DNA from: a bacterium
GTDB lineage: Bacteria > Bdellovibrionota_C > UBA2361 > SZUA-149 > JAEUWB01
Assembly: GCA_016786595.1 (NCBI GenBank)
Contig: JAEUWB010000060.1
Location: 62,001 to 126,000, forward strand
DNA: 64,000 nucleotides
Direction: 5' to 3'
Every line of letters begins with the position of its first letter. Position 1 is the first letter of the stretch. The position numbers and the translations under genes are program-made. The notes under the pieces are model-generated. The model saw nothing but the letters and a program-made list of their open reading frames with translations, did not search any database and was not told where the DNA came from. Positions 1-64,000 of this stretch are shown one piece after another.

Positions 1-106
1 CAAAACAACGGCAGCTCAGGTGGATTACAAATCGACTAAAAATATTATTTAGTTAAATCCTTCAAGATTTTAGAGTTATCAGGCAAGCAGAGATTGGCTA
101 ATACTG

Positions 107-1009
107 CTATTTATTCACTGCTTCGCGGCCAATGTGATTCATTGCCTGGAACGTAAAGCGAATTGCATCGAGCTTTTGCTTGAGCGAACGGAGCATTTCC
201 ATACTGATATTTTTACCGCGACGACCAAAACCAAGAACCAAGCCATCAACGCCAACCACTAACGCAGCCTGCGCTAAAACCTCAACTTGCAAACTACGCT
301 TCGCAATTCCACGAACATCTACAATCAAGGGATATGGGGTTTGTTCACGAATAGATAATAACGAGGAAAGATCAAGCTCGGCCAAAGATTCAGCAAATGG
401 ATAATAGGACCCCTTATCCCCAATCACAATCTTGGCTTGACCAGCACGTTCCACAATTTCAACTGCCTTTAAAAACTCGCTCACACTGTGACGTGGGTTA
501 CGGTAAATAATCACCGTTTTATCAGTCTCCCCCACAGCCCTAAGCAGTCCCTCATCTCCGAAATTACGTGGCGTAATTTCTAAGACATCGCAAAACTCTT
601 GCATTAACTTCAAATAACGCGTCTCTAAAACTTCTGAGACTAAATAGAGTCCGCGCTGGTGTGCGGCAGCACTCATTAAACGTAAACCCGTAGAACCCAA
701 CGAAGTCTCCGTATTGGCATCCGGACCAAAAACGGTTGCACGCACAAATGAAATCTTAAGGTCCCGGGCACCCGAAACAAGCTCTTCTAAGTCGGCAGTC
801 GAATCAAGCGAAGGAATTAAAGTTAAGTCCGCAGCACAAAAACGAGAATAGACGCTACACTGGCTGGAACGAATAACGCGAGGGCGTTGAGAGGATTTGT
901 CTGAGTCCTTGAAATGCCTGATTTTATGAGCTGGATCTGTTGAGTTTGCGCCAGCGTGAGCTTGAGCAACATTGCGAAATAACGATTTATTATTTACTAG
1001 TTTGCGCAT
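107..1009 (-). CDS. DAHP synthase/KDO8P synthase-fold protein with degraded active site
   Basis: The 300-residue product follows the class I DAHP synthase (AroF/KdsA) barrel across most of its length. Numbering from an alternative upstream GTG at 1030, recognisable family blocks are RATVF at 97-101, SEVLE at 132-136, ITPRNF at 152-157, IGDKG at 203-207 and VDVRG at 237-241. In active enzymes these read roughly RGGAFKPRTSP, TEVMD, IGARNMQ, CERG and DPSHA. The metal and phosphoenolpyruvate ligands (Cys/Glu/Arg of CERG, His of DPSHA, the KPRTSP loop) are therefore missing, and the family's KRG is YRNP here. I infer a non-catalytic or repurposed homologue. I chose the ATG at 1009; neither start has a clear ribosome-binding site. 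It diverges from the secreted protein at 1151. Confidence 0.65.
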   Translation of the reverse strand: MRKLVNNKSLFRNVAQAHAGANSTDPAHKIRHFKDSDKSSQRPRVIRSSQCSVYSRFCAADLTLIPSLDSTADLEELVSGARDLKISFVRATVFGPDANTETSLGSTGLRLMSAAAHQRGLYLVSEVLETRYLKLMQEFCDVLEITPRNFGDEGLLRAVGETDKTVIIYRNPRHSVSEFLKAVEIVERAGQAKIVIGDKGSYYPFAESLAELDLSSLLSIREQTPYPLIVDVRGIAKRSLQVEVLAQAALVVGVDGLVLGFGRRGKNISMEMLRSLKQKLDAIRFTFQAMNHIGREAVNK

Positions 1010-1150
1010 AAAACATTTTAAGAAATACACGAATTATCACAAATATCTAATGATTTCAAGGAGTATGTACCTGAGCAAAGTACTAGATTTTTTATTTATT
1101 TAGTGTATATTGCTGCGCACTTAGATACGGTCAGGTAATAACAGGATTTC

Positions 1151-2785
1151 ATGAAGTTTATGAAAAATTTCCAAAAAATACTAACCAGCTTAGTCGCAAT
1201 TATCTTATGTCCAACGCTTACTTTAGCTTGGAACACATGTGGGTACTCAAAGCTTAAAGTAAATTATTGCTACTACATGAGCGCACCAGAACTCACGATT
1301 CTGAATGCGATGATTGCTGACTTTAACTCTAAAGTCCTAAGCAGTGGCCAAATTGTAAAAAACGCCAACATCTCAGCAGCACCCCTGCCCGATAATGGTG
1401 CGTCCAATATCGCCGTCGTTTCAGACGCCGAAATCCCAGCTGGCTACGGAATCACAAGCTGGTCGCAAATGCCTCCACGCACAGTAAGCTACCATACCCG
1501 CTGGTTTAACTCTTCGCTCTGCACCGAAATCGTCGAAGATGATGCGTTGATCAATAAAGCCGTGCGTAACGATTCACTCTATGAAAGCAAATTTAAATCC
1601 GCCTTAGAGAAAGAATTCCTCTGGGGAGCTGGAGTAGATAACGATACGCGCTTTATCGGTGTGATGAATAAATATCCTTGCGCCCGACGCTTTCAGTCTG
1701 AGTTAGATTACGCGACAATGGATGACCTCTATGGCCTTCGAACAGCGCTTTATGCTGCAAACGGATTCGGTGCAAATTGGCAGGTCAGAAACTACGCCGA
1801 CATGGTCGTCTATGGACTGGCTCACCCAACTCCAGGTTCAGCACTCAGTGAACAATACTACCGCGACACCACGCTCAATGCGACAAGTCTAACAATTGGC
1901 AAAACCTATAGCGTAAAAGACATACATTTTGAAAATCGCGGCAATCAGCAAGCACAAGGCGTCACTGTCACACTGCGTTTTTCAACTGATACAGACATTA
2001 CAGCTAACGATTATCTAGTGCACACAGTCTATTCTAGTTCGCAGTTCCCAGGTCACGCTTATGCCTATCGCAGTAGCCAAGCCTTTTCACTACCAGACAT
2101 GCCTGAGGGAACGTATTACGTCGGATTACTTGTGCAATCCTCTGGACAAGAATATTCGAATCATAATAACCAAGCACTCTTGCACGCCGATGCAACGTGT
2201 GGGGCCTTTTTACAAGTTCAAGTTAAGAAAGATAATGTTGGCGGCAATCAATGTGACGGACCAAATCCTGACCCAAAACTCTGTTACGGCTGTAACATTG
2301 TAGATGTCTCTGCCTTGCAATTTGCAACAGATGGGGCCGGCACAAGAATGAATGAGGCTGCACATCAAGCTTCAAAGGCAATTTATGCAGCTGCTAAGGC
2401 GAGGAAAATAAAAGGCAGCAAGCTTAAAAAGTATCAGAAGATCCGTGATAGTGAATTGGCTGCAGCAAGTGTTAACTACACTGATTTCTGGCAAACAACA
2501 TATTTAGGACTGCCGCAAACGTTCTTAACTGGTTGTTCATCAAATGCTGCAACCTGTACGTTTGAATCAAAAACAGCAACAATTGACCACATGCGAAACC
2601 TGCTTGCAGCGCAACATGCAAGAGTGTTGAGAGGTGTTTCAGCTGTAAAGAAAGTTTACGGAAAAAAGCTTCCAGCCAAAGTAAAGAAGAGCTTGGCAAA
2701 ATATACTGCTAAGGCAAACTCTGCGCTGACAGATGGCATCAATGCCCTAGGTGGATTACCTAACGGTAATTTTAGTTGCCGCTAG
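1151..2785 (+). CDS. secreted protein with CARDB-like Ig domain, function unknown
   Basis: The 544-residue protein begins with a typical signal peptide (charged MKFMKNFQK, then a hydrophobic run ending TLA-W), so it is exported. AGGA lies five bases before the ATG. Residues about 235-355 look like a CARDB/FN3-type beta sandwich: alternating beta strands and the closing YYVGLLVQSSGQEYSNHNN, which resembles the repeated D/E-x-NN end of CARDB domains. The N-terminal 200 residues carry several cysteines and resemble nothing I can name. The C-terminal third is lysine-rich and helical. A surface or extracellular binding role is inferred only from export and the Ig-like fold. Confidence 0.7.
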   Translation: MKFMKNFQKILTSLVAIILCPTLTLAWNTCGYSKLKVNYCYYMSAPELTILNAMIADFNSKVLSSGQIVKNANISAAPLPDNGASNIAVVSDAEIPAGYGITSWSQMPPRTVSYHTRWFNSSLCTEIVEDDALINKAVRNDSLYESKFKSALEKEFLWGAGVDNDTRFIGVMNKYPCARRFQSELDYATMDDLYGLRTALYAANGFGANWQVRNYADMVVYGLAHPTPGSALSEQYYRDTTLNATSLTIGKTYSVKDIHFENRGNQQAQGVTVTLRFSTDTDITANDYLVHTVYSSSQFPGHAYAYRSSQAFSLPDMPEGTYYVGLLVQSSGQEYSNHNNQALLHADATCGAFLQVQVKKDNVGGNQCDGPNPDPKLCYGCNIVDVSALQFATDGAGTRMNEAAHQASKAIYAAAKARKIKGSKLKKYQKIRDSELAAASVNYTDFWQTTYLGLPQTFLTGCSSNAATCTFESKTATIDHMRNLLAAQHARVLRGVSAVKKVYGKKLPAKVKKSLAKYTAKANSALTDGINALGGLPNGNFSCR

Positions 2786-2880
2786 GAATAATAATATCAT
2801 TGCCCAATATCGTAATTTCCTTAGGTCACAGAGTAACTTTGGGCGAAACTTTTTTAGAGTAATAAATCGCACGCGAACGG

Positions 2881-3429
2881 TTAAAAATCGATCGGGGTGT
2901 AGAAACACCTCGGCGCACCAGTAGAGGCAATAATTGTACGAGCTGTTCCAGGAATTGTGTACGTAATCATTCCTGGAGTATTGGCTACATAATCGCAGTT
3001 TACTCCCAACTCATCGCCACCCTCGTCTTCTGTTGATTCCATGCGGACAACAAAGTTGTATGCGGCATCTCCAGGTGTCATCAAACCATCAGAATACGGT
3101 CCAGTGGACACCATAAAATAAGGGAAAAACGTGGGTCGACTTAAATTCAAATCTGGCATCAATGCTTCGCACGCCATCTCATTTTCGCCACTACATGACG
3201 CATAAATTTGCCGATCGATATAGTAAGTCTCTTGAGCACTTAGCATATTTCTCAGGTTTGCGTTCATAATGGCAACACCAACCCGCTTCTTCTGCTCGTT
3301 ATAAACTTGCATTGCCATTGTCGCAAGAATACCTAAGCATACCATACACATCAGTAACTCAATCAGACTGAAGGCTTTATGATTTTTTATGCAAATGTAC
3401 GCGCTTGAAGACAAACAGCTCTTAACCAC
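2881..3429 (-). CDS. type IV pilin-like prepilin (type II secretion or pilus subunit)
   Basis: The product (182 aa) has a class III prepilin signal: a leader of about 19 residues ending in NHKA, then FSLIELLMCMVCLGILATMA, with Phe at +1 and the conserved Glu at +5. Such proteins are cleaved and N-methylated by a prepilin peptidase and polymerise through the hydrophobic helix into pili or type II secretion pseudopili. The residue before the cleavage site is Ala rather than the usual Gly, which is tolerated but uncommon. The start is GTG with no evident ribosome-binding site. Two late cysteine-containing segments (GVNC, GAPRC) could form the usual pilin D-region disulphide. No other pilus genes are nearby, so it is an orphan minor pilin. 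Confidence 0.75.
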   Translation of the reverse strand: MVKSCLSSSAYICIKNHKAFSLIELLMCMVCLGILATMAMQVYNEQKKRVGVAIMNANLRNMLSAQETYYIDRQIYASCSGENEMACEALMPDLNLSRPTFFPYFMVSTGPYSDGLMTPGDAAYNFVVRMESTEDEGGDELGVNCDYVANTPGMITYTIPGTARTIIASTGAPRCFYTPIDF

Positions 3430-3535
3430 TAAATTTTGTTATCATAGCACAAGTTTATTTAGCTAATTGTTAGTATTTGGTTAAAACTTTAACACAATTA
3501 CTAAATCTAGTTGAAACAGTATTTTTAAGAAGAAA

Positions 3536-4726
3536 TTAATTTACTACGCCAAACTGTTTGCCAACTTTCCTAAAGGCCTCAACTGCGCGTGTCAGTTGCT
3601 CAGGGGTGTGTGCGGCTGACATTTGGGTGCGAATGCGTGCCTTGCCCTTAGGCACAACGGGATAAGAAAAACCAATTACATAAATGCCTTCTTTGAGAAG
3701 TTCTCGTGCCATGTTTGTCGCTAAGACTGCATCACCGAGCATGACCGGCGCAATCGGATGAAATCCGGGGATGATCGTAAATCCAGCATTAGTCATTTCA
3801 GTTCTAAAAAATTTCGTATTCTCTTGAAGCTTGGTGCGAAGCTCTGAAGTGTTGGTCAGTAAGTCAATCACAGCAATACTTGCGGCAACGAGAGCCGGCG
3901 GCAAACTATTACTGAAAAGATACGGCCGGGAGCGCTGGCGTAACATCTCAATTAGTTCTTTACGCCCAGTTGTAAAGCCACCGATTGAACCGCCTAGCGC
4001 TTTACCGAGAGTTGAAGTTGTTAAATCAATGCGTCCGAGCACGCCACAGTGCTCTTGAGCGCCGCGTCCATTTGGGCCAAAAAATCCCGTGGCATGGCAT
4101 TCATCAACCATTACAAGTGCATTATATTTTTCTGCTAAATCGCAAATCTCTTTCAGCGGAGCGACATCTCCATCCATGGAAAAAACCCCATCTGTTGAAA
4201 TCAAACGCAGGCGCTTGGATTGTGTTGCTTGGAGGCAGCGTTCGAGGTCATTTAAATCGGCATGCTTATAGCGCTGACGTTCTGCCTTACAGAGGCGGAT
4301 TCCATCGATAATCGAGGCGTGATTTAGTTCATCGCTAATCACGGCATCCTCTTCGCCGAGTAACGGTTCAAATACGCCGCCGTTTGCGTCAAAGCAGGCA
4401 GCATAGAGAATCGTATCATCGGCATTGTGAAATTTCGCGATTTTTTGTTCTAGTTCTTTATGAATTGTCTGTGTGCCGCAAATAAATCGCACCGAAGCCA
4501 TGCCTAAGCCCCAGCGTTCTAGACCCGCTTGGGCGGCTTTAATCAAACTCTGATTATCGGCAAGTCCGAGATAATTATTGGCACAAAAATTTAAGACTTC
4601 CTTGCCATTGACTTTGATTGTCGGGCTCTGCGGGGTTTCAATCACCCGTTCTTCTTTGTAAAAACCAGCTTGTTTGATTTCTTCGAGGATCTTTCCAAAA
4701 TGTTCTTTAGTATTTTCGCTATACAT
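3536..4726 (-). CDS. kbl: glycine C-acetyltransferase (2-amino-3-ketobutyrate CoA ligase)
   Basis: PLP enzyme of the alpha-oxoamine synthase family that cleaves 2-amino-3-ketobutyrate with CoA to glycine and acetyl-CoA, the second step of threonine catabolism. At 396 aa it matches E. coli Kbl (398). The motif [11 protein letters not shown] is at 46-56, [10 protein letters not shown] at 208-217, and the PLP lysine is K242 in STLGKALGG. An upstream reading frame reaches 4873, but the ATG at 4726 has GGAG eight bases before it and starts where the family starts, so I chose it. It follows tdh after a 143-bp gap in the same direction, as expected for a threonine degradation operon. Confidence 0.95.
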
Positions 4727-4869
4727 ACAGCAAGCTCCATGTTGTTGAGATTGTCGATTTTGAGGAAAAGACGAGGCGCGGGAATTTTTTGATCCGCCGA
4801 CTTTATTTAAAATAAACGAGGCGGTCAAAAAATTTCCCGCAACGAAGTATTTTTCCAAAATCGGCAATC

Positions 4870-5925
4870 TCATTTCTTTGGGTACAAAACAACCTTCTGC
4901 TCCTTCCCATCACGAAATCGTGAAAGCCCGGCAGAGAAGTTTTTTAGTTCAAATTCCCCGGTAATCAGTGGCTCAACTTGCAGACCATCTTCAAGTAGTC
5001 CAATCATTTGTTTCCAGGTATCAAACATTTCACGTCCAATAATGCCGTGCACAGTTAAGCCCTTCCAGAGGACATTTTTCGAGTAGCCTTGGATTGTCAC
5101 GTCTTCTTCCTTGGGAATACCTAGTAGTGAAACGGTGCCGCCAGCGCGAACAAATTCAAATGCAGCGCTGATTCCGCCCGAGGCGCCAGACATTTCGTAA
5201 GCGATGTCCACACCTTCTGGAATATATTTTTGTTTCAAAATGCCAAGTGATGCTTCATGAGTGTTGATTAAAGTTACTTTATCGACTGCACCTCTTTTGG
5301 CAGCCCAGTTTTCTGCGCGGCTTAAGGCCTGAGAAGAGATATCAATAATGAAAACATGTGCGGCTCCAAGAAACACAGCAATCTCGCTTGCCATTGCACC
5401 AATTGGTCCGTATCCGACAATGGCGACAGTGCGCCCTTTGATTGGTGCTTTGGAGGAAGTATGTACGGCATTGCCTAAGGCGTCCATAATTGAGGCAACT
5501 TTAATCGGGATGCTTTTGGGTAATTTCACGACGTTCCAGGCAGGAACAACTACGTATTCGGCGAATGCCCCATCGCAATGAATCCCGTTTACTTTTGTGT
5601 GCACACAAGCGTGATATTTTCCGTCGGCGCAGGCGGGACAAGTTTTGCAAACTTGGTGCATTTCAGCTGAGACGTAGTCTCCTTTGGAAAAGCCGGTAAC
5701 GCCTGGGCCGGTTTTATCAATTACTCCGCAAAATTCATGTCCGAGCACTAGCGGTGGCTTGACCATATTCATCACGCTTTGGTCGCCGCGTGTAATATGG
5801 ACATCTGTTCCGCAAATTCCAGCTCCAAGCACTCGCACACGAATTTCATCAGTGCCTGGTTCAGGTACAGCTTGGTTGTCGCGGTATTCAAATTGGCCTG
5901 GTCCAGTAATAACGATTGCTTCCAT
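4870..5925 (-). CDS. tdh: L-threonine 3-dehydrogenase, zinc-dependent
   Basis: Medium-chain zinc dehydrogenase that oxidises L-threonine to 2-amino-3-ketobutyrate with NAD. In the 351-aa product, Cys38 (GICGTD) and GHE at 62-64 fit the catalytic zinc site. Cys93, 96, 99 and 107 form the structural zinc lobe. A Rossmann GYGPIG motif lies near 178. The start at 5925 is preceded by AGAGG at a good distance, so the eight extra upstream codons are unlikely to be used. The paired kbl downstream confirms threonine rather than sorbitol or alcohol as substrate. It begins 26 bp after the HAD phosphatase gene, suggesting co-transcription. Confidence 0.93.
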
Positions 5926-5951
5926 GCTACCTCTCAAAAAAATCAACAATA

Positions 5952-6518
5952 TTACGCATCAAAAACTTGTTCAAACTTGATTGTAGTCCTGCTTGGCTTA
6001 AACCTAGAACCGACTAGATAAGCCTTGCGCGATACTTGCCATACATAAATGTCTTTACGCTCATTTCCGGCGTAGTCAAATTTATGCGCGCCGAATTTGT
6101 TAACTAGGTGAGATGCTTTATTTTTTCCGACCAAATTAATTTTACCGTCACTGGCCATGACATCAGAAAAAATTCCAAAATATTTAGCGCAGGCCTGCGC
6201 GATACTTTTGTCAGTTCCAGAGACAAGTATCAGAGTTCGATTTTTTGCTTTTTCTTGCTTGAGAAAGCGATAAAATGATTCATGTATTGGAAAATCTGCG
6301 ACATTATAGCTAACTCTTTGAGCTAAATGCTGTTTTACTTTTGCCATGCCTGAAGTTGCCCAAATGACTAAAATTGGGAAAAGCAATAGCGGGTTACGTA
6401 TCACGGAACGTGTAAAAAGCTTATAGGCAGAATCAACACGAAGTAATGTACCATCCAAGTCTACGCAGAGTGGGCAATCAAGATCGCTAATATTTGTAGT
6501 ATTGGCTGGAGTTTGCAT
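5952..6518 (-). CDS. stand-alone HAD-superfamily hydrolase of the UbiA-fusion type
   Basis: A 188-aa HAD phosphatase. Motif I is DLDGTLL with nucleophile Asp20 and acid/base Asp22. Motif II is LVSGTD (Ser100). A motif III lysine lies at 132-134 (GKNK). Motif IV is represented by YAGNERKD (149-156). The helical cap and the order of motifs match the N-terminal HAD domain that is often fused to a UbiA prenyltransferase in bacteria. Here the prenyltransferase half is absent and the gene ends directly before tdh. The substrate is unknown. Location at the head of the tdh-kbl unit may be fortuitous. Confidence 0.8.
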   Translation of the reverse strand: MQTPANTTNISDLDCPLCVDLDGTLLRVDSAYKLFTRSVIRNPLLLFPILVIWATSGMAKVKQHLAQRVSYNVADFPIHESFYRFLKQEKAKNRTLILVSGTDKSIAQACAKYFGIFSDVMASDGKINLVGKNKASHLVNKFGAHKFDYAGNERKDIYVWQVSRKAYLVGSRFKPSRTTIKFEQVFDA

Positions 6519-6568
6519 CTGATTAGTGTAATCTGTAATCTAGTCACATTCAAGCTTGGATATCTATC

Positions 6569-6594
6569 GTAGATGTTTTCACGATGACATCTAC
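6569..6594. promoter_or_regulatory. inverted repeat upstream of sulfurtransferase-sufE, possible operator
   Basis: GTAGATGT (6569-6576) and ACATCTAC (6587-6594) form a perfect 8-bp inverted repeat with a 10-base spacer. It lies in the 121-bp divergent gap between the HAD gene and the sulfurtransferase gene, about 45 bp before the latter's ATG. The size and position suit a dimeric repressor site. The regulator is unknown. Confidence 0.35.
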
Positions 6595-6639
6595 ATCATA
6601 CACAAACTTTATATTGAATATCGATAAGGACGAGAACTC

Positions 6640-7527
6640 ATGTCAGAGCAAGAATTCAAGGAACGTGGTTACATTAACCCTCAGGTCCTAGTTTCGACTG
6701 CCTGGGTTGAAGCTCATTTGAATGATACCAATGTGCGAATTATTGAGTCGAATGAAGACCAATTACTTTACCCATCGGGACATCTCCCGGGCGCGGTTGA
6801 AATCGACTGGACAAGAGATTTGAATGACCAGCTCCGTCGAGATTATCTCGACCGGAAAGGCTTTATTGCCTTAGTTGAGCGTGCAGGCATTAGTAAAGAT
6901 ACTAAGGTCGTTTTTTACGGCGATAAAAATAATTGGTGGGCGTGCTACGCATTTTGGATTTTTCAACTTTTTGGTCACACGAATGCCTGTATCATGGATG
7001 GTGGCCGGCTAAAATGGCAGAAAGAAAATCGAACTTTAACTCGTGAGACCGTCAAGTATGCGCCTTCAAAATATGAAGCTGCTGAGCGGGACGATCTAAC
7101 GAACCGTGCTTTCCGCGATGATGTTTTAAAGCACATTCAATCCAAGCTTAAGCTTGTCGATGTGCGCAGCCCTGAGGAATATCGTGGAGAGCGTCTACAC
7201 ATGCCAGATTACCCTAATGAAGGGGCTTTACGTGGAGGACACATTCCTGGAGCGAAAAATATTCCCTGGGCGCGGGCGATTAATCCCACAGATGGGACAT
7301 TTAAAACTGCTCCTGAGTTAAATCAAATTTACCAAGCGGAACAAAATTTAAGCCGCGAGGACAAGATTATCGCCTATTGCCGTATTGGTGAACGCAGTAG
7401 TCACAGCTGGTTTGTTTTAAAGTACCTACTTGGTTACCAACATGTCAGAAATTACGACGGCAGTTGGACCGAGTGGGGCAATTTAGTAGGCGTTCCAATT
7501 GAGAGAGAAATTACCGAGAGTAAGTAA
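6640..7527 (+). CDS. thiosulfate/3-mercaptopyruvate sulfurtransferase, two rhodanese domains
   Basis: Tandem rhodanese protein of 295 aa: an inactive N-terminal domain (about 12-135) and a C-terminal catalytic domain (about 160-290). The persulfide-carrying cysteine is Cys247 in the loop CRIGERS (247-253). That loop is the form typical of thiosulfate sulfurtransferases, whereas mercaptopyruvate enzymes usually have CGSGVT, so thiosulfate is the likelier donor. GAGRG-like spacing before the ATG (AAGGACGAG) serves as ribosome-binding site. sufE follows five bases after the stop, linking it to persulfide delivery for Fe-S clusters. Confidence 0.92.
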
Positions 7528-7532
7528 TTTAG

Positions 7533-7982
7533 ATGGATTTCTTAGACTACCCGGAAAAACTTAAAAACTTCTTGCTGCAGATTCAAGACGTCGATGACCG
7601 CGAAGAACGCGCTGCCTTATTGATTGAAATTGCCGATCGTTTCAAGCCTGTGCCAGCTGAGATTGCAACACGTCCCTACCCTGCCAATCACCGCGTTCCG
7701 GCCTGTGAGTCAGATGCTTATATTTGGGCAACTCAACTTGCAGATGGCGGTTATAAATTTCATTTTGCAGTTGAAAACCCACAAGGTATATCTGCTAAGG
7801 CGGTAGCAGTTTTAATTGATGAAACCCTTTCCGGATGCACTGCTGAGGAAATTGCAAAAGTCAGCGAAGATATGATTTTTACAGTTTTCGGCAAAAACAT
7901 TTCGATGGGCAAGGGCCAAGGTTTGATGGGGATGATCACTCTCACCAAACGCCTGGCTAGCCAAAGTCGGGAGAATTATTAA
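7533..7982 (+). CDS. sufE: SufE family Fe-S cluster sulfur acceptor
   Basis: The 149-aa protein aligns with SufE. The acceptor cysteine is Cys58 in RVPACESDAYIW (E. coli has VPGCQSQVW at the same place), followed by the conserved hydrophobic core and a helical C-terminus. SufE accepts a persulfide from a cysteine desulfurase and passes it to the SufBCD scaffold. No sufS, sufB, sufC or sufD is in the window. The immediate upstream partner is a thiosulfate sulfurtransferase, so the pair may feed sulfur from thiosulfate as well. Confidence 0.92.
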   Translation: MDFLDYPEKLKNFLLQIQDVDDREERAALLIEIADRFKPVPAEIATRPYPANHRVPACESDAYIWATQLADGGYKFHFAVENPQGISAKAVAVLIDETLSGCTAEEIAKVSEDMIFTVFGKNISMGKGQGLMGMITLTKRLASQSRENY

Positions 7983-8741
7983 ATGGGCAAAAAAATTAGT
8001 CTAATCATTCCAGTATATAATGAAGCCGACCACTTGGAACGATTCCTCAACACAATCGATACTCTGGAATTGCCTGCACTAAAAGAATTAGTTTTTGTGA
8101 ACGATTGTTCAAAGGATAATTCCGGTAAAATACTTGATGATTTTAAATTTAAATCCTCGGCACTGATTATTCATCAGGAGAAAAACCAAGGTAAAGGGGC
8201 TGCGCTGAGACGCGGAATCGAATCCGCAACGGGAGAAATCATTGGCATCCAAGATGCTGATTTCGAATATGACCCGAGTGACATTCCTGGTCTGATTACT
8301 CCACTTTTACAAGAAAAAGCAGATATCGTTTATGGTTCACGCTTTAAGCACGGCGCGCAGGTGCATCGCACAATACATTATCTGATTAACCGCATGCTTA
8401 CGCTGTTTAGCAATTTTGCCAGTGGCTTGTATGTTACTGACATGGAAACTTGCTATAAGTTTTTTCGCGCCGATGTAATCAAGAACATTAAACTTGAATC
8501 CAATCGCTTTGGCTTTGAACCTGAGATCACGGCTAAAATTGCACGTTTAAAAGTCCGTGTGCTCGAATTCCCGATTTCCTATTTCCCTAGAAATTACTTG
8601 GAAGGTAAAAAAATTACCTGGAAAGATGGTTTTGCGGCACTTCGTCATATTTTTTACTTTAATTTTTGCATCAACTCAAAAGAGTGCTTCACCGAGAATT
8701 TACCCCAACATTATATTCCAAAAGGCCAGCATTGGTTATGA
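7983..8741 (+). CDS. family 2 glycosyltransferase, dolichol/polyprenyl-phosphate sugar synthase type
   Basis: The 252-aa protein opens with SLIIPVYNEADHL and carries the nucleotide-sugar motif QDADFEYD, with Asp91 and Asp93 as the DxD-type metal ligands. It has the conserved YGSRF and, near the end, FGFEPEITAKIARL, typical of DPM1-like enzymes that load a sugar onto a polyprenyl phosphate at the inner membrane. No C-terminal membrane segments are present. The ATG directly abuts the sufE stop, and the stop overlaps the next gene by four bases (ATGA), so all three are probably co-translated. Confidence 0.88.
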   Translation: MGKKISLIIPVYNEADHLERFLNTIDTLELPALKELVFVNDCSKDNSGKILDDFKFKSSALIIHQEKNQGKGAALRRGIESATGEIIGIQDADFEYDPSDIPGLITPLLQEKADIVYGSRFKHGAQVHRTIHYLINRMLTLFSNFASGLYVTDMETCYKFFRADVIKNIKLESNRFGFEPEITAKIARLKVRVLEFPISYFPRNYLEGKKITWKDGFAALRHIFYFNFCINSKECFTENLPQHYIPKGQHWL

Positions 8742-9211
8742 TTAAAAATAAATTATTTTTACTTTTATCGATACTGTTCTGCACTATAAGTTGTTCAACT
8801 GTTTTTGAGTCTGAAGCCTCGTCTGCCGTTAAATTAACGATCATGAATGTTACTAACGAATATATTCGTGCAATCGCTGCAGGTAACGAAAATGCAGTGG
8901 AAAGCTTAGTACTTTGGGCCGAATATGCTGATCAAGCAGAAAGTAATTTCACTAAAGCCTTAGCACTAGAAGAGGTTCGGTCGTTAAGCACAAAATTTCA
9001 AACCCCTGAGGGGCATCCACTCATTGGCCTGGAAGTGCTGGATCTTTCCTCACGTGGCAATCATGCCTCAATCAGCTTGCGTAACCCTGCCCTGCCTTCG
9101 ATGGAACAAATTAAAATTCACCTACTCTGGACAGGGAGTGCTTGGAATATTAGCCATGACAACCTCTTTGGCAAAGATAGAATTATTGAAAAACTGATCC
9201 AACAAAGTTAA
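8738..9211 (+). CDS. small lipoprotein, function unknown
   Basis: I place the start at the ATG overlapping the glycosyltransferase stop (ATGA). This gives 157 aa with a clean lipoprotein signal (MIKNKLFLLLSILFCTISC, lipidated Cys19). A longer frame upstream would remove the signal from the N-terminus. The mature part has an NTF2-like feel: a helix with VTNEYIRAIAAGNENAVESLV, then two short beta strands with an IHLLWTGSAWNISHD ending. Such domains often sit in the periplasm in structural or sensory roles. No specific function can be assigned. Confidence 0.7.
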   Translation: MIKNKLFLLLSILFCTISCSTVFESEASSAVKLTIMNVTNEYIRAIAAGNENAVESLVLWAEYADQAESNFTKALALEEVRSLSTKFQTPEGHPLIGLEVLDLSSRGNHASISLRNPALPSMEQIKIHLLWTGSAWNISHDNLFGKDRIIEKLIQQS

Positions 9212-9219
9212 ATCTTTTC

Positions 9220-10989
9220 GTGAGCCCAACTAATTCAAAAAATTTTGACTCCTTGCGGTCATTGCTTGCGGAATTACAAGTGCGCAAGCAAATAATCGAA
9301 ATCAATGCGCCAGTTGATCCAAATTTAGAACTAGCTGAAATCCACCGACGCGTAGTTGCGGCTGGCGGTCCAGCATTACTTTTCAAGAATGTAGTGGGTA
9401 GCCCCTTCTCACTAGTAACCAATTTATTTGGCACAACTGAACGAGTGAATCTTGCCTTTGGTAATGAACTAAAAGACACGATTGCCAAGTTAGCAGCGTT
9501 TCCACACAGCATGTTACCACCTGCCTTAAGTAAGGTTTGGGCTGAGCGTAATACGCTCAGTAAGTTATTTAAGGTTGGAACAAGCGTTACAAGCGAGAGT
9601 CCAGCGACAGAAGTGATTGAAACACCAGCAAATCTCGCGGCATTACCTTTTACGAAAAGTTGGCCCGCGGATGGCGGTTTTTTCCTGACGCTACCTTTGG
9701 TCTACACAGAAGATCCTGAGACCAAAATTTCAAATCTGGGCATGTATCGCATGCAGCGTTTTGATGCAGCATCAACTGGCATGCATTTCCAAATCGGGAA
9801 AGGTGGTGGATACCATTTATTTCGTGCAAAAGAATTAGGAAAAAAATTAGCATGTAACGTCTTTCTTGGGGGACCGCCCGCGCTCATACTCTCAGCAATC
9901 GCACCACTACCAGAGAACGTCCCTGAGTTACTTTTGGCGTCCTTGGTTCAAGGTAAAAAGTTAAAAATCTCCCGTAACAGTGATACTTTACTTTTCCCAG
10001 CTACTGCAGAATGTGTTTTATGCGGAAGCATCGATCCTAGAGAGAGTAAGCCTGAGGGTCCTTTTGGCGATCATTATGGATACTATTCCCTAGAGCACGA
10101 CTTTCCGGTTTTCCGCGTGGACAAAGTGCTTCGCAGAAGGGATGCGATTTTTCCTGCAACGGTTGTGGGTAAGCCACGGCAGGAAGATTTTTATATAGGT
10201 AACTATTTACAAGAAGCCCTTTCGCCACTTTTTCCCTTAGTCATGCCTGGAGTAAAATCACTGTGGAGTTTTGGTGAGACTGGATTCCATTCATTATCTG
10301 CGGCGCAAGTTCGTGAACGCTATCGTAAGGAAGCATTAAGCTCGGCGTTTAGAATTCTGGGGGAGGGGCAACTAAGTCTTACTAAGTTTTTACTGCTCAC
10401 AGATCAAACCGTAAATTTAAGATCAATTCGAGCGGTGCTAGAGGTCATACTTGAGCGTTACGATCCTGCAGTCGATTTACATGTCTTTCAACACACCTCG
10501 ATGGATACCCTAGATTATACTGGACGAAAGCTGAACGAGGGCAGTAAGGGGGTGCTGATTGGTGTTGGTAATCCAATTCGTACTTTACCACGAGTGGTAA
10601 AAAGTAGCCCCCCCAATTACTTGCGTGAAGCTACAATGTTTTGTGCGGGTTGTATTGTAGTTAGTGGGGAGTCATTTACAGCTAAGCGAAACTTACCTGA
10701 GAAAATTGCCGCTGAACCTTATTTTACTGAGTGGCCACTTGTCGTTCTCGTTGATGACGTAGCGCGCACGGTACAAAGCGATCAGGATTTTCTTTGGACG
10801 GTATTCACACGGTTTGACCCTGGACATGATCTATTTTTACAAAACCAGCATGCAGAAAGGTTCCATGTCGGAGGAAATTGCCCCTTGGTAATTGATGCCA
10901 GAATGAAACCGAGCTATCCAGCTGAGCTAGTAGTAGATGATCAGACGGATAGTCTTGTAACAAAACGCTGGGGTGAATATTTTAAATAA
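9220..10989 (+). CDS. UbiD-family prenylated-FMN decarboxylase
   Basis: At 589 aa it belongs to the long UbiD branch (classical UbiD is about 495 aa). Conserved features are PEGPFGDHYGYYS with the catalytic acidic residues, the metal and prFMN-binding region around GMYRMQRFD, and a C-terminal block QEALSPLFPLVMPGVKSLW that resembles the branch linked to menaquinone or ubiquinone precursor decarboxylation. The start is GTG. No prenyltransferase partner (ubiX) is seen here. It lies inside a polysaccharide gene block, so its role in quinone synthesis is inferred from the family alone. Confidence 0.85.
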   Translation: MSPTNSKNFDSLRSLLAELQVRKQIIEINAPVDPNLELAEIHRRVVAAGGPALLFKNVVGSPFSLVTNLFGTTERVNLAFGNELKDTIAKLAAFPHSMLPPALSKVWAERNTLSKLFKVGTSVTSESPATEVIETPANLAALPFTKSWPADGGFFLTLPLVYTEDPETKISNLGMYRMQRFDAASTGMHFQIGKGGGYHLFRAKELGKKLACNVFLGGPPALILSAIAPLPENVPELLLASLVQGKKLKISRNSDTLLFPATAECVLCGSIDPRESKPEGPFGDHYGYYSLEHDFPVFRVDKVLRRRDAIFPATVVGKPRQEDFYIGNYLQEALSPLFPLVMPGVKSLWSFGETGFHSLSAAQVRERYRKEALSSAFRILGEGQLSLTKFLLLTDQTVNLRSIRAVLEVILERYDPAVDLHVFQHTSMDTLDYTGRKLNEGSKGVLIGVGNPIRTLPRVVKSSPPNYLREATMFCAGCIVVSGESFTAKRNLPEKIAAEPYFTEWPLVVLVDDVARTVQSDQDFLWTVFTRFDPGHDLFLQNQHAERFHVGGNCPLVIDARMKPSYPAELVVDDQTDSLVTKRWGEYFK

Positions 10990-11004
10990 GCTAGAAGATT
11001 AACA

Positions 11005-11790
11005 ATGCTCGTAATCAGTGATTTTATTAGCCAAGTTTTGAGATACCGGGAGTATCTCTATCAATCTGTTTTACGCGACCTGCGCAGACGCTATAAGCGC
11101 TCGATCCTTGGGTATTTTTGGTCAATCGCCCACCCCTTGATGATGATGATTGTTTTAGCAACTGTGTTTTCGCATATCATGCGAATCGAAATTAAAGATT
11201 ATGCGATCTTTTTATTTGCGGGGCTTTTACCTTGGAATTTTTTTAGTAGCACCGCGATGATGTCCTTACACAGTATTCGCTCAAATGCGCGACTCTTTAG
11301 TCATGTGCCGATCCCTAAATATATTTTTGTACTTTCAATTGCTGCATCAAACTTTGTTAATTACTTACTGGCCTTAATTCCCTTGCTGCTGATGATTCTT
11401 GTGGCGGGGCGCACGGTCCCAGCAACAATTGTTTTATTACCGCTAGTCTTAATCCCCTTCATTCTAGCCGTATTGGGAATCTCGATGCTACTGGCCGCAA
11501 GTAATGTGTTTTTTGAAGACACACATCATTTAGCAGAAGTCGGGATGAGTGTGCTTTATTTCTTAAGCCCAGTACTCTACCACCGCGGACTATTGCCGCA
11601 GTCACTTGTAAAATATTTAGTTTACAATCCATTTTTTACTCAGATTGAGTTTATCCGAGCTGTTGTCTACGACGGGGTTTTTCCTGACTTTTCAGTCTTT
11701 TTATGCAATCTCCTGGCTTCGATCTTAATTTTTGTGATCGCTTTGGTCATCTTTCGTAAAGTAGAAGATAAATTTTTGTATTTTATTTAG
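11005..11790 (+). CDS. ABC-2 type polysaccharide exporter permease (Wzm/TagG-like)
   Basis: A 261-aa integral membrane protein with about six predicted transmembrane helices. The N-terminal amphipathic stretch LRRRYKRSILGYFWSIAHPL is the family signature of Wzm/KpsM/TagG permeases. These proteins export undecaprenyl-linked polysaccharide (O-antigen, capsule or teichoic acid) across the inner membrane. The ATPase gene follows two bases after the stop. Glycosyltransferases on both sides support an O-antigen or capsule role. Confidence 0.93.
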   Translation: MLVISDFISQVLRYREYLYQSVLRDLRRRYKRSILGYFWSIAHPLMMMIVLATVFSHIMRIEIKDYAIFLFAGLLPWNFFSSTAMMSLHSIRSNARLFSHVPIPKYIFVLSIAASNFVNYLLALIPLLLMILVAGRTVPATIVLLPLVLIPFILAVLGISMLLAASNVFFEDTHHLAEVGMSVLYFLSPVLYHRGLLPQSLVKYLVYNPFFTQIEFIRAVVYDGVFPDFSVFLCNLLASILIFVIALVIFRKVEDKFLYFI

Positions 11791-11792
11791 CT

Positions 11793-12596
11793 ATGCAACA
11801 AGATTTAGAAAATAGTGCTCCAATCACACTGACTGCCGTAACTGTTGCATACCGCTCCTATCAGAAGCGTCCAACTTCGCTTAAAGAAACAATTCTAAAA
11901 CTCCTAACTCAAGGCAAGGTAAAGTACTACTCCACATTAGATGCACTGTCGGGTCTGACACTCAGTGTTAAAAAGGGATCTGTGCTTGGAATCATTGGTA
12001 GTAATGGCAGTGGAAAGAGCACTTTACTCAAAGTGCTTGCGCAAGTACTGAAACCCACTTCAGGTAAAGTTACAATCCAGGGGACTGTAGCTTCTCTGAT
12101 TGATCTCGGTGTTGGATTTGATCATGAACTGAATGCCATTGAAAATATTTACCTAAATGGGTCACTTTATGGCCGCACGCGAGCGCAAATTGAGGCGCGC
12201 GTTCCAGGAATTATCGAATTCTCAGAGCTTCAGGATTTTAGCGAAACTCCAATTAAGTACTTCTCCTCGGGCATGGTCGCTAGACTTGGATTTGCCTGTG
12301 CGATTGATGTTAACCCCGATATCCTCTTAGTCGATGAAGTGCTCTCAGTTGGCGATGAACGTTTTCAACAAAAATGCCATGATCGCATTCAGCAATTTCT
12401 TAAAACAGATCGCACCGTGATCATGGTCAGTCATGACATGAAGGTAATTGAAGAGATGTGTGACGAGGTTGCAGTTTTATCACGTGGACAATTAATTTAT
12501 TTAGGTGCCGCGGCAGAGGCCATCGCTTGTTATCGTGATGAGCACTATCAAACCCGCCTTGGCGCCCATTTTGATAATCCGCAGGTCATCGTGTAA
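11793..12596 (+). CDS. ABC-type polysaccharide exporter ATPase (Wzt/TagH-like)
   Basis: The 267-aa nucleotide-binding subunit has Walker A GSNGSGKST (69-77), signature SSGM (158-161), Walker B ILLVDE (177-182) and the H-loop SHD. The PTSLKE stretch near residue 27 and DLGVGFDHEL near 104 are typical of Wzt/TagH proteins. It lacks the C-terminal carbohydrate-binding domain of Wzt proteins that recognise capped O-antigen, so substrate recognition is probably not at a capped terminus. It pairs with the permease immediately upstream. Confidence 0.94.
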   Translation: MQQDLENSAPITLTAVTVAYRSYQKRPTSLKETILKLLTQGKVKYYSTLDALSGLTLSVKKGSVLGIIGSNGSGKSTLLKVLAQVLKPTSGKVTIQGTVASLIDLGVGFDHELNAIENIYLNGSLYGRTRAQIEARVPGIIEFSELQDFSETPIKYFSSGMVARLGFACAIDVNPDILLVDEVLSVGDERFQQKCHDRIQQFLKTDRTVIMVSHDMKVIEEMCDEVAVLSRGQLIYLGAAAEAIACYRDEHYQTRLGAHFDNPQVIV

Positions 12597-12616
12597 GCTC
12601 ATTGAGCTCTACTACT

Positions 12617-15600
12617 ATGGGTCTATTTAAATTTCTTAAACATTTGCAAATAAGGTCACGAGGTTTTCGTAGTAATTTAAAACTGCTTGGCCTTGGCGAA
12701 TTTGTTCGATATTATTGGTCCCGCTTCAAGGGCTTGTTTGCGCCTGAGCCAAAGCCCGAAACCTTCGACTACTGGATCAAACATCAGTTGCCAGGGTGGC
12801 CCCAAATCCAGGCACAGACTCATCACGATAATTTGATTTGGGGCAAGCAGCCATTAAGTATTTGTTATGCGGTGATCGATCGAACTAACTCGATTTCCGC
12901 GATCAGGCGCTCCCTACTAAATCTGGATCGTCAGTCTGCAACCTGGGCAGAGCTGATGATTGTCACTACAGATACTGTAGTCGAGCAGAAATGTGCTCAA
13001 CTACTATTAAAATTATTTCCGCAGAAGCTTACGCGAGTAAGCCGCGTAGCTGATCTTACCTTAGCTAAGTCTAGCGTGCTTAATAGCGTCAGCACAGATT
13101 ACATAACGTTTATTTCTGCAGGTGATTTACTGTGTCAGAGCTACACTTTTGCAATTAAAATGCATCGCGCCGAGCATGGAGATTTCACTGTCGCCTATGT
13201 TGATGAGTGTTACTATGCGCCTTCTGAGAACGCCTATCACAACCTCATACTTAAGCCCGGGTGGTCTCCTGAGATGCTTCTCAGTTATAACTATCTCGGA
13301 AAAGGTGTGTGTCTAAATGTAGCCGCCTTGAAAGAACGTGGTGGTTTTAATGCTAAAACCGCGCCCGCAGAAGAGTTTGATTATTTTCTCCACTTAGTCG
13401 ATAGCGCGGCAAAAATTATAAAAATTAGTAAACCACTTTATTTCAGGTCCGCCAAAAGGTTTATCCGCAATGCGCTAGATTTAGAGTCAGCCGAGAGTGA
13501 GAAAGAATCTCAGTGCTTGACCCAATATCTGAGCCGACTGGGGTTTAGAGAGATTTCAATCAAAAAAAATCCGCAGCACGCTAAGCAAGTGTCTTGGAAA
13601 CTTGAAACTGAGCCTTGTGTCAGTATTATTATTCCGAGCTTAAATAATTTCGAGATGCTCAAGCGCTGCATTGAAGGACTGATTAATGACACTAATTACC
13701 TCAATAAAGAGATCATCATTGTTGATAATCTGAGCACCGAGGAAAGTGTGCTGGAGTATTACAAGTCCCTCAAGCAAGCCGGATTTGCTAAAATTATTAC
13801 ATTTAATGAAGAATTTAATTATTCAAAGGCGTGTAACTTAGGTGCAGAGCACGCCGAGGGCGAATATTTACTCTTTCTTAATAATGACACTGAAGTGATC
13901 AGTAAAGATTGGCTTACAGAGTTAATCCGCATGGCAAGCCTCCCGGGCATTGGCATGGTTGGAGCTAAATTATTATACCCTTGGGGGGAAGTTCAGCATG
14001 CTGGTGTAGCTTTAGGGTTACATACCGTTGGACATATTTATCTGTATAGCAAAGCTAATCATTTTGACATCTTCGGTTCACCTAATATCTATCGAAATTT
14101 GCTAGCAGTTACTGGCGCTTGCCAATTAATTAGTCGTAAGACCTTTGAACAAGTTGGACGATTTGATGAGCAATATAAAATCTTCTTTAGCGATATCGCT
14201 TTGGGACTACGCGTCAGGGAAATCGGCTTACGTGTAGTATATACTCCCTATGCAGAACTTTATCACCACGAAGGTGCAACTCGGGATGGGTCTTTTCCAC
14301 TGCAAGATCTGACAAAATTTATAGCTTTACTTAAGGAATTAGCTCTAACTCAAGACCCCTATTGGCATGAGTGCTTAAGCTCACTGCATCACGTTCCGCG
14401 GTTACGAGCGCCACACGAAGGATCACCAGCAGATTCCATTTTATTACTCGATCGAGTTTACTATCAGTGCCCAAAGGTGCCTCTACGTGATATTTTTGAC
14501 GAGTCTGAGATCATAGCAGCATACGCGGACTTAGATCGATCTAAACTCTTTCCTGCTAACCACACGATTTCGGAAATCGAGGCATCTGAGTGCGCAGCTG
14601 CTGCTTTTGTCATTAATCTGCTCCGTACAAACCACGATCTACGTAAGCGTTTCCCTCGAGCACTTTCTGCTGGAATAACCGGAGAATTTTATGAGTGGCT
14701 TAAAACAGATGGTGCTATTCAGTATCAGTTAACTCAAGGTGCCCTTGAGCAAATCAAAGCAGCTTTTGCCGCAAAGCTCTCAAGAAATATTCGACACTTT
14801 GTTGAGACGCGCACTGATTTAAGATCGCATATCCCCTGCGCTTTATTCAAAACTGAGCAGCTGCGCCTCTTACACTGGCTACTTACGGATTTCATACCTC
14901 AGTATCATCTAACAATTGAAGAAATCTGGTGGTTTTTAATTGAGGCGCAGGAAAATCCTCAGCAAGAGTTGATTAATAGTTACTTACTTAACCCGCAGTG
15001 GCAGCGTTCATTTCCAGATGCTTTGACTATTTTCGGTTGGGCTGAGTTTGCAAGCTGGGTAATTGAACAGTTTAATCTGGAAAATATTGGAATTAGCATC
15101 GAAGAATATCCAACATTTTATTCTCCAGAGGAACAGTTACGTATTGCCTATAACTGCCGCCCACGTTGGCGCCTGAGATTTCCCAATGCTTTTCAAGTAC
15201 CAAGCGAGAGACTGAAGCTAGTTAAGTGGCTCCGCACTGACACGGGTTGGGAATCTAATGTTAAAGATAAAATCGCATTTAACAAACTAATTGGCGAGCT
15301 TGACCTAACAAGCAATCCGCAAGACGGGCTTAATGTTTTAGCGCATTTAACCTACCCTTCAGGATTACAAGTTGCAGCCCATGCACTCTGTAATTCCTTA
15401 CGCTTAGTTAATATTCCATTAGCCTTAAGAAATTTCCCTGCAGGGAAAGATAAACCTGATTTTTCTGTTGAGCAGTACTATTTGTCACAAGAAGTTTACG
15501 ACACAACCTTGCTACATATTCAGGCCCCTGCACTAGGCAATATTTATTTCAAAGCAAATACCTGCACACGAAGCGTTAGCACTTACAAAATTGCTTATTG

Positions 15601-16480
15601 GTTTTGGGAATTAGCCGAAATCCCTGTATCCTGGGCGAAAGTGTCTTCAGCAGTTGATGAGATTTGGTCGCCAACTAGTTTTGTCACGGAAGCTTTGAAA
15701 CGTATGGGAACAGTGCCAATTTATACCCAACTTCCTGGTGTTGAATTGCCCAGATTTAAATCGTTACCCAGAAGTTATTTCGGTCTCCCCGAAGACCGTT
15801 TTATTTTTATGTTCATGTTCGACATGAATAGCTTTATGGAGCGTAAGAATCCATTAGCACTCATTCGAGCATTTAAAAAAGCTTTTCGCAGTGACGACCG
15901 CGCTTCGCTTGTTATTAAAGTCTCACGCGGGGAAAATGATCCGAAATCATTTCACAAACTTATTGCTGCAGCAAAATCCTGTAACGCAATTGTGATAAAC
16001 AAAACGCTACTGCGTGAAGAAACTTATGCGCTGCAAGAAAACTGCGATTGCTATGTTTCTTTACACCGCTCTGAGGGTTTTGGTTTAACCCTGGCGGAAA
16101 CAATGCTCATGGGCAAACCAACCATTGCAACGAACTATTCTGGTAACGTTGATTTTATGAATCAACACGTCAGTAAACTCGTGGATTTTAAATTGACTGA
16201 GCTTAAAAAAGACTATTTACCATATGAAAAGGGCATGCATTGGGCAGACCCTGATATCGATCAAGCAGCTGAGTATCTGCGCTGGGTTTACGCACATCAG
16301 GACCAAGCAAAACTACTTGGTCTAGCTGCTAAGTCCCATGTTGAGAAGGTATTAAGCTTGGAAGCATCTGGTAAGCGTATGCAAGAACGCTTAGCAGAAA
16401 TTAAGTTACTAAAAGCCAATAGAGGCCCAAATGTAGAAATCACTGAGCGGATCAGGCCGAATGTCGCAGTTAGGCTTTAA
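12617..16480 (+). CDS. very large multidomain glycosyltransferase (GT2-like, GT2, GT4)
   Basis: A 1,287-aa protein with at least three glycosyltransferase modules. Residues about 75-300 form a degenerate GT-A domain. About 334-560 is a clear GT2 (CVSIIIPSLNN, LFLNNDTEV with metal ligands, and the catalytic-side motif DIALGLR). About 960-1270 is a GT4 GT-B domain whose EGFGLTLAE motif near 1153 is the E-x7-E donor-sugar site. The linker of about 380 residues is mostly helical. I prefer the ATG at 12617 to the TTG at 12602. It probably adds two or more sugars in one pass for the polymer exported by the neighbouring ABC transporter. Confidence 0.85.
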   Translation: MGLFKFLKHLQIRSRGFRSNLKLLGLGEFVRYYWSRFKGLFAPEPKPETFDYWIKHQLPGWPQIQAQTHHDNLIWGKQPLSICYAVIDRTNSISAIRRSLLNLDRQSATWAELMIVTTDTVVEQKCAQLLLKLFPQKLTRVSRVADLTLAKSSVLNSVSTDYITFISAGDLLCQSYTFAIKMHRAEHGDFTVAYVDECYYAPSENAYHNLILKPGWSPEMLLSYNYLGKGVCLNVAALKERGGFNAKTAPAEEFDYFLHLVDSAAKIIKISKPLYFRSAKRFIRNALDLESAESEKESQCLTQYLSRLGFREISIKKNPQHAKQVSWKLETEPCVSIIIPSLNNFEMLKRCIEGLINDTNYLNKEIIIVDNLSTEESVLEYYKSLKQAGFAKIITFNEEFNYSKACNLGAEHAEGEYLLFLNNDTEVISKDWLTELIRMASLPGIGMVGAKLLYPWGEVQHAGVALGLHTVGHIYLYSKANHFDIFGSPNIYRNLLAVTGACQLISRKTFEQVGRFDEQYKIFFSDIALGLRVREIGLRVVYTPYAELYHHEGATRDGSFPLQDLTKFIALLKELALTQDPYWHECLSSLHHVPRLRAPHEGSPADSILLLDRVYYQCPKVPLRDIFDESEIIAAYADLDRSKLFPANHTISEIEASECAAAAFVINLLRTNHDLRKRFPRALSAGITGEFYEWLKTDGAIQYQLTQGALEQIKAAFAAKLSRNIRHFVETRTDLRSHIPCALFKTEQLRLLHWLLTDFIPQYHLTIEEIWWFLIEAQENPQQELINSYLLNPQWQRSFPDALTIFGWAEFASWVIEQFNLENIGISIEEYPTFYSPEEQLRIAYNCRPRWRLRFPNAFQVPSERLKLVKWLRTDTGWESNVKDKIAFNKLIGELDLTSNPQDGLNVLAHLTYPSGLQVAAHALCNSLRLVNIPLALRNFPAGKDKPDFSVEQYYLSQEVYDTTLLHIQAPALGNIYFKANTCTRSVSTYKIAYWFWELAEIPVSWAKVSSAVDEIWSPTSFVTEALKRMGTVPIYTQLPGVELPRFKSLPRSYFGLPEDRFIFMFMFDMNSFMERKNPLALIRAFKKAFRSDDRASLVIKVSRGENDPKSFHKLIAAAKSCNAIVINKTLLREETYALQENCDCYVSLHRSEGFGLTLAETMLMGKPTIATNYSGNVDFMNQHVSKLVDFKLTELKKDYLPYEKGMHWADPDIDQAAEYLRWVYAHQDQAKLLGLAAKSHVEKVLSLEASGKRMQERLAEIKLLKANRGPNVEITERIRPNVAVRL

Positions 16481-18167
16481 ATTAAATTTTCAGCTAACTT
16501 GTGCCCTGGCCTGCTGTGCGAGCTTTATTTATATTCTAGTAACGACTGTCTCGGGCATTTTAAGTCTTTATTCGCCAATCCAACATGACGATCAAATCCA
16601 TTTTATTCTGGATTTAAATAAATATTTAGCCGGGACCTACAGCTGGAGAGATTTGCTAAGTTTTCACAACGAACACCGCCTGGTTTTCCCGAGACTTTTT
16701 TATTTCCTTGATTATTTCCTTGCAAGTTTAACTAACAAATTTAACTTAGTAGCAATCTTTTGCCTCCAATTGTTGCACTTTTTTCTAGTAATAAAAGTCA
16801 TTTTTGCAACAACTGATCAGAAATCAAAATTTTTCGCGGCAAGCTTATTCGGGATTACCGGTTCATTATTTTTTAATGCTGCGCAACTCGATAACTTTAC
16901 TTTTGGGTTTCAAGTTTGCTTCATTCTGGTCTATTTTGCTGTAAGTATTGCTATATTTTCAATGCTTCGCGCCTGCAGCGCGAAAAGTAACGCTTGGTTT
17001 GCTGCTAGTCTTGGCGCCGGCTTAGTTGCTAACTTTAGCCTAGGAAACGGTATCTTGATCTGGCCGCTATTAGTCGGAATCGCATTCGTGAAACGCGCTC
17101 ACCGACTGCATCTTGTTACCTTATTCTTGTCAGCGCTTGTTGTAATCAGCTTATATCTTACAAACTATACACCCTTAGAGTCTTCAACCCATAGAGTGCT
17201 AAGCCCGCAAAGCTTAAAATTCATTCTGCATTTCATCTTAGCAAATGTAGGAAATCCCATTCATGGATCTGGAATATTTTATTCAAAAATTTTGGGGCTG
17301 ATTATCCTCGCGCTAACTTTTTATTTCACGCTTTTTGTCCTCAAAAATAAATCATTTAGCGACAGGAATTTATTTTTACTGAGCAATCTCTTTTTTTGCT
17401 TAGGCTCAATAGGTTTAGCTGCGGCAAGTAGGTTCCAGTTTGGTATCGCTCTGGCCGTGATCAGTCGTTATGTAACAACAGCTTCCATCTTAATTGCATA
17501 CGCATTAATACTATGCATTTCTCTAGCACTCGAACATCAGAAGCAACGACTTGCTAACTTAATGCTCATCGGCGCTACGGCTCTAGTCCTCTGCATGTCT
17601 TACCTACAACGTGACTATATCGCGCCATTTCATGGTAATAACACTCTGCGTGAAATTGCTGCTCTTGCACTTAAGCTTGGTATTAAAGACGAAGAATTAA
17701 TTCGAAGAATTCACCTCATCCCAGCTAGTAAGACTTTGGAAGCCTATGCAACATTAGCCGACTTGAAACTTGCTGAGTATCATCATGCTGAAGAGCTTAA
17801 ACTTAACCAAACTCTTGACGCAAATTACCAACCACAAAAGTGCTTAGGTTCGATTGAACTCGTTAGCGTAATTAAACAAACTGATAATTATAAATTACTA
17901 CGCGGCTGGATTTATCATGGGCTAAAAAACAGTCCAAAAGATAAACTTTATGTGCTCGACAGTCAGAATTTGGTCGCAGGCATTGGCAAGATTGGATATA
18001 TCCGGCCTGATATTTTATCTAGCCAGCAGAATGTAAAATCAATTTTTACAGGGTTTGAAGTTATTCTTAAAAGTAATGTTTTAGAGCAGGCTCCAGCTGC
18101 GTTGCAATTTTATGTTGAAAATCATCATACAAAAGTAACTTGCCCAATAAGCTTTCGGGGGCATTAA
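16461..18167 (+). CDS. polytopic membrane protein, GT-C-like, in polysaccharide cluster
   Basis: A 568-aa protein with roughly ten hydrophobic segments (first at 13-35) and a soluble C-terminal domain from about 450. The segment HNEHRLVFPRLFYFLDYFL near 75-95 is a conserved-looking loop motif placed after the first membrane segment, where GT-C enzymes carry catalytic acids (here DDQIHF near 41). I therefore suspect a lipid-linked-sugar transferase but cannot assign a family. It overlaps the upstream glycosyltransferase gene by 20 bp, so the two are translationally coupled. Confidence 0.75.
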   Translation: MSQLGFKLNFQLTCALACCASFIYILVTTVSGILSLYSPIQHDDQIHFILDLNKYLAGTYSWRDLLSFHNEHRLVFPRLFYFLDYFLASLTNKFNLVAIFCLQLLHFFLVIKVIFATTDQKSKFFAASLFGITGSLFFNAAQLDNFTFGFQVCFILVYFAVSIAIFSMLRACSAKSNAWFAASLGAGLVANFSLGNGILIWPLLVGIAFVKRAHRLHLVTLFLSALVVISLYLTNYTPLESSTHRVLSPQSLKFILHFILANVGNPIHGSGIFYSKILGLIILALTFYFTLFVLKNKSFSDRNLFLLSNLFFCLGSIGLAAASRFQFGIALAVISRYVTTASILIAYALILCISLALEHQKQRLANLMLIGATALVLCMSYLQRDYIAPFHGNNTLREIAALALKLGIKDEELIRRIHLIPASKTLEAYATLADLKLAEYHHAEELKLNQTLDANYQPQKCLGSIELVSVIKQTDNYKLLRGWIYHGLKNSPKDKLYVLDSQNLVAGIGKIGYIRPDILSSQQNVKSIFTGFEVILKSNVLEQAPAALQFYVENHHTKVTCPISFRGH

Positions 18168-18171
18168 AAGT

Positions 18172-19341
18172 CTAGAATTGACTGAGTTGCTTAGCCGCTT
18201 GTTCTAAAACACTGTCTTCAACGGCAAGGCAAAACCTGACCCAGCGTTCATGTGTTGGATTATGAACAAAATCGTCTGCTGGAACAGCTCCAACTTTTAC
18301 TTTTTCAATCATGAATTTAACGAAATCCAGCGGGATCAAATTTGCTTCAATCGCACTATAGTCTGCAATTAAATAATAGCTGCCCTGGGGATTAATTATT
18401 TTAAAACCACAATCCCTTAACGACTTTGTAAAAAAGTCTCGCTTAGCTTGATACTTTAGCGCTAGCTCAGCATAAAACTCACTTCCCAGTTCATTCACAG
18501 AGCGGGCAATTGCCTCTTGAAACGGACTTGGTGGACAAACATAAATCGCATCAGCAAGTGCTGCGAAATATTCAGAAATTGCTTCAGGAACGACTAAAAA
18601 CCCAATGCGCCATCCAGTAATTGCAAAAGTTTTTGAGTAGCCGCCAATTGTTAGCGTGCGCTGACGTAGCTCGGGAAGAGACGCTGGAGAAATATGCTTA
18701 CGACCATCAAAAACCATGTATTCATAGATTTCGTCGGTCACGACAAGTGTGTCGTACTTCTCACAGAGAGCAGCAATAGTTTTAAGCTCCGCTTCCGTAA
18801 AGACTTTTCCCGTAGGATTACTCGGAGTGTTAATCATTAAAAATTTTGGTCTCTGTTTGAGTGCAGCTTCAAGTTCGAGCACGTCAAAATCCCAATTTTC
18901 ACCACGTAGCTTAATCGTCAATATTTCAGCATGATAGCGCTTAGCGGTGTTTAGGTGGTAGGGATAGGAAGGTTCAAAAAAAACTACCTTGTCGCCGCTA
19001 TTAATCAACGCCCCACAGATAATTTCAAATGCTCCTGTTGCACCACACGTTAAAATGACCTCTGACTCAGGATTTACCCCCTGAATTCGATTGTCGCGGG
19101 CAAGTTTCTTCACAATAGAGCTCCGCGCACTAAGTAACCCACGGGGTAGTGAATAGCGATTTAGTCCCTCTTCAATTGCAGCGTAAGCGTGCTTAACCAC
19201 TGTCTGTGGTACGGGTAGCTGACAAGTGCCTTGGCCAAGATTAATACCGCTGACTTTTTGCACTAGTCCGGTGATAATTCTTAGCTTTGGGCTTTCAAAA
19301 CTTTTAGCTTCAGGGGTTAAACGCGAGTTTAAATCTTGCAT
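18172..19341 (-). CDS. class I/II pyridoxal-phosphate aminotransferase
   Basis: The 389-aa protein has the fold-type I layout: NTPSNPTGKVF around 175, DEIYEYMVFDG near 207 and the PLP lysine in GGYSKTFAITGWRIGF near 240, ending with an Arg-containing VRFCLAVED segment that binds the substrate carboxylate. It resembles the aspartate/methionine/kynurenine aminotransferase subgroup (YbdL- and AspC-like). Which amino acid it uses cannot be read from sequence. It sits three bases after a small lipoprotein gene in the same direction. Confidence 0.85.
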   Translation of the reverse strand: MQDLNSRLTPEAKSFESPKLRIITGLVQKVSGINLGQGTCQLPVPQTVVKHAYAAIEEGLNRYSLPRGLLSARSSIVKKLARDNRIQGVNPESEVILTCGATGAFEIICGALINSGDKVVFFEPSYPYHLNTAKRYHAEILTIKLRGENWDFDVLELEAALKQRPKFLMINTPSNPTGKVFTEAELKTIAALCEKYDTLVVTDEIYEYMVFDGRKHISPASLPELRQRTLTIGGYSKTFAITGWRIGFLVVPEAISEYFAALADAIYVCPPSPFQEAIARSVNELGSEFYAELALKYQAKRDFFTKSLRDCGFKIINPQGSYYLIADYSAIEANLIPLDFVKFMIEKVKVGAVPADDFVHNPTHERWVRFCLAVEDSVLEQAAKQLSQF

Positions 19342-19344
19342 GAA

Positions 19345-19530
19345 TTACATATCATCAAAGGCTTTGTTAATTTGATCGTTTTGCTTTTTCTGGACAGCCT
19401 CGGTTTTAAATTTAGCTTGATTAGCCTTCATCTTAGGCTCTTTGATATAGTTTTTCGCTGCATCTTGTTGGCAAGCTAAGAGGAAACAACTTAGAAAAGC
19501 TACTGCAATTAAGCGAAAAATCGTTTTCAT
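19345..19530 (-). CDS. small lipoprotein, 61 aa
   Basis: A 61-aa product with an N-terminal signal and lipobox (FLLAC, lipidated Cys20), followed by a short lysine/glutamine-rich helix (NQAKFKTEAVQKKQNDQ). GGAG lies nine bases before the ATG, which strongly supports translation. It is placed between icd and the aminotransferase. The charged helical mature peptide of about 40 residues resembles Lpp-like or peptidoglycan-contacting spacers, but no specific function is supported. Confidence 0.7.
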   Translation of the reverse strand: MKTIFRLIAVAFLSCFLLACQQDAAKNYIKEPKMKANQAKFKTEAVQKKQNDQINKAFDDM

Positions 19531-19548
19531 TGGACTGATCTCCTTAAT

Positions 19549-20757
19549 TTACATGCGCGCGATTAGTTCTTCTGCAAACTTGGAGCATGAAACTTCTTTT
19601 GCGCCAGTCATCCCTCGCGCTAAATCGTAAGTCACAACCTTTTCCTTAATTGTTGACTCTAATGCACTATCAATCATTGATCCAACCTTAGTCCAGCCTA
19701 AATAATCAAACATCATTTTGCCCGATAAAATAACTGACCCAGGGTTAACCTTGTCTTGTCCCGCATACTTTGGGGCGGTCCCATGCGTTGCCTCAAACAC
19801 AGCTCCTTCTGCGCCGATGTTTCCACCTGGCGCAATCCCTAAGCCACCAACCATCGCAGCCAGGGCATCCGATAAATAATCGCCATTTAAATTGGTTGTC
19901 GCGATCACCGAGTATTCATCTGGACGGAGTTGCACTTGCTGAAACATGTTATCAGCAATGCGGTCTTTAATAATTAACTTCCCGTTACTGGAACTACTGC
20001 TCAGCTCTTCTTCGAAGATTACTTTTTCTCGAAACTCCTCCTTGGCAAGTTCATAGCCCCACTCCCTAAATGCCCCCTCAGTAAACTTCATGATATTGCC
20101 CTTGTGCACGAGAGTTAGACTGGGAAGTTTGTGCTCGAGAGCGTGCTCAATTGCCATCTTGATCAGCCTTTTTGAGGCAAAACTGGTCATGGGCTTAATG
20201 CCAATTGCACTTTCAGCGCGAACTTTTTTACCCGACAACCTTTCTACTGTTGCTCGTAGTTCTTCGGCTTCTTTAGTACCAGCAGCAAACTCTAACCCAG
20301 CATAAACATCTTCCGTATTTTCACGGAAAATAACCATGTTTACTTTCTGCGGCTCTTTAAAGGGGCTAGGCACACCTGGGTAATAACGCACTGGGCGGAT
20401 ACAGGCATAAAGGTCAAGTGTTTGACGTAAAGCCACATTAATCGACCGCACCCCCTTACCTACTGGTGTTGTTAAGGGACCTTTAATTGCAACGCGATAA
20501 TCTTTAATTGTTTGCAGCGTTTCATCAGGCAACCAGTTTCCAACCTGCTTAAATGCTTTCTCTCCAGCAAGAACTTCCTTCCAAATCACCTTTTTTGTGC
20601 CGTGAAAACATTTTTCAACTGCTGCATCAAACACCATCTGTGATGCTCGCCAAATGTCAGGACCTACTCCATCACCCTCAATAAATGGAATCTCAACGTG
20701 GTCAGGTACATGTAGAGCCCCATTTGCAAGTTTTGTAATTTGATTGGCAGTTTGCAT
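19549..20757 (-). CDS. icd: isocitrate dehydrogenase, NADP-dependent
   Basis: TCA-cycle enzyme oxidising isocitrate to 2-oxoglutarate. The 402-aa product (E. coli Icd is 416) carries IEGDGVGPD near 26-34. The substrate loop RSINVALRQ has Ser105 at the position phosphorylated by AceK in E. coli. It also has [10 protein letters not shown] and, near 335, GTAPKYAG, which together mark the NADP-type homodimer. GGAAA is well placed before the ATG at 20757. No aceK is in the window, so regulation by phosphorylation is only possible, not shown. Confidence 0.96.
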
Positions 20758-20799
20758 TTTAAAAGTTTCCTTTCGGCTGTCTAAAACTCTTGATCTAAT

Positions 20800-22497
20800 T
20801 TAACTCGGTTGTGCAGTTAATTTATCGCAGTTTTCCGGAAAATGCACAGTCAACTCAGGGAATGGAATGTTAATATTCAACTCATTTGCCGCAGTAAGAA
20901 TGTGCTTATTTAGTAGGCGCTTTAGTTGGCTCCACTGACTGGCAACTTGTCCTGAAAAATCCACAATAATTTCAAGATTTAGTGACGAAGCTGCAGCTTC
21001 TGCATACTCAACCTTCAAATCAACAACGTCTTTTGAATATCCATCTTGATTAAGCTTGGCTTTAAGGGCGGCTTTAATTTGCTCGGGGAAATGCGCGGCT
21101 GCATTAGGACGATGTTGATAGTCAATTCCAAAAATTACAGAAATACGAAATCCTTGTGATAAATTTTGTGGACTAAGCCCTAAGTATGCACTTACAGAGT
21201 ATGTTTTAATACTGCCACCGAGTTGTTTGATGCGCACAAACTCAGGACTTTGCATCTCGACTTGGCCATAAACTCCATCAGATAAAATCACCCAGTCTGA
21301 AATATTGCTTGGAAACCACGGGTCATTTGCCGAACACACGCGCGAACGCAATCCTACGATATCAGCAATCGGAAGTTTCAATAGTCCGCCATCAAGGGCA
21401 GGATTTCTTAGGACTGTAAAAATATTAATTGATTCAACTTTCCAAGGGATATCTTTATAAATAACACGCTCGCCCTTGCGCACTGCGCCTAAGTTTAACA
21501 ACAAAAGCATTTGCGCCCACCAGCGCGGAATTGTCTGTTTTGAAGCTAGAAAAATGCCGATAATTAAAAGTAAGCTGATTGTTAAGAGCAGCCAATCTTC
21601 AAAAATAAATAGTGCCGCAAGAAAAATAAAGGTGCCGCCTACTCCAGCTCCGAGTAGCACAAAGAGACTAATTACCCGCTCAACCAGCTCGCCAAAATGT
21701 GAAAAAACTCCGCGTGTCAGTAAAAAGCCCCCAATCCGTTTAACGATAAACCAAAAAAGCAGTCCGCAGAGAAATGCACTGAGAAAGTTTTGCCCCCGGC
21801 TTAAGAAAAATACTCGCAAAAAGTTCTCAACTGATGTCCCAAAAGGAGTTCGTTCACGCACGCGTTGCTGCAATACCCCTTCAGTAAATGAAAGAGCTGC
21901 CTTTGTTTCGGCGATGCGATTTGTCCAGTCCTGACGGAGCTTTTCTAAGCTTGGTCTAAGTGCAGGAGTACTTGTGGCACTGATAATTTGGGCAATATTC
22001 TCACGCGCAGAAAGACTACGTTCCAGCTCAGCACGTAAAGTTTCTGCCTGCGTGCGTAAACTATCCAACTCCCTTACGCGCGAAGTAAGTCGGCGAAATT
22101 CATTTACCACAGGAGATAAAATAGTACTTAATTCCTTAGTTAAATCGAATTTTTCGTCGCCCTTGGTTTGTTGCAATGGACGTGGGTCAACTCCACTTGC
22201 AATCTGATCAAAGCGTAGCTTCAAATCCGACATGCGCTCTTGGAGTTGCGCAAGATTGGTCTGAATGCGAGTTTTATTTTCTGCTGTTTCAGCTCGCTCT
22301 AAATTAATTGACTGGGTCTCAATTTGGCTGTGTAAGACTTGAATTTTTGCATCAAGCTCGAGTAAATTTTGCTCTGCAAAAGAAGGTTCAATTTGTACTG
22401 CAGTGGGCTGGCTATCCTGTGCATCAGCACACCGCGGGAGAACAATTAAACAGGCAAATAAGGCCAGTAAAATCGATATTTTCAGCGTGAGTCGCAT
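20800..22497 (-). CDS. mechanosensitive channel of the MscS family with periplasmic coiled coil
   Basis: A 565-aa protein. A signal peptide (MRLTLKISILLALFACLIV) is followed by about 170 residues of heptad-rich coiled coil, several transmembrane helices between about 220 and 330, and a cytoplasmic MscS beta domain plus C-terminal alpha/beta cage (about 345-555; ADIVGL, YGQVEM, FGIDYQHRP). It gates open under membrane tension to release solutes. I take the ATG at 22497; a TTG at 22500 directly follows the repA stop. Only three bases separate it from repA, so the channel gene is probably transcribed with the replication initiator, an odd pairing. Confidence 0.85.
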   Translation of the reverse strand: MRLTLKISILLALFACLIVLPRCADAQDSQPTAVQIEPSFAEQNLLELDAKIQVLHSQIETQSINLERAETAENKTRIQTNLAQLQERMSDLKLRFDQIASGVDPRPLQQTKGDEKFDLTKELSTILSPVVNEFRRLTSRVRELDSLRTQAETLRAELERSLSARENIAQIISATSTPALRPSLEKLRQDWTNRIAETKAALSFTEGVLQQRVRERTPFGTSVENFLRVFFLSRGQNFLSAFLCGLLFWFIVKRIGGFLLTRGVFSHFGELVERVISLFVLLGAGVGGTFIFLAALFIFEDWLLLTISLLLIIGIFLASKQTIPRWWAQMLLLLNLGAVRKGERVIYKDIPWKVESINIFTVLRNPALDGGLLKLPIADIVGLRSRVCSANDPWFPSNISDWVILSDGVYGQVEMQSPEFVRIKQLGGSIKTYSVSAYLGLSPQNLSQGFRISVIFGIDYQHRPNAAAHFPEQIKAALKAKLNQDGYSKDVVDLKVEYAEAAASSLNLEIIVDFSGQVASQWSQLKRLLNKHILTAANELNINIPFPELTVHFPENCDKLTAQPS

Positions 22498-22500
22498 CAA

Positions 22501-24165
22501 TTAGATTGTTCTTAATTTTTGCTGAGTTTTGCTATAATTTTTAAGATCTACAACCTGAGCACGTCGTGCCAACTCATCATTCAAGCAGCCTTCAATTGCC
22601 GCACTAAAGTGGCTACTATCGAGCACGGCCTTAAGCGAAGACATTTTACGCTCAAGTGTTGCACGGATTTGCATGAGCTCATCTGCAGTAAGCTGCTGTT
22701 TATATTTCTCAACAGTTAAACGCACGTAGTCTTTGTATTGTGCCGAGGGCTGATTTGTTGAGCTGGCTGAACGGAAAATTTGCTGCTCTGGCCTTTGCGG
22801 TTCTGGCCTTCTAGCAGAAGTTCCCAAGTTACGCTGTAAAAAAGTTCTTGGAATCACAAAGCGAAAGGGCTTCTCCACTGCACGGTAAATAAACCCTTGA
22901 GGGCTGCGTGAAATTCTTGGATCTTTATGGGCAATTAAATAATCGACGTATTCAAGAATATTGTAGATTTGCTTGAGTTCATCGCTTGTTTTCCCAAGTA
23001 AAAGCTTTTCCGCTTGAGTTTTTACTAGTCCGCGATCGACCAACATTCCTACGAGCTTGTAGTCAATCTCTGCACGTGAGTGGGAGGACGAGGCGGCTTC
23101 ACGTTGATTAATCTTAGAATGAATCTTAGTTGGCTCTAGCGCTCGAGAGCTTTGTGATTTTAAGCTAAATTGATAACTGTGCCCGGAAGAAGAAAAATCG
23201 CTGTTTGCATCAAGTGCTTTATCGTCTGGAGTAGGGCGTTCCTGCGGGGCCTCTTTTAAGCTTCCCGAAAAAAGCCGAATGTAGTGCTCTCCTGCTTTCT
23301 CAAAATACTCATAATTTTGAATAAAGCCTGATTTTACAAGTTCATTCAGCGCTGGATTAAGCTGTTGCTTAATCGATGAAGCGTAGCGATATGTGCGCGA
23401 TAGCCCAACCTTTTCAAAGGCAAACTGTAAAAGCGGTTTTTCGAGCACTGAGCGGTAATAGAAATGCTTGTCTAAATAACGATAAAGCCTGCGACTTACG
23501 GCACTATCCAGTTGAAAATAGAGATCTAGATCGAGCTTCTTGATGTAACCAGATTTAAACGAATCAAAGATTACTTCGCTCCAAATAAAAAAGCTTTTTT
23601 GCCCTTCAGTCGCGTGATTTTTGCTACTTGAGCGCGAATCATTAATCTCGTAGGCATCGATAATTCCAAAGTTACAAGTCTGAAATGCTTTGCTGCTATT
23701 ATCAAAAAAAGCGTTTGATGCTTTGATTCTCACACCGCTTAGGCGATCAAGGCTCTTTGTCAGCCTTTGGTAGCTTCGACCTTCGGTTGTCCACTGTAGG
23801 GCCTTTAATAGCTCATAGCGGCTAAAGTATACTTTCCTGTCGCTAAACCCATGGGCCATCGTTAATTGGATTAATCCCAAAACTACGTCATCATCTGTTG
23901 CTGTAGGGAGCCCAAATTTATCAGCAGCTGTTACAACCCACTCGCGCTCAACAACATCCCCAGTTTTCAGTCGTACAGAATCTTTAAATTCCAGTGTCTT
24001 AATCGTTGGATTTGTTCGCGTGGAAAGCACCGTGAGTGGAAACTCTGCAAGGTTCATCTCGTCTCGAGAAAAACCAAGGGGAATAACTTTTCTTTTCAAC
24101 TGCTCGTGGTTAAAACTTTCAGGAGCGATTGAACTAAAAGCAAGTGGTAACGCAGTTGATGCCAT
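22501..24165 (-). CDS. repA: replication initiator protein A (RPA family)
   Basis: The N-terminal 250 residues match the RPA family of plasmid and chromid initiators (Pfam RPA): PLTVLSTRTNPT near 45, EREWVVTAADKFGLPTATD near 75, LLKALQWTTEGRSYQRL near 125, then FFIWSEVIFDSFKSGY near 190 and LDSAVSRRLYRYLDKHFYY near 217. A second winged-helix-like region follows, then a low-conservation tail to 554 aa. Such proteins bind iterated sites and open the origin. It is transcribed away from a repeat-rich intergenic region, with parA and parB on the other side, the layout of a Rep-driven origin. Confidence 0.85.
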   Translation of the reverse strand: MASTALPLAFSSIAPESFNHEQLKRKVIPLGFSRDEMNLAEFPLTVLSTRTNPTIKTLEFKDSVRLKTGDVVEREWVVTAADKFGLPTATDDDVVLGLIQLTMAHGFSDRKVYFSRYELLKALQWTTEGRSYQRLTKSLDRLSGVRIKASNAFFDNSSKAFQTCNFGIIDAYEINDSRSSSKNHATEGQKSFFIWSEVIFDSFKSGYIKKLDLDLYFQLDSAVSRRLYRYLDKHFYYRSVLEKPLLQFAFEKVGLSRTYRYASSIKQQLNPALNELVKSGFIQNYEYFEKAGEHYIRLFSGSLKEAPQERPTPDDKALDANSDFSSSGHSYQFSLKSQSSRALEPTKIHSKINQREAASSSHSRAEIDYKLVGMLVDRGLVKTQAEKLLLGKTSDELKQIYNILEYVDYLIAHKDPRISRSPQGFIYRAVEKPFRFVIPRTFLQRNLGTSARRPEPQRPEQQIFRSASSTNQPSAQYKDYVRLTVEKYKQQLTADELMQIRATLERKMSSLKAVLDSSHFSAAIEGCLNDELARRAQVVDLKNYSKTQQKLRTI

Positions 24166-24217
24166 GTAAAAATTTACGCACTAAATCAGATTTAATAACA
24201 AAATAATTAACTTTACT

Positions 24218-24270
24218 TAAAACTACTTTAAGTTGTTTGTGATTGTAGTTATATGTACTAAGTAGTTTTA
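24218..24270. promoter_or_regulatory. inverted repeats and GTAC cluster upstream of repA
   Basis: TAAAACTACTT (24218-24228) is repeated inverted as AAGTAGTTTTA (24260-24270), a perfect 11-bp pair. A tighter pair, ACTTAAA (24215-24221) and TTTAAGT (24227-24233), sits inside it. GTAC recurs at 24255, 24277, 24293, 24297 and 24304. About 50 bp before the repA start, this could be an autoregulatory operator or the initiator's own binding array. Confidence 0.45.
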
Positions 24271-24543
24271 ACAACAGTACTTTTTTATCTTAGTACGTAC
24301 ACAGTACAGACTAAATAAAGAGAGGTTTTACCGATAGTTAACATATAAAAAATTATTTCAAGGCACGATATTTTTTATTTGAGTGCACGATTGAGCTTAA
24401 CTCAAAGCACAATAGAATTTCATATATTTATTTTGATACACGCTAGAGTAGGCTTGATTTCACGCTATTTGGGGGCTCATTGCACGTGTGGAGTAAGAGT
24501 CATTTCACTTGTGTGCGGGAATTTTCTTATTTCGAATCTCGAT

Positions 24544-24593
24544 AGCTCTGCTGATAGAAGCTAAGCAGTTGCTACTAGGCAGAGCTTAACTGC
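24544..24593. repeat. nested inverted repeats in origin region
   Basis: AGCTCTGC (24544-24551) pairs with GCAGAGCT (24579-24586), and GCAGTT (24565-24570) pairs with AACTGC (24588-24593). The two hairpins are mutually exclusive. This may be part of an origin structure. Confidence 0.35.
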
Positions 24594-24910
24594 CCAAGTA
24601 AGCGGCTTATTTGAATACTCGATAGTTTCTCCTAAGGGCCATTTTTAAGGGAATTTATTTCAAATCACTATATTGAACTAATTCTACTTGAAAAATTGCC
24701 GTAATAACCTGAATTTATTATATATTATTAAGTAAATAATACTATCTCTTAGGCAGAAAATCGTTAAGAAATCGACAATTTTATTAACTCACATCACGTG
24801 TACTGAGGTAAGTAAAAGTTCTTACCCCAAAGATAGCTTTCGCTTACAAGTCTGTGCTAGAGAGGGAATTCGTAATAACTTCTCACTCTCTCATGCTGGA
24901 GGGCAAATCT

Positions 24911-25693
24911 GTGGCCGTTACGTTTTCAGTGGTAAATCAAAAAGGTGGAGTTGGTAAAACTACCACCTCGGCAAATCTTGCAGCTGGTCTTTCAGAGCAC
25001 GGAAAAAGGGTTTTGTTGATTGACCTCGATGCGCAAGCAAACTTGTCAGCGCACTTTGGACTGCGTCCTGATGACGAGGAAAACGAAGAATCGCTTACGA
25101 TGTATGAAGTGCTACGCTACGGGAAAAGCTTAAAAGACGTAGTTCAAAATATTCGCAAAAATTTAGACCTTGCTCCTGCAAGCTTATTACTTAGTGCGGC
25201 AGACCTTGAGCTTGGCGGGGTGATTGGAAGAGAGCTTTTACTAAGAAAGGCCCTGGAAACAGTGCAAAAAGATTATGATTTTATCATTATCGATTGCCCA
25301 CCTTCACTTGGGCTTTTAGCCTTAAATGGCCTTGTGGCCTGTGAACGTGTGATCGTTCCTGTGCAAAGCGAATATCTGGCGTTACACGGCGTGCGGCAGC
25401 TTCTAGATACGATTGATCAAGTCAGAAGCGCCTATAACCCAAAACTAAAAGTCGGCGGAGTGCTACTTTGCTTACATGATGCAAGGTTGCGTTTAGCTAG
25501 AAGTGTTGCTGATACAATCAGGGAATACTTTGGCGACCTTGTCTTTGAAACTGTCATTCGCACAAACGTAGCACTAGCCGAAGCTCCAGCTCAGGGGAGC
25601 TCGATTTTTGAATACGACGCCAAATCAATTGGTGCAGAAGACTATAAACAACTTGCCGAGGAGGTAATTTCGCGTGTCACGAAAGAAGCTTAA
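24911..25693 (+). CDS. parA: ParA chromosome/plasmid partition ATPase
   Basis: Walker-type partition ATPase that moves ParB-bound parS DNA. From my chosen start the product is 260 aa, with the deviant Walker A KGGVGKTT at 11-18, LIDLDAQAN near 34 and IIIDCPPSLG near 120. Earlier in-frame starts (GTG 24854, ATG 24893) lack ribosome-binding sites. The GTG at 24911 has GGAGGG seven bases upstream, and starting there puts the Walker motif at the usual position. There is no N-terminal helix-turn-helix, so this is the chromosomal or type Ib form. It overlaps parB by 20 bp. Confidence 0.93.
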   Translation: MAVTFSVVNQKGGVGKTTTSANLAAGLSEHGKRVLLIDLDAQANLSAHFGLRPDDEENEESLTMYEVLRYGKSLKDVVQNIRKNLDLAPASLLLSAADLELGGVIGRELLLRKALETVQKDYDFIIIDCPPSLGLLALNGLVACERVIVPVQSEYLALHGVRQLLDTIDQVRSAYNPKLKVGGVLLCLHDARLRLARSVADTIREYFGDLVFETVIRTNVALAEAPAQGSSIFEYDAKSIGAEDYKQLAEEVISRVTKEA

Positions 25694-26585
25694 ATTACAA
25701 AATAATCCCCTACTAAGCGGCCCAAGTCTTGCTGGGCGAAACAAATTTGGCAGCCCTTACCGTGAAATTTTACTTTCTGAAATTGATGTTGACCCGAATC
25801 AGCCGCGGCGGGTGTTTGAAACGGAAGGTCTTTCAGAGCTTGCTGCTTCGATCAAAGAATATGGAGTTTTATGTCCCCTACTTGTCCGCGCACTTGATGG
25901 CGGGAGTTTTCGCTTAATTGCCGGCGAGAGGCGTTTTCGGGCAGCTAAGCTTGCTGGACTTAAGTCAGTACCCGTGATTGTTGATAGTGCAGATGATGAC
26001 GAGGCGATTCTGCCAAAGCAGCTTGTGGAGAATCTTCAACGTAAAGACTTAACCCCACTTGAACGCGCCCAAGCATTTGGAGAATTAAGTGAAAGCTTAG
26101 GACTTAGCGTTAGAGATTTAGCGAAGAAGCTTGGAGTTTCTAAGTCTCTGGTGCAGCGTTCACTTGATGTATTAAGTTTGCCAGATGACCTAAAAAAAGC
26201 CCTCTTAGACGGCTATCCAGAATCAAAAGTGCTGTTACTAGCTACTGTTAAAGATAAAGACAAAAGAAAGCAGCTCCTTAAGGGTATAGACTCGATGAGC
26301 CGCTCTGAGCTTGAAGTAGAAGTTGGAGGGAAAAAGAAAGCTAAGGTAGGCAAACTGTCCCACCGTGGGACAATTTCAACTGGAGAGACCTATCGACTTT
26401 CTCCGGCGGATGAAAGACTGCAGCAAGAGTTTCAGCGCGCGCTTGGCACGAAGGTAGTCTTACAGAGAAAGCCTGGAGACATTCACGGGAAAATTGTAAT
26501 TGAGTTTTATTCTGAGGATGACTTATCAGAGCTCTTCCGTCGTTTAGTTTTTATGGGCGATGATAATCAAGCTCCTCTAAATTAA
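25674..26585 (+). CDS. parB: ParB partition protein (parS-binding CTPase)
   Basis: 303 aa with the Noc/ParB N-terminal domain. The CTP-binding GERRFRAAKLAG is at 84-95, the ENLQRKDLTPLE box at 119-130, and a KorB-type helix-turn-helix at about 145-165 (LGVSKSLVQRSLDVL). The C-terminal dimerisation region runs from about 245 on. ParB loads at parS and spreads as a clamp. The start is GTG with GAGGAGG nine bases upstream, inside the end of parA. A candidate parS is embedded in its own coding sequence (codons near 228-233) and another lies just past the stop. Confidence 0.94.
   Translation: MSRKKLKLQNNPLLSGPSLAGRNKFGSPYREILLSEIDVDPNQPRRVFETEGLSELAASIKEYGVLCPLLVRALDGGSFRLIAGERRFRAAKLAGLKSVPVIVDSADDDEAILPKQLVENLQRKDLTPLERAQAFGELSESLGLSVRDLAKKLGVSKSLVQRSLDVLSLPDDLKKALLDGYPESKVLLLATVKDKDKRKQLLKGIDSMSRSELEVEVGGKKKAKVGKLSHRGTISTGETYRLSPADERLQQEFQRALGTKVVLQRKPGDIHGKIVIEFYSEDDLSELFRRLVFMGDDNQAPLN
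26356..26372. promoter_or_regulatory. parS: candidate parS site 1, inside parB
   Basis: TGTCCCACCGTGGGACA is a 17-bp palindrome with an unpaired central base. It resembles the canonical ParB site TGTTTCACGTGAAACA, with matching TGT..CAC..GTG..ACA ends but an extra central base pair. It recurs exactly 246 bp downstream. Location in the partition operon supports the call. Confidence 0.7.
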
Positions 26586-26617
26586 TCGATGGCGAATTAA
26601 TTTGTAAGTGCTCTCTC

Positions 26618-26634
26618 TGTCCCACCGTGGGACA
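26618..26634. promoter_or_regulatory. parS: candidate parS site 2, after parB
   Basis: Second exact copy of TGTCCCACCGTGGGACA, here extended by one more matching pair on each side (26617-26635). It is non-coding, 33 bp after the parB stop and upstream of the polyprenyl synthase gene. Identity of a non-coding copy with the coding one argues that the sequence is selected as a protein site. Confidence 0.72.
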
Positions 26635-26679
26635 GCTTTTAAGAGACAATTTTAAACTCCTTAAGTCACTAGATAAGGC

Positions 26680-27498
26680 ATGGATACTAGCAAAAAAATC
26701 GAATCAATTCATGGACTTATTGGTGATAAACTAGCCTCAACACTTTCCCCATATCGAGAGCTATACCACAAGGAAGCGCACTCAGTTTTACCTCCAGGGA
26801 AGCTAATTCGCCCTACCCTACTTTGTCTTTTTGGTGAGGCTTTTGGGCTTACATTTGAAGAGCTAGTGCACCCTGCAATTGCAGTAGAACTAATCCATGT
26901 AAGCTCTCTTATTCATGATGATTTACCCGACCTTGATAATTCACCTACGAGACGTGGTAAGCCTTCGAGTCATGTTGCTTTTGGTAGCGCCAGTGCACTT
27001 TTGACTGGAGACGCGCTGGTTGCGCGGGCAATTCACTTACTTGTTGCTGGGTCTTACAATGATGCTGCTAAGACGTTACTTACTCGTGAAATGACAAAAG
27101 CCTATGAGCTACTCTGTGTTGGGCAGCTTCAAGACTTAGAACTTACAAAATTGGGTAAAAATGAACCTACTCGTGAAATGAGAGAAGTCTGTTATCGAAA
27201 TAAGACTGGGGCTCTTTTTTCTTTTTCTCTTTTAGCGCCTACGATAATTGCATTTTCAAAGGGCATGAATTGTAGGCAATTATTTGAAATAATTGATGAT
27301 TTAGGAATTTCCTTAGGGCTTCTTTTTCAAATCAAAGACGATTTAGATGACGTAGATGGAAGTGATTTTGAAGCGGCAAAAGAATGGGAGAAGGTTGTAG
27401 AGAACAAGATCGAAAAATCTTTTGTCGAGATTTCTACAAAGCTAAATTTAAATCTTAATTTTTTTCAGCAGTACTATCAGCAGATTTTCAAACTGTAA
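26680..27498 (+). CDS. short polyprenyl diphosphate synthase (farnesyl/geranylgeranyl type)
   Basis: A trans-prenyltransferase that condenses isopentenyl diphosphate onto allylic diphosphates. The first aspartate-rich motif is HDDLPDLD (79-86), then RRGKP (91-95). The second is KDDLDD (219-224). The KLIRP motif (41-45) is also present. At 272 aa it is shorter than IspA (299): the conserved region after the second motif is replaced by an unrelated lysine-rich tail. The enzyme may still work, since both metal sites are present, but the C-terminus looks eroded or replaced beside the integron boundary. It is in line with parAB. Confidence 0.8.
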   Translation: MDTSKKIESIHGLIGDKLASTLSPYRELYHKEAHSVLPPGKLIRPTLLCLFGEAFGLTFEELVHPAIAVELIHVSSLIHDDLPDLDNSPTRRGKPSSHVAFGSASALLTGDALVARAIHLLVAGSYNDAAKTLLTREMTKAYELLCVGQLQDLELTKLGKNEPTREMREVCYRNKTGALFSFSLLAPTIIAFSKGMNCRQLFEIIDDLGISLGLLFQIKDDLDDVDGSDFEAAKEWEKVVENKIEKSFVEISTKLNLNLNFFQQYYQQIFKL

Positions 27499-27551
27499 TT
27501 TTTCAGAGCGTATCTATGCGCGCTAAATTTTAAGCTACATGTAGTTTGAAC

Positions 27552-28547
27552 TTATACTACTTTGTGCATCAATGAAATCGAATCGAGCGGGCTTTTTGTC
27601 CCGATTCCTTTTTCCAGAGTTACATGAGTGTAAATCATCGTAGTTTTAAGATCATTGTGACCAAGTAGAACTTGAAGTGTTCGTATATCAGTGCCCGACT
27701 CGAGCAGGTGTGTAGCAAAAGAGTGTCTGAAAGTATGGCAGCCAACTTTTTTGTTTAAGCCGATCGTTTTGATAGCTTTTGCAAGGGAATTTTGCATAAT
27801 CGAGGGGTAGATATGCCAGCGACTTTCCTGTTTCGAGCGCGGGTCGATTGATCTTTTGGATGATGGAAAAACAAATTGCCATTTCCATTCACTACAAGCA
27901 CTGGGGTATTTTTTACTTAAAGCATAAGGAAGAATTGTTTTGCCAAATCCTTGAGAAATGTCATGATCATGAATTGCTTTTGATTTTTCCAACTGTTTTT
28001 CTAGAGGCATTTTTAGGAAAAGCGGAAAGGGGACAACTCGATCTTTATTTCCCTTAGCGTCGCGGACCAAAATCATATTTCTTTCAAAATCTAAATCTTT
28101 TACACGCAGTTTAAGAGCTTCAGTGAGGCGCATACCAGTGCCATAGAGCAGGCATGCAATTAAGTAATGAACCCCGTGAAGTTGCTCTAGGATCAATTTA
28201 ACTTCTCGTTTACTTAGCACGACAGGGATGTGTTTTTGTTGTTTAGCCCAGTAGATGCCAGTGAAATTGCCGATTTCTAACTTTAGAACTTCACGATAAA
28301 GAAAAACCAATGAATTTAGAGCTTGATTTTGTGTGGCAGCAGCTACGTGCTTGTTAACTGCGAGATAGGAGAGAAACTGCACAATTGCATTTGTCCCAAG
28401 ATTTTTGGGATGTTGCTTGCGATGAAATAGAATAAACCGTTTTGCCCAGTTGATATAGGCCTTTTCAGTCGCAAGGCTCATATGATTTAAGCGCATTACC
28501 ATGCGCATTTGATCAAGTAGTTTTGGCTTTAAATTTTCTTGTTGCAT
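27552..28547 (-). CDS. intI: integron integrase IntI (tyrosine recombinase)
   Basis: 331-aa site-specific recombinase that inserts and excises cassettes at attI and attC. The catalytic residues are Arg140 (GTGMRLTEAL), Lys in the 165-168 region, HTFRH with His271 and Arg274, His297 and nucleophile Tyr306 (TTMIYTHV). The IntI-specific insertion that grips extrahelical bases of folded attC is present at about 206-235 (LPYALSKKYPSA, WKWQFVFPSS), which separates it from XerC/XerD. AGGAG lies eight bases before the ATG at 28547, so I prefer that to the GTG three codons upstream. It appears intact. Confidence 0.96.
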   Translation of the reverse strand: MQQENLKPKLLDQMRMVMRLNHMSLATEKAYINWAKRFILFHRKQHPKNLGTNAIVQFLSYLAVNKHVAAATQNQALNSLVFLYREVLKLEIGNFTGIYWAKQQKHIPVVLSKREVKLILEQLHGVHYLIACLLYGTGMRLTEALKLRVKDLDFERNMILVRDAKGNKDRVVPFPLFLKMPLEKQLEKSKAIHDHDISQGFGKTILPYALSKKYPSACSEWKWQFVFPSSKRSIDPRSKQESRWHIYPSIMQNSLAKAIKTIGLNKKVGCHTFRHSFATHLLESGTDIRTLQVLLGHNDLKTTMIYTHVTLEKGIGTKSPLDSISLMHKVV

Positions 28548-28823
28548 TTTGAACACTCCTTATCAGGCTGTTTATTCATTTATCGGTCAATCTGTGAGTA
28601 TTGTTGCCTAGCAAGGCATGTGTAGTGGGGGTGAGGAGTTTAGATCTCCAGTTCTATCGACTGGATAATAAACTGACGAAGCAATAAAATTTTCGCTTAA
28701 TTGTTACGATTAACTGCCTGAACCGAATACAAAAATCATAGAAATAATTTGATTTATGATATTAATAGGCGGTATATTATCAAAGAAATTTTAGGTAGAT
28801 CCTCAGTTATGGTGATCTATATG
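28548..28823. other. attI region and integrase promoter region
   Basis: About 275 bases between intI and the first cassette hold no gene. The recombination point is the GTT of GTTATCT at 28823-28829: the first cassette begins there with TTATCTTTCC, whose reverse complement (GGAAAGATAAC) recurs at the left edge of attC1. Promoters for intI and the array should lie here, but I cannot identify them securely and see no clear LexA box of the CTGT-N8-ACAG type. Confidence 0.65.
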
Positions 28824-28846
28824 TTATCTTTCCAAACCAGCGAAAG

Positions 28847-29365
28847 TTAATTGTTCCCAAAACCAATCTTTTTCTTTTTAACAGGCTCAACGATTTGCTT
28901 TGGCTTCGTATCGATTAATTCTCGAATGCTATTAAATACAACTCTGAATTGAGCGTCATATCGCTTTTCGAGTTTATTCAATCTTTCAGAGAGTTCTTTG
29001 TTCGTTGAGATCATTTCTCTCATCTTGATAAAGGCGCGAACGATTGCAATGTTTACCTCTACTGCTCTTTCGCTATTCAAAACACTGGATAGCATCGCAA
29101 CTCCATGCTCTGTAAAAGCATAAGGCAAAGCTCTTCTACCAGGCTTTCCGCTTGAGGTCACAATTTGTGACCGTAAACCTGAATATTCCTCAGTAGTTAG
29201 CTGAAACATGAAATCTTGCGGGAATCTGTTTAAGTTTCTTTTCACAGCTTGAACCAGCGCTTTTGTGCGCACTTGATATAGGCGCGAAAGATCTTCATCC
29301 AGCATTACCTTTTGATCTCGAATTAAATATATAGATTTTTCAATGGCTTGCTCTACTTTCTGCAT
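28847..29365 (-). CDS. ORF6N-domain DNA-binding protein (cassette 1, reversed)
   Basis: 172 aa. Residues about 10-110 form an ORF6N domain (IRDQKVMLDEDLSRLYQV, FPQDFMFQLT, YAFTEHGVAMLSSVLNS), a phage-type DNA-binding module common in mobile elements. The C-terminus is a coiled coil (NKELSERLNKLEKRYDAQF) and a basic tail (PVKKKKIGF). The gene points against the array, towards intI, so it must use its own promoter. Reversed cassettes often carry toxin-antitoxin or regulatory genes; here only one protein is present. Its target is unknown. Confidence 0.85.
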   Translation of the reverse strand: MQKVEQAIEKSIYLIRDQKVMLDEDLSRLYQVRTKALVQAVKRNLNRFPQDFMFQLTTEEYSGLRSQIVTSSGKPGRRALPYAFTEHGVAMLSSVLNSERAVEVNIAIVRAFIKMREMISTNKELSERLNKLEKRYDAQFRVVFNSIRELIDTKPKQIVEPVKKKKIGFGNN

Positions 29366-29418
29366 AATTAGTCCTCTCCATTGTTATATATCGAGAGTAC
29401 TTGTGATAAGTTGCGGAA

Positions 29419-29474
29419 AGATAACAATCAAATCGAGCGGTCTGCTTCGCAGCCGCTCATTTTAACCGTTAGCC
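29419..29474 (+). repeat. attC: attC1 (short type)
   Basis: R'' AGATAAC at 29419-29425, R' GTTAGCC at 29468-29474, central stem GAGCGG/CCGCTC and CTGC/GCAG around TTC. The left flank GGAAAGATAAC is the exact complement of the cassette's start at 28823-28833. Cassette 1 therefore spans 28824-29468. Confidence 0.93.
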
Positions 29475-29519
29475 AGCAAAAGTTAAGAAGGAATCTTTAC
29501 GAATAGTTTAAGAGCAACA

Positions 29520-30191
29520 ATGCGAGTTTCATATAGTATTGCTTGCCAGTATCTGGCTGCTAGCGAGCTTTTCATTCGAGAAGCGATTCTACTTGAATCC
29601 AATTTCAATAATAGTTTAATTCCTGAAGAACAGGTGAGAATCGCGGAAATCAAACACAAAGGGTTAATTTCTGCTGTCATTATGCAGTGCTGTGCGGCTT
29701 TGGAGTCTTCCATTTATCAAGTAGTTCATGATGGTCCTGGATGGCACAAAGGATCCAACGGCATTAATTTGGATCAAAAAAATTACTTAAATAAATTTAA
29801 GGATTTAATTGATAAGACTCAAGGAGTTGTTGAACGCTTCAAGGTAGTTCTCGATCTATTAAAGTTGGAACCTTTAGATCTTGGAAAAAATCCAAATCAA
29901 AGCGTTATCATCTTAGTCGCTCTTCGAAATGAATTAGTACATTTCAAGCCGGTCGCAGTAATCCCATTTGACGATGAAAAGTTATTGAAGAAGCTCAAAA
30001 GCCTTAATCTAAACGAGTCCCCGTTTCCAGGTGCAAAGTCGATCTTTTTTCCTAATGCATGTTTAAGTGCTGATTGTGGAAAGTGGAGCCTTGAAAGTAC
30101 GGTGAATTTTCTTAACAGTTTCTATTTAAAACTTAATGCAGGTAACCCGATCGAGCATTACAAAGAAATGTGCGACACAATCGCTGGCTAA
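29520..30191 (+). CDS. HEPN-like hypothetical protein (cassette 2)
   Basis: 223 aa, mostly helical. The segment ALRNELVHFKP near 142 has an R-x4-H arrangement (RNELVH), the mark of HEPN-type RNases and nucleotidyltransferase partners. An earlier helix, MQCCAALESSIYQVV near 56, fits the four-helix HEPN core. I infer a HEPN-like fold without knowing whether it is catalytic. The stop codon lies inside the R'' box of attC2, a usual economy in cassettes. No antitoxin partner is present in the cassette. Confidence 0.65.
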   Translation: MRVSYSIACQYLAASELFIREAILLESNFNNSLIPEEQVRIAEIKHKGLISAVIMQCCAALESSIYQVVHDGPGWHKGSNGINLDQKNYLNKFKDLIDKTQGVVERFKVVLDLLKLEPLDLGKNPNQSVIILVALRNELVHFKPVAVIPFDDEKLLKKLKSLNLNESPFPGAKSIFFPNACLSADCGKWSLESTVNFLNSFYLKLNAGNPIEHYKEMCDTIAG

Positions 30192-30283
30192 CAAAAAAAT
30201 CCACCAGATTTTACCCCCTCTTAACTAATTGGTTTGATTAAGGGTTCTTTTGGAGGTAAAACTGGTGATTTAAGACGTTATAC
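30186..30283 (+). repeat. attC: attC2 (long type)
   Basis: R'' GGCTAAC 30186-30192 and R' GTTATAC 30277-30283. The ATCCACCAG/CTGGTGAT arms pair with one extra base. GCTGGCTAAC complements the cassette's first ten bases at 29468. Cassette 2 is 29469-30277. Confidence 0.92.
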
Positions 30284-30296
30284 GGCTAGATACAAT

Positions 30297-30926
30297 ATGG
30301 ATTTATACGACATCATAACGCTGGCAAGTAGCATCGCATCAATTGTGATTTCAGTGCTTGCAATTATTCTTTCGATCTACTTTTACACGCAAACTAAAAA
30401 TTCGGAATCAAACGTCACGTCCGCTCTTGCTGAAATTAAATCTCAGAGTGAGTCCTTGCAGAACCTCACTGGCAGATGGATGGATCGACTTACAAATTAC
30501 GCTACACAGGATAAAACAGCGCTACTTGAAAAGTTTATCTCAATGCAGCGATTACCAGAGGTAAACTCAATTGCTCAAGTGCCTCCGCAAAGTGATTTGG
30601 ATAAAACGAATAAAGAACAGCTCGCGGCAGGAGTCTTAGCCTACGCTCTTATCTCTCTTTATTACGCGGTTTACACCAATGTGTTAGCTGCTAGTTATCT
30701 TCCCAAAAGATCTACTTTTGATGCGGATAATCAGCTGCATATCTTAATTAAGAGACTTTTAGATGGAAGCGCAAAAGATGTTGCCATACTCAAGGCGGCA
30801 GTAGATCAACTTGAAAAAGCTTTCCCGCAACAATATAAAGAATGTCAGGCACTTCATTTACTTGATGATGTTAATCATTTTATCTCATCTGTGAAGCCCG
30901 CTTCAGATGTGTTGTTGGGGCTTTAG
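30297..30926 (+). CDS. membrane-anchored coiled-coil protein, unknown (cassette 3)
   Basis: The start is the ATG 14 bases after the attC2 right box; a longer frame would run back into attC2. The 209-aa product has one N-terminal transmembrane helix (IITLASSIASIVISVLAIIL), a heptad-rich segment to about 70, and a helical soluble C-terminus. The architecture (N-terminal anchor, coiled coil, helical domain) is common in small phage-defence or stress proteins, but I recognise no family. Confidence 0.6.
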   Translation: MDLYDIITLASSIASIVISVLAIILSIYFYTQTKNSESNVTSALAEIKSQSESLQNLTGRWMDRLTNYATQDKTALLEKFISMQRLPEVNSIAQVPPQSDLDKTNKEQLAAGVLAYALISLYYAVYTNVLAASYLPKRSTFDADNQLHILIKRLLDGSAKDVAILKAAVDQLEKAFPQQYKECQALHLLDDVNHFISSVKPASDVLLGL

Positions 30927-30937
30927 CAATGTACGCC

Positions 30938-31036
30938 GTATAACAATCAGGTCGTGACGGAGAAACGGGGTGCGAAATTTCGTGGCGATTTTAATTGATT
31001 AGCTGCCCCGTTTCCCGCACACTTTAAACGTTATAC
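30938..31036 (+). repeat. attC: attC3 (long type)
   Basis: R'' GTATAAC 30938-30944, R' GTTATAC 31030-31036. GAAACGGGG pairs with CCCCGTTTC. GCCGTATAAC complements the cassette start at 30277. It shares its arms with attC8 and attC13. Cassette 3 is 30278-31030. Confidence 0.93.
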
Positions 31037-31087
31037 GATAAATTCGTTCAGAGGTAACAAACTCGTGAGAGACCGTAAATAAAAGCA

Positions 31088-31924
31088 ATGGCTAAGAAAA
31101 ACCAGTCGCGAAGGCTAACAAATCAACACAAACAATCGCAAGGCGTAGTTGGAATTTTTGGGGAAGATGCGAAATCACACGACCGTTCAGTTGGCAAAGT
31201 CTCAAAAGTAATCATTGAGCAGTTTGAAAGCGAATATCCTCAGTTATCTTTTCGATACAGAGAGACCATAAAAAAGGAAGAAATCAACGAAGCACTAAAA
31301 AAAGTTGACCCTACATTGGGTCAGACACTGTTTGTTTCAAATTCCAGCATCAAACCTGATGGGGGAATAATTGAGGTAAGAGACGACAATGGAGATTGGA
31401 GAGTCATCTTAGTGGCCGAGGCCAAACATCAAGGAAAAGACGTAGAGAATATAAAAAATGGTTTACAAGTCGGTACAAAAAACGATCAGGATTTAATGGC
31501 TGCTGGAAATGCAATAGAAAGAGCCCATAAAAATATATCAGAAATAGCCAATTTGATGCTGTCTGAGTGTCATTTCCCGTACGTTTTGTTCCTTGAAGGG
31601 TCAAATTTTCTAACAGAAACTATCACAATTACAAGACCCGACGGAAGGATCGTAACTCTAGAGTATAATTCAGGTATGTTAAACAGACTAGATAGACTGA
31701 CTGCCGCAAACTATGGAATGCCTATGAATACAAATTTATGCGTTAATAAATTCATTAAACACAAGAATAAAACTATAATGCTTCAAGCTGCTTCTATTTA
31801 CTCTCAGGGTCGAGGTGAAAAATGGGACGTCGAGAAAATGTATGAAATAATGCTAGAGATTTCCAAAACGTCACTTAAAGTTTTGGGGAGCGATCTATTT
31901 ACCCAGATTACATCCAATAAATAG
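31088..31924 (+). CDS. ecoRIR: EcoRI-type type II restriction endonuclease (cassette 4)
   Basis: The 278-aa protein is a close homologue of R.EcoRI (277 aa) along its whole length. The PD-(D/E)xK centre has the same numbering as EcoRI: Asp91 in SSIKPDGG, then Glu111 and Lys113 in VAEAK. The recognition segment MAAGNAIER (137-145) retains Asn141, Ala142 and Arg145, and the stretch NLEYNSG/LDRLTAANYGMP is preserved. I therefore predict cleavage of GAATTC. The gene lies first in a two-gene cassette, 39 bp before its methyltransferase, the same order as in the original EcoRI plasmid. Confidence 0.96.
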   Translation: MAKKNQSRRLTNQHKQSQGVVGIFGEDAKSHDRSVGKVSKVIIEQFESEYPQLSFRYRETIKKEEINEALKKVDPTLGQTLFVSNSSIKPDGGIIEVRDDNGDWRVILVAEAKHQGKDVENIKNGLQVGTKNDQDLMAAGNAIERAHKNISEIANLMLSECHFPYVLFLEGSNFLTETITITRPDGRIVTLEYNSGMLNRLDRLTAANYGMPMNTNLCVNKFIKHKNKTIMLQAASIYSQGRGEKWDVEKMYEIMLEISKTSLKVLGSDLFTQITSNK

Positions 31925-31963
31925 AGAAATGCTAGTTCTGTTATAGTTTAAGATAGGGATCTA

Positions 31964-33007
31964 ATGGCAAGAAATGCGACAAACAAATTACTGCAGAAAG
32001 CAAAAAAGTCAAAAAGCGACGAGTTCTACACGCAGCTTTGCGATATTGAAAGCGAATTAGGTTTTTACAAAACACACTTCAAGGACAAAGTCGTTTACTG
32101 TAATTGCGACGACCCAAGAATAAGCAATTTTTTTAAATATTTTGCTCTCAATTTCGAAGAACTTGGAATTAAGAAATTGATTACCTCTTGCTATAGAGAG
32201 CAACGCGCCGATCTTTTTAGTGAAAAAAGTGATGAAAGCGGATTTTTCTTTGAATACACAAATGCTGATGATGAGAAAAATAAACTTAATTCAATTAAAG
32301 TAAAACCATTCAAAGGGAGTGGTGATTTTCGCAGCGCTGAGTGCATCGAGTTATTAAAAAAATCAGATATTGTTGTCACCAATCCGCCTTTCTCACTATT
32401 TAGGGAGTATGTTGAGCAATTAGTCAAATACGATAAAAAGTTTTTAATCATCGGAAATGTGAATGCAATTACATACAAAGAGATCTTTAAGCTGATCAAG
32501 GATAATAGAGCTTGGCTTGGAATAAATCTAGGCAGAGGGGTTTCTGGTTTTATCGTTCCCGAACACTATGAACTTTATGGAACGGAGGCTCGTATTGATG
32601 AGTTTGGTAACAGGATTGTATCGCCAAACAATTGCTTATGGCTTACAAATCTTGATACTTTTAAACGACATCAAGATATTTTGCTTAAAAAGAAATATTA
32701 TGGGAATGAGCATGAGTATCCAAGATATGATAATTATGATGGGATTAATATTAATAGAACAGAAGATATACCTCTGGACTATGAAGGAGCTATGGGGGTG
32801 CCAATAACATTCCTACACAAATTCAACCCAGATCAGTTTGAACTAATTAAATTTAGAAAGGGAAATGATGGAAAGGACTTGTCAGTCAACGGTAAGTGTC
32901 CATATTTCAGAATACTTATCAAGAACAAGCGCATTCAGAGACAATCCAATATGCCGATCCCGTATAACAATCAAATCGAGCGGATGCTGAAGCACCGCTC
33001 ATTTTAA
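31964..33007 (+). CDS. ecoRIM: EcoRI-type adenine-N6 DNA methyltransferase (cassette 4)
   Basis: Close homologue of M.EcoRI: it begins MARNATNKLL, as the original does. The adenine methyltransferase motif NPPF is at 140-143, with VVYCNCDDPR near 43, GRGVSGFIVPEHYELYGTEA near 190 and IPLDYEGAMGVPITFLHKF near 270. It should methylate GAATTC and protect the host. AGGGA precedes the ATG. It is 347 aa against 326 for M.EcoRI: the natural end is near KNKRIQ, after which the frame runs on into attC4 and stops within it (TAA 33005-33007). The last 15 residues (PYNNQIERMLKHRSF) are attC-encoded. Confidence 0.96.
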   Translation: MARNATNKLLQKAKKSKSDEFYTQLCDIESELGFYKTHFKDKVVYCNCDDPRISNFFKYFALNFEELGIKKLITSCYREQRADLFSEKSDESGFFFEYTNADDEKNKLNSIKVKPFKGSGDFRSAECIELLKKSDIVVTNPPFSLFREYVEQLVKYDKKFLIIGNVNAITYKEIFKLIKDNRAWLGINLGRGVSGFIVPEHYELYGTEARIDEFGNRIVSPNNCLWLTNLDTFKRHQDILLKKKYYGNEHEYPRYDNYDGININRTEDIPLDYEGAMGVPITFLHKFNPDQFELIKFRKGNDGKDLSVNGKCPYFRILIKNKRIQRQSNMPIPYNNQIERMLKHRSF

Positions 33008-33016
33008 CCGTTGTCC
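32962..33016 (+). repeat. attC: attC4 (short type)
   Basis: R'' GTATAAC 32962-32968, R' GTTGTCC 33010-33016. The central stem GAGCGG/CCGCTC is as in attC1. The left box complements the cassette start at 31030. It contains the stop codon of the methyltransferase. Cassette 4 is 31031-33010, about 1.98 kb. Confidence 0.92.
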
Positions 33017-33038
33017 CTTCAATTTTATGGTACCTCTG

Positions 33039-34106
33039 ATGACTAAAAGATTTATTTTCACTTTTGTTTTCTTAATTGCCTTTTCATTTAACTTGCCATT
33101 ATTTGCCGAAACGAAAGTCGGCGTGATCGTTCCATTGTCTGGTGCTCTTGCAGAATATGGGGTCGCTATTCGAAACGGAATTCAAATGGCGCAAAAAGAT
33201 AATCCCGAACTATTTGCTTCATGTAATTTTCTTTACGAAGACTCTAAATACGATCCAAAGACTGCAATAAGTGCTTTTAATAAATTGGTTAGTTCCGACA
33301 AAATTAATATAGCCTATAATTTTGGAGGGCCGACATCAGCGGCAATTGCTCCTGTAGCGAGCAAGACAAAAACTCCTTCATTGCTATGGACTACTGATCC
33401 AAGTGCAGTAGCTCGGTATGAATATGTAATTAGATTTACAAATGATGCTATTGAATTTACAAAATCCTTAGCAAATTATCTGAACTCAAATAATCAAAAG
33501 CGTCTTGGAGTTGTAATAACTGAGAATCAATATCTAAACAGTATTCTCAATGGGTTAAAGACAAGCTTAGTACCTGGGCAAACATTAGAAGTCATAGACA
33601 CTGTTCAGCCATCTGATACAGACTTTCGATCTATCGTGACAAAGTTGCAAAAAAATTCGTATGATTCTATTGGAGTCTTTATGTTGTCAGGACAAATCGG
33701 ACAATTTTATAGACAACTTCAGCAGCAAAATAAACTCACTGCCACATTTGGCACCGACTTTTTTGAAAGTTCAACGGAAATAAAATCAGCGGAAGGTGGA
33801 ATGAACGGCGCCGTTTACACTAACAACACCGTACCATCCAGTTTCGCTCAAAAATACAAATCTCTATACGGAAATGATTTGCAACTTACCTATGCAGGTA
33901 ATGGATACGATTTCGCTACATTAGCTTGCAGAACGCTTGCTAAACAACAATCTGCCGAAGGAATAATGAGTATCTTAGAGGCAGCAGAAAATAGATCAGG
34001 AGTTTTAGGAAATTATAATTTTATCAAAACAGCTGCGGGGGACAAATTCTTCCGATTTCCAGTCGCAGTGAAGAAAATTGAAGGATCTGAGTTTAAGGAT
34101 CTATAG
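33039..34106 (+). CDS. periplasmic substrate-binding protein, branched-chain amino acid type (cassette 5)
   Basis: A signal peptide (MTKRFIFTFVFLIAFSF to FAE) is followed by a type I periplasmic-binding fold of the Peripla_BP_6 family: KVGVIVPLSGALAEYGVAIRNG, FLYEDSKYDP, NFGGPTSAAIAPVA and GYDFATLACRTL. Such proteins deliver branched-chain amino acids, amides or aromatic acids to ABC importers or sensors. The cassette carries no permease or ATPase, so it must borrow another transporter or act as a receptor. I prefer the ATG at 33039, where the signal peptide begins, to one four codons upstream. Confidence 0.85.
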   Translation: MTKRFIFTFVFLIAFSFNLPLFAETKVGVIVPLSGALAEYGVAIRNGIQMAQKDNPELFASCNFLYEDSKYDPKTAISAFNKLVSSDKINIAYNFGGPTSAAIAPVASKTKTPSLLWTTDPSAVARYEYVIRFTNDAIEFTKSLANYLNSNNQKRLGVVITENQYLNSILNGLKTSLVPGQTLEVIDTVQPSDTDFRSIVTKLQKNSYDSIGVFMLSGQIGQFYRQLQQQNKLTATFGTDFFESSTEIKSAEGGMNGAVYTNNTVPSSFAQKYKSLYGNDLQLTYAGNGYDFATLACRTLAKQQSAEGIMSILEAAENRSGVLGNYNFIKTAAGDKFFRFPVAVKKIEGSEFKDL

Positions 34107-34111
34107 GCCAG

Positions 34112-34210
34112 GGACAACAAAAAACGCCACGCAGAATTCTAACCCGCTTAATTTTGTACATGATTAAGAAAGTGTTCTGGGTTAGAATCTGGTGCGTTTA
34201 AACGTTAGGC
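34112..34210 (+). repeat. attC: attC5 (long type)
   Basis: R'' GGACAAC 34112-34118, R' GTTAGGC 34204-34210. AACGCCACGCAGAATTCTAA pairs with the opposite arm near 34181-34201, with an extra base. It contains a GAATTC site. GGGACAAC complements the cassette start. Cassette 5 is 33011-34204. Confidence 0.92.
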
Positions 34211-34221
34211 CGCAAACAAGT

Positions 34222-34926
34222 ATGACGGATTCAATTTTCGAAAATTTACCTCCGGTAGATCAACTTGAGTTCTCTGATCCTGCCGATATTGCAGCTCGCA
34301 TTCTGCCGGAGCTGATTTCACGATGGGAATCCAGTCGACGAGGACTGAGCTTTCATAACTTAACACTTGGAAATGATCTGCCAGAAGAATGTTACTTAGC
34401 CATGTCTGAGGGACTTTCGTGGTTAATTCGCGAAGGATTATTAGTTCAAGCGCCTGGACAACAGGGCGGTTGGTATGTTCCCTCCAAACGCGCAAGACAA
34501 CTAAAGACGGCAATAAATTTCAAATCATTCAAGGCTGAATCTTTACTACCGCATGCTTTGCTTCATCCTGATGTGGCAAAAACATGTCATGCAAATTTTG
34601 TCTCCGGAAATTACAACTCTGCGGTTTTTAATGCTTTCAAAGAAGTCGAAGTTGCCGTTAGAACCGCAGCCAATCTCACAGATTCAGACATTGGGGTAAA
34701 TTTGGTTCGTAAAGCATTTCACCCTGACACAGGCACTTTGAGCGATAAAACCCAGCTTCCAGCCGAACGCGAAGCTCTCGCAAACTTATTTGCAGGTGCA
34801 ATCGGCTCCTACAAAAATCCTTCAAGTCATCGCAAAGTGAAGATTGATCCAGCACAGGCGGTTGAAATGATTCTTTTAGCTAGCCATCTTTATAAGATTG
34901 TTGAGGCGCGGGTGCCCAATCCATAG
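34222..34926 (+). CDS. TIGR02391 family protein (Hypoth_Ymh), cassette 6
   Basis: The 234-aa product matches the TIGR02391/Ymh family, whose conserved C-terminal part is visible here: NSAVFNAFKEVEVAVRTAA near 138, then LVRKAFHPDTGTLSD, PAEREALANLFAGAIGSYKNPSSHR and VEMILLASHLYKIVEAR. That part is HEPN-like: RxxL...NPSSHR resembles the R-x4-6-H arrangement. Family members often lie in defence islands; their activity is not established to my knowledge. I start at the ATG after the cassette boundary (34222) rather than at the upstream GTG inside attC5. Confidence 0.85.
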   Translation: MTDSIFENLPPVDQLEFSDPADIAARILPELISRWESSRRGLSFHNLTLGNDLPEECYLAMSEGLSWLIREGLLVQAPGQQGGWYVPSKRARQLKTAINFKSFKAESLLPHALLHPDVAKTCHANFVSGNYNSAVFNAFKEVEVAVRTAANLTDSDIGVNLVRKAFHPDTGTLSDKTQLPAEREALANLFAGAIGSYKNPSSHRKVKIDPAQAVEMILLASHLYKIVEARVPNP

Positions 34927-34928
34927 CG

Positions 34929-35022
34929 GCCTAACAAAAGGATCGAAAAGATGTCGCGCCTTAAGCATTTGCTTTGACTAAGTTTTGGTTTGGCGCGACA
35001 CTTTTCATCCTAAACGTTGTAC
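34929..35022 (+). repeat. attC: attC6 (long type)
   Basis: R'' GCCTAAC 34929-34935, R' GTTGTAC 35016-35022. The arms GATGTCGCGCC and GGCGCGACAC pair with an offset. GCGGCCTAAC complements the cassette start at 34204. Cassette 6 is 34205-35016. Confidence 0.92.
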
Positions 35023-35034
35023 CTCTAAGACAAT

Positions 35035-35754
35035 ATGACTGATACCTATCGAGAACACGGAGAAGTTTGCGCAAAGTTCTACCAGCTTACGGTCGATTCA
35101 AGTGCTGTCGCGGAATTCATACTTTGCAACTCTCCTGCGCGTCCGACTGAGAAAGCTCTCTTTGTTGGTGGCATGTTCGATATTGCCGGTGCGTTGCACA
35201 GATACGGATTAGACATAACTGTAGTAGACTATACGCCAGAGATGGTTGCTCTTGGTCGAAGGGCTCTTCCAACTGTTCGAATAGAGCAAGCTGACTTAAG
35301 AAAACTTCCTTATCAAAATGAATTTGATCATGTTTTTGTTGTAGGGCGTGTTTTTACACACATGATTTCAAATGAGGATTTACATCTCGCTTTGGCAAGC
35401 TGCCGGAAGGCACTCCGCGCAGGCGGGCACCTCTTTTTTGATAACTATGAAGACACAAAGATTCGGGTAACAAATTACTTTAACGGGACTGTGCGTGCCG
35501 AATCGAATGCTTCAAAGATTGAGCGGAATTCAGCAACGACGCTTCTTTCCGAGTCTCCCTATATAGTCTCTTGGCGGGCTCGCTATACTGGCGATATTGA
35601 GGGAAGACCTTTTGATTTTTCGGATGCAATGGAACATAGGGCTTGGTCGCGGCAAGAAATCGTACCTTTCTTAAAAAATGCGCAGTTCAAACTGATTAAA
35701 CAGGGTCTTAATTTTGATGAAACTAGCTTTTTTAATCTCGCCCAAGCTGTATAA
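35035..35754 (+). CDS. class I SAM-dependent methyltransferase (cassette 7)
   Basis: 239 aa with a Rossmann-fold methyltransferase core. The motif I equivalent is ALFVGGMFDIAGAL near 42-55 (a variant of the usual DxGxGxG). Motif II acid is VVDYTPEMVALGRRAL near 63, then ADLRKLPYQNEFDHVFVVG and LRAGGHLFFDNYED. The glycine-rich loop lacks the usual acidic residue, so SAM binding may be unusual. Substrate unknown; small-molecule methylation is the commonest role of this type. Confidence 0.8.
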   Translation: MTDTYREHGEVCAKFYQLTVDSSAVAEFILCNSPARPTEKALFVGGMFDIAGALHRYGLDITVVDYTPEMVALGRRALPTVRIEQADLRKLPYQNEFDHVFVVGRVFTHMISNEDLHLALASCRKALRAGGHLFFDNYEDTKIRVTNYFNGTVRAESNASKIERNSATTLLSESPYIVSWRARYTGDIEGRPFDFSDAMEHRAWSRQEIVPFLKNAQFKLIKQGLNFDETSFFNLAQAV

Positions 35755-35757
35755 GAG

Positions 35758-35853
35758 GTACAACAATCCGATCAACGAGATTCGCGCCCCTGTAGATTGG
35801 TGGTTAATTTGGCGGTATCATTGAGCGCGAACTCGTTATCGAGAACGTTCTAC
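35758..35853 (+). repeat. attC: attC7 (long type)
   Basis: R'' GTACAAC 35758-35764, R' GTTCTAC 35847-35853. AACGAGATTCGCGC pairs with GCGCGAACTCGTT with one extra base. GAGGTACAAC complements the cassette start. Cassette 7 is 35017-35847. Confidence 0.92.
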
Positions 35854-35905
35854 GCCTTAAATTTTTCTCCTTGCAAAAAATTCTTAATAATTATATTATA
35901 ATTAT

Positions 35906-36190
35906 GTGAGCAATATTAGATTTACCTGGGACCTGGCTAAAGCGACGCAAAACCGTCGTAAGCACGGAGTTTCTTTCGAAGAGGCACAATCTGTCTTTTA
36001 TGACGACTATGCTCAATTAGCCCCAGATCCCGATCACTCTAAGGAAGAGGATCGTTTTATCTTACTCGGCCGTAGCAGCCAAATGAGACTACTCATTGTT
36101 TGCCACTGTTACCGAGAAAGTGATTCGGTAATTCGAATTATCTCAGCACGCAAAGCAACCAAAAAAGAACAACGGGCTTATCCAGGATGA
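35906..36190 (+). CDS. brnT: BrnT family RNase toxin (cassette 8)
   Basis: 94-aa toxin of the BrnT/BrnA type II system. Diagnostic are FTWDLAKATQNRRKHGVSFEEA at the N-terminus (family consensus is FEWDPxKxxxNxxKHGVxFExA) and the C-terminal RIISARKATKKEQRAY. BrnT degrades RNA and halts growth. The start is GTG with no obvious ribosome-binding site. brnA begins four bases after the stop. Toxin-antitoxin cassettes are typical stabilisers of large integron arrays, because loss of the cassette is punished. Confidence 0.93.
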   Translation: MSNIRFTWDLAKATQNRRKHGVSFEEAQSVFYDDYAQLAPDPDHSKEEDRFILLGRSSQMRLLIVCHCYRESDSVIRIISARKATKKEQRAYPG

Positions 36191-36194
36191 AATT

Positions 36195-36458
36195 ATGAGA
36201 AAAGAATATGATTTTTCAGGCGCAGTTAAGAATCCCTATGCAGCTAAGCTCAAAAAGCAGATAACAATCCGACTTGATGAAAGCGTGATTGATTACTTCA
36301 AGTTATTGGCATCTGAGTTTGACATGCCATACCAGAACTTGATTAATCTTTACTTAAAGGACTGCTCTGCTGAAAAACGTAAGCCAAAGCTTCGGTGGGT
36401 TCCCGGCGTAGAACAATCAAGTCGTGACGGAGAAAAGGCACGCAAAGGTTCGCGGTGA
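36195..36458 (+). CDS. brnA: BrnA family antitoxin with attC-encoded C-terminus (cassette 8)
   Basis: 87 aa. The BrnA core is a ribbon-helix-helix-like DNA-binding segment, KKQITIRLDESVIDYFKLLA, with the following helix YQNLINLYLKDC. It neutralises BrnT and represses the operon. AGGA lies upstream of the ATG. The native end is probably near LRWVPG: the frame crosses the R'' box of attC8 at 36408 and stops only at 36456-36458, so about the last 15 residues (VEQSSRDGEKARKGSR region) come from the recombination site. Confidence 0.9.
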   Translation: MRKEYDFSGAVKNPYAAKLKKQITIRLDESVIDYFKLLASEFDMPYQNLINLYLKDCSAEKRKPKLRWVPGVEQSSRDGEKARKGSR

Positions 36459-36506
36459 TTCTAGTTGATTAAGAGCCTCGTTTGCCGCACACTTTAAACG
36501 TTAAGC
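36408..36506 (+). repeat. attC: attC8 (long type)
   Basis: R'' GTAGAAC 36408-36414, R' GTTAAGC 36500-36506. GGCGTAGAAC complements the cassette start at 35847. It is closely related to attC3 and attC13 (GTCGTGACGGAGAAA, then GCACACTTTAAAC). Cassette 8 is 35848-36500. Confidence 0.91.
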
Positions 36507-36517
36507 GCTAAAAATTT

Positions 36518-37261
36518 ATGGCTGAAGACTTCAAGCAACCTCCAGGTCAGTACGCTATTCACCGTCCTAGATATCATAGAGAGCTTTTTCAATGGCTTGC
36601 TTCTATATCTCCGTCAAATAGATGTGCTTGGGATTGTGCGACTGGAGCAGGACAGGCTGCGGTAGGGCTTGCAGAGTTTTTCGACATAGTGCTTGCAACT
36701 GATATCAATAAAGAGCAGATAGATCATGCTGAGCCACATCATAAGATCCAGTATTCCGTTTCACCCGCTGAGCAGAATGATTTTAAATCCCAGTCGATTG
36801 ATCTAATTACAGTGGCATGTGGTGTTCATTGGTTTGATAGAAAGCAGTTTTTTGAGACTGCAAAGCGACTCTTAATTCCCAAAGGAGTAATCGCTGTGTG
36901 GACATATAAGTGGCCATGGACAAACTCGAAAGAAGTCGATCGGGTATTAGCCAAACTAAAGGACACAATATTGGAAAATTACTGGCCTCAGGAAAGTAAG
37001 CTATATTTTAGTGGATACGCTGACATTGATTTTCCATTCGAAGAAATTCAAGTTCCGCCTTTTACCCTTGAGTGCGATTGGCAGGTTGAAGATTTGATTG
37101 GTTTTATTTCAACATGGTCAGCAGTGCAGCGATATTTAAGAGTCAATGGTAAATCACCTATAGAGCTCGTTAAGGCTGATTTGATAGCCGCCTGGAAGAG
37201 TTCTCCACCAAAATTACCACTCGAATTGCCACTATATTTTCGAGTTGGATACAGCCCATAA
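36518..37261 (+). CDS. class I SAM-dependent methyltransferase (cassette 9)
   Basis: 247 aa of the Methyltransf_11 type. Motif I is AWDCATGAGQAAVGLA near 37-52 (the common D-x-G/A-x-G-x-G loop), motif II FDIVLATDINKEQIDHA near 56, then SIDLITVACGVHWFD near 93 and LLIPKGVIAVWTY. The sequence HWF after motif IV is usual in the trans-aconitate or small-molecule group. Substrate unknown. The stop TAA is shared with the R'' box of attC9. It is a different methyltransferase from those of cassettes 7 and 14. Confidence 0.85.
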   Translation: MAEDFKQPPGQYAIHRPRYHRELFQWLASISPSNRCAWDCATGAGQAAVGLAEFFDIVLATDINKEQIDHAEPHHKIQYSVSPAEQNDFKSQSIDLITVACGVHWFDRKQFFETAKRLLIPKGVIAVWTYKWPWTNSKEVDRVLAKLKDTILENYWPQESKLYFSGYADIDFPFEEIQVPPFTLECDWQVEDLIGFISTWSAVQRYLRVNGKSPIELVKADLIAAWKSSPPKLPLELPLYFRVGYSP

Positions 37262-37354
37262 CAATTTACTCAACCAGCTTTCCACGCCACTTGAGTAAGA
37301 TTCTGATTCGAGAGATAATTCTGGCGTGAAAACTGGTTAGTTCTTACGTTATAA
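37256..37354 (+). repeat. attC: attC9 (long type)
   Basis: R'' CCATAAC 37256-37262, R' GTTATAA 37348-37354. CAACCAGCTTTCCACGCCA pairs with TGGCGTGAAAACTGGTT. The left box matches the cassette start only in its inner bases, so this cassette may be a hybrid. Cassette 9 is 36501-37348. Confidence 0.88.
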
Positions 37355-37372
37355 GGTCTAAAGGGAGGAAGT

Positions 37373-37765
37373 GTGAACGATCAACACAGACATTACTCGG
37401 ACAAGCTAAATTACGAAATTGACTCATGGGATCTCAAGGTCGTTCTTGAGGCGGGCGAACAGGTCACTGTCATTGATGCCCGATCTCCTGAAGCGTTTCA
37501 GCGTGAGCATATACCCGGCGCTATCAACATCCCGCATCGTACCATGACACTTGAAAGTACGGAGCACATCGAGAAAGGCGCACTCGTTGTGGTTTACTGC
37601 GACGGGATAGGTTGCAATGCCTCGACCAAAGGGGCACTCAACATGCTCAAGCTTGGCTTTCGCGTGAAAGAGCTCATCGGTGGACTTGATTGGTGGAAAC
37701 GTGATGGACACATGACTCACGGCAGATCGAGCTCAGATGAGTTGGTGTCCTGTGGCTGTAGCTGA
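37373..37765 (+). CDS. single-domain rhodanese (cassette 10)
   Basis: 130-aa rhodanese-fold protein. VIDARSPEAFQREHIPGAINIPH (about 33-55) is the canonical CH2A/CH2B region, and the active-site loop YCDGIGCNAS near 75 starts with the persulfide cysteine. It can transfer sulfane sulfur to a thiol acceptor. The tail ends in VSCGCS with two cysteines, which may be a relay. The GTG start has a strong GGGAGGAAG ribosome-binding site. No partner in the cassette. Confidence 0.88.
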   Translation: MNDQHRHYSDKLNYEIDSWDLKVVLEAGEQVTVIDARSPEAFQREHIPGAINIPHRTMTLESTEHIEKGALVVVYCDGIGCNASTKGALNMLKLGFRVKELIGGLDWWKRDGHMTHGRSSSDELVSCGCS

Positions 37766-37777
37766 ATCCTGTGTGCC

Positions 37778-37833
37778 GTCTAACAATCAAATCGAACGGA
37801 CTGCTTTGCAGCTGCACACTTTAGACGTTCTAT
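37778..37833 (+). repeat. attC: attC10 (short type, diverged)
   Basis: R'' GTCTAAC 37778-37784, R' GTTCTAT 37827-37833. The central stem around CTGCTTTGCAG keeps the short-type pattern but outer pairs are lost (GCTGCACA in place of GCCGCTCA). Cassette 10 is 37349-37827. Confidence 0.85.
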
Positions 37834-37870
37834 TTTTCACGAAAAGATAGTTAACTGGGATAAGAGGAAC

Positions 37871-38437
37871 ATGTCGTATAGACCAGAAATAATTGGCTTT
37901 AATTCAGGAAGATTTCTTCGCTTACTTGGTTCAAACGATCAAAAGGCACTTGAAGAAATTTCGACCCATATCGTTTCTCAGTTTGCGGACGATAAAGCTA
38001 CTAGTACGCAATGTTTGTCAATTTTGAAGACTGCAATCACCGAGAGCCTTCCTCTTCCTAATCTGGAAGAGGAGACATACGAGCATTCGTGTGTCGCCGA
38101 AGCAATTATGCGGTACGATCAAGATTTGATGCTGACCAATTCTAATATTTTACGGTGGTCAGTGATGTCTGATATGATTAGTGAATTCGCTGAGTCTCCA
38201 AATAGCTCGGATAAAATCGATCATATTTGTCATTACATTACCAATGGTAGGCCGATATTTGGTCAGAGTGTTTATTGGGAATCGCCCTATTTCTATCTGC
38301 TCAACAGTGAGCTTATAACTTTCACCACAACCTTGGCGTCGACGGAATTCGAAGACTTTGAGTCAATCGAGCCATTAGTTAAAATTATGTCTGCAATAGG
38401 AAGTAATGGTTTAGATATGTGGTGTCGGATTCAATAA
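37871..38437 (+). CDS. hypothetical protein (cassette 11)
   Basis: 188 aa, acidic and helical, with no recognised domain, signal or membrane segment. The N-terminus (MSYRPEIIGFNSGRFLRLLGSNDQKALEEI) and repeated acidic turns (EFEDFESIEPLV) give it the look of an immunity-type or adaptor protein, but this is only impression. AAGAGGAA precedes the ATG. It is the first, intact gene of a cassette whose second half has decayed. Confidence 0.6.
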   Translation: MSYRPEIIGFNSGRFLRLLGSNDQKALEEISTHIVSQFADDKATSTQCLSILKTAITESLPLPNLEEETYEHSCVAEAIMRYDQDLMLTNSNILRWSVMSDMISEFAESPNSSDKIDHICHYITNGRPIFGQSVYWESPYFYLLNSELITFTTTLASTEFEDFESIEPLVKIMSAIGSNGLDMWCRIQ

Positions 38438-38846
38438 TAGAAAGGCTAGCCATAGATCTCCATTATTGCCTGCGGGAAAATATACCAAACCGAAAAAAAA
38501 TACTTTTCCGCGTATATAAGAGTTTTTCGCCTGCGTTTCGCATTGTAGATTGATATTTTATTAACGACATTCAGGGTGGTTCTGTTGTAGACATAGTATC
38601 CATCCCCAATAGCTCGACAATCAAGCAACAATTGCCTGACGGAAGACTAGATCCTTAGATGGAATTCGTCTTGTTGCGGCGCTTCAACAGAATGGAGAAA
38701 TCTTACTTGTCCAGTATGATCCGGGATTCCCTCCTGGCTGGTCAGCTAGCGATCCAAAGAAAGATATCAAAAAAATGACAATTTCGGCTAAAGATCATGA
38801 AAAGTTTCTTTCCTTATTGAGGTCAATTAAGTTTATAAATGGATAA
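38435..38846 (+). pseudogene. decayed reading frame in second half of cassette 11
   Basis: After the 188-aa gene, about 410 bases keep a broken plus-strand frame. One frame is open from about 38435 through ENIPNRKKILFRVYK and then hits TGA at 38551. It continues to TAG at 38656, and a shifted frame (open from 38640) gives GIRLVAALQQNGEILLVQYD and ends TAA 38844-38846 in the R'' box of attC11. This is best read as a cassette gene that lost its start, gained a stop and a frameshift. Family unknown. Confidence 0.4.
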
Positions 38847-38895
38847 CAATCAAATCCAGCAGACGATAAATCGTCGCTCTTTTTAACCGTTATGC
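38841..38895 (+). repeat. attC: attC11 (short type)
   Basis: R'' GGATAAC 38841-38847, R' GTTATGC 38889-38895, hairpin GACGATAAATCGTC. The left box does not complement the start of cassette 11 (TTCTATT), implying that a junction was lost and two cassettes fused. Segment 37828-38889. Confidence 0.87.
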
Positions 38896-38911
38896 AGTAT
38901 AAAAAAGCCCT

Positions 38912-39256
38912 ATGAATAAAAAAAATGTTCTATTTATAATACTCGGAACTTTTTCTATTTATTTACTATTTATCGGTGTACGAACGACAATAGATATGCC
39001 TATATCAGGATCATCCTATCTTGTACCTCGATGGCCTTTTGAGAATGATTTTGAGTATTGCGCTGGACCACTTCCTGAAGATGTAGACCGAGGATGCCCT
39101 GAAAAAGAACCATTCATTTCGTGGACAATTTACTATAACTTGATTATTCCTCTGTTTGGACTTTTGATCAGTGCGACAATTCCTGGGAATTACAAATTAC
39201 TTATTCCTTTTCTCTGTAGCTTATGTTTTGCGGCATATGCTTATTTCAGCCTCTGA
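38912..39256 (+). CDS. small membrane protein (cassette 12)
   Basis: 114 aa with three hydrophobic helices: 6-24 (LFIILGTFSIYLLFIGV), about 75-92 and about 95-112. The first loop of about 45 residues is extracytoplasmic and holds CAGPLPEDVDRGC, a probable disulphide. No family recognised. The stop codon TGA abuts the R'' box of attC12. Confidence 0.65.
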   Translation: MNKKNVLFIILGTFSIYLLFIGVRTTIDMPISGSSYLVPRWPFENDFEYCAGPLPEDVDRGCPEKEPFISWTIYYNLIIPLFGLLISATIPGNYKLLIPFLCSLCFAAYAYFSL

Positions 39257-39361
39257 CTAACAATAAACGCCACGCCGGATTCTAATCCACTGAATTTTGT
39301 AGATGATTAAGAAATTGTCTCGGGTTAGAATCTTGTTGGCTTAACAGTATAACGGTTAAAA
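39255..39361 (+). repeat. attC: attC12 (long type)
   Basis: R'' GACTAAC 39255-39261, R' degenerate GTTAAAA 39355-39361. The arms GGATTCTAA and TTAGAATC pair. It is closely related to attC5. Cassette 12 is 38890-39355. Confidence 0.85.
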
Positions 39362-39376
39362 CGCAGATGGTCTGAT

Positions 39377-39814
39377 ATGGAAATTTTTCAAGTGCAGGTC
39401 GAGGATCTAAACGAAGTTCACGCCCTAGGTCGAAAAGTTTTTGGAGATATAGCGCACTCGTCACTTGTCATACGTCAGCTTTGGGATCAAAATCATCCAT
39501 TTGTTTGGGCAATAAGAAATCCAAATATTCTTGGCTACTGTATCGGGGGGATAGAAGCCGGAACTACGACGGGACATATAATGTCTCTTGCTGTTGATCC
39601 TGAAGCCAGACGTCAGCGTATTGGTTTTATCCTAACAGAAAAGGTTATGGCTGAGTTTGTGAAATACAACGTTAGCGAATATAAATTAGTTTGTTCCCCT
39701 ACAAATACAGCGGCAATATCACTTTACGAATCGCTTGGATTTAAACAAGGTGAGATAATTCAAGATTACTTTGGTCCTGGCGCGCACAGACTTGCGATGA
39801 GTCGTGCGGTATAA
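39377..39814 (+). CDS. GNAT family N-acetyltransferase, RimI-like (cassette 13)
   Basis: 145-aa acetyl-CoA-dependent N-acetyltransferase. The acetyl-CoA pyrophosphate loop is seen as VDPEARRQRIGFILTEKVM near 74 (consensus Q/RxxGxG/A; here RQRIGF), preceded by the beta-4 strand GHIMSLA and followed by SPTNTAAISLYESLGFKQG, the usual N-terminus-acetylase ending. The substrate may be a protein N-terminus or an antibiotic or polyamine; sequence does not decide. GNATs are frequent cassette cargo. Confidence 0.85.
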   Translation: MEIFQVQVEDLNEVHALGRKVFGDIAHSSLVIRQLWDQNHPFVWAIRNPNILGYCIGGIEAGTTTGHIMSLAVDPEARRQRIGFILTEKVMAEFVKYNVSEYKLVCSPTNTAAISLYESLGFKQGEIIQDYFGPGAHRLAMSRAV

Positions 39815-39904
39815 AAAAAATCGTAAGGAGAAACGGAGGGCGAAACTCTGCTGTGATTTCGGTTGATTAGCCGCCCCGTTTCCTGCAGACTTAAGCCGTT
39901 AGAC
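39809..39904 (+). repeat. attC: attC13 (long type, left box mutated)
   Basis: The R'' box reads GTATAAA (39809-39815) instead of GTATAAC, and the R' box is GTTAGAC (39898-39904). The arms AAACGG and CCGTTT are as in attC3. With the AAC lost, recombination at this site should be weak. Cassette 13 is 39356-39898. Confidence 0.8.
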
Positions 39905-39927
39905 CGCCAAAAGAGAGAATCTTACCC

Positions 39928-40620
39928 ATGCAAAGCAACTCACGTCCAACATCAAAGATAATCGATCTGACGCAAACACTTTGTGCTGAGATTCCTTCCT
40001 GGGATGGAGATTGCGGTTTTAACCTTTCTGTTTCGGTTGACTATACGGATTGCGTTGCCCCAGATCTTTTCCGCGTCCAGTCAATTTCAACTCGAGCAGG
40101 GATGGGAACTCATATTGATGCTCCTGCACACTGCATCTCAGGAGCCAAGACTGTAGATGATTTGGTAATTGAGAACTTAATCACAAGTTGTGTGACAATC
40201 CACTTAGATCAGTTCGCGGATGAGAATTATGTAGTCATGCCTGAAATTGTTCATAAATTTGAGAGAGAAAATGGCCAGATTGAACCTAGCTCCTTCGTAA
40301 TTTTTTATACTGGCTGGAGTAAATATTGGAATAATCCAATCGAATATCGCAACGGATTGAGGTTCCCAAGCTTACATGAACAAACTGCTCAACTGCTTCT
40401 AGAGAGACACATTACGGGATTGGGCACTGATACACTTTCTGCTGATTCTAAAGGAAACTCGTTCCCAGTTCATCGAGTAATTCTAGGAGCAGGCAAATAT
40501 CTTGTAGAGAATATAGCAAATGCCGACGCACTTCCGGCTACTGGGGCGCAAATATTTGTGCTACCAATGAAGATTAGAGACGGAACTGAGGCACCAGCTC
40601 GTATTGTTGCGTTGGTGTAA
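39928..40620 (+). CDS. cyclase family protein, kynurenine formamidase-like
   Basis: 230-aa metal-dependent cyclase/hydrolase (KynB family). The metal motif is GTHIDAPAH near 60-68 and the helper motif HRVILGAG near 184. The N-terminal KIIDLTQTL and DTLSADS (near 171) are also typical. KynB cleaves N-formylkynurenine; other members act on cyclic amides or isatin. It starts after the attC13 boundary. No attC follows it within the next kilobase, so it may share a merged cassette with the downstream methyltransferase. Confidence 0.88.
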   Translation: MQSNSRPTSKIIDLTQTLCAEIPSWDGDCGFNLSVSVDYTDCVAPDLFRVQSISTRAGMGTHIDAPAHCISGAKTVDDLVIENLITSCVTIHLDQFADENYVVMPEIVHKFERENGQIEPSSFVIFYTGWSKYWNNPIEYRNGLRFPSLHEQTAQLLLERHITGLGTDTLSADSKGNSFPVHRVILGAGKYLVENIANADALPATGAQIFVLPMKIRDGTEAPARIVALV

Positions 40621-40653
40621 ATCAGTTGTCGTTTTATGCCCATGAGTTGAGTT

Positions 40654-41475
40654 ATGAACCCACAACCAGAAAATCTCGCGAAAGGCTATGACTCTACCTA
40701 TCAGGAGTTTGATACTCCGCTTCAGCGAAAAATTCGAAGAGAAGCATACGGCGAAGATATCGGACAGCACTCTTGGGTCACGGTTTCAGAGCTAGAAGAA
40801 GCGAGGCAACTACTCAATTTGTCTCAGGCTGATATACTTTTGGACTTCGGTTGCGGTCCATGCGGCCCCTTAACATTCTTAGTCAATGCAAGTCGCTGTC
40901 AAGGTATTGGAGTCGATATCAGTGCCCCTGCACTGGCAGTAGGAAAAAATCGCGCAGACCAAATGGGTATCAACTCTCTGATTCAGCTACAAGAGGTAGA
41001 CGGTAATAAACCTATTCCTTTCGAGAATGGATATTTTAGCAAGATTGTCTCTTTCGATGTAGTCCTCCATTTAAAAGATAGAAACAAAGCTTTTCACGAA
41101 ATCGCGAGAACGCTTGTGCCAAAAGGACAATTTCTCTTTACAGACGCAGGGATTGTAACTGGAGTGCTATCGAACGAAGAAATTAAACTGCGCAGTATTA
41201 ACGGATTTACTCAGTTTGTGCCACCTGGCTTCAACGAAGAACTCCTTAAAAATTGCGGGTTTCATATTCTAGAGCAACAGGATCGAACTAGCGGGGTAAT
41301 TACAAATGCATCGGGCCGTATCAAAGCACGCAATAACTATCGCAAAGAACTTCTATCTATTGAAGGGGAGGAGAAATTTGAACAACAGCAAAATTACCTT
41401 CAAACAGTTGTAAACTTGGCTGAACGGAAGGCACTTTCAAGGGTTATCTATCTGACTGAAGTAGGCTTGGTATAA
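40654..41475 (+). CDS. class I SAM methyltransferase
   Basis: 273-aa methyltransferase with motif I DFGCGPCGPLTFL near 64, motif II QGIGVDISAPALAVGK near 84, and the post-I segment DGNKPIPFENGYFSKIVSFDVVLH near 113. LKDRNKAFHEIARTL is the usual conserved helix before the final substrate domain. It resembles the sarcosine/dimethylglycine or cyclopropane-fatty-acid-like group, but the substrate is not fixed by sequence. It starts 33 bases after the cyclase stop. No attC separates the two, so they travel together. Confidence 0.85.
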   Translation: MNPQPENLAKGYDSTYQEFDTPLQRKIRREAYGEDIGQHSWVTVSELEEARQLLNLSQADILLDFGCGPCGPLTFLVNASRCQGIGVDISAPALAVGKNRADQMGINSLIQLQEVDGNKPIPFENGYFSKIVSFDVVLHLKDRNKAFHEIARTLVPKGQFLFTDAGIVTGVLSNEEIKLRSINGFTQFVPPGFNEELLKNCGFHILEQQDRTSGVITNASGRIKARNNYRKELLSIEGEEKFEQQQNYLQTVVNLAERKALSRVIYLTEVGLV

Positions 41476-41502
41476 TACTTTTTTTGATTATGAAGTTACT
41501 CT

Positions 41503-41805
41503 CTATAGTCCAGTTATTGGCTTTGAAAGAAGCTCAAGAAGTTTTGGAACTAAAACAGCTAGATGTTCAATTTCATTAGATTGAGACTCAAGAACTATCA
41601 CCGCAATCTTGAACTTACCCAGGCTTTGTTGTGTAGCAAGATGTTGATCGATTGTAATAAAACTATCAAATCCCTCCTGCGCAAGGGCAAGAAGTTTCCC
41701 GTTCGTGATCCCATTCCAGCCAGCCTAAGTGACTGTTATCGCCTCGTGTCCAACCAGAAGTAGCCTCAGTTTTTTTGGCAAACACTCATCTATAAGAATT
41801 CTCAT
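41503..41805 (-). pseudogene. DUF5615 PIN-like toxin gene interrupted by an in-frame TAG
   Basis: A 303-base frame reads MRILIDECLPKKLRLLLVGH and continues with the DUF5615 signature AGWNGITNGKFLALAQEGFD, ITIDQHL and KIAVIVLES to its natural end. At codon 27 (41725-41727), just before AGWNG, it has TAG where a sense codon (possibly CAG) is expected. The frame is otherwise intact. The ATG overlaps the antitoxin stop (ATGA), the usual operon arrangement. A single substitution appears to have disabled the toxin. Confidence 0.8.
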
Positions 41806-42017
41806 GCTACCTTAGTTTTGCTAACAACATCTTCGCGTAATTCATTAAGAAGCTGGGTTACTTGGTCACGTTTTACAGAGGGGAAATCGTCAAGAAACTC
41901 ATCCACTGTACTGCCAGCTTCAATATAATCAAATAGGTTTTTTAGGGGTACGCGAGTTCCTAGGAAAGTAGGTGTTCCGTTTAGAATTTCAGGATTGATT
42001 TGAATAACGTCTGACAT
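41802..42017 (-). CDS. DUF433 antitoxin
   Basis: The 71-aa DUF433 protein begins MSDVIQINPEILNGTPTF and has the invariant GTRVPLKNLFDYIEAGSTVDEFLDDFPSV, the helix-turn-helix of VapB-like antitoxins that pair with DUF5615 toxins. I start at ATG 42017 because the domain begins there; an earlier ATG adds 12 unrelated residues. It is intact while the toxin beside it is interrupted. The gene runs against the array, as toxin-antitoxin modules in cassettes often do. Confidence 0.88.
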   Translation of the reverse strand: MSDVIQINPEILNGTPTFLGTRVPLKNLFDYIEAGSTVDEFLDDFPSVKRDQVTQLLNELREDVVSKTKVA

Positions 42018-42034
42018 ATCGCTATTATGGCGCC

Positions 42035-42106
42035 GTATAACAAACGAATCCACTAGATTTATTGCTTCGCTCGAAACAGATGATTCTAGCTTTTAATCCG
42101 CTAAAG
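42035..42106 (+). repeat. attC: degenerate terminal attC-like site
   Basis: R'' GTATAAC is perfect at 42035-42041; the right box reads GCTAAAG (42100-42106) for GTTAAAG. Inner arms are weak (CTAGAT and GATTCTAG). It is probably the last, dead attC of the array. Confidence 0.5.
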
Positions 42107-42121
42107 TAGATATTTTATCAT

Positions 42122-43021
42122 ATGTCGAAAAGCTATCTTTTCTATGTTGTGAATGCATTTGCAAACCAACCCTTTTATGGCAATCCCGCCGGAGTCTTTC
42201 CATCTGCCAAAGGATTAAGTGATGAGCAGATGCAGGCAATCGCTAAGCAGCTGAACCTAGTCGAGACTGTTTTTGTATTACCTGCGACTGAGCAAGGCAT
42301 CGATTTCCAACTTCGTTACTTTACTCCGCATCAAGAACTACCGCTTGCCGGCCATCCGACGGTTGCTACTTGGTCTGCTCTGGCAAGCGGTGGACATATC
42401 GATTTGTCTAATAAACAAGTTTTCCAACAGCAAACTAAACGAGGAATCCAGACGATAGAGCTAGAACAGATCGGCGAGTCAGTCCGGGTTCTAATGCAAC
42501 AACCAGAGCCTAAATTCTTAGGTGTCGTTGAACAGCGCTCACGAGTTGCAGAGATTTTTTCGTTAAAGGAAGAAGATTTACTGCCAGGCCTGCCCGTGGA
42601 AGCAATTGATACTGGACTTGGACATATAGTTTTCGGAGTAAACTCTCTAGATGCGTTAATGCGTGTGCGCAGAAATATCGCACCATTAAAGCAGCTTTGT
42701 GCAGAATATAACGTCGCTGAAGCGCAGATTTATTGTGAAGAGACTTACGACGCAGCGCTCAGCTTACATACGCGCAATATTTGCCCCCGCGAAGGTATCG
42801 AAGATCCTGCCTGTGGTGTTGGAAACAGCGCACTCTTAGCTTACCTAATGAAAAATAAGGTCTACTCAGAGCGGACAGTTGAAATTAACGCTGAACAGGG
42901 CCATGTCGAAAAAATGCCTTCAACGATCTATGTGCGAGGCAGCTTTGATAATCAGGGAAAGATAGCTCTTGCGATTGGAGGCACTGGCGTTCTGATGGTT
43001 AAAGGAGAGTTTTTTGTTTAG
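42122..43021 (+). CDS. PhzF family isomerase/epimerase
   Basis: 299 aa of the PhzF fold: two similar alpha/beta halves, beginning YVVNAFANQPFYGNPAGVFP with the catalytic-side Glu48 in LNLVETVFV, and later GIEDPACGVGNSALLAYL. The family catalyses hydrogen-shift isomerisations (as in phenazine synthesis), but most members have unknown substrates. It follows the degenerate attC site and could be the first chromosomal gene after the array. Confidence 0.9.
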   Translation: MSKSYLFYVVNAFANQPFYGNPAGVFPSAKGLSDEQMQAIAKQLNLVETVFVLPATEQGIDFQLRYFTPHQELPLAGHPTVATWSALASGGHIDLSNKQVFQQQTKRGIQTIELEQIGESVRVLMQQPEPKFLGVVEQRSRVAEIFSLKEEDLLPGLPVEAIDTGLGHIVFGVNSLDALMRVRRNIAPLKQLCAEYNVAEAQIYCEETYDAALSLHTRNICPREGIEDPACGVGNSALLAYLMKNKVYSERTVEINAEQGHVEKMPSTIYVRGSFDNQGKIALAIGGTGVLMVKGEFFV

Positions 43022-43064
43022 ATATTTGCCCTGGTAGCGGATACAAAAACACCGCAGATCTTAA

Positions 43065-43361
43065 ATGTTAGCAATGACAATGAGTGAGATCAGTTCAAAA
43101 CCCTTTTATGCCTTAGCTTCATCATTGAAGGAGAGTGGTGCAAGTACACACGGGCATCGCCTAGAGGAGACTCTCAACGGAACTTGGACGACATCGTCTG
43201 AGTTAATTGCGGAACTTGGAAGCGTAGTGCTCGAAATCCGCAGAGATTGCTCGACTCTTACTCCGAATCAAAAGCGGCTGATTAAGGATTGTCTCCGCCA
43301 AGTACACTGCACCTGGCCAGGCTTTGGCTTCTTGCGGGGTATATGGTCTCGGTGGTTTTAG
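43065..43361 (+). CDS. small hypothetical protein
   Basis: 98 aa from ATG 43065, with further in-frame ATGs at 43074 and 43080 that may be the true start. A helical region ELIAELGSVVLEIRRDCSTLTPNQKRLIKDCLRQV gives it coding character. The tail (WPGFGFLRGIWSRWF) is aromatic. No ribosome-binding site stands out and no family is recognised. Only moderate certainty that it is expressed. Confidence 0.4.
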   Translation: MLAMTMSEISSKPFYALASSLKESGASTHGHRLEETLNGTWTTSSELIAELGSVVLEIRRDCSTLTPNQKRLIKDCLRQVHCTWPGFGFLRGIWSRWF

Positions 43362-43377
43362 CGCTAATATCAGATCG

Positions 43378-43788
43378 CTATTTCTTGTCTACCGGTTTAC
43401 ACCAGTTACATGCGCGAAAACCGCTTTGCGTTGCTTCAGCAGATGTATTGAGTGGATATTTAAAAAAATTCGAGTAGATACGCTGCGCATACTCACAATT
43501 GCGATCATGAAAAATGCGGGTCCGAAGATTCCCTACAAATCGCGCCGAGCTAAGTGCGCGCTTGCGACGCGAGCGCAAAATAAGTGCTGGAATAATTAAC
43601 GGAAAAGCACCTAGCCACATGATGATCTGGAAAATAGGGGATGACTGAAATCCGCGATGCCAACCCAGCGGATACCTTGAACGGGTTAGTGATAAAAAAC
43701 ATAAATACATTACTACGCAAAAACAAATTAGTAGGAAGGGGCCGATTATTTTATGAGCTAGGGAAAGATTTAAGTACCATTCAAGCAT
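43378..43788 (-). CDS. membrane protein with Ada-like zinc-binding C-terminus
   Basis: 136 aa. Two transmembrane helices (about 12-32 and 50-68) are followed by a cytoplasmic Ada/metal-binding-like module: FVGNLRTRIFHDRNCEYAQRI ... FRACNWCKP. That is the arrangement xKxFHxxxCxYAxxI and CxxC(K)P found in nuclease-associated and DNA-repair Ada_Zn-type domains, with four Cys/His ligands. This points to a membrane-tethered zinc protein. Its function is not known. Confidence 0.65.
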   Translation of the reverse strand: MLEWYLNLSLAHKIIGPFLLICFCVVMYLCFLSLTRSRYPLGWHRGFQSSPIFQIIMWLGAFPLIIPALILRSRRKRALSSARFVGNLRTRIFHDRNCEYAQRIYSNFFKYPLNTSAEATQSGFRACNWCKPVDKK

Positions 43789-43871
43789 GTTGTTGAGTTC
43801 TCATATCTTCAGGTATTTCTCAAGTTTTATCACCTCTACCCTTTAGGCGGGAAGATCGATATTGTTTACTT

Positions 43872-44306
43872 ATGGCCGAGCCAAGTACGCAAATAGATCT
43901 ACCTGACTTATGTTTGCCGCAGAGCAGGCTTTTTTTTATTGGTGATAAAATAATCCGTCGCGACTTAGAAAATAATCCAATCGCATCTTTAGATCTCAAC
44001 TCCGTACGTGAAGTTAGATGTAAACGCTCAATTGATTGGGGCGCAGTGCTTTTTGTTTTTTTCTGTCTGCTAGTACTCTGGGCAGTTTCGGCCTATGAAA
44101 TGCCTGTGCCATGGAACTTCTTTATTCAAGTTCCGCTAGGATTGATCACATTTTGCACACTGGCCTTTGCCTTGATTGAAACTGAAGTGATTGTTATCTC
44201 CGAATCAGGAGAAGTTTCTTTTCCTGTGAGTGATGCTCCTACAGATGCTAAAGCCTTTGTGGTCAGTCTTAAAGAAAGACTTCAAGCGAAACAAGCTGTA
44301 GGCTAG
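43872..44306 (+). CDS. small two-helix membrane protein
   Basis: 144 aa with two transmembrane segments (about 55-75 and 83-103) between cytoplasmic N- and C-terminal parts. The N-terminal part (RLFFIGDKIIRRDLENNPIASLDLNSVREV) is beta-rich and PH-like. The C-terminus is a short helix. The architecture resembles PH-domain-like membrane proteins. It precedes the ankyrin protein by 37 bp in the same direction, but no shared function is evident. Confidence 0.6.
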   Translation: MAEPSTQIDLPDLCLPQSRLFFIGDKIIRRDLENNPIASLDLNSVREVRCKRSIDWGAVLFVFFCLLVLWAVSAYEMPVPWNFFIQVPLGLITFCTLAFALIETEVIVISESGEVSFPVSDAPTDAKAFVVSLKERLQAKQAVG

Positions 44307-44343
44307 AAAAAAAGAATTAACCTGGAAAATAAACAGAGTATCG

Positions 44344-45510
44344 ATGCATCGTAAATTTCTTCCCTCCTTATTGCTTTCATTTGCTCTAATATCCTGCTGG
44401 ATAGCAGTTTCAATTTATGTACAGAGTCAAAGTGGTGGAACCTCATTTAGTGCAGGAACCGGACTATCAAGATTTAAAGATGGAGTAGATTTTTCACTTT
44501 CAACAGGAGTAACTCTATTTATATTTTCCATCTTTCAAATTCTTATCGATTTTAAACTAAAAGGATCAAAAGCTCTTGCGATACTCCTTGGAGTTTTCCT
44601 TCCTCCCTTTGCAGCTTTTTTCATTAATGTAATTCCGTTATTACTCGGGGGGCCATTACGTGGAGATGCTACACTTTTAATACTTCTGCCTTTTATCGCC
44701 GCTCAATCGGCAATAACTTTAATTCCAATTTGGATAACTTATGGATTGATCTTAAATTCTATCGCAAAAGATTCAACGTCAAAAAGTGCATGGTTAAAAG
44801 CTACCGGGGCGCTAAGTCTTCTGGCTGTGATAGTAATAGCTCTTTTTGGTTTTAGCCCTAAGTCAGAGCGACCATTTGAATTGATTCGAGAAGGAAATGC
44901 AGTGGAGTTAGAAAAGTTACTTGTGGAAGGTCTTTCTCCGAATATTGTTGATAAAGAGGGAATCTCTCTTCTTCATTATGGTGTATTTCATGGGTCGCTT
45001 GATGTTGTGCGGGTACTTCTAGAGCATGGAGCAGATACGGAGTATAAGAGCTTTGATAGAAATACTGCGCTCTCCTACGTTGGGCCATATGAAGATGAGC
45101 TTTTTGATCTTGTTCTTAAGCACTCAAAGAATGTTGCTCAAGATGAACAAAGCTTTTGGAATGCGCTCAATAATAACAATCTCGAGAGAGTTAAGAAGCT
45201 CATAGCAGCAGGGCAGAGGGTCCATCTTCTACGGAGTGAAGAAGTTATCAGGATGTCCATTGATAAGAATAGTTTGGAGATGCTCAAACTTCTATTGGAT
45301 TCTGGCGCAGACCCTAATTCTTCAGAGAGATATTCAAAGAGGACACCTTTAATGTTAGCCGCTGGTGCTGGAAAGATTGAGTTTGTAAAGATTCTACTAG
45401 AAAAAGGAGCAGACCCCGAACTTAAAGACAAAGATGGAAGAACCGCCAAAGATTATTCTAAGTATTCTAACTCTGATGAGGTAAAAGCTCTGCTCGAGTC
45501 ACTTTCTTAG
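44344..45510 (+). CDS. membrane protein with C-terminal ankyrin repeats
   Basis: 388 aa. Four to five transmembrane helices fill residues 1-175. From about 180 to 388 come ankyrin repeats, the clearest being DKEGISLLHYGVFHGSLDVVRVLLEHGAD and RTPLMLAAGAGKIEFVKILLEKGADPELKDKDGRTA, with GADPN-type turns. Ankyrin repeats mediate protein contacts in the cytoplasm. The membrane half resembles no known transporter, so a scaffolding or sensor role is the only inference. Confidence 0.82.
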   Translation: MHRKFLPSLLLSFALISCWIAVSIYVQSQSGGTSFSAGTGLSRFKDGVDFSLSTGVTLFIFSIFQILIDFKLKGSKALAILLGVFLPPFAAFFINVIPLLLGGPLRGDATLLILLPFIAAQSAITLIPIWITYGLILNSIAKDSTSKSAWLKATGALSLLAVIVIALFGFSPKSERPFELIREGNAVELEKLLVEGLSPNIVDKEGISLLHYGVFHGSLDVVRVLLEHGADTEYKSFDRNTALSYVGPYEDELFDLVLKHSKNVAQDEQSFWNALNNNNLERVKKLIAAGQRVHLLRSEEVIRMSIDKNSLEMLKLLLDSGADPNSSERYSKRTPLMLAAGAGKIEFVKILLEKGADPELKDKDGRTAKDYSKYSNSDEVKALLESLS

Positions 45511-45594
45511 CCTTGGTCTGGGGCTACTTTTCTAGATAAAACGCTAGTAATTAGGTTTCTAAAATCCAGGACAGCAAGTGCCTTGCCAAAATGC

Positions 45595-45606
45595 GCCATA
45601 TATGGC
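45595..45606. promoter_or_regulatory. palindromic operator before toxin-antitoxin operon
   Basis: GCCATATATGGC is a perfect 12-bp palindrome 13 bases before the toxin ATG. Toxin-antitoxin operons of this class are autorepressed by the antitoxin (or complex) binding such sites at the promoter. It is a good candidate operator. Confidence 0.5.
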
Positions 45607-45619
45607 ACACTACTAATAC

Positions 45620-45916
45620 ATGCAAGTTATTCGATCTACGGAATTTGAGCGGTGGATTACATCTGAATCTGCCAAGATTCAGGCTCTAGTAGAATCTCGC
45701 GTCTTTAGAATAGAGCATTATGACCATTTCGGAGATGCCAAGTATCTTGGTGATGGGCTTTCAGAGCTTCGATGGAAAAATGGCTTGAGAGTCTATTTTG
45801 CAAGAACTGGGGCCAGAGTAGTTTTACTCTTGCATGGTGGAGGCAAGAATGAGCAAAAAAATGACATCAAAAAAGCAAAAATTCTCCTTGAACGATATAC
45901 CACTTCGCAAGCTTAA
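45620..45916 (+). CDS. RelE/ParE-fold toxin of the addiction-module killer type
   Basis: 98-aa toxin of the HI1419/RelE-like group: MQVIRSTEFERWI at the start, the conserved DHFGDAKYLGDGLSELR segment near 37, then RVYFARTGARVVLLLHGGGKN and KKAKILLERY, a classic ending for these ribosome-dependent or mRNA-cleaving toxins. The cognate helix-turn-helix antitoxin gene overlaps its end by 68 bp, the toxin-first order of HigBA-like systems. An operator palindrome lies just upstream. Confidence 0.88.
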   Translation: MQVIRSTEFERWITSESAKIQALVESRVFRIEHYDHFGDAKYLGDGLSELRWKNGLRVYFARTGARVVLLLHGGGKNEQKNDIKKAKILLERYTTSQA

Positions 45917-46181
45917 ACCTGGTGCGAAGGTTCACAAGGTAAGCAGTGCCAATCGCCTCAAAGATCAAGAGCTAGTCTTTAAAGCTTTTTGGCAGTGTCT
46001 TGTTGAGGAAGATATAGAGTCATTCAAAGAAATTCTTAGAACACATCTTGAAGCTGTGCATAAAGGTCAATTGGCTAAAAAATCTAAGACTTCAAGGCGG
46101 ACACTTCATCGGATTCTATCACCCGAAGGAAATCCGACGTTGAAAAATATTTCCAGTGTTATTCATGCGCTTTATGGATGA
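45849..46181 (+). CDS. helix-turn-helix antitoxin (HI1420-like)
   Basis: 110-aa antitoxin from ATG 45849, which has GGAGG six bases upstream; an ATG five codons earlier lacks one. It carries an XRE/HigA-like DNA-binding region near 70-108 (LAKKSKTSRRTLHRILSPEGNPTLKNISSVIHALYG), in line with probable addiction module antidote proteins. It should bind the toxin and repress the operon at the upstream palindrome. The lysine-rich N-terminus (MSKKMTSKKQK) lies inside the toxin gene. Confidence 0.86.
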   Translation: MSKKMTSKKQKFSLNDIPLRKLKPGAKVHKVSSANRLKDQELVFKAFWQCLVEEDIESFKEILRTHLEAVHKGQLAKKSKTSRRTLHRILSPEGNPTLKNISSVIHALYG

Positions 46182-46405
46182 CAATGGAGCAACTTGATTT
46201 TGTCACACCAGACTATTTTTCACAGCAGAAGTCTAACCGAGATTTACCTAACATCTGGATGCTTGAAGTGACTGGCGTGTTAACAGCTGAGCAAACAGCA
46301 ACATTGCTAAAATTTGCCCAAGATTTGGCAGCAAAAATTGAAGACTATTCGCAGCAATGGACAGGTGAAAAATGCCTGACAACTTCCTTTTTTGAAGGAA
46401 GGTAA
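46178..46405 (+). CDS. possible small protein overlapping the antitoxin stop
   Basis: A 75-aa frame starts at an ATGA overlap with the antitoxin stop, suggesting translational coupling. It is helical in the middle (TAEQTATLLKFAQDLAAKI). No family is recognised. It may be real, being co-directional and coupled, but no ribosome-binding or homology evidence supports it. Confidence 0.35.
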   Translation: MTMEQLDFVTPDYFSQQKSNRDLPNIWMLEVTGVLTAEQTATLLKFAQDLAAKIEDYSQQWTGEKCLTTSFFEGR

Positions 46406-46531
46406 GAAACACCGCTGCATTAGTCTGAATTGTTTTGCTAAAGCTACAATCTCGGAAGTTTTTTTGTAATCACTATGATGCCAGCTAAAATTTATTTGCA
46501 GCCATAAGTGCGGCTGTGATATAAGTAAGTT

Positions 46532-46579
46532 ATGTCTCTTGTTTGCTTGCAATTTACGACTACGACCACAACCCCTTAG
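46532..46579 (+). CDS. thrL: thr operon leader peptide (15 aa, six Thr in a row)
   Basis: Reads MSLVCLQFTTTTTTP then TAG. The run of six different Thr codons (ACG ACT ACG ACC ACA ACC) just before the stop, 112 bases upstream of thrA, is the signature of attenuation controlled by threonyl-tRNA. No strong ribosome-binding site is visible; the predicted start site of transcription is nearly at its ATG, so it may be a leaderless transcript. Functional role inferred. Confidence 0.65.
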   Translation: MSLVCLQFTTTTTTP

Positions 46580-46624
46580 CGGGTTAAAATATTCTTTTTT
46601 CTACAATACACTCGTTTTTTTACT

Positions 46625-46651
46625 CTAAACCGTCAGACAATGACGATTTAG
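46625..46651 (+). terminator. hairpin before thrA, possible attenuator structure
   Basis: CTAAACCGTCA (46625-46635) and TGACGATTTAG (46641-46651) form an 11-bp stem with one mismatch around GACAA. The stem extends to 46622-46654 through one wobble pair. No uridine run follows, so if it terminates it is not a standard intrinsic terminator. It might instead be an antiterminator or pause structure. Confidence 0.4.
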
Positions 46652-46691
46652 GGTTACATCATCACAGCAGAACAATTTATAGTAGGACTCT

Positions 46692-49136
46692 ATGAAAGTC
46701 ATGAAATTCGGCGGAACATCTGTCGGTTCCCCAGAAAATATCAGAAAAGTTTGTCGTATTGTTGAGCAAGCTGCCAACGAAAAGCAAGTCCAGGCAGTTG
46801 TTGTTTCGGCATTTTCAGGTGTAACAGATCTACTCCTAAAGATATCGCACCAGGCAGAAAAAGCTGAACAACAAGCGAAGCTAACATTTAAGCAGCTCTG
46901 CGATCAGCATCTACAATACGTCGAAGAACTTTTCCCGGCAAAGCATCGTAGCTTAGTCGTTGCCACAGTTAAAACTAGTTTCAATGAACTCGAAGAACTA
47001 CTGCGCGGAATTGCAACCTTAGGAGAATGCTCACCTCGTATGCGCGACCGTATTGCCGCTTATGGCGAACTTTTGTCAGCATTTATTGTTGCTAAGTTTT
47101 TTTCCGAGCAGGGACTGCAAACTACGCTTTGCGATCCACGGCAATTAATCTGCACTAATGATAAATTTGGTAACGCCCACGCAGATTTAAATGTTTCAAG
47201 TCAACGCATCCAGGCAGCTTATCAAAATATTCAAGGCTTCCTCTTATTCCCAGGCTTTATCGGGGCAACAGCTAAGGGAGATACGACAACCTTAGGTCGC
47301 GGCGGGTCCGACTACACGGCGTCAATTGTTGGCGTTGCCTTAGGAGCAGCTGAAATTGAAATTTGGACTGACGTAAATGGTGTGATGACAGCTGACCCAC
47401 GAGTTGTGCCCGACGCAATTTCAATCTCACAGCTCAGTTATGAAGAAGCGATGGAACTTTCTCATTTCGGGGCAAAGGTAATTTATCCTCCAACAATTCA
47501 GCCTGCCTACGCTGCCGGAATACCGCTGCGGATTAAAAATACTATGCAACCGAGCTTCCCGGGAACAGTGATTAGTACCGGCACAATCGCTCACGAATAT
47601 CTAGCAACCGGCATATCTTCGATTGAGCACGTTGCATTAATCCGTGTTCTGGGCGCAGGCATGCAAGTAGTGCCAGGTAGTGCGGGCAGGGTCTTTGCGG
47701 TGCTTTCGCAGGAGAAAATTAACGTAATCTTAATTTCACAAGCTTCCTCAGAGCACTCGATTTGTTTTGCAATTGACCCAAGTCAGACAGAACTAGCGGT
47801 GAGCGCATTGAACGAAGAATTTTCTACGGAATTTAAAGAACATAAGCTGGATACGATTATCGTGCAGGATCAATGTTCCATTATTGCACTGGTTGGCGAG
47901 AATATGCGCAACCTTCCTGGCATTAGTGGTAAATTTTTTCATGCGCTGGGGAAAAATAGCGTGAATATTATTGCCATCGCTCAAGGCTCTTCTGAATTAA
48001 ATATTTCAGCAGTGATCGAGCGACACGATCGAAAAAAAGCGCTGCAAGCTGTGCATGAAACATTTTTCCTTTCCAGTATTAATAAACTCAACGTTTTTTG
48101 CGTAGGGATGGGACTGATTGCACGCACTTTGACGCAACAAATCAGTGACCAGCATCAAGAATTGATCGATCAATATCGCACTGACGTGCGCCTGCTGGGT
48201 GTCTCGAATACAAAAAAAATGCTGATCGGTGAAAACAAGTTGATGCTTGATCAACTACCGCAAATTGTTGAAACCAATGGCTCACCCGCCGCAACAGATA
48301 AATTCGTCCAGCAAATAATTGATCTCAATTTGCCAAATAGCGTTTTCGTAGACTGCACGGCAAGTGAAGCAGTGCCAGAATTCTATGAACGCTTGCTCAG
48401 TGCTAATATTTCTGTCGTCACGGCGAATAAAAAAGGACTTGCCGCAGATCTTACAAAGTATCAACTCATGAAAGCTGCTGAAAAAAAGCATAACACCCTG
48501 TTTCTCTATGAGACATCAGTCGGAGCGGGCTTGCCGGTAATTAATACACTCAAAGACCTAATCAAAAGTGGTGATACGATTCTTGAAATCGAAGCAGTCT
48601 TAAGTGGAACATTAAGTTATATTTTTAATACACTAACTGCTGCTGATTCTTTTGCGGAGATCGTTAAACAAGCAAAAGATCTAGGTTACACGGAACCAGA
48701 TCCGCGGGACGATTTAAGTGGTACGGATGTAGCACGCAAACTCTTAATCTTAGCCCGGGAAGCTGGGCAGGAGATCTCAATGCCTGAGATCCAAGTGCAA
48801 AGTCTCATCCCTGAAGTTTGTCGCAAGTGTTCGGCCGAGGAGTTTCTTGCGCTGCTTAAGCTGCACGAAGCCGAAATACTTAAGCCCTTTGCCGCAGCGC
48901 TAAAGCAAGGTAAAAAATTATGTTACAGTGGAGCAATTAAAGATGGAGTTGCCAGTACTTCTCTACAAGCAATTGGACCAGAGCACCCATTTTATGGCCT
49001 CTCGGGCAGCGATAACATTATTTCCTTTAAAACCAGACGCTACCATACTCGTCCGTTGATCATTAGAGGACCTGGGGCAGGGGCAGATGTTACGGCTGCC
49101 GGGGTTTTTGCTGATATCCTACGGGTAGCGATATGA
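46692..49136 (+). CDS. thrA: bifunctional aspartokinase / homoserine dehydrogenase I
   Basis: 814-aa fusion enzyme for the first and third steps from aspartate towards threonine. The kinase (about 1-290) starts KFGGTSVGSPENI and includes TTLGRGGSDYTA and the DPRVVPDA region. ACT regulatory domains follow (about 310-450). Homoserine dehydrogenase (about 455-810) has the FCVGMGLIA dinucleotide-binding segment, VTANKKG and SGTLSYIFN ... LGYTEPDPRDDLSGTDVARKL. E. coli ThrA is 820 aa. GGA lies before the ATG. It overlaps thrB by four bases (ATGA). Confidence 0.96.
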   Translation: MKVMKFGGTSVGSPENIRKVCRIVEQAANEKQVQAVVVSAFSGVTDLLLKISHQAEKAEQQAKLTFKQLCDQHLQYVEELFPAKHRSLVVATVKTSFNELEELLRGIATLGECSPRMRDRIAAYGELLSAFIVAKFFSEQGLQTTLCDPRQLICTNDKFGNAHADLNVSSQRIQAAYQNIQGFLLFPGFIGATAKGDTTTLGRGGSDYTASIVGVALGAAEIEIWTDVNGVMTADPRVVPDAISISQLSYEEAMELSHFGAKVIYPPTIQPAYAAGIPLRIKNTMQPSFPGTVISTGTIAHEYLATGISSIEHVALIRVLGAGMQVVPGSAGRVFAVLSQEKINVILISQASSEHSICFAIDPSQTELAVSALNEEFSTEFKEHKLDTIIVQDQCSIIALVGENMRNLPGISGKFFHALGKNSVNIIAIAQGSSELNISAVIERHDRKKALQAVHETFFLSSINKLNVFCVGMGLIARTLTQQISDQHQELIDQYRTDVRLLGVSNTKKMLIGENKLMLDQLPQIVETNGSPAATDKFVQQIIDLNLPNSVFVDCTASEAVPEFYERLLSANISVVTANKKGLAADLTKYQLMKAAEKKHNTLFLYETSVGAGLPVINTLKDLIKSGDTILEIEAVLSGTLSYIFNTLTAADSFAEIVKQAKDLGYTEPDPRDDLSGTDVARKLLILAREAGQEISMPEIQVQSLIPEVCRKCSAEEFLALLKLHEAEILKPFAAALKQGKKLCYSGAIKDGVASTSLQAIGPEHPFYGLSGSDNIISFKTRRYHTRPLIIRGPGAGADVTAAGVFADILRVAI

Positions 49137-50077
49137 AAAATCTCTCCACGGTGAAAGTCTTTTCTCCAGCAACAGTTGCCAATGTGGCGTGTGCATTTGA
49201 TGTATTAGGTTTTGCACTTGAAAGTGTTGGGGATTTAATCACTGCACACAAAACTAAGGTGCCCGGGGTGAAGATTACAAAAATTATCTCACCCTATGGA
49301 GAACTTTCCCTTGATCCAAAGCATAATACTGCCTCTGTCGCAGCACAGACATTGCTGAAAAATTTGGACCCTGGACTTGGGTTTGAACTTGAGATTGAAA
49401 AACAAATGCCAATCGGAAGCGGACTTGGTTCTAGTGCAGCAAGTGCGGCAGGCGCAGTGTTTGCGCTAAATGAATTATTAAACCGCCCTTTTACACAAAA
49501 AGAACTGATTACATTTGCGATGGAGGGGGAGCGTGTTGCTGCAGGTGTGGCGCATGCTGATAACGTAGCCCCGGCATTACTCGGCGGATTTACCTTAGTT
49601 AGACAGGGACTGCCATTGGATGTGGTCAAAATTCCTTTCCCCGAACAATTAGTAATCGCTGTAGTTTGTCCATTGATTGAAGTTCGGACTGAAGATGCAC
49701 GTAAAATACTTAAAAAATTGATTCCATTTAAGCGTGTGGTTGAGCAGTTCGGTAACATTGCGGGACTAGTCGCGGGGCTATGTCAGAAAGATCTAGAGCT
49801 GATTGGTCGGTCGCTGCAAGATGTAATTATCGAACCTGAACGGGCAATTTTGATCCCTGGATTTAAAGAAGCAAAGCAAAGTGCCCTTGATGCTGGAGCA
49901 CTTGGCTGTAGCATTTCGGGAAGTGGACCTGCGTTATTTGCATTTTGTAAAGATTTAGCTCAGGCCCAAAAAGTTGCAGATGCGCTAGCGCTACAGTTTA
50001 AAAAGATTGAGATCGATAGCTTGGTGTTTACTTCAGCGATTAATCGCACAGGGTGTGCCGTGGTTGAAGGGCAATGA
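49133..50077 (+). CDS. thrB: homoserine kinase (GHMP family)
   Basis: 314 aa. Phosphorylates homoserine to O-phosphohomoserine with ATP. The GHMP motif for ATP binding is PIGSGLGSSAASAAG (near 97-111); CSISGSGPALFAF near 264 is the third conserved motif. The N-terminus VFSPATVANVACAFDVLGFA matches ThrB. It overlaps thrA and thrC by four bases on each side, so the operon is translationally coupled. Confidence 0.96.
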   Translation: MKNLSTVKVFSPATVANVACAFDVLGFALESVGDLITAHKTKVPGVKITKIISPYGELSLDPKHNTASVAAQTLLKNLDPGLGFELEIEKQMPIGSGLGSSAASAAGAVFALNELLNRPFTQKELITFAMEGERVAAGVAHADNVAPALLGGFTLVRQGLPLDVVKIPFPEQLVIAVVCPLIEVRTEDARKILKKLIPFKRVVEQFGNIAGLVAGLCQKDLELIGRSLQDVIIEPERAILIPGFKEAKQSALDAGALGCSISGSGPALFAFCKDLAQAQKVADALALQFKKIEIDSLVFTSAINRTGCAVVEGQ

Positions 50078-51360
50078 AATTCTATAGCACTAAAGATCGC
50101 TCTGTTAGTGTCAGCCTCAAAGAAGCTGTGATCAATAATCTCCCCGCTGGCGGGGGATTATATCTACCAGAGGAAATTCCGCGAATTCAACCCGGCCAGT
50201 TAGAAAGCTTAGCAAGCCTATCGTTTCCGGAGCATTCATTCGAGATACTGCATACACTTTTAACTAATTCTCTTCCGCGCAAAATTTTAGAAGCGATTTG
50301 CTACAAAGCATTTAGTTTTGATGTCCCGTTGGTTCGTCTTGCCACAAATCTTTATACACTTGAACTATTTCATGGACCAAGCCTGGCTTTTAAAGATTTT
50401 GGCGTGCGTTTCATGGCCGAGTTACTTACTTACTATCATGATGGTAGAGATCTTACTGTTTTAACTGCAACTTCAGGAGACACAGGAGGGGCAGTTGCTG
50501 CCGCTTTTTACGCGCGTAAAGGTTTCGACGTTTTTATCCTTTATCCGTCTGGGAAAGTGAGCGCACTTCAGGAATTACAAATTGCCTCACTCGGTGGAAA
50601 TGTTAGGGCGATTGAAGTTGACGGAACATTTGATGATTGCCAACGACTTGTGAAATCAGCACTAGTCGATCAAAAAATTCTTGCACGACGAACGTTCTGC
50701 TCAGCAAATTCAATTAATGTGGCGCGATTATTGCCCCAAATCTGCTATTATTTTTGGGCCGTCACCAAGCTTCCTGCTAAAACCAGCCCAATTTTTTCTG
50801 TCCCGTCAGGGAACTTTGGAAATGTCACGGCTTGCTTATTAGCTAAACAGATGGGACTGCCGGTAAAAACTGTCGTTGCTGCGACAAATGTAAATGACAT
50901 TGTGCCGCGGTATCTTCGATCGGGAAATTATGAGGTGCAGCAGTTTAAATCGACACTTGCTAATGCAATGGATATTGCTGACCCGAGTAACTTCATTCGC
51001 ATCCAGGCGTTGTATCAAGACTCACTTGAGAAATTACAGTCTGAGCTGCAGGCATTTGCCTTTTCTGATGAGGAAACAAAAGCTGCAATTGCGTTCCTTT
51101 ATCGTCAATATCGCTATAGCAGCGAGCCTCACGCTGCGATTGGCTATTTGGGGCTGAAATTGCTTTTGCAGCAGGATCCAAATTCTATCGGCGTATTTCT
51201 GGGCACGGCGCACCCACTAAAGTTTAAGGATATTGTTGAGCCAATTCTTGCTACTCAACTAGCTGAACCGGCGGAAGTTTCCAAATTTAAGGATGCAAAA
51301 AAGCGATCAATAAAAATTTCCGCGCAGCCTGCTGATTTGGCTACAATTCTTACTGCCTAA
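50074..51360 (+). CDS. thrC: threonine synthase, PLP-dependent
   Basis: 428 aa. Converts O-phosphohomoserine to threonine. The PLP lysine is in HGPSLAFKDFGVR near 109-115 (fold type II). The phosphate-binding loop SGDTGGAVAAAF follows near 133. VPSGNFGNVTA near 248 binds the cofactor phosphate. It has the N-terminal MKFYSTKDRSVSVSLKEAV of the E. coli-type enzyme. It closes the thr operon. Confidence 0.96.
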   Translation: MKFYSTKDRSVSVSLKEAVINNLPAGGGLYLPEEIPRIQPGQLESLASLSFPEHSFEILHTLLTNSLPRKILEAICYKAFSFDVPLVRLATNLYTLELFHGPSLAFKDFGVRFMAELLTYYHDGRDLTVLTATSGDTGGAVAAAFYARKGFDVFILYPSGKVSALQELQIASLGGNVRAIEVDGTFDDCQRLVKSALVDQKILARRTFCSANSINVARLLPQICYYFWAVTKLPAKTSPIFSVPSGNFGNVTACLLAKQMGLPVKTVVAATNVNDIVPRYLRSGNYEVQQFKSTLANAMDIADPSNFIRIQALYQDSLEKLQSELQAFAFSDEETKAAIAFLYRQYRYSSEPHAAIGYLGLKLLLQQDPNSIGVFLGTAHPLKFKDIVEPILATQLAEPAEVSKFKDAKKRSIKISAQPADLATILTA

Positions 51361-51423
51361 AATTTTTGCAATATTTGCTTGGCAGGGGATAGATTGATTG
51401 TCAAGAATTGCTTGGAAAGCACC

Positions 51424-51870
51424 CTAGATCCAGCGTCTGACACTACGTTTGTAAAGGCTAAACTTCTCGCCAAAGATTTTCTCCATAAAGATTTCTTCGC
51501 GTAAGACGTATTGATTGTGGATGATCAAAAAGAATCCGAGCACAATTAAAAAAGGAATGAGTGAACCTAAGAGTAGGGCAATGCCGATCAGGATAATTGC
51601 CATGCCTAAATAGATTGGATTTCGGCTATATTTAAATGGTCCAGAGGTGATTAATGCAGTTGACTCCTTAAATGGACGAAGTGGGGTTTCGTGTTTACGA
51701 AAGAGCGAGGCGCAATAAATTACAAGCACAAAACCAAATAAAATTAATAAAAGGCCCGTTAGGAAAATGAAGGGGTTCAGCGTGTAAAGCTTAATATTTG
51801 GTGAAAAATAATGTGTAAGTAACATCCCAACAATTGAAAGCAGTAGCCAAATTGGCGGTAGAATTTGCAT
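51424..51870 (-). CDS. isoprenylcysteine carboxyl methyltransferase family membrane protein
   Basis: 148-aa ICMT/PEMT-like protein with four to five membrane helices. The catalytic SAM region is seen as GPFKYSRNPIYLGMAIILIG and REEIFMEKIFGEKFSLYKRSVRRWI, the usual RNPxY and final Y/RR segments. Family members methylate phospholipids, isoprenylcysteine or other lipid-phase substrates. The start is at 51870. It is an orphan on the minus strand between thrC and ribH. Confidence 0.88.
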   Translation of the reverse strand: MQILPPIWLLLSIVGMLLTHYFSPNIKLYTLNPFIFLTGLLLILFGFVLVIYCASLFRKHETPLRPFKESTALITSGPFKYSRNPIYLGMAIILIGIALLLGSLIPFLIVLGFFLIIHNQYVLREEIFMEKIFGEKFSLYKRSVRRWI

Positions 51871-51933
51871 ATTTATTCTCTAAACGCTTATAACATAGCT
51901 CAAAGCTAAAAAGGTTAAAAGTTTAAGTCCTCT

Positions 51934-52425
51934 ATGTCTGGATACTTGCCGAAACGTCCTAGTGAATTTCATAAAATCCCACACGCGCGTCTGGCAATTA
52001 TTGCTAGCATGTGGCACCGCGAATGTGTCCAGTCGATGATAGATCGCGCTTGCAGGGAGCTTGATGCGCTTGGAGTTAAGGCGCAAAATATTTCTGTACA
52101 TTACTTGCCAGGTGCCTATGAATTGCCGCTTGCTGCTCAGTTACTATTTGAGAGAGAGCAAAAGTTAGACGCGATTCTTGCTTTTGGAGTTGTGCTTAAA
52201 GGTGGCACTACGCATGACCTTACAGTGCTGCAGAATGTAGTCCAAGGTTTTGCTGAAGTATCACGTCGCTATGGAAAACCAATTATCAATGAAGTGATCG
52301 GAGTTGTAAAAATCGAAGATGCCGTCAAAAGATCTGCCGATGATCTCTTGAATAAAGGTTTAGAAGCAGTTTTTGCTGTATCTGAATTATTACATTGGAA
52401 TAATTCTCTAAAACCGCCAGCTTAA
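51934..52425 (+). CDS. ribH: 6,7-dimethyl-8-ribityllumazine synthase, type II-like
   Basis: 163 aa. Condenses 5-amino-6-ribitylaminouracil with dihydroxybutanone phosphate in riboflavin synthesis. PGAYELPLAAQLL near 61 is invariant. The substrate segment ASMWHRE near 25 differs from the usual FN-x-F but resembles Brucella RibH2 (RWH). The catalytic histidine region reads KGGTTHDLT rather than RGETxHF. I conclude a lumazine synthase of the RibH2 type, the decameric branch; assembly cannot be seen from sequence. Confidence 0.75.
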   Translation: MSGYLPKRPSEFHKIPHARLAIIASMWHRECVQSMIDRACRELDALGVKAQNISVHYLPGAYELPLAAQLLFEREQKLDAILAFGVVLKGGTTHDLTVLQNVVQGFAEVSRRYGKPIINEVIGVVKIEDAVKRSADDLLNKGLEAVFAVSELLHWNNSLKPPA

Positions 52426-52521
52426 CTTGCGCTTTCCCTAGAAACTATACTGGCCTTTGCAGCACATATCTGTATGCGCTAACTTTACCAAGAAAATTCT
52501 TAGTATTTTGGAGAGTCAGCA

Positions 52522-53796
52522 ATGGGCCTTAACAATTTCAGTAAAAACGCAACACTACTTAAAGAAACAGATCCAGAAATATATAATGCCATTATTGGAG
52601 AAGAACAGCGCGAATACGAAGGCATCGAATTAATCCCATCTGAAAACTACACCTATCCTGAGGTATTTGTCGCCAATGGATCCGTTTTGACAAATAAGTA
52701 TGCAGAAGGTTACCCCAAAAGACGCTACTACGGCGGACAGACTTATACTGATATTGTAGAAAGTATCGCAATCGAGCGTGCTAAGCAGGTTTTTCGTGCT
52801 GAGCACGCCAATGTTCAACCACTTTCTGGTTCGCCAATGAACCAAGCCGTATACCTGGCTTTTTGTAAGCCTGGGGACACAATTTTAGGGATGGATCTCT
52901 CCCACGGCGGACACTTAACGCATGGCGCTCCTGTGTCACACATGGGCAATATTTTTAACTTCGTTCGTTACAAAACAGATCCGGAAAATCAAGGTAAAAT
53001 TGACTTTGACGAACTTGCCAAAGTGGCACGAGAGCACAAACCTAAAATTGTACTTTGCGGTTACACCTCTTATCCGCGCGATTATGACTACGCTGACTTT
53101 AAGAAAATCGCCGATGAAATTGGCGCAATTACAATGGCAGATGTTTCACACATTGGTGGTTTAATTGCTGGTGGTGCAATGCGAAACCCCATGGACTACG
53201 GCTTTGATATCATGACCACAACAACTCATAAATCATTACGCGGACCACGGGCCGGAATGATTTTATGTAAAGAGAAATTCGCAAAAGCGATTGATAAGTC
53301 AGTTTTCCCGGGGTTGCAAGGTGGACCACACATGCATACTATTGCCGCAATTGCGATCACCTTAGGGAAGGCTTTACAACCTGAGTTTAAACAGTACGCT
53401 GCGCAAGTTATAAAAAACTCTAAAGTGTTGGCAGAAACATTGATGGGTCAAGGCTGTAAGTTAATTACCAATGGCACCGACAATCACATGTCTGTGATGA
53501 ACACAGTTAAAAGTTTCGGAATTGATGGGAAATTAGCTGAAGAAGTTTTAGACCAGGTCTTAATAACAACAAACAAACAAGTTATTCCGGATGATCCAAA
53601 CCCACCGCTTAAGCCCAGCGGCATTCGCCTAGGCACTCCTGCTGCTACGGCGCGTGGTATGAAAGAAAGTGAAATGAAAAAACTCGGTAACTGGATGGTC
53701 CAAGCTTTAAAACATCATACTGAGTCAACCACGCTAGAATCAATCAAGCAAGAAGTTAAGGCGTTTTGTCGTAATTATCCGATCCCAGGAATGTAA
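52522..53796 (+). CDS. glyA: serine hydroxymethyltransferase
   Basis: 424-aa PLP enzyme interconverting serine and glycine with tetrahydrofolate. It has YAEGYPKRRYYGG near 60, SGSPMNQAVY near 103, DVSHIGGLIAGG near 211 and the PLP lysine in TTTTHKSLRGPRAGMI near 236. The second half of the cofactor region (VLCGYTSYPRDYDYADF, DVSHIGGLIAG) is somewhat different from the common ASAYPR/DMAHIAGLVAAG bacterial form. Usual length is 415-420. Standing with tdh, kbl and thrABC, it completes serine-glycine-threonine exchange. Confidence 0.96.
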   Translation: MGLNNFSKNATLLKETDPEIYNAIIGEEQREYEGIELIPSENYTYPEVFVANGSVLTNKYAEGYPKRRYYGGQTYTDIVESIAIERAKQVFRAEHANVQPLSGSPMNQAVYLAFCKPGDTILGMDLSHGGHLTHGAPVSHMGNIFNFVRYKTDPENQGKIDFDELAKVAREHKPKIVLCGYTSYPRDYDYADFKKIADEIGAITMADVSHIGGLIAGGAMRNPMDYGFDIMTTTTHKSLRGPRAGMILCKEKFAKAIDKSVFPGLQGGPHMHTIAAIAITLGKALQPEFKQYAAQVIKNSKVLAETLMGQGCKLITNGTDNHMSVMNTVKSFGIDGKLAEEVLDQVLITTNKQVIPDDPNPPLKPSGIRLGTPAATARGMKESEMKKLGNWMVQALKHHTESTTLESIKQEVKAFCRNYPIPGM

Positions 53797-53827
53797 GACA
53801 AGTTTATTTTAAGAGGAGGCAGCAGAT

Positions 53828-54295
53828 ATGAAATTTGAAACACTTAAAGCTAAAGACATTATGATTTCTCCTGTTTTAACAGTAGCAGAATCAAGTAGTT
53901 TGGCTGAAACATGGAAATTATTTTCAGAGAATAAAATTACCGGTGCTGGCGTTATAGATGAAGAGGGCGAATTCGTTGGGGTTATTTCACAAACCGATAT
54001 CCTCAGAGAAACAGCCGCGGAATCATTAGAAGGCTTCGCGCATACACTTTACTATATGGAACTCCCGTATTTGGAAGGAAATTATTGGCCTTCACAGACT
54101 AATACTCTCGAGGAAATTACAGTTGGTGAAGTTATGAACTCTGAACCTGTATGTGCGGATGTTTCCAGCACAGTCCCTGAGCTTGCGACACTGATGAGAA
54201 ATCACAAAATTCATCGAGTTTTTATTACAGAAAAGGGCAAGCTTGCAGGCATCGTTTCAACTATGGATATGATTAAGATCCTTGAATGCCAGTAA
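53828..54295 (+). CDS. tandem CBS-domain protein
   Basis: 155 aa with two CBS domains (about 6-60 and 100-153). The first begins KAKDIMISPVLTVAESSSLAETWKLFSENKITGAGVIDEEG. The second begins TVGEVMNSEPVCADVSSTVPELATLMRNHKIHRVFITEKG. CBS pairs bind adenine nucleotides (AMP, ATP, SAM) as energy sensors. A strong GAGGAGGCAG ribosome-binding site precedes the ATG. It is 31 bp after glyA, but its target is unknown. Confidence 0.9.
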   Translation: MKFETLKAKDIMISPVLTVAESSSLAETWKLFSENKITGAGVIDEEGEFVGVISQTDILRETAAESLEGFAHTLYYMELPYLEGNYWPSQTNTLEEITVGEVMNSEPVCADVSSTVPELATLMRNHKIHRVFITEKGKLAGIVSTMDMIKILECQ

Positions 54296-54467
54296 AGCAG
54301 AGTTATAACTGACTCCAGATTTTTGACTGCCTAAGTTTGATCTACGAAGGCATTAATATGTCAAATGCATGTCAATATTGCATACGCTGTACGATCAGGT
54401 GCTTTTTCAACAATGTTTTATTTATGAGCTACTGATGATAAATAGTGCATGAATTGATGGTAAACAC

Positions 54468-55343
54468 TTGAAGACCAAAATAAAAAATGAAATTAAAAAT
54501 GTCTTACTTGTAACGATTGGTGTCCTTGCTGCAGGAATGGGGATTAAGGGGTTCTTGCTATCGAGTAACTTCATCGACGGGGGAGTTACTGGCGTTTCCA
54601 TGTTGCTTGCTAAAATTTCAAGCATTCCATTATTTATACTGCTGCCACTAATTAATCTGCCATTTATTGCCACAGCCTATAAGACTCTTGGACGTGCTTT
54701 TGCAATTAGGAGCATTTGTGCGATTGGAGCACTAGCATTCACTTTAGCAGCTGTTCCCTATCCTGATGTCACACCAGATTTACTACTTACGGCAATCTTT
54801 GGCGGGGTTTTTATTGGAGCCGGGATCGCTTTTGCAATGCGTGGTGGCGCTGTGCTTGACGGTACAGAAATCGCAGCGCTTTTAATTTCTAGCCGTTTTG
54901 CAGTGCTGCGAGTTGGTGATGTGATCTTATTGTTTAATGTCTGCTTATTTTTGCTCGCCATCAGCACTTTGGGAGTTAATGAAGCATTATACTCAATCTT
55001 AACTTATTTTGCAGCCGCAAAAACATTGGATTTTGTGCTTTATGGCATTGATGAATATACAGCAATCACTGTGATTTCAGAGCGTAACACTGAAATCCGG
55101 GAACGTATTACAATCGATCTCAAGCGCGGCGCTACAATTTATAAAGGCTATGGAGGGATGAGTGGCGTCGAGCAGAATATCTTACATTGCGTGATCACAC
55201 GTTTAGAAATTGGCAAGGTCAAGCATTTGATTAAGGAAGTAGACCCACAAGCGTTTTTGTTTTTTCATCCATTATCTGGCGTTGAAGGCGGAGTCATGAA
55301 AAGTAAGGGGATTATTCACCATGCAGGAAATAACGTGGGCTGA
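54468..55343 (+). CDS. YitT family membrane protein (DUF161/DUF2179)
   Basis: 291-aa protein. About six transmembrane helices (NVLLVTIGVLAAGMGIKGFL, LFILLPLINLPFIATA and others) form the YitT membrane part. A cytoplasmic DUF2179 domain (about 200-285; RERITIDLKRGATIYKGYGGMSG, HCVITRLEIGKVKHLIKEVDPQAF) follows, which usually binds nucleotides or ligands. The start is TTG. Function of the family is not settled. It overlaps the csaA-like gene by 23 bp. Confidence 0.88.
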   Translation: MKTKIKNEIKNVLLVTIGVLAAGMGIKGFLLSSNFIDGGVTGVSMLLAKISSIPLFILLPLINLPFIATAYKTLGRAFAIRSICAIGALAFTLAAVPYPDVTPDLLLTAIFGGVFIGAGIAFAMRGGAVLDGTEIAALLISSRFAVLRVGDVILLFNVCLFLLAISTLGVNEALYSILTYFAAAKTLDFVLYGIDEYTAITVISERNTEIRERITIDLKRGATIYKGYGGMSGVEQNILHCVITRLEIGKVKHLIKEVDPQAFLFFHPLSGVEGGVMKSKGIIHHAGNNVG

Positions 55344-55656
55344 TTTTGAGAGAGTTGAGTTAAGAGTGGGCACGATTATTGAAGTTGAGGATTTCCCGCA
55401 AGCTCGTAAGCCTGCATATAAGCTCAAGATTGATTTCGGTGAATTTGGCATTAAGCAATCAAGTGCACAAATCACAACGCATTATGCCAAGGCAGAACTT
55501 ATCGGTAAGCAAATCCTAGGCGTGATTAATTTCCCCAACAAGCAAATTGCCAATTTTTTCTCTGAATGTTTGACCACTGGACTTCCTGATGAAACTGGCG
55601 CAGTTGTCTTGGTGAGCCCTGACAAGAAAGTTCCAAATGGCGCTAAGCTCTTTTAG
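55321..55656 (+). CDS. CsaA-like tRNA-binding protein
   Basis: 111-aa OB-fold tRNA-binding domain, matching CsaA: FERVELRVGTIIEVEDFPQARKPAYKLKIDFGEFGIKQSSAQITTHY is the family core, ending in the conserved LGVINFPNKQIANF and VLVSPDKKVPNGAKLF. CsaA acts as a secretion-linked chaperone in Bacillus and as a tRNA-binding protein. It overlaps the membrane YitT gene upstream and the glycosyltransferase-like gene downstream (20 bp). Confidence 0.92.
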   Translation: MQEITWADFERVELRVGTIIEVEDFPQARKPAYKLKIDFGEFGIKQSSAQITTHYAKAELIGKQILGVINFPNKQIANFFSECLTTGLPDETGAVVLVSPDKKVPNGAKLF

Positions 55657-57352
55657 CTCTTGTCGACTGAAAGTTAGTTGGAAATCGGCATTTTTTTACT
55701 GCTTCGCATGCGTGGCAGTTATCCCACTACTAAACCCTGAGCACTTGAGGTTTTGCTATTTACAGTTTGCTTATCCAGTAACAGTGTTAGCTTTTTGTAT
55801 TTGGTTAGTTCGATTAGTTAGCCTAGCTTTTCACAGTAAACTTTCACGTCAGACTTTTGTTTGTAGTTTTATTGCTAGCCTGACAATTTGCGCCTTAATT
55901 TTTCAAGCAAATCATAGTGAATTTAGAGTTTTTGCTGATGAAGTAGAATTGCTTGCGACTTCTAAGGCAATGTATTTTGACAAGGGAGTTTCTTATCAAA
56001 CAACTAGCTATCGTGATACGACCAGAGCGAGAATGTCAAAATCAGATTTTGACATTCGACCGACACTCTATCCTTTTATCGTCCATCTCTTTCACCACGG
56101 CCTAGGATATCAACCGCAAAACTCAATTCGAGCAAATGGGCTAATTTGTTTCCTCTTACTACAGGCAATTTTCCTTTTTGTAAGTCAATTTTATGGCCTG
56201 GGTGGCGCTCTTACCGCGACACTTTTTGTTGCCGCGCATCCGATTGTTGCATTAACGGCGACTTCTGGCGGCTATGACTTAACGTCTACGTTTTTTCTTT
56301 TTTTATCGCTGACGTTAAGTTACCAAGTTCTACAGAAAAGGTCTCCGCAGCTTGAAGCTTTGCTCGAGGCGACTTTAGTGTTACTAGCACTGACACGTTT
56401 TGAATCCGTCTTATATAGCCTAATCATTGGCGGGTTTTTCTGCTGGAGCAATGTATTGACGCCTAAGCGAGGACTTTTTTTTCTAAGTCCGATTTTCTTA
56501 GCACTGCCAGTGTGGCTGCGTTTTGCAAAGATTGAGCATCCGATTTTACGTAGTGAAACAAAGCTTTTTTCGTTTGAGTCATTTCTTTCGAATAATCTTG
56601 TTTTCTTAAAAAGCCTCACCTCTTTTGGTGTTGAAACATTTCCCTTTAGTCCAGCATTACATCTGACAGGACTCTTTGGTTTGGGCCTACTCGGCGTTAA
56701 ATTATTTCAGCAACGAAAAAATATTAGTTCCAGCACGAAAATGTTTGCATTGTTACTTTCGACTGTAAGCGTGACTTTTTGGATAATTATCACTGCCCAT
56801 TTTTGGTCTAAAATTACAGATCCGTTCGTCTATCGACATTACTTGCCAGTTACCTTAGTGCTCTCAATTTTAGCACTTCCTGCAGTTGTGCTAGTACTCA
56901 GAAAATTGAGGGCAAACTTAATTTTGGCCTCAGTTCTAGCACTGTTTGTTTTCGTGCTTTCAGTCCCCAAGGCAATGCAACTGACTTCCATGCGTAACGG
57001 TAGATTTGCTGCCCGTTATTATCAGGCGCTAGAGTATTTAAAGCAGTCAAAGCAGGAGAAAATATTAGTGATTGGCGCTGTGCCTCTGCAATATACGGTC
57101 AATGGCTTTGATGCACTTGATTTTTTAGGAGCAAATCACCAAGCGCAGAAAATCATCGAGCTCAAACAGCAGAAAATCTATGATCGAGTCTTTGTTGTTC
57201 AGACATTTTATCCAACAAAGCAGAGGATTAAGAATAACGAACGCCTGAGCAAGAGCCTAGCAGATCGTGCAGTTAGGCATCACGAAGAAGTGCTTGAATA
57301 TTATAAGCGTGAATTAGATGAGCCCTGGCTTAAAATTAGTGAAATTATTTAA
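55637..57352 (+). CDS. GT-C type polytopic membrane glycosyltransferase-like protein
   Basis: 571 aa with about eleven membrane helices. The luminal loop after helix three has the acidic signature VFADEVELLATSKAMYF (Asp/Glu near 98), as in GT39/ArnT-like GT-C glycosyltransferases, which use lipid-linked sugar donors. A periplasmic C-terminal region from about 470 includes VIGAVPLQYTVNGFDALDFLG. A general assignment to the PMT/ArnT superfamily is fair; donor and acceptor are unknown. Confidence 0.75.
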   Translation: MALSSFSSCRLKVSWKSAFFYCFACVAVIPLLNPEHLRFCYLQFAYPVTVLAFCIWLVRLVSLAFHSKLSRQTFVCSFIASLTICALIFQANHSEFRVFADEVELLATSKAMYFDKGVSYQTTSYRDTTRARMSKSDFDIRPTLYPFIVHLFHHGLGYQPQNSIRANGLICFLLLQAIFLFVSQFYGLGGALTATLFVAAHPIVALTATSGGYDLTSTFFLFLSLTLSYQVLQKRSPQLEALLEATLVLLALTRFESVLYSLIIGGFFCWSNVLTPKRGLFFLSPIFLALPVWLRFAKIEHPILRSETKLFSFESFLSNNLVFLKSLTSFGVETFPFSPALHLTGLFGLGLLGVKLFQQRKNISSSTKMFALLLSTVSVTFWIIITAHFWSKITDPFVYRHYLPVTLVLSILALPAVVLVLRKLRANLILASVLALFVFVLSVPKAMQLTSMRNGRFAARYYQALEYLKQSKQEKILVIGAVPLQYTVNGFDALDFLGANHQAQKIIELKQQKIYDRVFVVQTFYPTKQRIKNNERLSKSLADRAVRHHEEVLEYYKRELDEPWLKISEII

Positions 57353-57436
57353 GAGTAGTGCCTGGTTTTTTCGTTTGGCGGATGGCATTTCGCTTTAAAT
57401 TTTACTATGATTCCGTTCACTGCAAGGGAAAATTTT

Positions 57437-58387
57437 ATGACTACTTCTCATATTGATCGAGATCAGGAATTTCAGCAGCGTATTCAAGCTGGTGATACAA
57501 TTGAGCCCAGGGACTATATGCCCGAGAAATATCGTCGGCAATTAATCCGTATGATCTCTCAGCACGCACATTCTGAAGTTGTAGGAATGCTTCCTGAGGG
57601 CAACTGGATTACGAGGGCGCCTAGTTTGAAGCGCAAAATGGCACTGCTTGCAAAGGTACAAGATGAAGCAGGGCACGGCCATTATTTATATAGTGCAGCT
57701 GAAACGCTTGGTGCTGACCGCGACGAGCTCATTCTGGAATTACTAACTGGCAAAGCAAAGTATTCGAGCATTTTTAATTATCCATCCTTAACCTGGGCAG
57801 ACATGGGAGTTATCGGCTGGATGGTTGACGGGGCAGCGATTGTCAATCAAACAATGCTTGCAAAATGCTCCTATGGGCCATATTCGCGAGCAATGATTCG
57901 GATCTGCAAGGAAGAGAATTTCCACAAAAAGCAAGGGGTTGAACTCGTTGCGACTTTAGCGCAGGGAACACCGGCGCAAAAAGCAATGGTGCAAGATGCT
58001 GTCAACCGTTGGTGGTGGCCATCTTTAATGATGTTTGGGCCACATGATAAAGATTCGCCGAATAGTGATGATTTGATGCGCTGGAAAGTTAAATTGAAAA
58101 GCAATGACCAACTGCGCCAGAGATTTATCGATATGACAGTTGAGCAGGCCCATGCGATGGGTTTAAGTATACCTGACAAGGATTTAAAGTTTAATGATCA
58201 GTCCGGGCATTGGGAAATTGGGCCAATTAGCTGGGATGAATTTAAGGCCGTGATTAGTGGCAATGGCCCCTGTAACAGCGAACGAATAGCTGCGAGAAAT
58301 AAAGCTCATGAGGCTGGTAAATGGGTTAGAGACGCAGCAATGGCCTATGCTGACAAAGGCAATAAAGATAATAAGTTAGCCGCTTAG
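57437..58387 (+). CDS. paaA: phenylacetyl-CoA 1,2-epoxidase subunit A
   Basis: 316-aa catalytic subunit of the di-iron multicomponent epoxidase that opens aerobic phenylacetate breakdown. The di-iron ligands lie in the helices with [13 protein letters not shown] near 77 and [11 protein letters not shown] near 165 (E-x2-H motifs); [22 protein letters not shown] is typical of PaaA. The start is ATG 57437 with AAGGGA upstream; an ATG ten codons earlier has no ribosome-binding site. It needs PaaC as partner and PaaE as reductase. Confidence 0.95.
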
Positions 58388-58455
58388 AATTAGCCGAAAA
58401 TTAGCCACAAGGGATTATAAGTTTTAACTTAGATGAAATGAAAGAGTAAATTTTT

Positions 58456-58737
58456 ATGGCAAATCAAATAACAGATCTGTGGGAAGTTTTTACTCAAGAA
58501 CAGCACGGCGCAGCGCATGTTCATGCCGGGAGCCTGCATGCCCCGGATGCAACACTTGCTTTGCAGAATGCCCGCGATGTTTTTGGCCGCCGAGGGAAAG
58601 TTGTAAATATTTGGGTAGTCGCTTCACACGCAATCACTGCTTCTGAATCTTTGGTTGACCCTGAGGAGCTTGACCATAATAAGGTTTATCGTCATCCACA
58701 GTTTTATGAAATTCCTAAAGGGATGAAAAATGTCTAA
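58456..58737 (+). CDS. paaB: phenylacetyl-CoA epoxidase subunit B
   Basis: 93-aa PaaB. The family core WEVFTQEQHGAAHVHAGSLHAPDATLALQNARDVFGRRGKVVNIWVV is intact. It is a small subunit that bridges PaaA-PaaC heterodimers. It lies 68 bp after paaA and overlaps paaC by eight bases. Confidence 0.95.
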   Translation: MANQITDLWEVFTQEQHGAAHVHAGSLHAPDATLALQNARDVFGRRGKVVNIWVVASHAITASESLVDPEELDHNKVYRHPQFYEIPKGMKNV

Positions 58738-59494
58738 ATTTGATAGTCAAATTGCAACTTTTGCAACTTATCTCGGTGATGACATGCTTGTGCTGGGCCA
58801 CCGTTTATCGGAGTGGTGCGGACATGGGCCGATGTTAGAAGAAGACATTGCGCTAACGAATATTGCGCTTGATTGTGTTGGGCAGGCTAAATTTTATTTC
58901 GACTTAGCTGGAAGGCTTGAAAATCAAGGTCGTGATGCCGACAAACTCGCCTATTGGCGAGATGAAAGGGAGTTTAAAAATTGCGTCTTGGTTGAACTTC
59001 CCAAGGGCGATTTCGGAGTAACAATTTTGCGACAATTTCTTTATGAAACATTTTACGATTTGGTTTTAGCAGATCTAACAAACTCCAAATTCGAACCTTT
59101 AAAAGACCTTGCGCTACGCGCAAAACGCGAAACAAACTACCATCTGAAGCACACAACTGAGTGGATTTATCGTCTGGGAACGGGCACAGCAGAAAGTCAC
59201 AAGCGCATGCAAGTAGCTTTGGATTACCTCTATCGCTATACAGCAGAATTATTTGCTGATGATGAAGTTCTAGATGCATTAAGTAGAGAGCAAATTGCAC
59301 CTAAGTTTTCCAGCCTAAAACAGAGCTGGGTCAATAAAGTTCAGACAGTATTACAAGCTGCGACACTTGAAATCCCAACACCGGTTCAGGGATTTTCTCT
59401 CAATGGCAGGCTTGGACGACATAGTGAGCATTTAGGACATATGCTTAGCGAAATGCAAATTGTTGCTCGCTCACACCCAGGAGCTACGTGGTAG
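58730..59494 (+). CDS. paaC: phenylacetyl-CoA epoxidase subunit C
   Basis: 254-aa structural di-iron-like subunit, paired with PaaA in the epoxidase core. LGHRLSEWCGHGPMLEEDIALTNIALDCVGQA near 22-52 and RETNYHLKHTTEWIYRLGTGTAESHKRM near 125 are conserved. Its own metal site is usually empty in the family. The gene overlaps paaD by seven bases. Confidence 0.94.
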   Translation: MSKFDSQIATFATYLGDDMLVLGHRLSEWCGHGPMLEEDIALTNIALDCVGQAKFYFDLAGRLENQGRDADKLAYWRDEREFKNCVLVELPKGDFGVTILRQFLYETFYDLVLADLTNSKFEPLKDLALRAKRETNYHLKHTTEWIYRLGTGTAESHKRMQVALDYLYRYTAELFADDEVLDALSREQIAPKFSSLKQSWVNKVQTVLQAATLEIPTPVQGFSLNGRLGRHSEHLGHMLSEMQIVARSHPGATW

Positions 59495-59976
59495 AGCGAA
59501 CTCAAACAGTTCCCTCCAACGCAGACATTTTAGCTGTATTGGCAGAAGTTTTCGACCCGGAAATTCCAACGCTTTCTGTGCTCGATCTGGGCATTGTGCG
59601 TGAGGTTGAAGCTAGTGCTTCAAAAATCAAAGTCAAAATTACACCTACCTACTCGGGTTGCCCGGCAATGCAGATGATTGAAAATGATATCAAGCAGGCG
59701 CTTGGCACTAAATATACATTACCAATCCAAGTTGACGTTGTGCTTGCTCCCGCTTGGACGACAGAGTGGTTGACTGAAAAGGGTCGTGCGGGCTTGAAAG
59801 CTTCAGCAATTGCTCCCCCAGACAAGCTCGTTACTCTGGGTAAGCAAACACCAGCTTGTCCTTACTGTAACTCTCGCGAGACAGAAAAAACTAGTGAATT
59901 CGGCTCAACAGCTTGTAAAAGTTTTTATCGTTGCAAAGCGTGTTTACAGCCGTTTGATTATTTCAAAGAGCTCTAG
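59488..59976 (+). CDS. paaD: PaaD, Fe-S/MIP18-type maturation factor of the epoxidase
   Basis: 162 aa. An N-terminal DUF59/MIP18 domain (EVFDPEIPTLSVLDLGIVREV, then TPTYSGCPAMQMIE) is followed by a zinc-binding tail CPYCNSR ... YRCKACLQ near 125-150. It is needed for epoxidase assembly. The start is GTG with AGGAG four bases upstream. The stop TAG at 59974-59976 takes its last base from the boundary of a MITE-like element, so the native C-terminus may have been cut short or replaced here. Confidence 0.92.
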   Translation: MVERTQTVPSNADILAVLAEVFDPEIPTLSVLDLGIVREVEASASKIKVKITPTYSGCPAMQMIENDIKQALGTKYTLPIQVDVVLAPAWTTEWLTEKGRAGLKASAIAPPDKLVTLGKQTPACPYCNSRETEKTSEFGSTACKSFYRCKACLQPFDYFKEL

Positions 59977-60157
59977 GGTCTGTCGCGAAACTAAATTTCT
60001 ACTGCGAAATGCATATTTTGGCTGCGACTGTATCAGGGGCCCCAAAAAAATCTTGCGACGTGTCGCAGGCTTACACGCCTCAGATTTTTTAGACCCTTCC
60101 TTGTCTCACTCAAAATCTGCAATTCTCGTCACGAAATTTCATTTCGCGATAGACCCA
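59976..60157. mobile_element. 182-bp MITE-like element
   Basis: GGGTCTGTCGCGAAA (59976-59990) and TTTCGCGATAGACCC (60142-60156) are terminal inverted repeats matching 14 of 15. TCTA flanks both ends (59972-59975 and 60158-60161), a plausible 4-bp target duplication. The interior is foldable (AAAAAATCT with AGATTTTTT) and has no gene. The ends look IS5-like. Transposase not in window. Confidence 0.5.
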
Positions 60158-60203
60158 TCTAAATCAAAAACTATGGGCCGTTATAAAACATAAAAAAGAA
60201 TTG

Positions 60204-60249
60204 GATGGGGCTGGGTAAGTGGCGCAAAGCCTCAAACTCAAGCCCCATC
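60204..60249. repeat. inverted repeat at the convergent end of the minus-strand gene
   Basis: GATGGGGCT (60204-60212) and AGCCCCATC (60241-60249) form a 9-bp stem with a 28-base loop, overlapping the end of the gene at 60238. It may be a weak terminator between the convergent units. Confidence 0.3.
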
Positions 60250-61116
60250 TTCTTCCTGAGTCCTACTAGCTATTCCGTAGATTTTGACATCTGGGAAGAA
60301 ATTGAGAGAGCTAGCTACATCGAGACCAATTGCGGTCCAGTGTGGAGAGTGGTCAGTGTAGCTGTTTAAGTCTCGATCCTCCAGAATCATTGAAGGTGTA
60401 ATCAGTGTAGCGACATGCACTATCTGATCTCCGTAAACCACCAAGAAAAGCTCTACGCATTCAAGAATTTGCGAGCAAATCACGGTGATTTGCGTGTTCG
60501 ACACGGGCAGTGTTGACCTGAAAACAGATAACTTTTGCAGATTATCAAGATGTGTTCGATCGCTAAGCCAGCTTTGACTTACACCGCTCTGGACTTTCAG
60601 AGCTAGCCTAGAAAAAGAAGTTCTCTCGACGCCACTTTTAGTATCGTTAACGATCTTGAAGAATAAAGCCTGAATCAGGCTTGACGCTCTAGATCGAAGC
60701 GGAGATTGTGCGCTACCTGCGTCGATTGGTACTTCCAAGCAAACTTGTTTTGTAAACAGTTGTTTGCTTTCCACGACTGCTGAAGCTGCAAAACTTACAT
60801 CCACCACGTGTTGATGGATTGGGGAACAGTCGTGCGCACTTAAAATAACGACGCTCTTTCCAAGCTTCCGCTTAACGACTAGCGATTGTCCATCGGGCAG
60901 CTCAAAGTGCAGTAGCTGAAGCTCTTCAGGGCTACATCCTGGAGTTTGTTCATCTGCTAAGCAGGCCACGGAAAAGCCAAAAGGATGCTCTACGTTACCC
61001 TGTGCAGGAGAAACAAGCATGATTTCAAAACGAGGAGGCGTACTTGATGTTGCTTGTCCGAAAACGGAGCTTGCAACCAACGCTGTTAAGTGACGAGTGA
61101 TTTTCAATGTTTCCAT
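60238..61116 (-). CDS. hypothetical protein
   Basis: 292 aa. The N-terminus (METLKITRHLTALVASSVFGQATS) might be a weak export signal; the rest is beta-strand-rich with several cysteines. No domain is recognisable. It stands alone between the paa genes and the HiPIP, with long hairpins on both sides, and its relation to either is unclear. Confidence 0.6.
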   Translation of the reverse strand: METLKITRHLTALVASSVFGQATSSTPPRFEIMLVSPAQGNVEHPFGFSVACLADEQTPGCSPEELQLLHFELPDGQSLVVKRKLGKSVVILSAHDCSPIHQHVVDVSFAASAVVESKQLFTKQVCLEVPIDAGSAQSPLRSRASSLIQALFFKIVNDTKSGVERTSFSRLALKVQSGVSQSWLSDRTHLDNLQKLSVFRSTLPVSNTQITVICSQILECVELFLVVYGDQIVHVATLITPSMILEDRDLNSYTDHSPHWTAIGLDVASSLNFFPDVKIYGIASRTQEEDGA

Positions 61117-61183
61117 TTTCTATTCCTTGATGTGAACCAATTTTTGGAGGCCAAGCCCCCGAAGGTAAAACCTTTTTGGCCCA

Positions 61184-61221
61184 CAGTCTTTTGCTTTGCT
61201 GCAAGGCAAATAAAAAGACTG
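61184..61221. terminator. hairpin between hypothetical and HiPIP genes
   Basis: CAGTCTTTT (61184-61192) and AAAAGACTG (61213-61221) form a 9-bp stem. It lies in the 224-base gap upstream of the hypothetical gene, which otherwise holds only such hairpins. Confidence 0.3.
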
Positions 61222-61285
61222 TTTTAAGAATTACTAATATAAAATTGAGAAAGAGCAGCGTTGAAGATAAAAAACGCTGTTACGG

Positions 61286-61328
61286 TTTTGCCAGTAACTT
61301 TGCAAGGATAGCAAAGTTACTGGCAAAA
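61286..61328. terminator. perfect 18-bp hairpin after the HiPIP gene
   Basis: TTTTGCCAGTAACTTTGC (61286-61303) and its exact complement (61311-61328) with a 7-base loop. It starts 12 bases after the HiPIP stop. The stem ends in a run of T on the minus strand, so it may act as a terminator or RNA stabiliser for the HiPIP transcript. Confidence 0.5.
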
Positions 61329-61340
61329 TTCAAAATTGGA

Positions 61341-61706
61341 CTAAGTAGCCTTTGGTGCCCAGCTATTACACCAACCTTTTGCAGAGACTAGACCGTCCAT
61401 AAATAAAGCGCATTTGCCCCATTCGCCTTCTTGACCTTCGACTTTTAGACCGCCCTGCTGCCAAAGCATGCAATTGTTGCAAAACTGAGTTTCTGCTCCT
61501 GCTGCGGCAACCTTAGGAAATTTTCCCTTGTCGACTTTTCCTTTGTCATGTTGATAACCCATGGAAACGGCAATCGGGCTACTTAACTCAAGTGCTTTTG
61601 TTGGCGTAGCCGGTGCTTGAGCAACTGCACGCTTGCCTAAAGTAACTAGAGCTGGTGCTGCACTTAAAGTCAGCAAACTTTTCTTAATAAATTCTCTTCT
61701 CTGCAT
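61341..61706 (-). CDS. high-potential iron-sulfur protein (HiPIP), Tat-exported
   Basis: 121-aa precursor. The twin-arginine signal MQRREFIKKSLLTLSAAP is followed by a mature HiPIP with four cysteine ligands at 76, 79, 99 and 113 (CNNC, GKC, GWC), spacing C-x2-C-x19-C-x13-C. HiPIPs carry a [4Fe-4S] centre with a 2+/3+ couple and shuttle electrons in the periplasm, typically to respiratory oxidases. The start at 61706 has AGGAG four bases before it. Known in proteobacteria and a few other groups. Confidence 0.93.
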   Translation of the reverse strand: MQRREFIKKSLLTLSAAPALVTLGKRAVAQAPATPTKALELSSPIAVSMGYQHDKGKVDKGKFPKVAAAGAETQFCNNCMLWQQGGLKVEGQEGEWGKCALFMDGLVSAKGWCNSWAPKAT

Positions 61707-61833
61707 AATTCTCCTGTAATCAAATGATGGGATGAGAGTATTAATCCGTTGTTTGCAGAGCAAGCATTCAAATGATTGATATACCGAAATCGAAAAGTGC
61801 TAATCTTTAATTTGTGACGCTAGATTAATTTCA

Positions 61834-63006
61834 TCAAGCATCGGATGCCCAATTTTCGAGCGTTTCTACAACGTTTGCTAGAAATGTATTCGCCGTAAAT
61901 CCGTCAAGCACGCGGTGGTCGATAGTTAAAGTTAAATAGACACAAGGCCTAATTTCAATAGCGTCTTGTCCATGCTTTGTAATTACCTTGGCGCGCTTCT
62001 CAATTTTCCCAACGCCTAGAATCGCTGATTGTGGCTGAAGAATAATTGGTGTGGCTAATAAACTTCCACTTGTTCCATGGTTTGTAATCGTAAAGGTTCC
62101 GCCGCGGATATCACTCGTCTCAAGTCGTCCAAGCCGGGCACGATCAGTTAAGTCTGCTACAGACTTTGCCAATTCTTTAAAATTCTTCTGCTCAGCAGCA
62201 TGCAGCACCGGAACAACTAAGCCTTCAGGGATTGCAACGGCTAGGCCAATATTACAGGTGTCAAAAAGTTCAATCGTGTCTTGATGTAGCCTGCTATTTA
62301 CTTCAGGCACAGTTTGTAGCGCCTTAATGGCTGCAGTGACGAAATAGGGAGTAAAAGTTAATTTGATTTCATCGTTAAGAAAGGGCGTTTTATGAACTTC
62401 ACGATGCGCAAAAACTCTAGATAAATCAGCTTCCATCACAGCGGTTACGTGCGGCGCAGTGCGCAGCATACTGGTCACCATATTCTGGGCGATAGTTTTA
62501 CGCATTGCCGTAAGTGGAATGTGATGTGAAGGAATTTGCGGGCGAGGGTCGCTATTATTTTTTAAATAGTTCTCAACATCTTCAAGCGTAATTCTGCCAC
62601 CGCGCCCAGTGCCCGAAATTGAGTCAGCAGACAAATTGTGATCCTTGATTAGTTTACGCACAGCTGGACTTAAATCAGCGTTGACTTGAGCTGCACTCGT
62701 TGGAGTTGAAGATTTTACTGCAACTTTTTCCGGCGCTGCGTTAGTTGTTGAACTTGCTGTGGCTCCAACCCGAAGACTACCTAGAATATCACCTGGCTCA
62801 ACTTTATCACCTTCGTTTTTTAAGATCGCTTCAATTACACCAGCAGCAGGAGCCGGTATTTCGAGTGAAACTTTGTCGGTGCTGATTTCAACTAAGGGCT
62901 CGTACTGCTCAATGAATTGACCAGGTTTTTTGAGCCACGAGGATACAAAAGACTCACTGCCTTCTCTTTGGTCTGCAGGGAAAAGAATTTTAATCACGTC
63001 CGACAT
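61834..63006 (-). CDS. dihydrolipoyl acyltransferase (E2) of a 2-oxoacid dehydrogenase
   Basis: 390 aa. A lipoyl domain (lipoyl Lys45 in EISTDKVSLE), a flexible linker (about 85-110), an E1/E3-binding domain (about 112-150; SPAVRKLIKDHNLSADSISGTGRGGRI), and a catalytic domain with the active-site HRVLDG (His364, Asp368). A single lipoyl domain and the adjacent E1-beta gene fit a branched-chain 2-oxoacid or succinyl-type complex; substrate specificity is unclear. It begins nine bases after the E1-beta stop. Confidence 0.93.
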   Translation of the reverse strand: MSDVIKILFPADQREGSESFVSSWLKKPGQFIEQYEPLVEISTDKVSLEIPAPAAGVIEAILKNEGDKVEPGDILGSLRVGATASSTTNAAPEKVAVKSSTPTSAAQVNADLSPAVRKLIKDHNLSADSISGTGRGGRITLEDVENYLKNNSDPRPQIPSHHIPLTAMRKTIAQNMVTSMLRTAPHVTAVMEADLSRVFAHREVHKTPFLNDEIKLTFTPYFVTAAIKALQTVPEVNSRLHQDTIELFDTCNIGLAVAIPEGLVVPVLHAAEQKNFKELAKSVADLTDRARLGRLETSDIRGGTFTITNHGTSGSLLATPIILQPQSAILGVGKIEKRAKVITKHGQDAIEIRPCVYLTLTIDHRVLDGFTANTFLANVVETLENWASDA

Positions 63007-63015
63007 TGAACACCT

Positions 63016-64000
63016 TTATGTTTCAATTATTTTCTTCATAGTTTCGATCATCAAATCAACCGAAGGGATGACATGATCCATTAAATTCATATTGTGTGGA
63101 ATGGGAATATCGTCAACTGCTAAACGCTCAATTGGAGCATCGAGCGAAAAGAATGCTTCTTTTGCAACGGTTGCACTGATTTCTGCACCAAAACCACAAG
63201 TAGCATAGTCTTCATGCACAATTAATAAACGACGACACTTTTTCACAGCCCCGAGTACGGCTTCTCGATCCCAAGGCACCAGTGTGCGTAAGTCAAGTAA
63301 GGTGCACTCGAAACCTGATTTTTCACAAGCTTCGTCAATACGCTCAACCATTGCCCCCCAAGTGACAATCGCGAGCTCATTTCCTTCACGGATTGTACGC
63401 GCTTTACCCAGTGGCAGGACAAAATCATCACCCGGATAGGGTCGTCTAGCCCAGGCATTGTCTAAGAGGTGACGGTGTTCAAAGAAAATACTCGGGTTAT
63501 TGCTACGCAGCGCGGCACGTAAAAGCCCTACAGCATCTTCAGCGTTTGAAGGCACAAGCACTTGCCAGCCCACAGAATGAATCCAGGCAACTTCATCAGA
63601 AACACTGTGCCAAGGGTCACCGCACTTTGCAAAGCCTCCAGGAATGCGTACCACCATTGGTGCTGCAAAACGATTTGCCGTGCGCCAGCGCATTGTTCCA
63701 ATGTTATGCAGCTGCTCTGTTGCCGGGTCAGCGTATTTTCTAAACTGAATTTCAGGAACAGGTAAAAGTCCATTTAAAGCCAGCCCGACTGAGCGGCCAA
63801 TAATACCTTCTTCGGAAAGACTGGTATCAAAGACTCGGTTTGTTCCGAATTGTTCTTGCAAGCCAAGTGTTGCTGCATGAACTCCGCCTTTAGGGCCAAC
63901 ATCTTCACCGAAAACTAACACCTTTGGGTTAATTTTTAATTCATGTTCAAGCGTGCGACGGATTGCGGTGAGCATATTAATTCTAGTTGGCTCAGAATTT
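63016..64000 (-). CDS. 2-oxoacid dehydrogenase E1 beta subunit, 5'-truncated by window end
   Basis: E1-beta (pyruvate/branched-chain dehydrogenase type): VFGEDVGPKGGVHAAT near 20, EEGIIGRSVGLALNG near 56, GGFAKCGDPWHS near 113, and LLIVHEDYATCGFGAEI near 250. An ATG at 63975 gives 319 aa. The frame stays open to the window edge (...SEPTRINMLTAIRR), so the true start may lie outside, or the gene may be fused to E1-alpha. It forms an operon with E2 downstream. Confidence 0.9.
   Translation of the reverse strand, partial: NSEPTRINMLTAIRRTLEHELKINPKVLVFGEDVGPKGGVHAATLGLQEQFGTNRVFDTSLSEEGIIGRSVGLALNGLLPVPEIQFRKYADPATEQLHNIGTMRWRTANRFAAPMVVRIPGGFAKCGDPWHSVSDEVAWIHSVGWQVLVPSNAEDAVGLLRAALRSNNPSIFFEHRHLLDNAWARRPYPGDDFVLPLGKARTIREGNELAIVTWGAMVERIDEACEKSGFECTLLDLRTLVPWDREAVLGAVKKCRRLLIVHEDYATCGFGAEISATVAKEAFFSLDAPIERLAVDDIPIPHNMNLMDHVIPSVDLMIETMKKIIET

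Follow-up and report, generated by a model that had tools for sequence, protein, structure and literature searches.

An EcoRI-family restriction-modification system carried as a single two-gene cassette in a chromosomal integron

Background

Few restriction enzymes have been studied as closely as EcoRI, and most of what is known of its natural movement comes from plasmids. Restriction genes have also been met in integrons, where those for XbaI and HphI occur in super-integrons. On EcoRI plasmids of E. coli, both the protection of cells from phage and the killing of cells that lose the plasmid have been measured (PMC11324026), and the promoters of the EcoRI methyltransferase gene (M) have been located within the gene for the restriction endonuclease (R; PMC3874152). 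The occurrence of type II restriction-modification (R-M) genes in some integrons, which the original prediction for this locus gave as established, is indeed reported in PMC12409362, where integron cassettes with R-M and other phage-defence genes are described with citation of Darracq 2025, Kieffer 2025 and Getz 2025, and likewise in PMC9892861 and PMC12444791. The literature searched, a scope outside which the main 2025 Science papers lie, names no EcoRI-family cassette. R-M cassettes as such are already known, and those of the EcoRI family are an apparent addition with respect to the papers searched.

Here we describe an R-M pair from the window, by which we mean the whole stretch of 64,000 nucleotides that was analysed. 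In our reading, which we hold to be very probably correct, it is a complete type II EcoRI-like system that occupies one two-gene cassette of a chromosomal integron and works there as set out below.

The EcoRI-family gene pair

The two open reading frames are both intact, lie on the same strand and are separated by 39 bp:

31088-31924, + strand: EcoRI-family restriction endonuclease R, 278 aa (Pfam EcoRI profile PF02963 covered over 1-257 of 257, E 3.6e-145)
31964-33007, + strand: EcoRI-family adenine methyltransferase M, 347 aa, with NPPF at residue 140 (EcoRI_methylase profile PF13651 matched over 2-343 of 345, E 8e-133; PADLOC MTase_II, E 2e-154)

That these proteins resemble R.EcoRI and M.EcoRI had been proposed from the letters of the sequence, and the comparisons agree with the proposal for both. 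R aligns with residues 1 to 276 of the EcoRI chain 2oxv_A with zero gaps, and M matches the family profile over nearly its full length and carries the NPPF motif; a search of solved structures with M gave no match. Read from the translation at EcoRI numbering, the catalytic D91, E111 and K113 of R are present, and A138, N141, A142, E144, R145, R200 and R203 are unchanged, so that all six of the residues originally named (Asp91, Glu111, Lys113, Asn141, Ala142 and Arg145) are where they had been placed; the loss of key residues, which the same prediction had named as fatal to it, was looked for in the translation and no loss was seen.

R is 75.0% identical to the EcoRI of E. coli plasmids, and its 25% divergence, which lies outside the residues tested, counts against the explanation that we prefer. 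This degree of identity leaves room for change, and a system that recognises some sequence other than GAATTC might be imagined on that account; with all seven recognition residues unchanged in an alignment free of gaps, we consider such a shift highly improbable. Because the recognition and catalytic residues are conserved, methylation and cleavage at GAATTC are the predicted activities of the pair, and recognition of GAATTC may be taken as a strong inference from the protein sequences.

The pair differs from its plasmid counterpart at the end of M, which stops at 325-326 aa in plasmid EcoRI and in the window reads into the attC site described below, to 347 aa, its last 14 codons overlapping that site (32962-33016). 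Comparison of homologues places the end of the conserved part of M at about the same point in the relatives, several of whose tails likewise extend into a downstream site, and since the tails themselves differ, the C-terminal tail of M appears to be free to vary.

The cassette and its array

In an integron cassette, the first core box and the R'' box of the cassette's own attC should be reverse complements. A loose first scan for attC sites picked up chance matches by the hundred on either strand, and was replaced by a test of whether such pairings form a chain along the DNA, together with a covariance model (R1) that was built from ten other attC sites and left out the two that flank the R-M pair. 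The features of the array are as follows, with R1 scores in bits and paired boxes given by position:

27552-28556, - strand: intact integron integrase IntI, 334 aa (TIGR02249, 419.7 bits, cut-off 265)
28823-28829, + strand: predicted attI/first-cassette junction, core GTTATCT (exact reverse complement of R'' AGATAAC at 29419)
28847-29365, - strand: gene of cassette 1, in reverse orientation, ORF6N domain (PF10543, E 9e-34)
29419-29474, + strand: attC of cassette 1, short and by alignment almost identical in type to the R-M attC (49.1 bits)
30186-30283, + strand: attC of cassette 2 (93.3 bits; GTTAGCC at 29468 pairs with GGCTAAC at 30186)
30938-31036, + strand: attC of cassette 3, which borders the R-M cassette on the left and was left out when R1 was built (48.9 bits, E 8e-9; GTTATAC at 30277 pairs with GTATAAC at 30938)
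31031-33010, + strand: fourth cassette of the array, 1,980 bp, with the EcoRI R-M pair (core GTTATAC at 31030 pairs with GTATAAC at 32962; next core GTTGTCC at 33010)
32962-33016, + strand: 55-nt attC belonging to the R-M cassette, also left out when R1 was built (49.3 bits, E 6e-9)
33027-34106, + strand: gene of cassette 5, periplasmic binding protein (PF13458, E 2e-26)
34112-34210, + strand: attC of cassette 5 (81.9 bits; GTTGTCC at 33010 pairs with GGACAAC at 34112)
34929-35022, + strand: attC of cassette 6 (73.8 bits; chain pairing 34204/34929)
35758-35853, + strand: attC of cassette 7 (72.3 bits; chain pairing 35016/35758)
35906-36458, + strand: cassette 8, BrnT/BrnA toxin-antitoxin pair (PF04365, E 3e-29; PF14384, E 5e-7)
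36408-36506, + strand: attC of cassette 8 (55.4 bits; GTTCTAC at 35847 pairs with GTAGAAC at 36408)
37256-37354, + strand: attC whose R'' is mismatched to the start of its own cassette (76.2 bits)
37778-37833, + strand: attC, short type (45.4 bits)
38841-38895, + strand: attC, short type (42.2 bits)
39255-39353, + strand: weaker attC, outside the model (26.7 bits, E 1e-3)
39809-39904, + strand: last clear attC of the array (32.5 bits)

The integrase matches Vibrio cholerae IntI4 (PDB 2a3v, E 3e-77) over its full length and is the sole gene of the genome above the TIGR02249 cut-off. From the first cassette onward, the pairing of core and R'' boxes is exact in eight successive cassettes, the chain being first broken at the ninth (attC 37256-37354). 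Over the window R1 gives 14 matches (E <= 0.0034), all on the + strand and within 29419-42098, and over the whole genome of 2.57 Mb its matches at E < 0.2 all fall on one contig, in the array and at four sites to the left of the window. These four (G000:C60:53705-60693) lie 1.3 to 8.3 kb beyond the window's edge and are possibly a second small array.

Core boxes are short, and it might be argued that those around the R-M pair match by chance, or that they are the terminal repeats of some other element, in which case the pair would be no cassette at all; certain relatives of the pair, discussed below, do have matching boxes where no repeated attC is present or in the form of a long direct repeat. 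Against this stand the eight consecutive pairings in register, the recovery by R1 of both held-out attC sites that flank the pair (E about 1e-8), the intact integrase that adjoins the array and the restriction of strong attC matches to this one region of the genome, and we regard a chance or foreign origin of the boxes as extremely improbable. Since the boxes pair and the model recovers the attC on either side, the cassette is taken to be 31031-33010, and on these sequence grounds its borders are real. The original prediction of an EcoRI-family pair packaged as one cassette thus holds at the level of protein families, key residues, box pairing and the attC model, and the false attC boundaries that it had named as a ground for rejection were not what the pairing and the held-out sites revealed. 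It was mistaken in calling the boxes at 31030 and 33010 attI-proximal, as the pair is fourth in the array and the predicted attI junction lies at about 28823, and its attC to the right of the pair does exist, at 32962-33016, but within the 3' end of the M gene rather than after it.

The bottom strand of the R-M attC, in its circular form, folds at -28.8 kcal/mol. Three other sites of the array share the short type of this attC, and the closest relatives of the cassette have different attC bodies, as if the site had been exchanged.

EcoRI cassettes in other genomes

With the window protein as query, 37 EcoRI loci were found among genome contigs, 3 among viral contigs and 19 among plasmids, and phage records gave 1 partial match. 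Core boxes match around the R-M pair in L001, L002, L003, L012, L039, L040 and L041, with none of 100 shuffles of the flanks as good, and the same is true of L017, L020, L014 and four Microcystis loci. Matching boxes by themselves are no proof of a cassette, because the Microcystis boxes match where no repeated attC follows the methylase gene (L004, L009, L018 and L023) and those of L014 belong to a 102-bp direct repeat; these five were left out, and a locus was counted as a cassette only where it had further attC evidence. L017, L020, L032 and L007 are probable cassettes on weaker evidence.

Evidence of that further kind takes several forms. The array of L003, from the type strain Patiriisocius marinus KCTC 32322T, shows successive sites of 131-133 bp whose boxes pair; L039 has its own site in several copies; and L012 has a paired site on both sides of the R-M pair. 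L040 is a phage contig in which the pair (4129-6272) lies between two attC-like sites that are 88% identical, adjoining phage head-tail genes and directly after the tail-terminator gene, and the R protein of L041 is the same as that of L040.

Two loci join the cassette to antibiotic resistance genes. L001, a short metagenome contig (1-3726), reads in order an integrase fragment, the R-M cassette, aadA (AadA3-like, 589 bits) and lnu(F); at the DNA level this integrase shares about 69% identity with class 1 integrases, and so differs from the clinical class 1 gene. The bin of L001 is labelled Bacteroidetes, which is doubtful. L002 (1-9512) has the start of an OXA-5-like beta-lactamase gene at one end of the contig and the R-M pair at the other. 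The OXA-5-like core GTTAGCC pairs with GGCTAAC in the attC that precedes the R-M pair, and the simplest reading of L002 is a circular plasmid that was broken within the OXA gene. Its bin is labelled Acinetobacter, which is doubtful because the backbone is similar to Thiothrix plasmids. A search of PLSDB with the L001 and L002 pairs gave no plasmid copy near the cassette lineage, and one of E. coli genomes gave no copy of the L002 pair.

Together with a Desulfamplus locus (L031), these two are most like the window, their DNA being 81-83% identical to it along nearly the whole cassette body, with homology that begins at the core box or one base from it. They differ from it in the bodies of their attC sites and in their settings, which are an IntI-aadA-lnu(F) array, an OXA plasmid and the Desulfamplus chromosome. 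In L031 (10001-11921) the R gene is frameshifted and M is open, at 347 aa, running into its own attC. R1 is specific to the array type of the window and did not recognise the attC sites of the R-M pairs of L001, L002, L003 and L040. As judged by boxes and sites, the same kind of cassette is found also in other integrons, including two resistance-gene arrays, and in a phage, and this recurrence strengthens the claim that the EcoRI pair of the window is one cassette.

Descent of the cassette-borne systems

In a tree of R and M joined, the pair from the window falls together with L001 and L002 (support 99/95), the plasmid EcoRI is sister to these (98/98) and L039 comes next (90/97); in a tree of M, the clade of the window includes L031 (98/92). 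A single clade of all the cassette-borne EcoRI rows was rejected in the joined tree (p-AU 6e-6), from which it follows that the cassette form arose, or moved in, more than once. In the sample, which was drawn with the window protein, the nearest relatives of plasmid EcoRI are all cassette-borne. One might suppose from this topology that the EcoRI of enterobacterial plasmids descends from the cassette lineage and shed its attC once it had left an array, a proposal that we regard as tentative and rather doubtful; inspection of the flanks of EcoRI plasmids (L054 and L055) revealed no attC, attC remnant or matching core boxes.

Predicted function and expression

If the pair works as its sequence suggests, M would methylate adenine in GAATTC and R would cut GAATTC where it is unmethylated, so that phage and other incoming DNA would be cut. 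IntI would excise and reinsert the cassette through its attC, acting on the bottom strand in folded form. Upon loss of the cassette, newly replicated GAATTC sites would be exposed to leftover R, and the cassette would in this manner hold its own place, much as EcoRI does on a plasmid. The genome has 777 GAATTC sites and the window has 20, with 20.3 expected. Sites being thus not avoided in the window, no trace of long-standing restriction is visible there, and by the same token (777 sites, and no avoidance in the window) a loss of M with R remaining should be harmful. Addiction of the array by the EcoRI cassette, as was originally proposed, is a reasoned guess.

Regulation is the weakest step of this explanation. 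Only some 50 nt of leader lie between the core box and the start codon of R, which may for that reason depend on read-through or on translation of the leader; M, like its EcoRI counterpart, may be driven by promoters inside the R gene. A promoter scan of the region found sites no more often than expected by chance, as gauged by shuffled sequence, and an R-M cassette in position four may be poorly expressed. These same facts suit an alternative in which the system is a real EcoRI whose R is silent or inactive at its distance from the integron promoter, so that the cassette would do no more than methylate and be kept as a stored, non-working defence; the frameshifted R and open M of its close relative L031 are in keeping with that view. 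The R gene of the window is nevertheless intact with every tested residue, R is intact in most relatives, and EcoRI itself has promoters within its R gene, and we judge a silent R to be a genuine possibility but on balance an unlikely one. A complete and working system remains our preferred reading.

Comparison with known systems

The plasmid EcoRI systems of E. coli and Klebsiella (L054 and L055) are like that of the window in having R before M on the same strand and in keeping the key residues, and their M is 73-76% identical to that of the window; unlike the window's system, they are found on small mobilizable plasmids. With respect to the R-M cassettes known from chromosomal and mobile integrons, the system of the window is distinguished by having both genes within a single cassette of 1.98 kb that recurs across phyla. 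In being a two-gene addiction unit in one cassette, the EcoRI cassette resembles the toxin-antitoxin cassettes of integrons, of which the BrnT/BrnA pair is an example in the same array, but its predicted poison is the cleavage of unmethylated DNA, which would act on incoming DNA as well. A recurring cassette form of EcoRI would mean that integrons can pass on a phage defence and an addiction module along with resistance genes, and it offers a well-understood system in which to study how the expression of R-M cassettes depends on position in an array and whether such cassettes keep arrays in place.

Follow-up and report, generated by a model that had tools for sequence, protein, structure and literature searches.

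The leader of the Escherichia coli thr operon contains a run of Thr and Ile codons, and for leaders of this kind it is well established that the amino acid is sensed by stalling of the ribosome at the Thr codons. To our knowledge, little is charted of amino-acid attenuation in bacteria other than Proteobacteria, Actinobacteria and Firmicutes. In mycobacteria, poly-cysteine leaders were predicted by Seliverstov 2005 (PMC1262725) and, in the part of that paper available to us, Rho is suggested for the cysteine leaders that have no terminator, a suggestion called weak there. These leaderless poly-Cys ORFs are reported, in papers that cite Canestrari 2020, to act by translational attenuation. In the tnaC and mgtL leaders, access of Rho is set by the position of the ribosome on the leader ORF, and Rho sites are high in C, low in G and have little structure, as described in the available excerpt of PMC5021804. 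The trpL leader ORF of Sinorhizobium meliloti begins at the 5' end of the transcript (PMC7298713, in the section available). A survey based on U-run terminators states, in its accessible part, that Rho-dependent cases are missed (PMC2965389), and in the text available for PMC9723704 there are hints, without detail, that leader peptides attenuate amino-acid operons of Flavobacterium psychrophilum. Neither a thr leader of Bacteroidota nor a stop-hairpin leader was found in the literature searched (open-licence PMC papers).

RESULTS

A threonine leader ahead of thrABC

The locus described here lies in a 64-kb stretch of DNA (the window, that is, the whole stretch analysed) from a genome of 2.58 Mb that is 96.8% complete (G000). 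Its features are:

46496..46525, + strand, predicted promoter: TTGCAG at 46496-46501, an 18-nt spacer and the extended -10 TGA-TATAAG at 46517-46525
46532..46579, + strand, threonine leader peptide ORF, MSLVCLQFTTTTTTP followed by the stop: 15 codons, probably leaderless, with the ATG at +1
46556..46573, + strand, six Thr regulatory codons, read from the sequence: ACG ACT ACG ACC ACA ACC
46570..46585, + strand, stop-codon hairpin AACCC-CUUAGC-GGGUU, with the last Thr codon in the 5' arm and UAG in the loop
46586..46631, + strand, pyrimidine-rich, G-poor tract with little predicted structure, a candidate Rho-loading region
46622..46654, + strand, second hairpin, without a U-run
46692..49136, + strand, thrA, bifunctional aspartokinase / homoserine dehydrogenase I (NF006959 equivalog, 1009.5 bits, cut-off 726)
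49133..50077, + strand, thrB, homoserine kinase (TIGR00191, 228.1 bits, cut-off 168.25)
50074..51360, + strand, thrC, threonine synthase (TIGR00260, 294.3 bits, cut-off 167.1)

The three thr genes form an overlapping operon, and all three score above their NCBIfam equivalog cut-offs. Just upstream of the leader, at 45620-46181, there is a type II toxin-antitoxin pair, whose toxin is of the RelE/ParE family (TIGR02683, above cut-off) and whose antitoxin is HI1420-like (a weak match, below cut-off); a protein with ankyrin repeats at its C-terminal end is encoded at 44344-45510.

The preliminary description of this DNA proposed a 15-residue leader with six consecutive Thr codons, 112 bp ahead of thrA, and the sequence bears this out: the peptide consists of MSLVCLQF, six Thr residues for which all four Thr codons are used, and a final Pro, and 112 nt separate the ORF from the thrA ATG (46692). 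The statement that only Thr is used holds too, the leader being free of Ile codons. The Thr run was placed directly before the stop; it is indeed next to it, with one Pro codon (CCT) intervening before TAG. This leader is the one short ORF in the 64-kb window with a run of at least six identical residues, internal TTG starts counted too, and 60 order-2 Markov simulations of 64 kb produced a single short ORF with a Thr run of at least six. No good Shine-Dalgarno sequence was seen before the leader ATG. Rfam Thr_leader gave no match at gathering score across the window and none up to E 10 at 46400-46760, and there was no Rfam match to a T-box or riboswitch in the leader. This is very probably a ribosome-mediated leader that senses threonine, and it has no intrinsic terminator.

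The leader is kept in two relatives

The group surveyed comprised 45 genomes of one class (a phylum-wide search gave the identical 45), with no second genome of the window's family among them. A Thr leader precedes thrA in three of the 26 upstream regions of the phylum that were scanned, those of the window, L003 and L006 (the last below the threshold of the automatic leader scan and added by eye), while most of the phylum's thrA genes have none. L003 and L006 belong to one genus in the window's order, and their ThrA is 49% identical to that of the window. Their leader peptides, MLPNQLTTRRTTTTPLG in L003 and MHIFRTTPALTTSTPLG in L006, differ from that of the window; all the same, they too have an end rich in Thr, a Pro codon and a stop placed alike relative to the hairpin. 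The preliminary description had looked to related genomes as a check on the leader, and in both of these its position and its Thr codons are indeed conserved. No leader is present in L010, which is placed next to the window in the ThrA phylogeny (support 0.456). Acquisition of the thr operon from Bacteroidota was rejected, since a FastTree phylogeny of 106 ThrA proteins groups the window and L003/L006 with their own phylum. By eye, a tRNA-like sequence was seen shortly upstream of thrA in L002, L007, L008, L012, L014, L019 and L022, which come from genomes of the phylum that do not have the leader.

The extended -10 of the preliminary description is present (TGA TATAAG), and in all three leader-bearing sequences the distance from the start of the TGNTA motif to the leader ATG is exactly 12 nt, with -35 elements of TTGC type at a spacing of 17-18. 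If TGNTA is the -10 element, the leader ATG is at +1, and the leader mRNA is therefore probably leaderless. None of 53 window genes has TGNTA at 12 nt before its start, and a general tendency of this genome towards leaderless starts was rejected, there being no enrichment among these genes.

A hairpin at the stop codon and a pyrimidine-rich tract

The relatives have the stop-codon hairpin at the same position, with other bases and another loop (arms AACCC/GGGUU in the window, CUACCCC/GGGGUAG in L003 and UACCCC/GGGGUA in L006), and in all three it contains or abuts the last Thr codon and the stop. Taken singly, the hairpin of the window does not stand out, since 11.6% of 1083 control stops reach an equal score, and the overall fold of the leader region has no unusual stability (z = -1.42); the significance of the leader comes from its gene context and its relatives. 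In the tract that follows, the 45-mer 46591-46635 contains 2 G, which is the 0.2 percentile of the window's 45-mers on both strands. The percentiles of the tract for G fraction are 0.2 in the window, 5.5 in L003, where G depletion is milder, and 1.8 in L006, and those for pyrimidines are 1.1, 0.2 and 0.1, respectively.

The terminator scan detected no U-run terminator before thrA in the window, L003 or L006. The doubt already voiced about the thrA-proximal hairpin was well placed: 46622-46654 has no U-run and is hence not an intrinsic terminator. The same description had AACCC (46570-46574) pairing alternatively with two copies of GGGTT; both copies are there (46581-46585 and 46651-46655), and the mechanism built on them is not supported, because the second GGGTT and the second hairpin are missing from both relatives and a modelled stalled ribosome scarcely alters how accessible the thrA start is predicted to be.

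Thr-only code and gene content

No match to acetolactate synthase was obtained in G000, in which 14 of 14 controls matched, and only sub-cut-off matches in G009 and G012. In the absence of the enzyme, isoleucine should not be made from threonine, and this would account for the lack of Ile codons in the leader. A strict link between Ile codons and acetolactate synthase does not hold across Bacteroidota and was rejected in a comparison that covered 42 genomes, with that of L066 left out: L102, L108, L117 and L124 have few or no Ile codons in genomes that have the enzyme, and the Ile-rich L093 belongs to a genome with a sub-cut-off match only. HisG was not found in G000, G009 and G012 (13 of 14 controls matched), for which reason a His leader was rejected, and no Trp leader was seen before trpE in these three genomes. 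Auxotrophies are probable in this lineage, given the missing HisG and the absence of acetolactate synthase above cut-off. The Rho gene was found in G000 and G012, and the Rho RNA-binding domain was not found in G009 (94% complete).

Two types of thr leader

The wider comparison took in 106 thrA upstream regions, drawn from the window's own phylum, from Bacteroidota and neighbouring groups and from a few further phyla, including the duplicates L062 = L008 and L125 = L015; upstream regions shorter than 100 nt (L018, L089, L112) were omitted. A Thr/Ile-rich leader ORF was present in 40 of the 106 regions and in 5 of the 106 reverse complements, while 30 shuffles gave a mean of 2.2 and a maximum of 8. 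Curation turned the 40 into 43, with L017 dropped as chance-like, the coordinates of L090 and L116 replaced, and L006, L102, L126 and L097 added by eye. These 43 thr leaders, mostly from Bacteroidota, divide into 19 with U-run terminators (type I, counting L114, whose hairpin with a long U-run is evident in the sequence and was missed by the terminator scan) and 24 without (type II, which includes the window, and L067 despite its flag in the terminator scan, 7 bp with the tail GTTATTTT).

A stop-touching hairpin with a score of at least 13 occurs in 20 of the 24 type II leaders and in 1 of the 19 type I leaders, and one above the 95th percentile of the 1083 control stops in 10 and none of them, respectively. 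Stop-codon hairpins are stronger in type II than in type I (p = 4e-6) and than at the control stops (p = 4e-9), and the stretch after the leader is more pyrimidine-rich in type II than in type I (p = 4e-8), a contrast weakened by the terminator arms that the type I stretches contain; these p values are too small, related sequences having been counted as independent. The type II hairpins, ACCCC/GGGGU or flipped ACGGG/CCCGU, represent one fold made from different bases. Low scores were given to L077, L082, L090 and L131, the first three of which have, by eye, a hairpin whose end falls immediately ahead of the stop.

In the ThrA phylogeny the type I leaders fall into a single clade, together with L089, whose upstream region is too short to score. 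Type II is found in the window's own phylum (with the window separate from L003/L006) and in two further clades, one of Cytophagales and one of Fulvivirga and Flavobacteriaceae. Bacteroidota with type II thr leaders have no genome-wide lack of terminators: in these genomes terminators were marked in 13 of 16 hisG leaders (the 13 include L175, whose 'terminator' is the stop hairpin itself) and in 3 of 4 ilvD leaders.

Some further sequences may be recorded here. In the Cyclobacteriaceae hisG leaders L174, L175, L178 and L187, His codons (HH-x-HHSS or similar) with two Ser codons are followed by a stop within a hairpin of UUCCUC/GGAGGAA type, without a clear U-run terminator, and these leaders resemble type II. 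Past the leader stop, the Flavobacteriaceae regions L102, L108, L116 and L124 have in common a motif like UUCCGUC / UCGUCCG, with which ACGGA in the leaders of L102 and L124 could pair; the pairing is not significant in either.

DISCUSSION

We take this to be a real threonine leader; its kind is known, while its phylum is little known, and the mix of its properties is unusual: it is probably leaderless, it uses Thr only, it has a hairpin at its stop codon and it lacks a terminator. For the reading as a whole, a threonine-responsive, ribosome-mediated leader with a leaderless start at which Rho stops transcription before thrA, we see slightly better than an even chance; as to the output itself, Rho-dependent termination is the likeliest, at not quite an even chance, with translational control next. 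The sequences establish the ORF and its codons, the operon, the conserved placement, the lack of a U-run terminator, the hairpin with the tract, and a Rho gene; we infer the leaderless start, the stalling and the Rho step. Transcription would start at, or a few bases from, the leader ATG, and ribosomes would begin on a leaderless mRNA. With plentiful charged tRNA-Thr the ribosome would pass the six Thr codons, halt at the UAG inside the hairpin and depart, leaving naked pyrimidine-rich, G-poor RNA on which Rho could stop transcription ahead of thrA. When threonine is scarce, it would stall within the Thr run, at the hairpin's edge, and cover the C-rich Thr codons, and thrABC would be transcribed. 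Because the ribosome is upstream of the tract in either state, the Rho model needs the stretch of Thr codons to be part of the loading site. Against the reading as a whole stand the small number of leader-bearing relatives (three leaders, two of them in one genus), the lack of a leader in L010, the failure to find a Rho RNA-binding domain in G009 and the milder G depletion in L003.

Without a terminator, the leader may instead control translation: in the absence of stalling the leader RNA would pair over the thrA start, which a stalled ribosome would keep open. Pairing of the leader with the thrA start beats most shuffles in L003 (p = 0.015) and L006 (p = 0.05), the Shine-Dalgarno sequence of thrA in the window sits within a predicted local hairpin, and the mycobacterial precedent, as far as its available description goes, is leaderless, as is probable for the window, with its codon run near the stop. 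In the window, however, long-range pairing between leader and thrA is no better than in shuffles (p = 0.605), and masking by a modelled stalled ribosome hardly moves the accessibility of the thrA start (0.41-0.47 across ribosome positions); unmasking of the start by the ribosome was rejected for all three leaders, since no effect was seen with the A site modelled at each codon in turn, the third codon being the first position and the stop the last. As evidence on mechanism, predicted folds carry little weight in either direction. We favour Rho slightly because no pairing was found in the window that hides the thrA start in a ribosome-dependent manner, and consider translational attenuation rather unlikely. 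Classical transcription attenuation has the right order and complementarity of segments in its favour, with AACCC/GGGUU serving as 1:2, GGUU/AACC as 2:3 and, for the 3:4 terminator, the hairpin at 46622-46654. That hairpin is not followed by a U-run, the 2:3 pairing is merely 4 bp, L003 and L006 have no 3:4 hairpin and only 61 nt between the leader stop and thrA, and mutually exclusive antiterminator and terminator are not conserved, which makes this mechanism improbable.

The erm leaders offer an analogy for control of mRNA stability, in which a ribosome stalled near the 5' end would protect the leaderless transcript from decay. A leaderless 48-nt ORF would place stalled ribosomes at the 5' end, and the tract after the leader is U-rich and naked; we think this a shade less probable still than a classical attenuator. 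That this short ORF arose by chance, or is non-regulatory, is very improbable. By itself the stop-codon hairpin lacks significance, the stability of the fold is nothing unusual and most thrA genes of the phylum lack the leader, but such a Thr run is rare, and this one sits before a Thr operon and has counterparts in two relatives.

Beyond the window, we tentatively propose, as a possibility somewhat short of even, a second, terminator-less architecture of amino-acid leaders, in which the last regulatory codon and the stop codon sit within a hairpin that is followed by a pyrimidine-rich tract. It would serve thr operons in Cytophagales, Flavobacteriaceae and the candidate phylum, where it would take a leaderless form, and his operons in some Cyclobacteriaceae, with Rho or translation rather than intrinsic termination as its output, alongside classical attenuators on other operons of the same genomes. 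The bacterium studied here, from a little-studied group, appears to combine a known kind of threonine sensor with less familiar wiring, the usual RNA off-switch being absent. Surveys keyed on U-run terminators, such as PMC2965389 as far as its available part describes it, are blind to leaders like that of the window. Comparing types I and II allows a simple test among culturable Bacteroidota, which would ask if the terminator is replaced by a stop-codon hairpin and a pyrimidine tract. Finally, the Thr-only code, together with no detected acetolactate synthase, suggests that leader codons track what the pathway feeds.

How does this leader compare with known systems? It shares with the enterobacterial thr attenuator (thrL; Rfam Thr_leader) a leader peptide rich in Thr codons before thrABC, but has Thr only, without Ile, no U-run terminator and no Rfam match. 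The type I leaders of Sphingobacteriales and neighbours likewise place a Thr/Ile leader before a homologous fused thrA, but theirs have U-run terminators, and 18 of 19 are without a strong stop hairpin. The type II leaders of Cytophagales and Flavobacteriaceae have in common with the window a hairpin at the last Thr codon and stop, the pyrimidine-rich tract and no U-run terminator; they are mostly longer, many have Ile codons, and there is no sign of a leaderless start. The S. meliloti trpL leader, as described in the section of PMC7298713 available, shares a start at the transcript's 5' end, which is probable for the window, and unlike it has a transcription terminator. The closest precedents are the leaderless poly-Cys attenuators of mycobacteria, along with the leaders tnaC and mgtL. 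In the published parts available to us, the former have a short ORF that is leaderless, as is probable for the window, and share with it a cognate codon run close to the stop codon, the lack of an intrinsic terminator and polypyrimidine motifs before the operon; the window differs in its threonine in place of cysteine, its stop-codon hairpin and its phylum, and the translational mechanism published for them is not clearly indicated in it. From tnaC and mgtL it differs in signal and sequence, and control of Rho access by the ribosome, as in those leaders, is a proposal here; the composition of the window's tract matches that of Rho sites in the available excerpt of PMC5021804.
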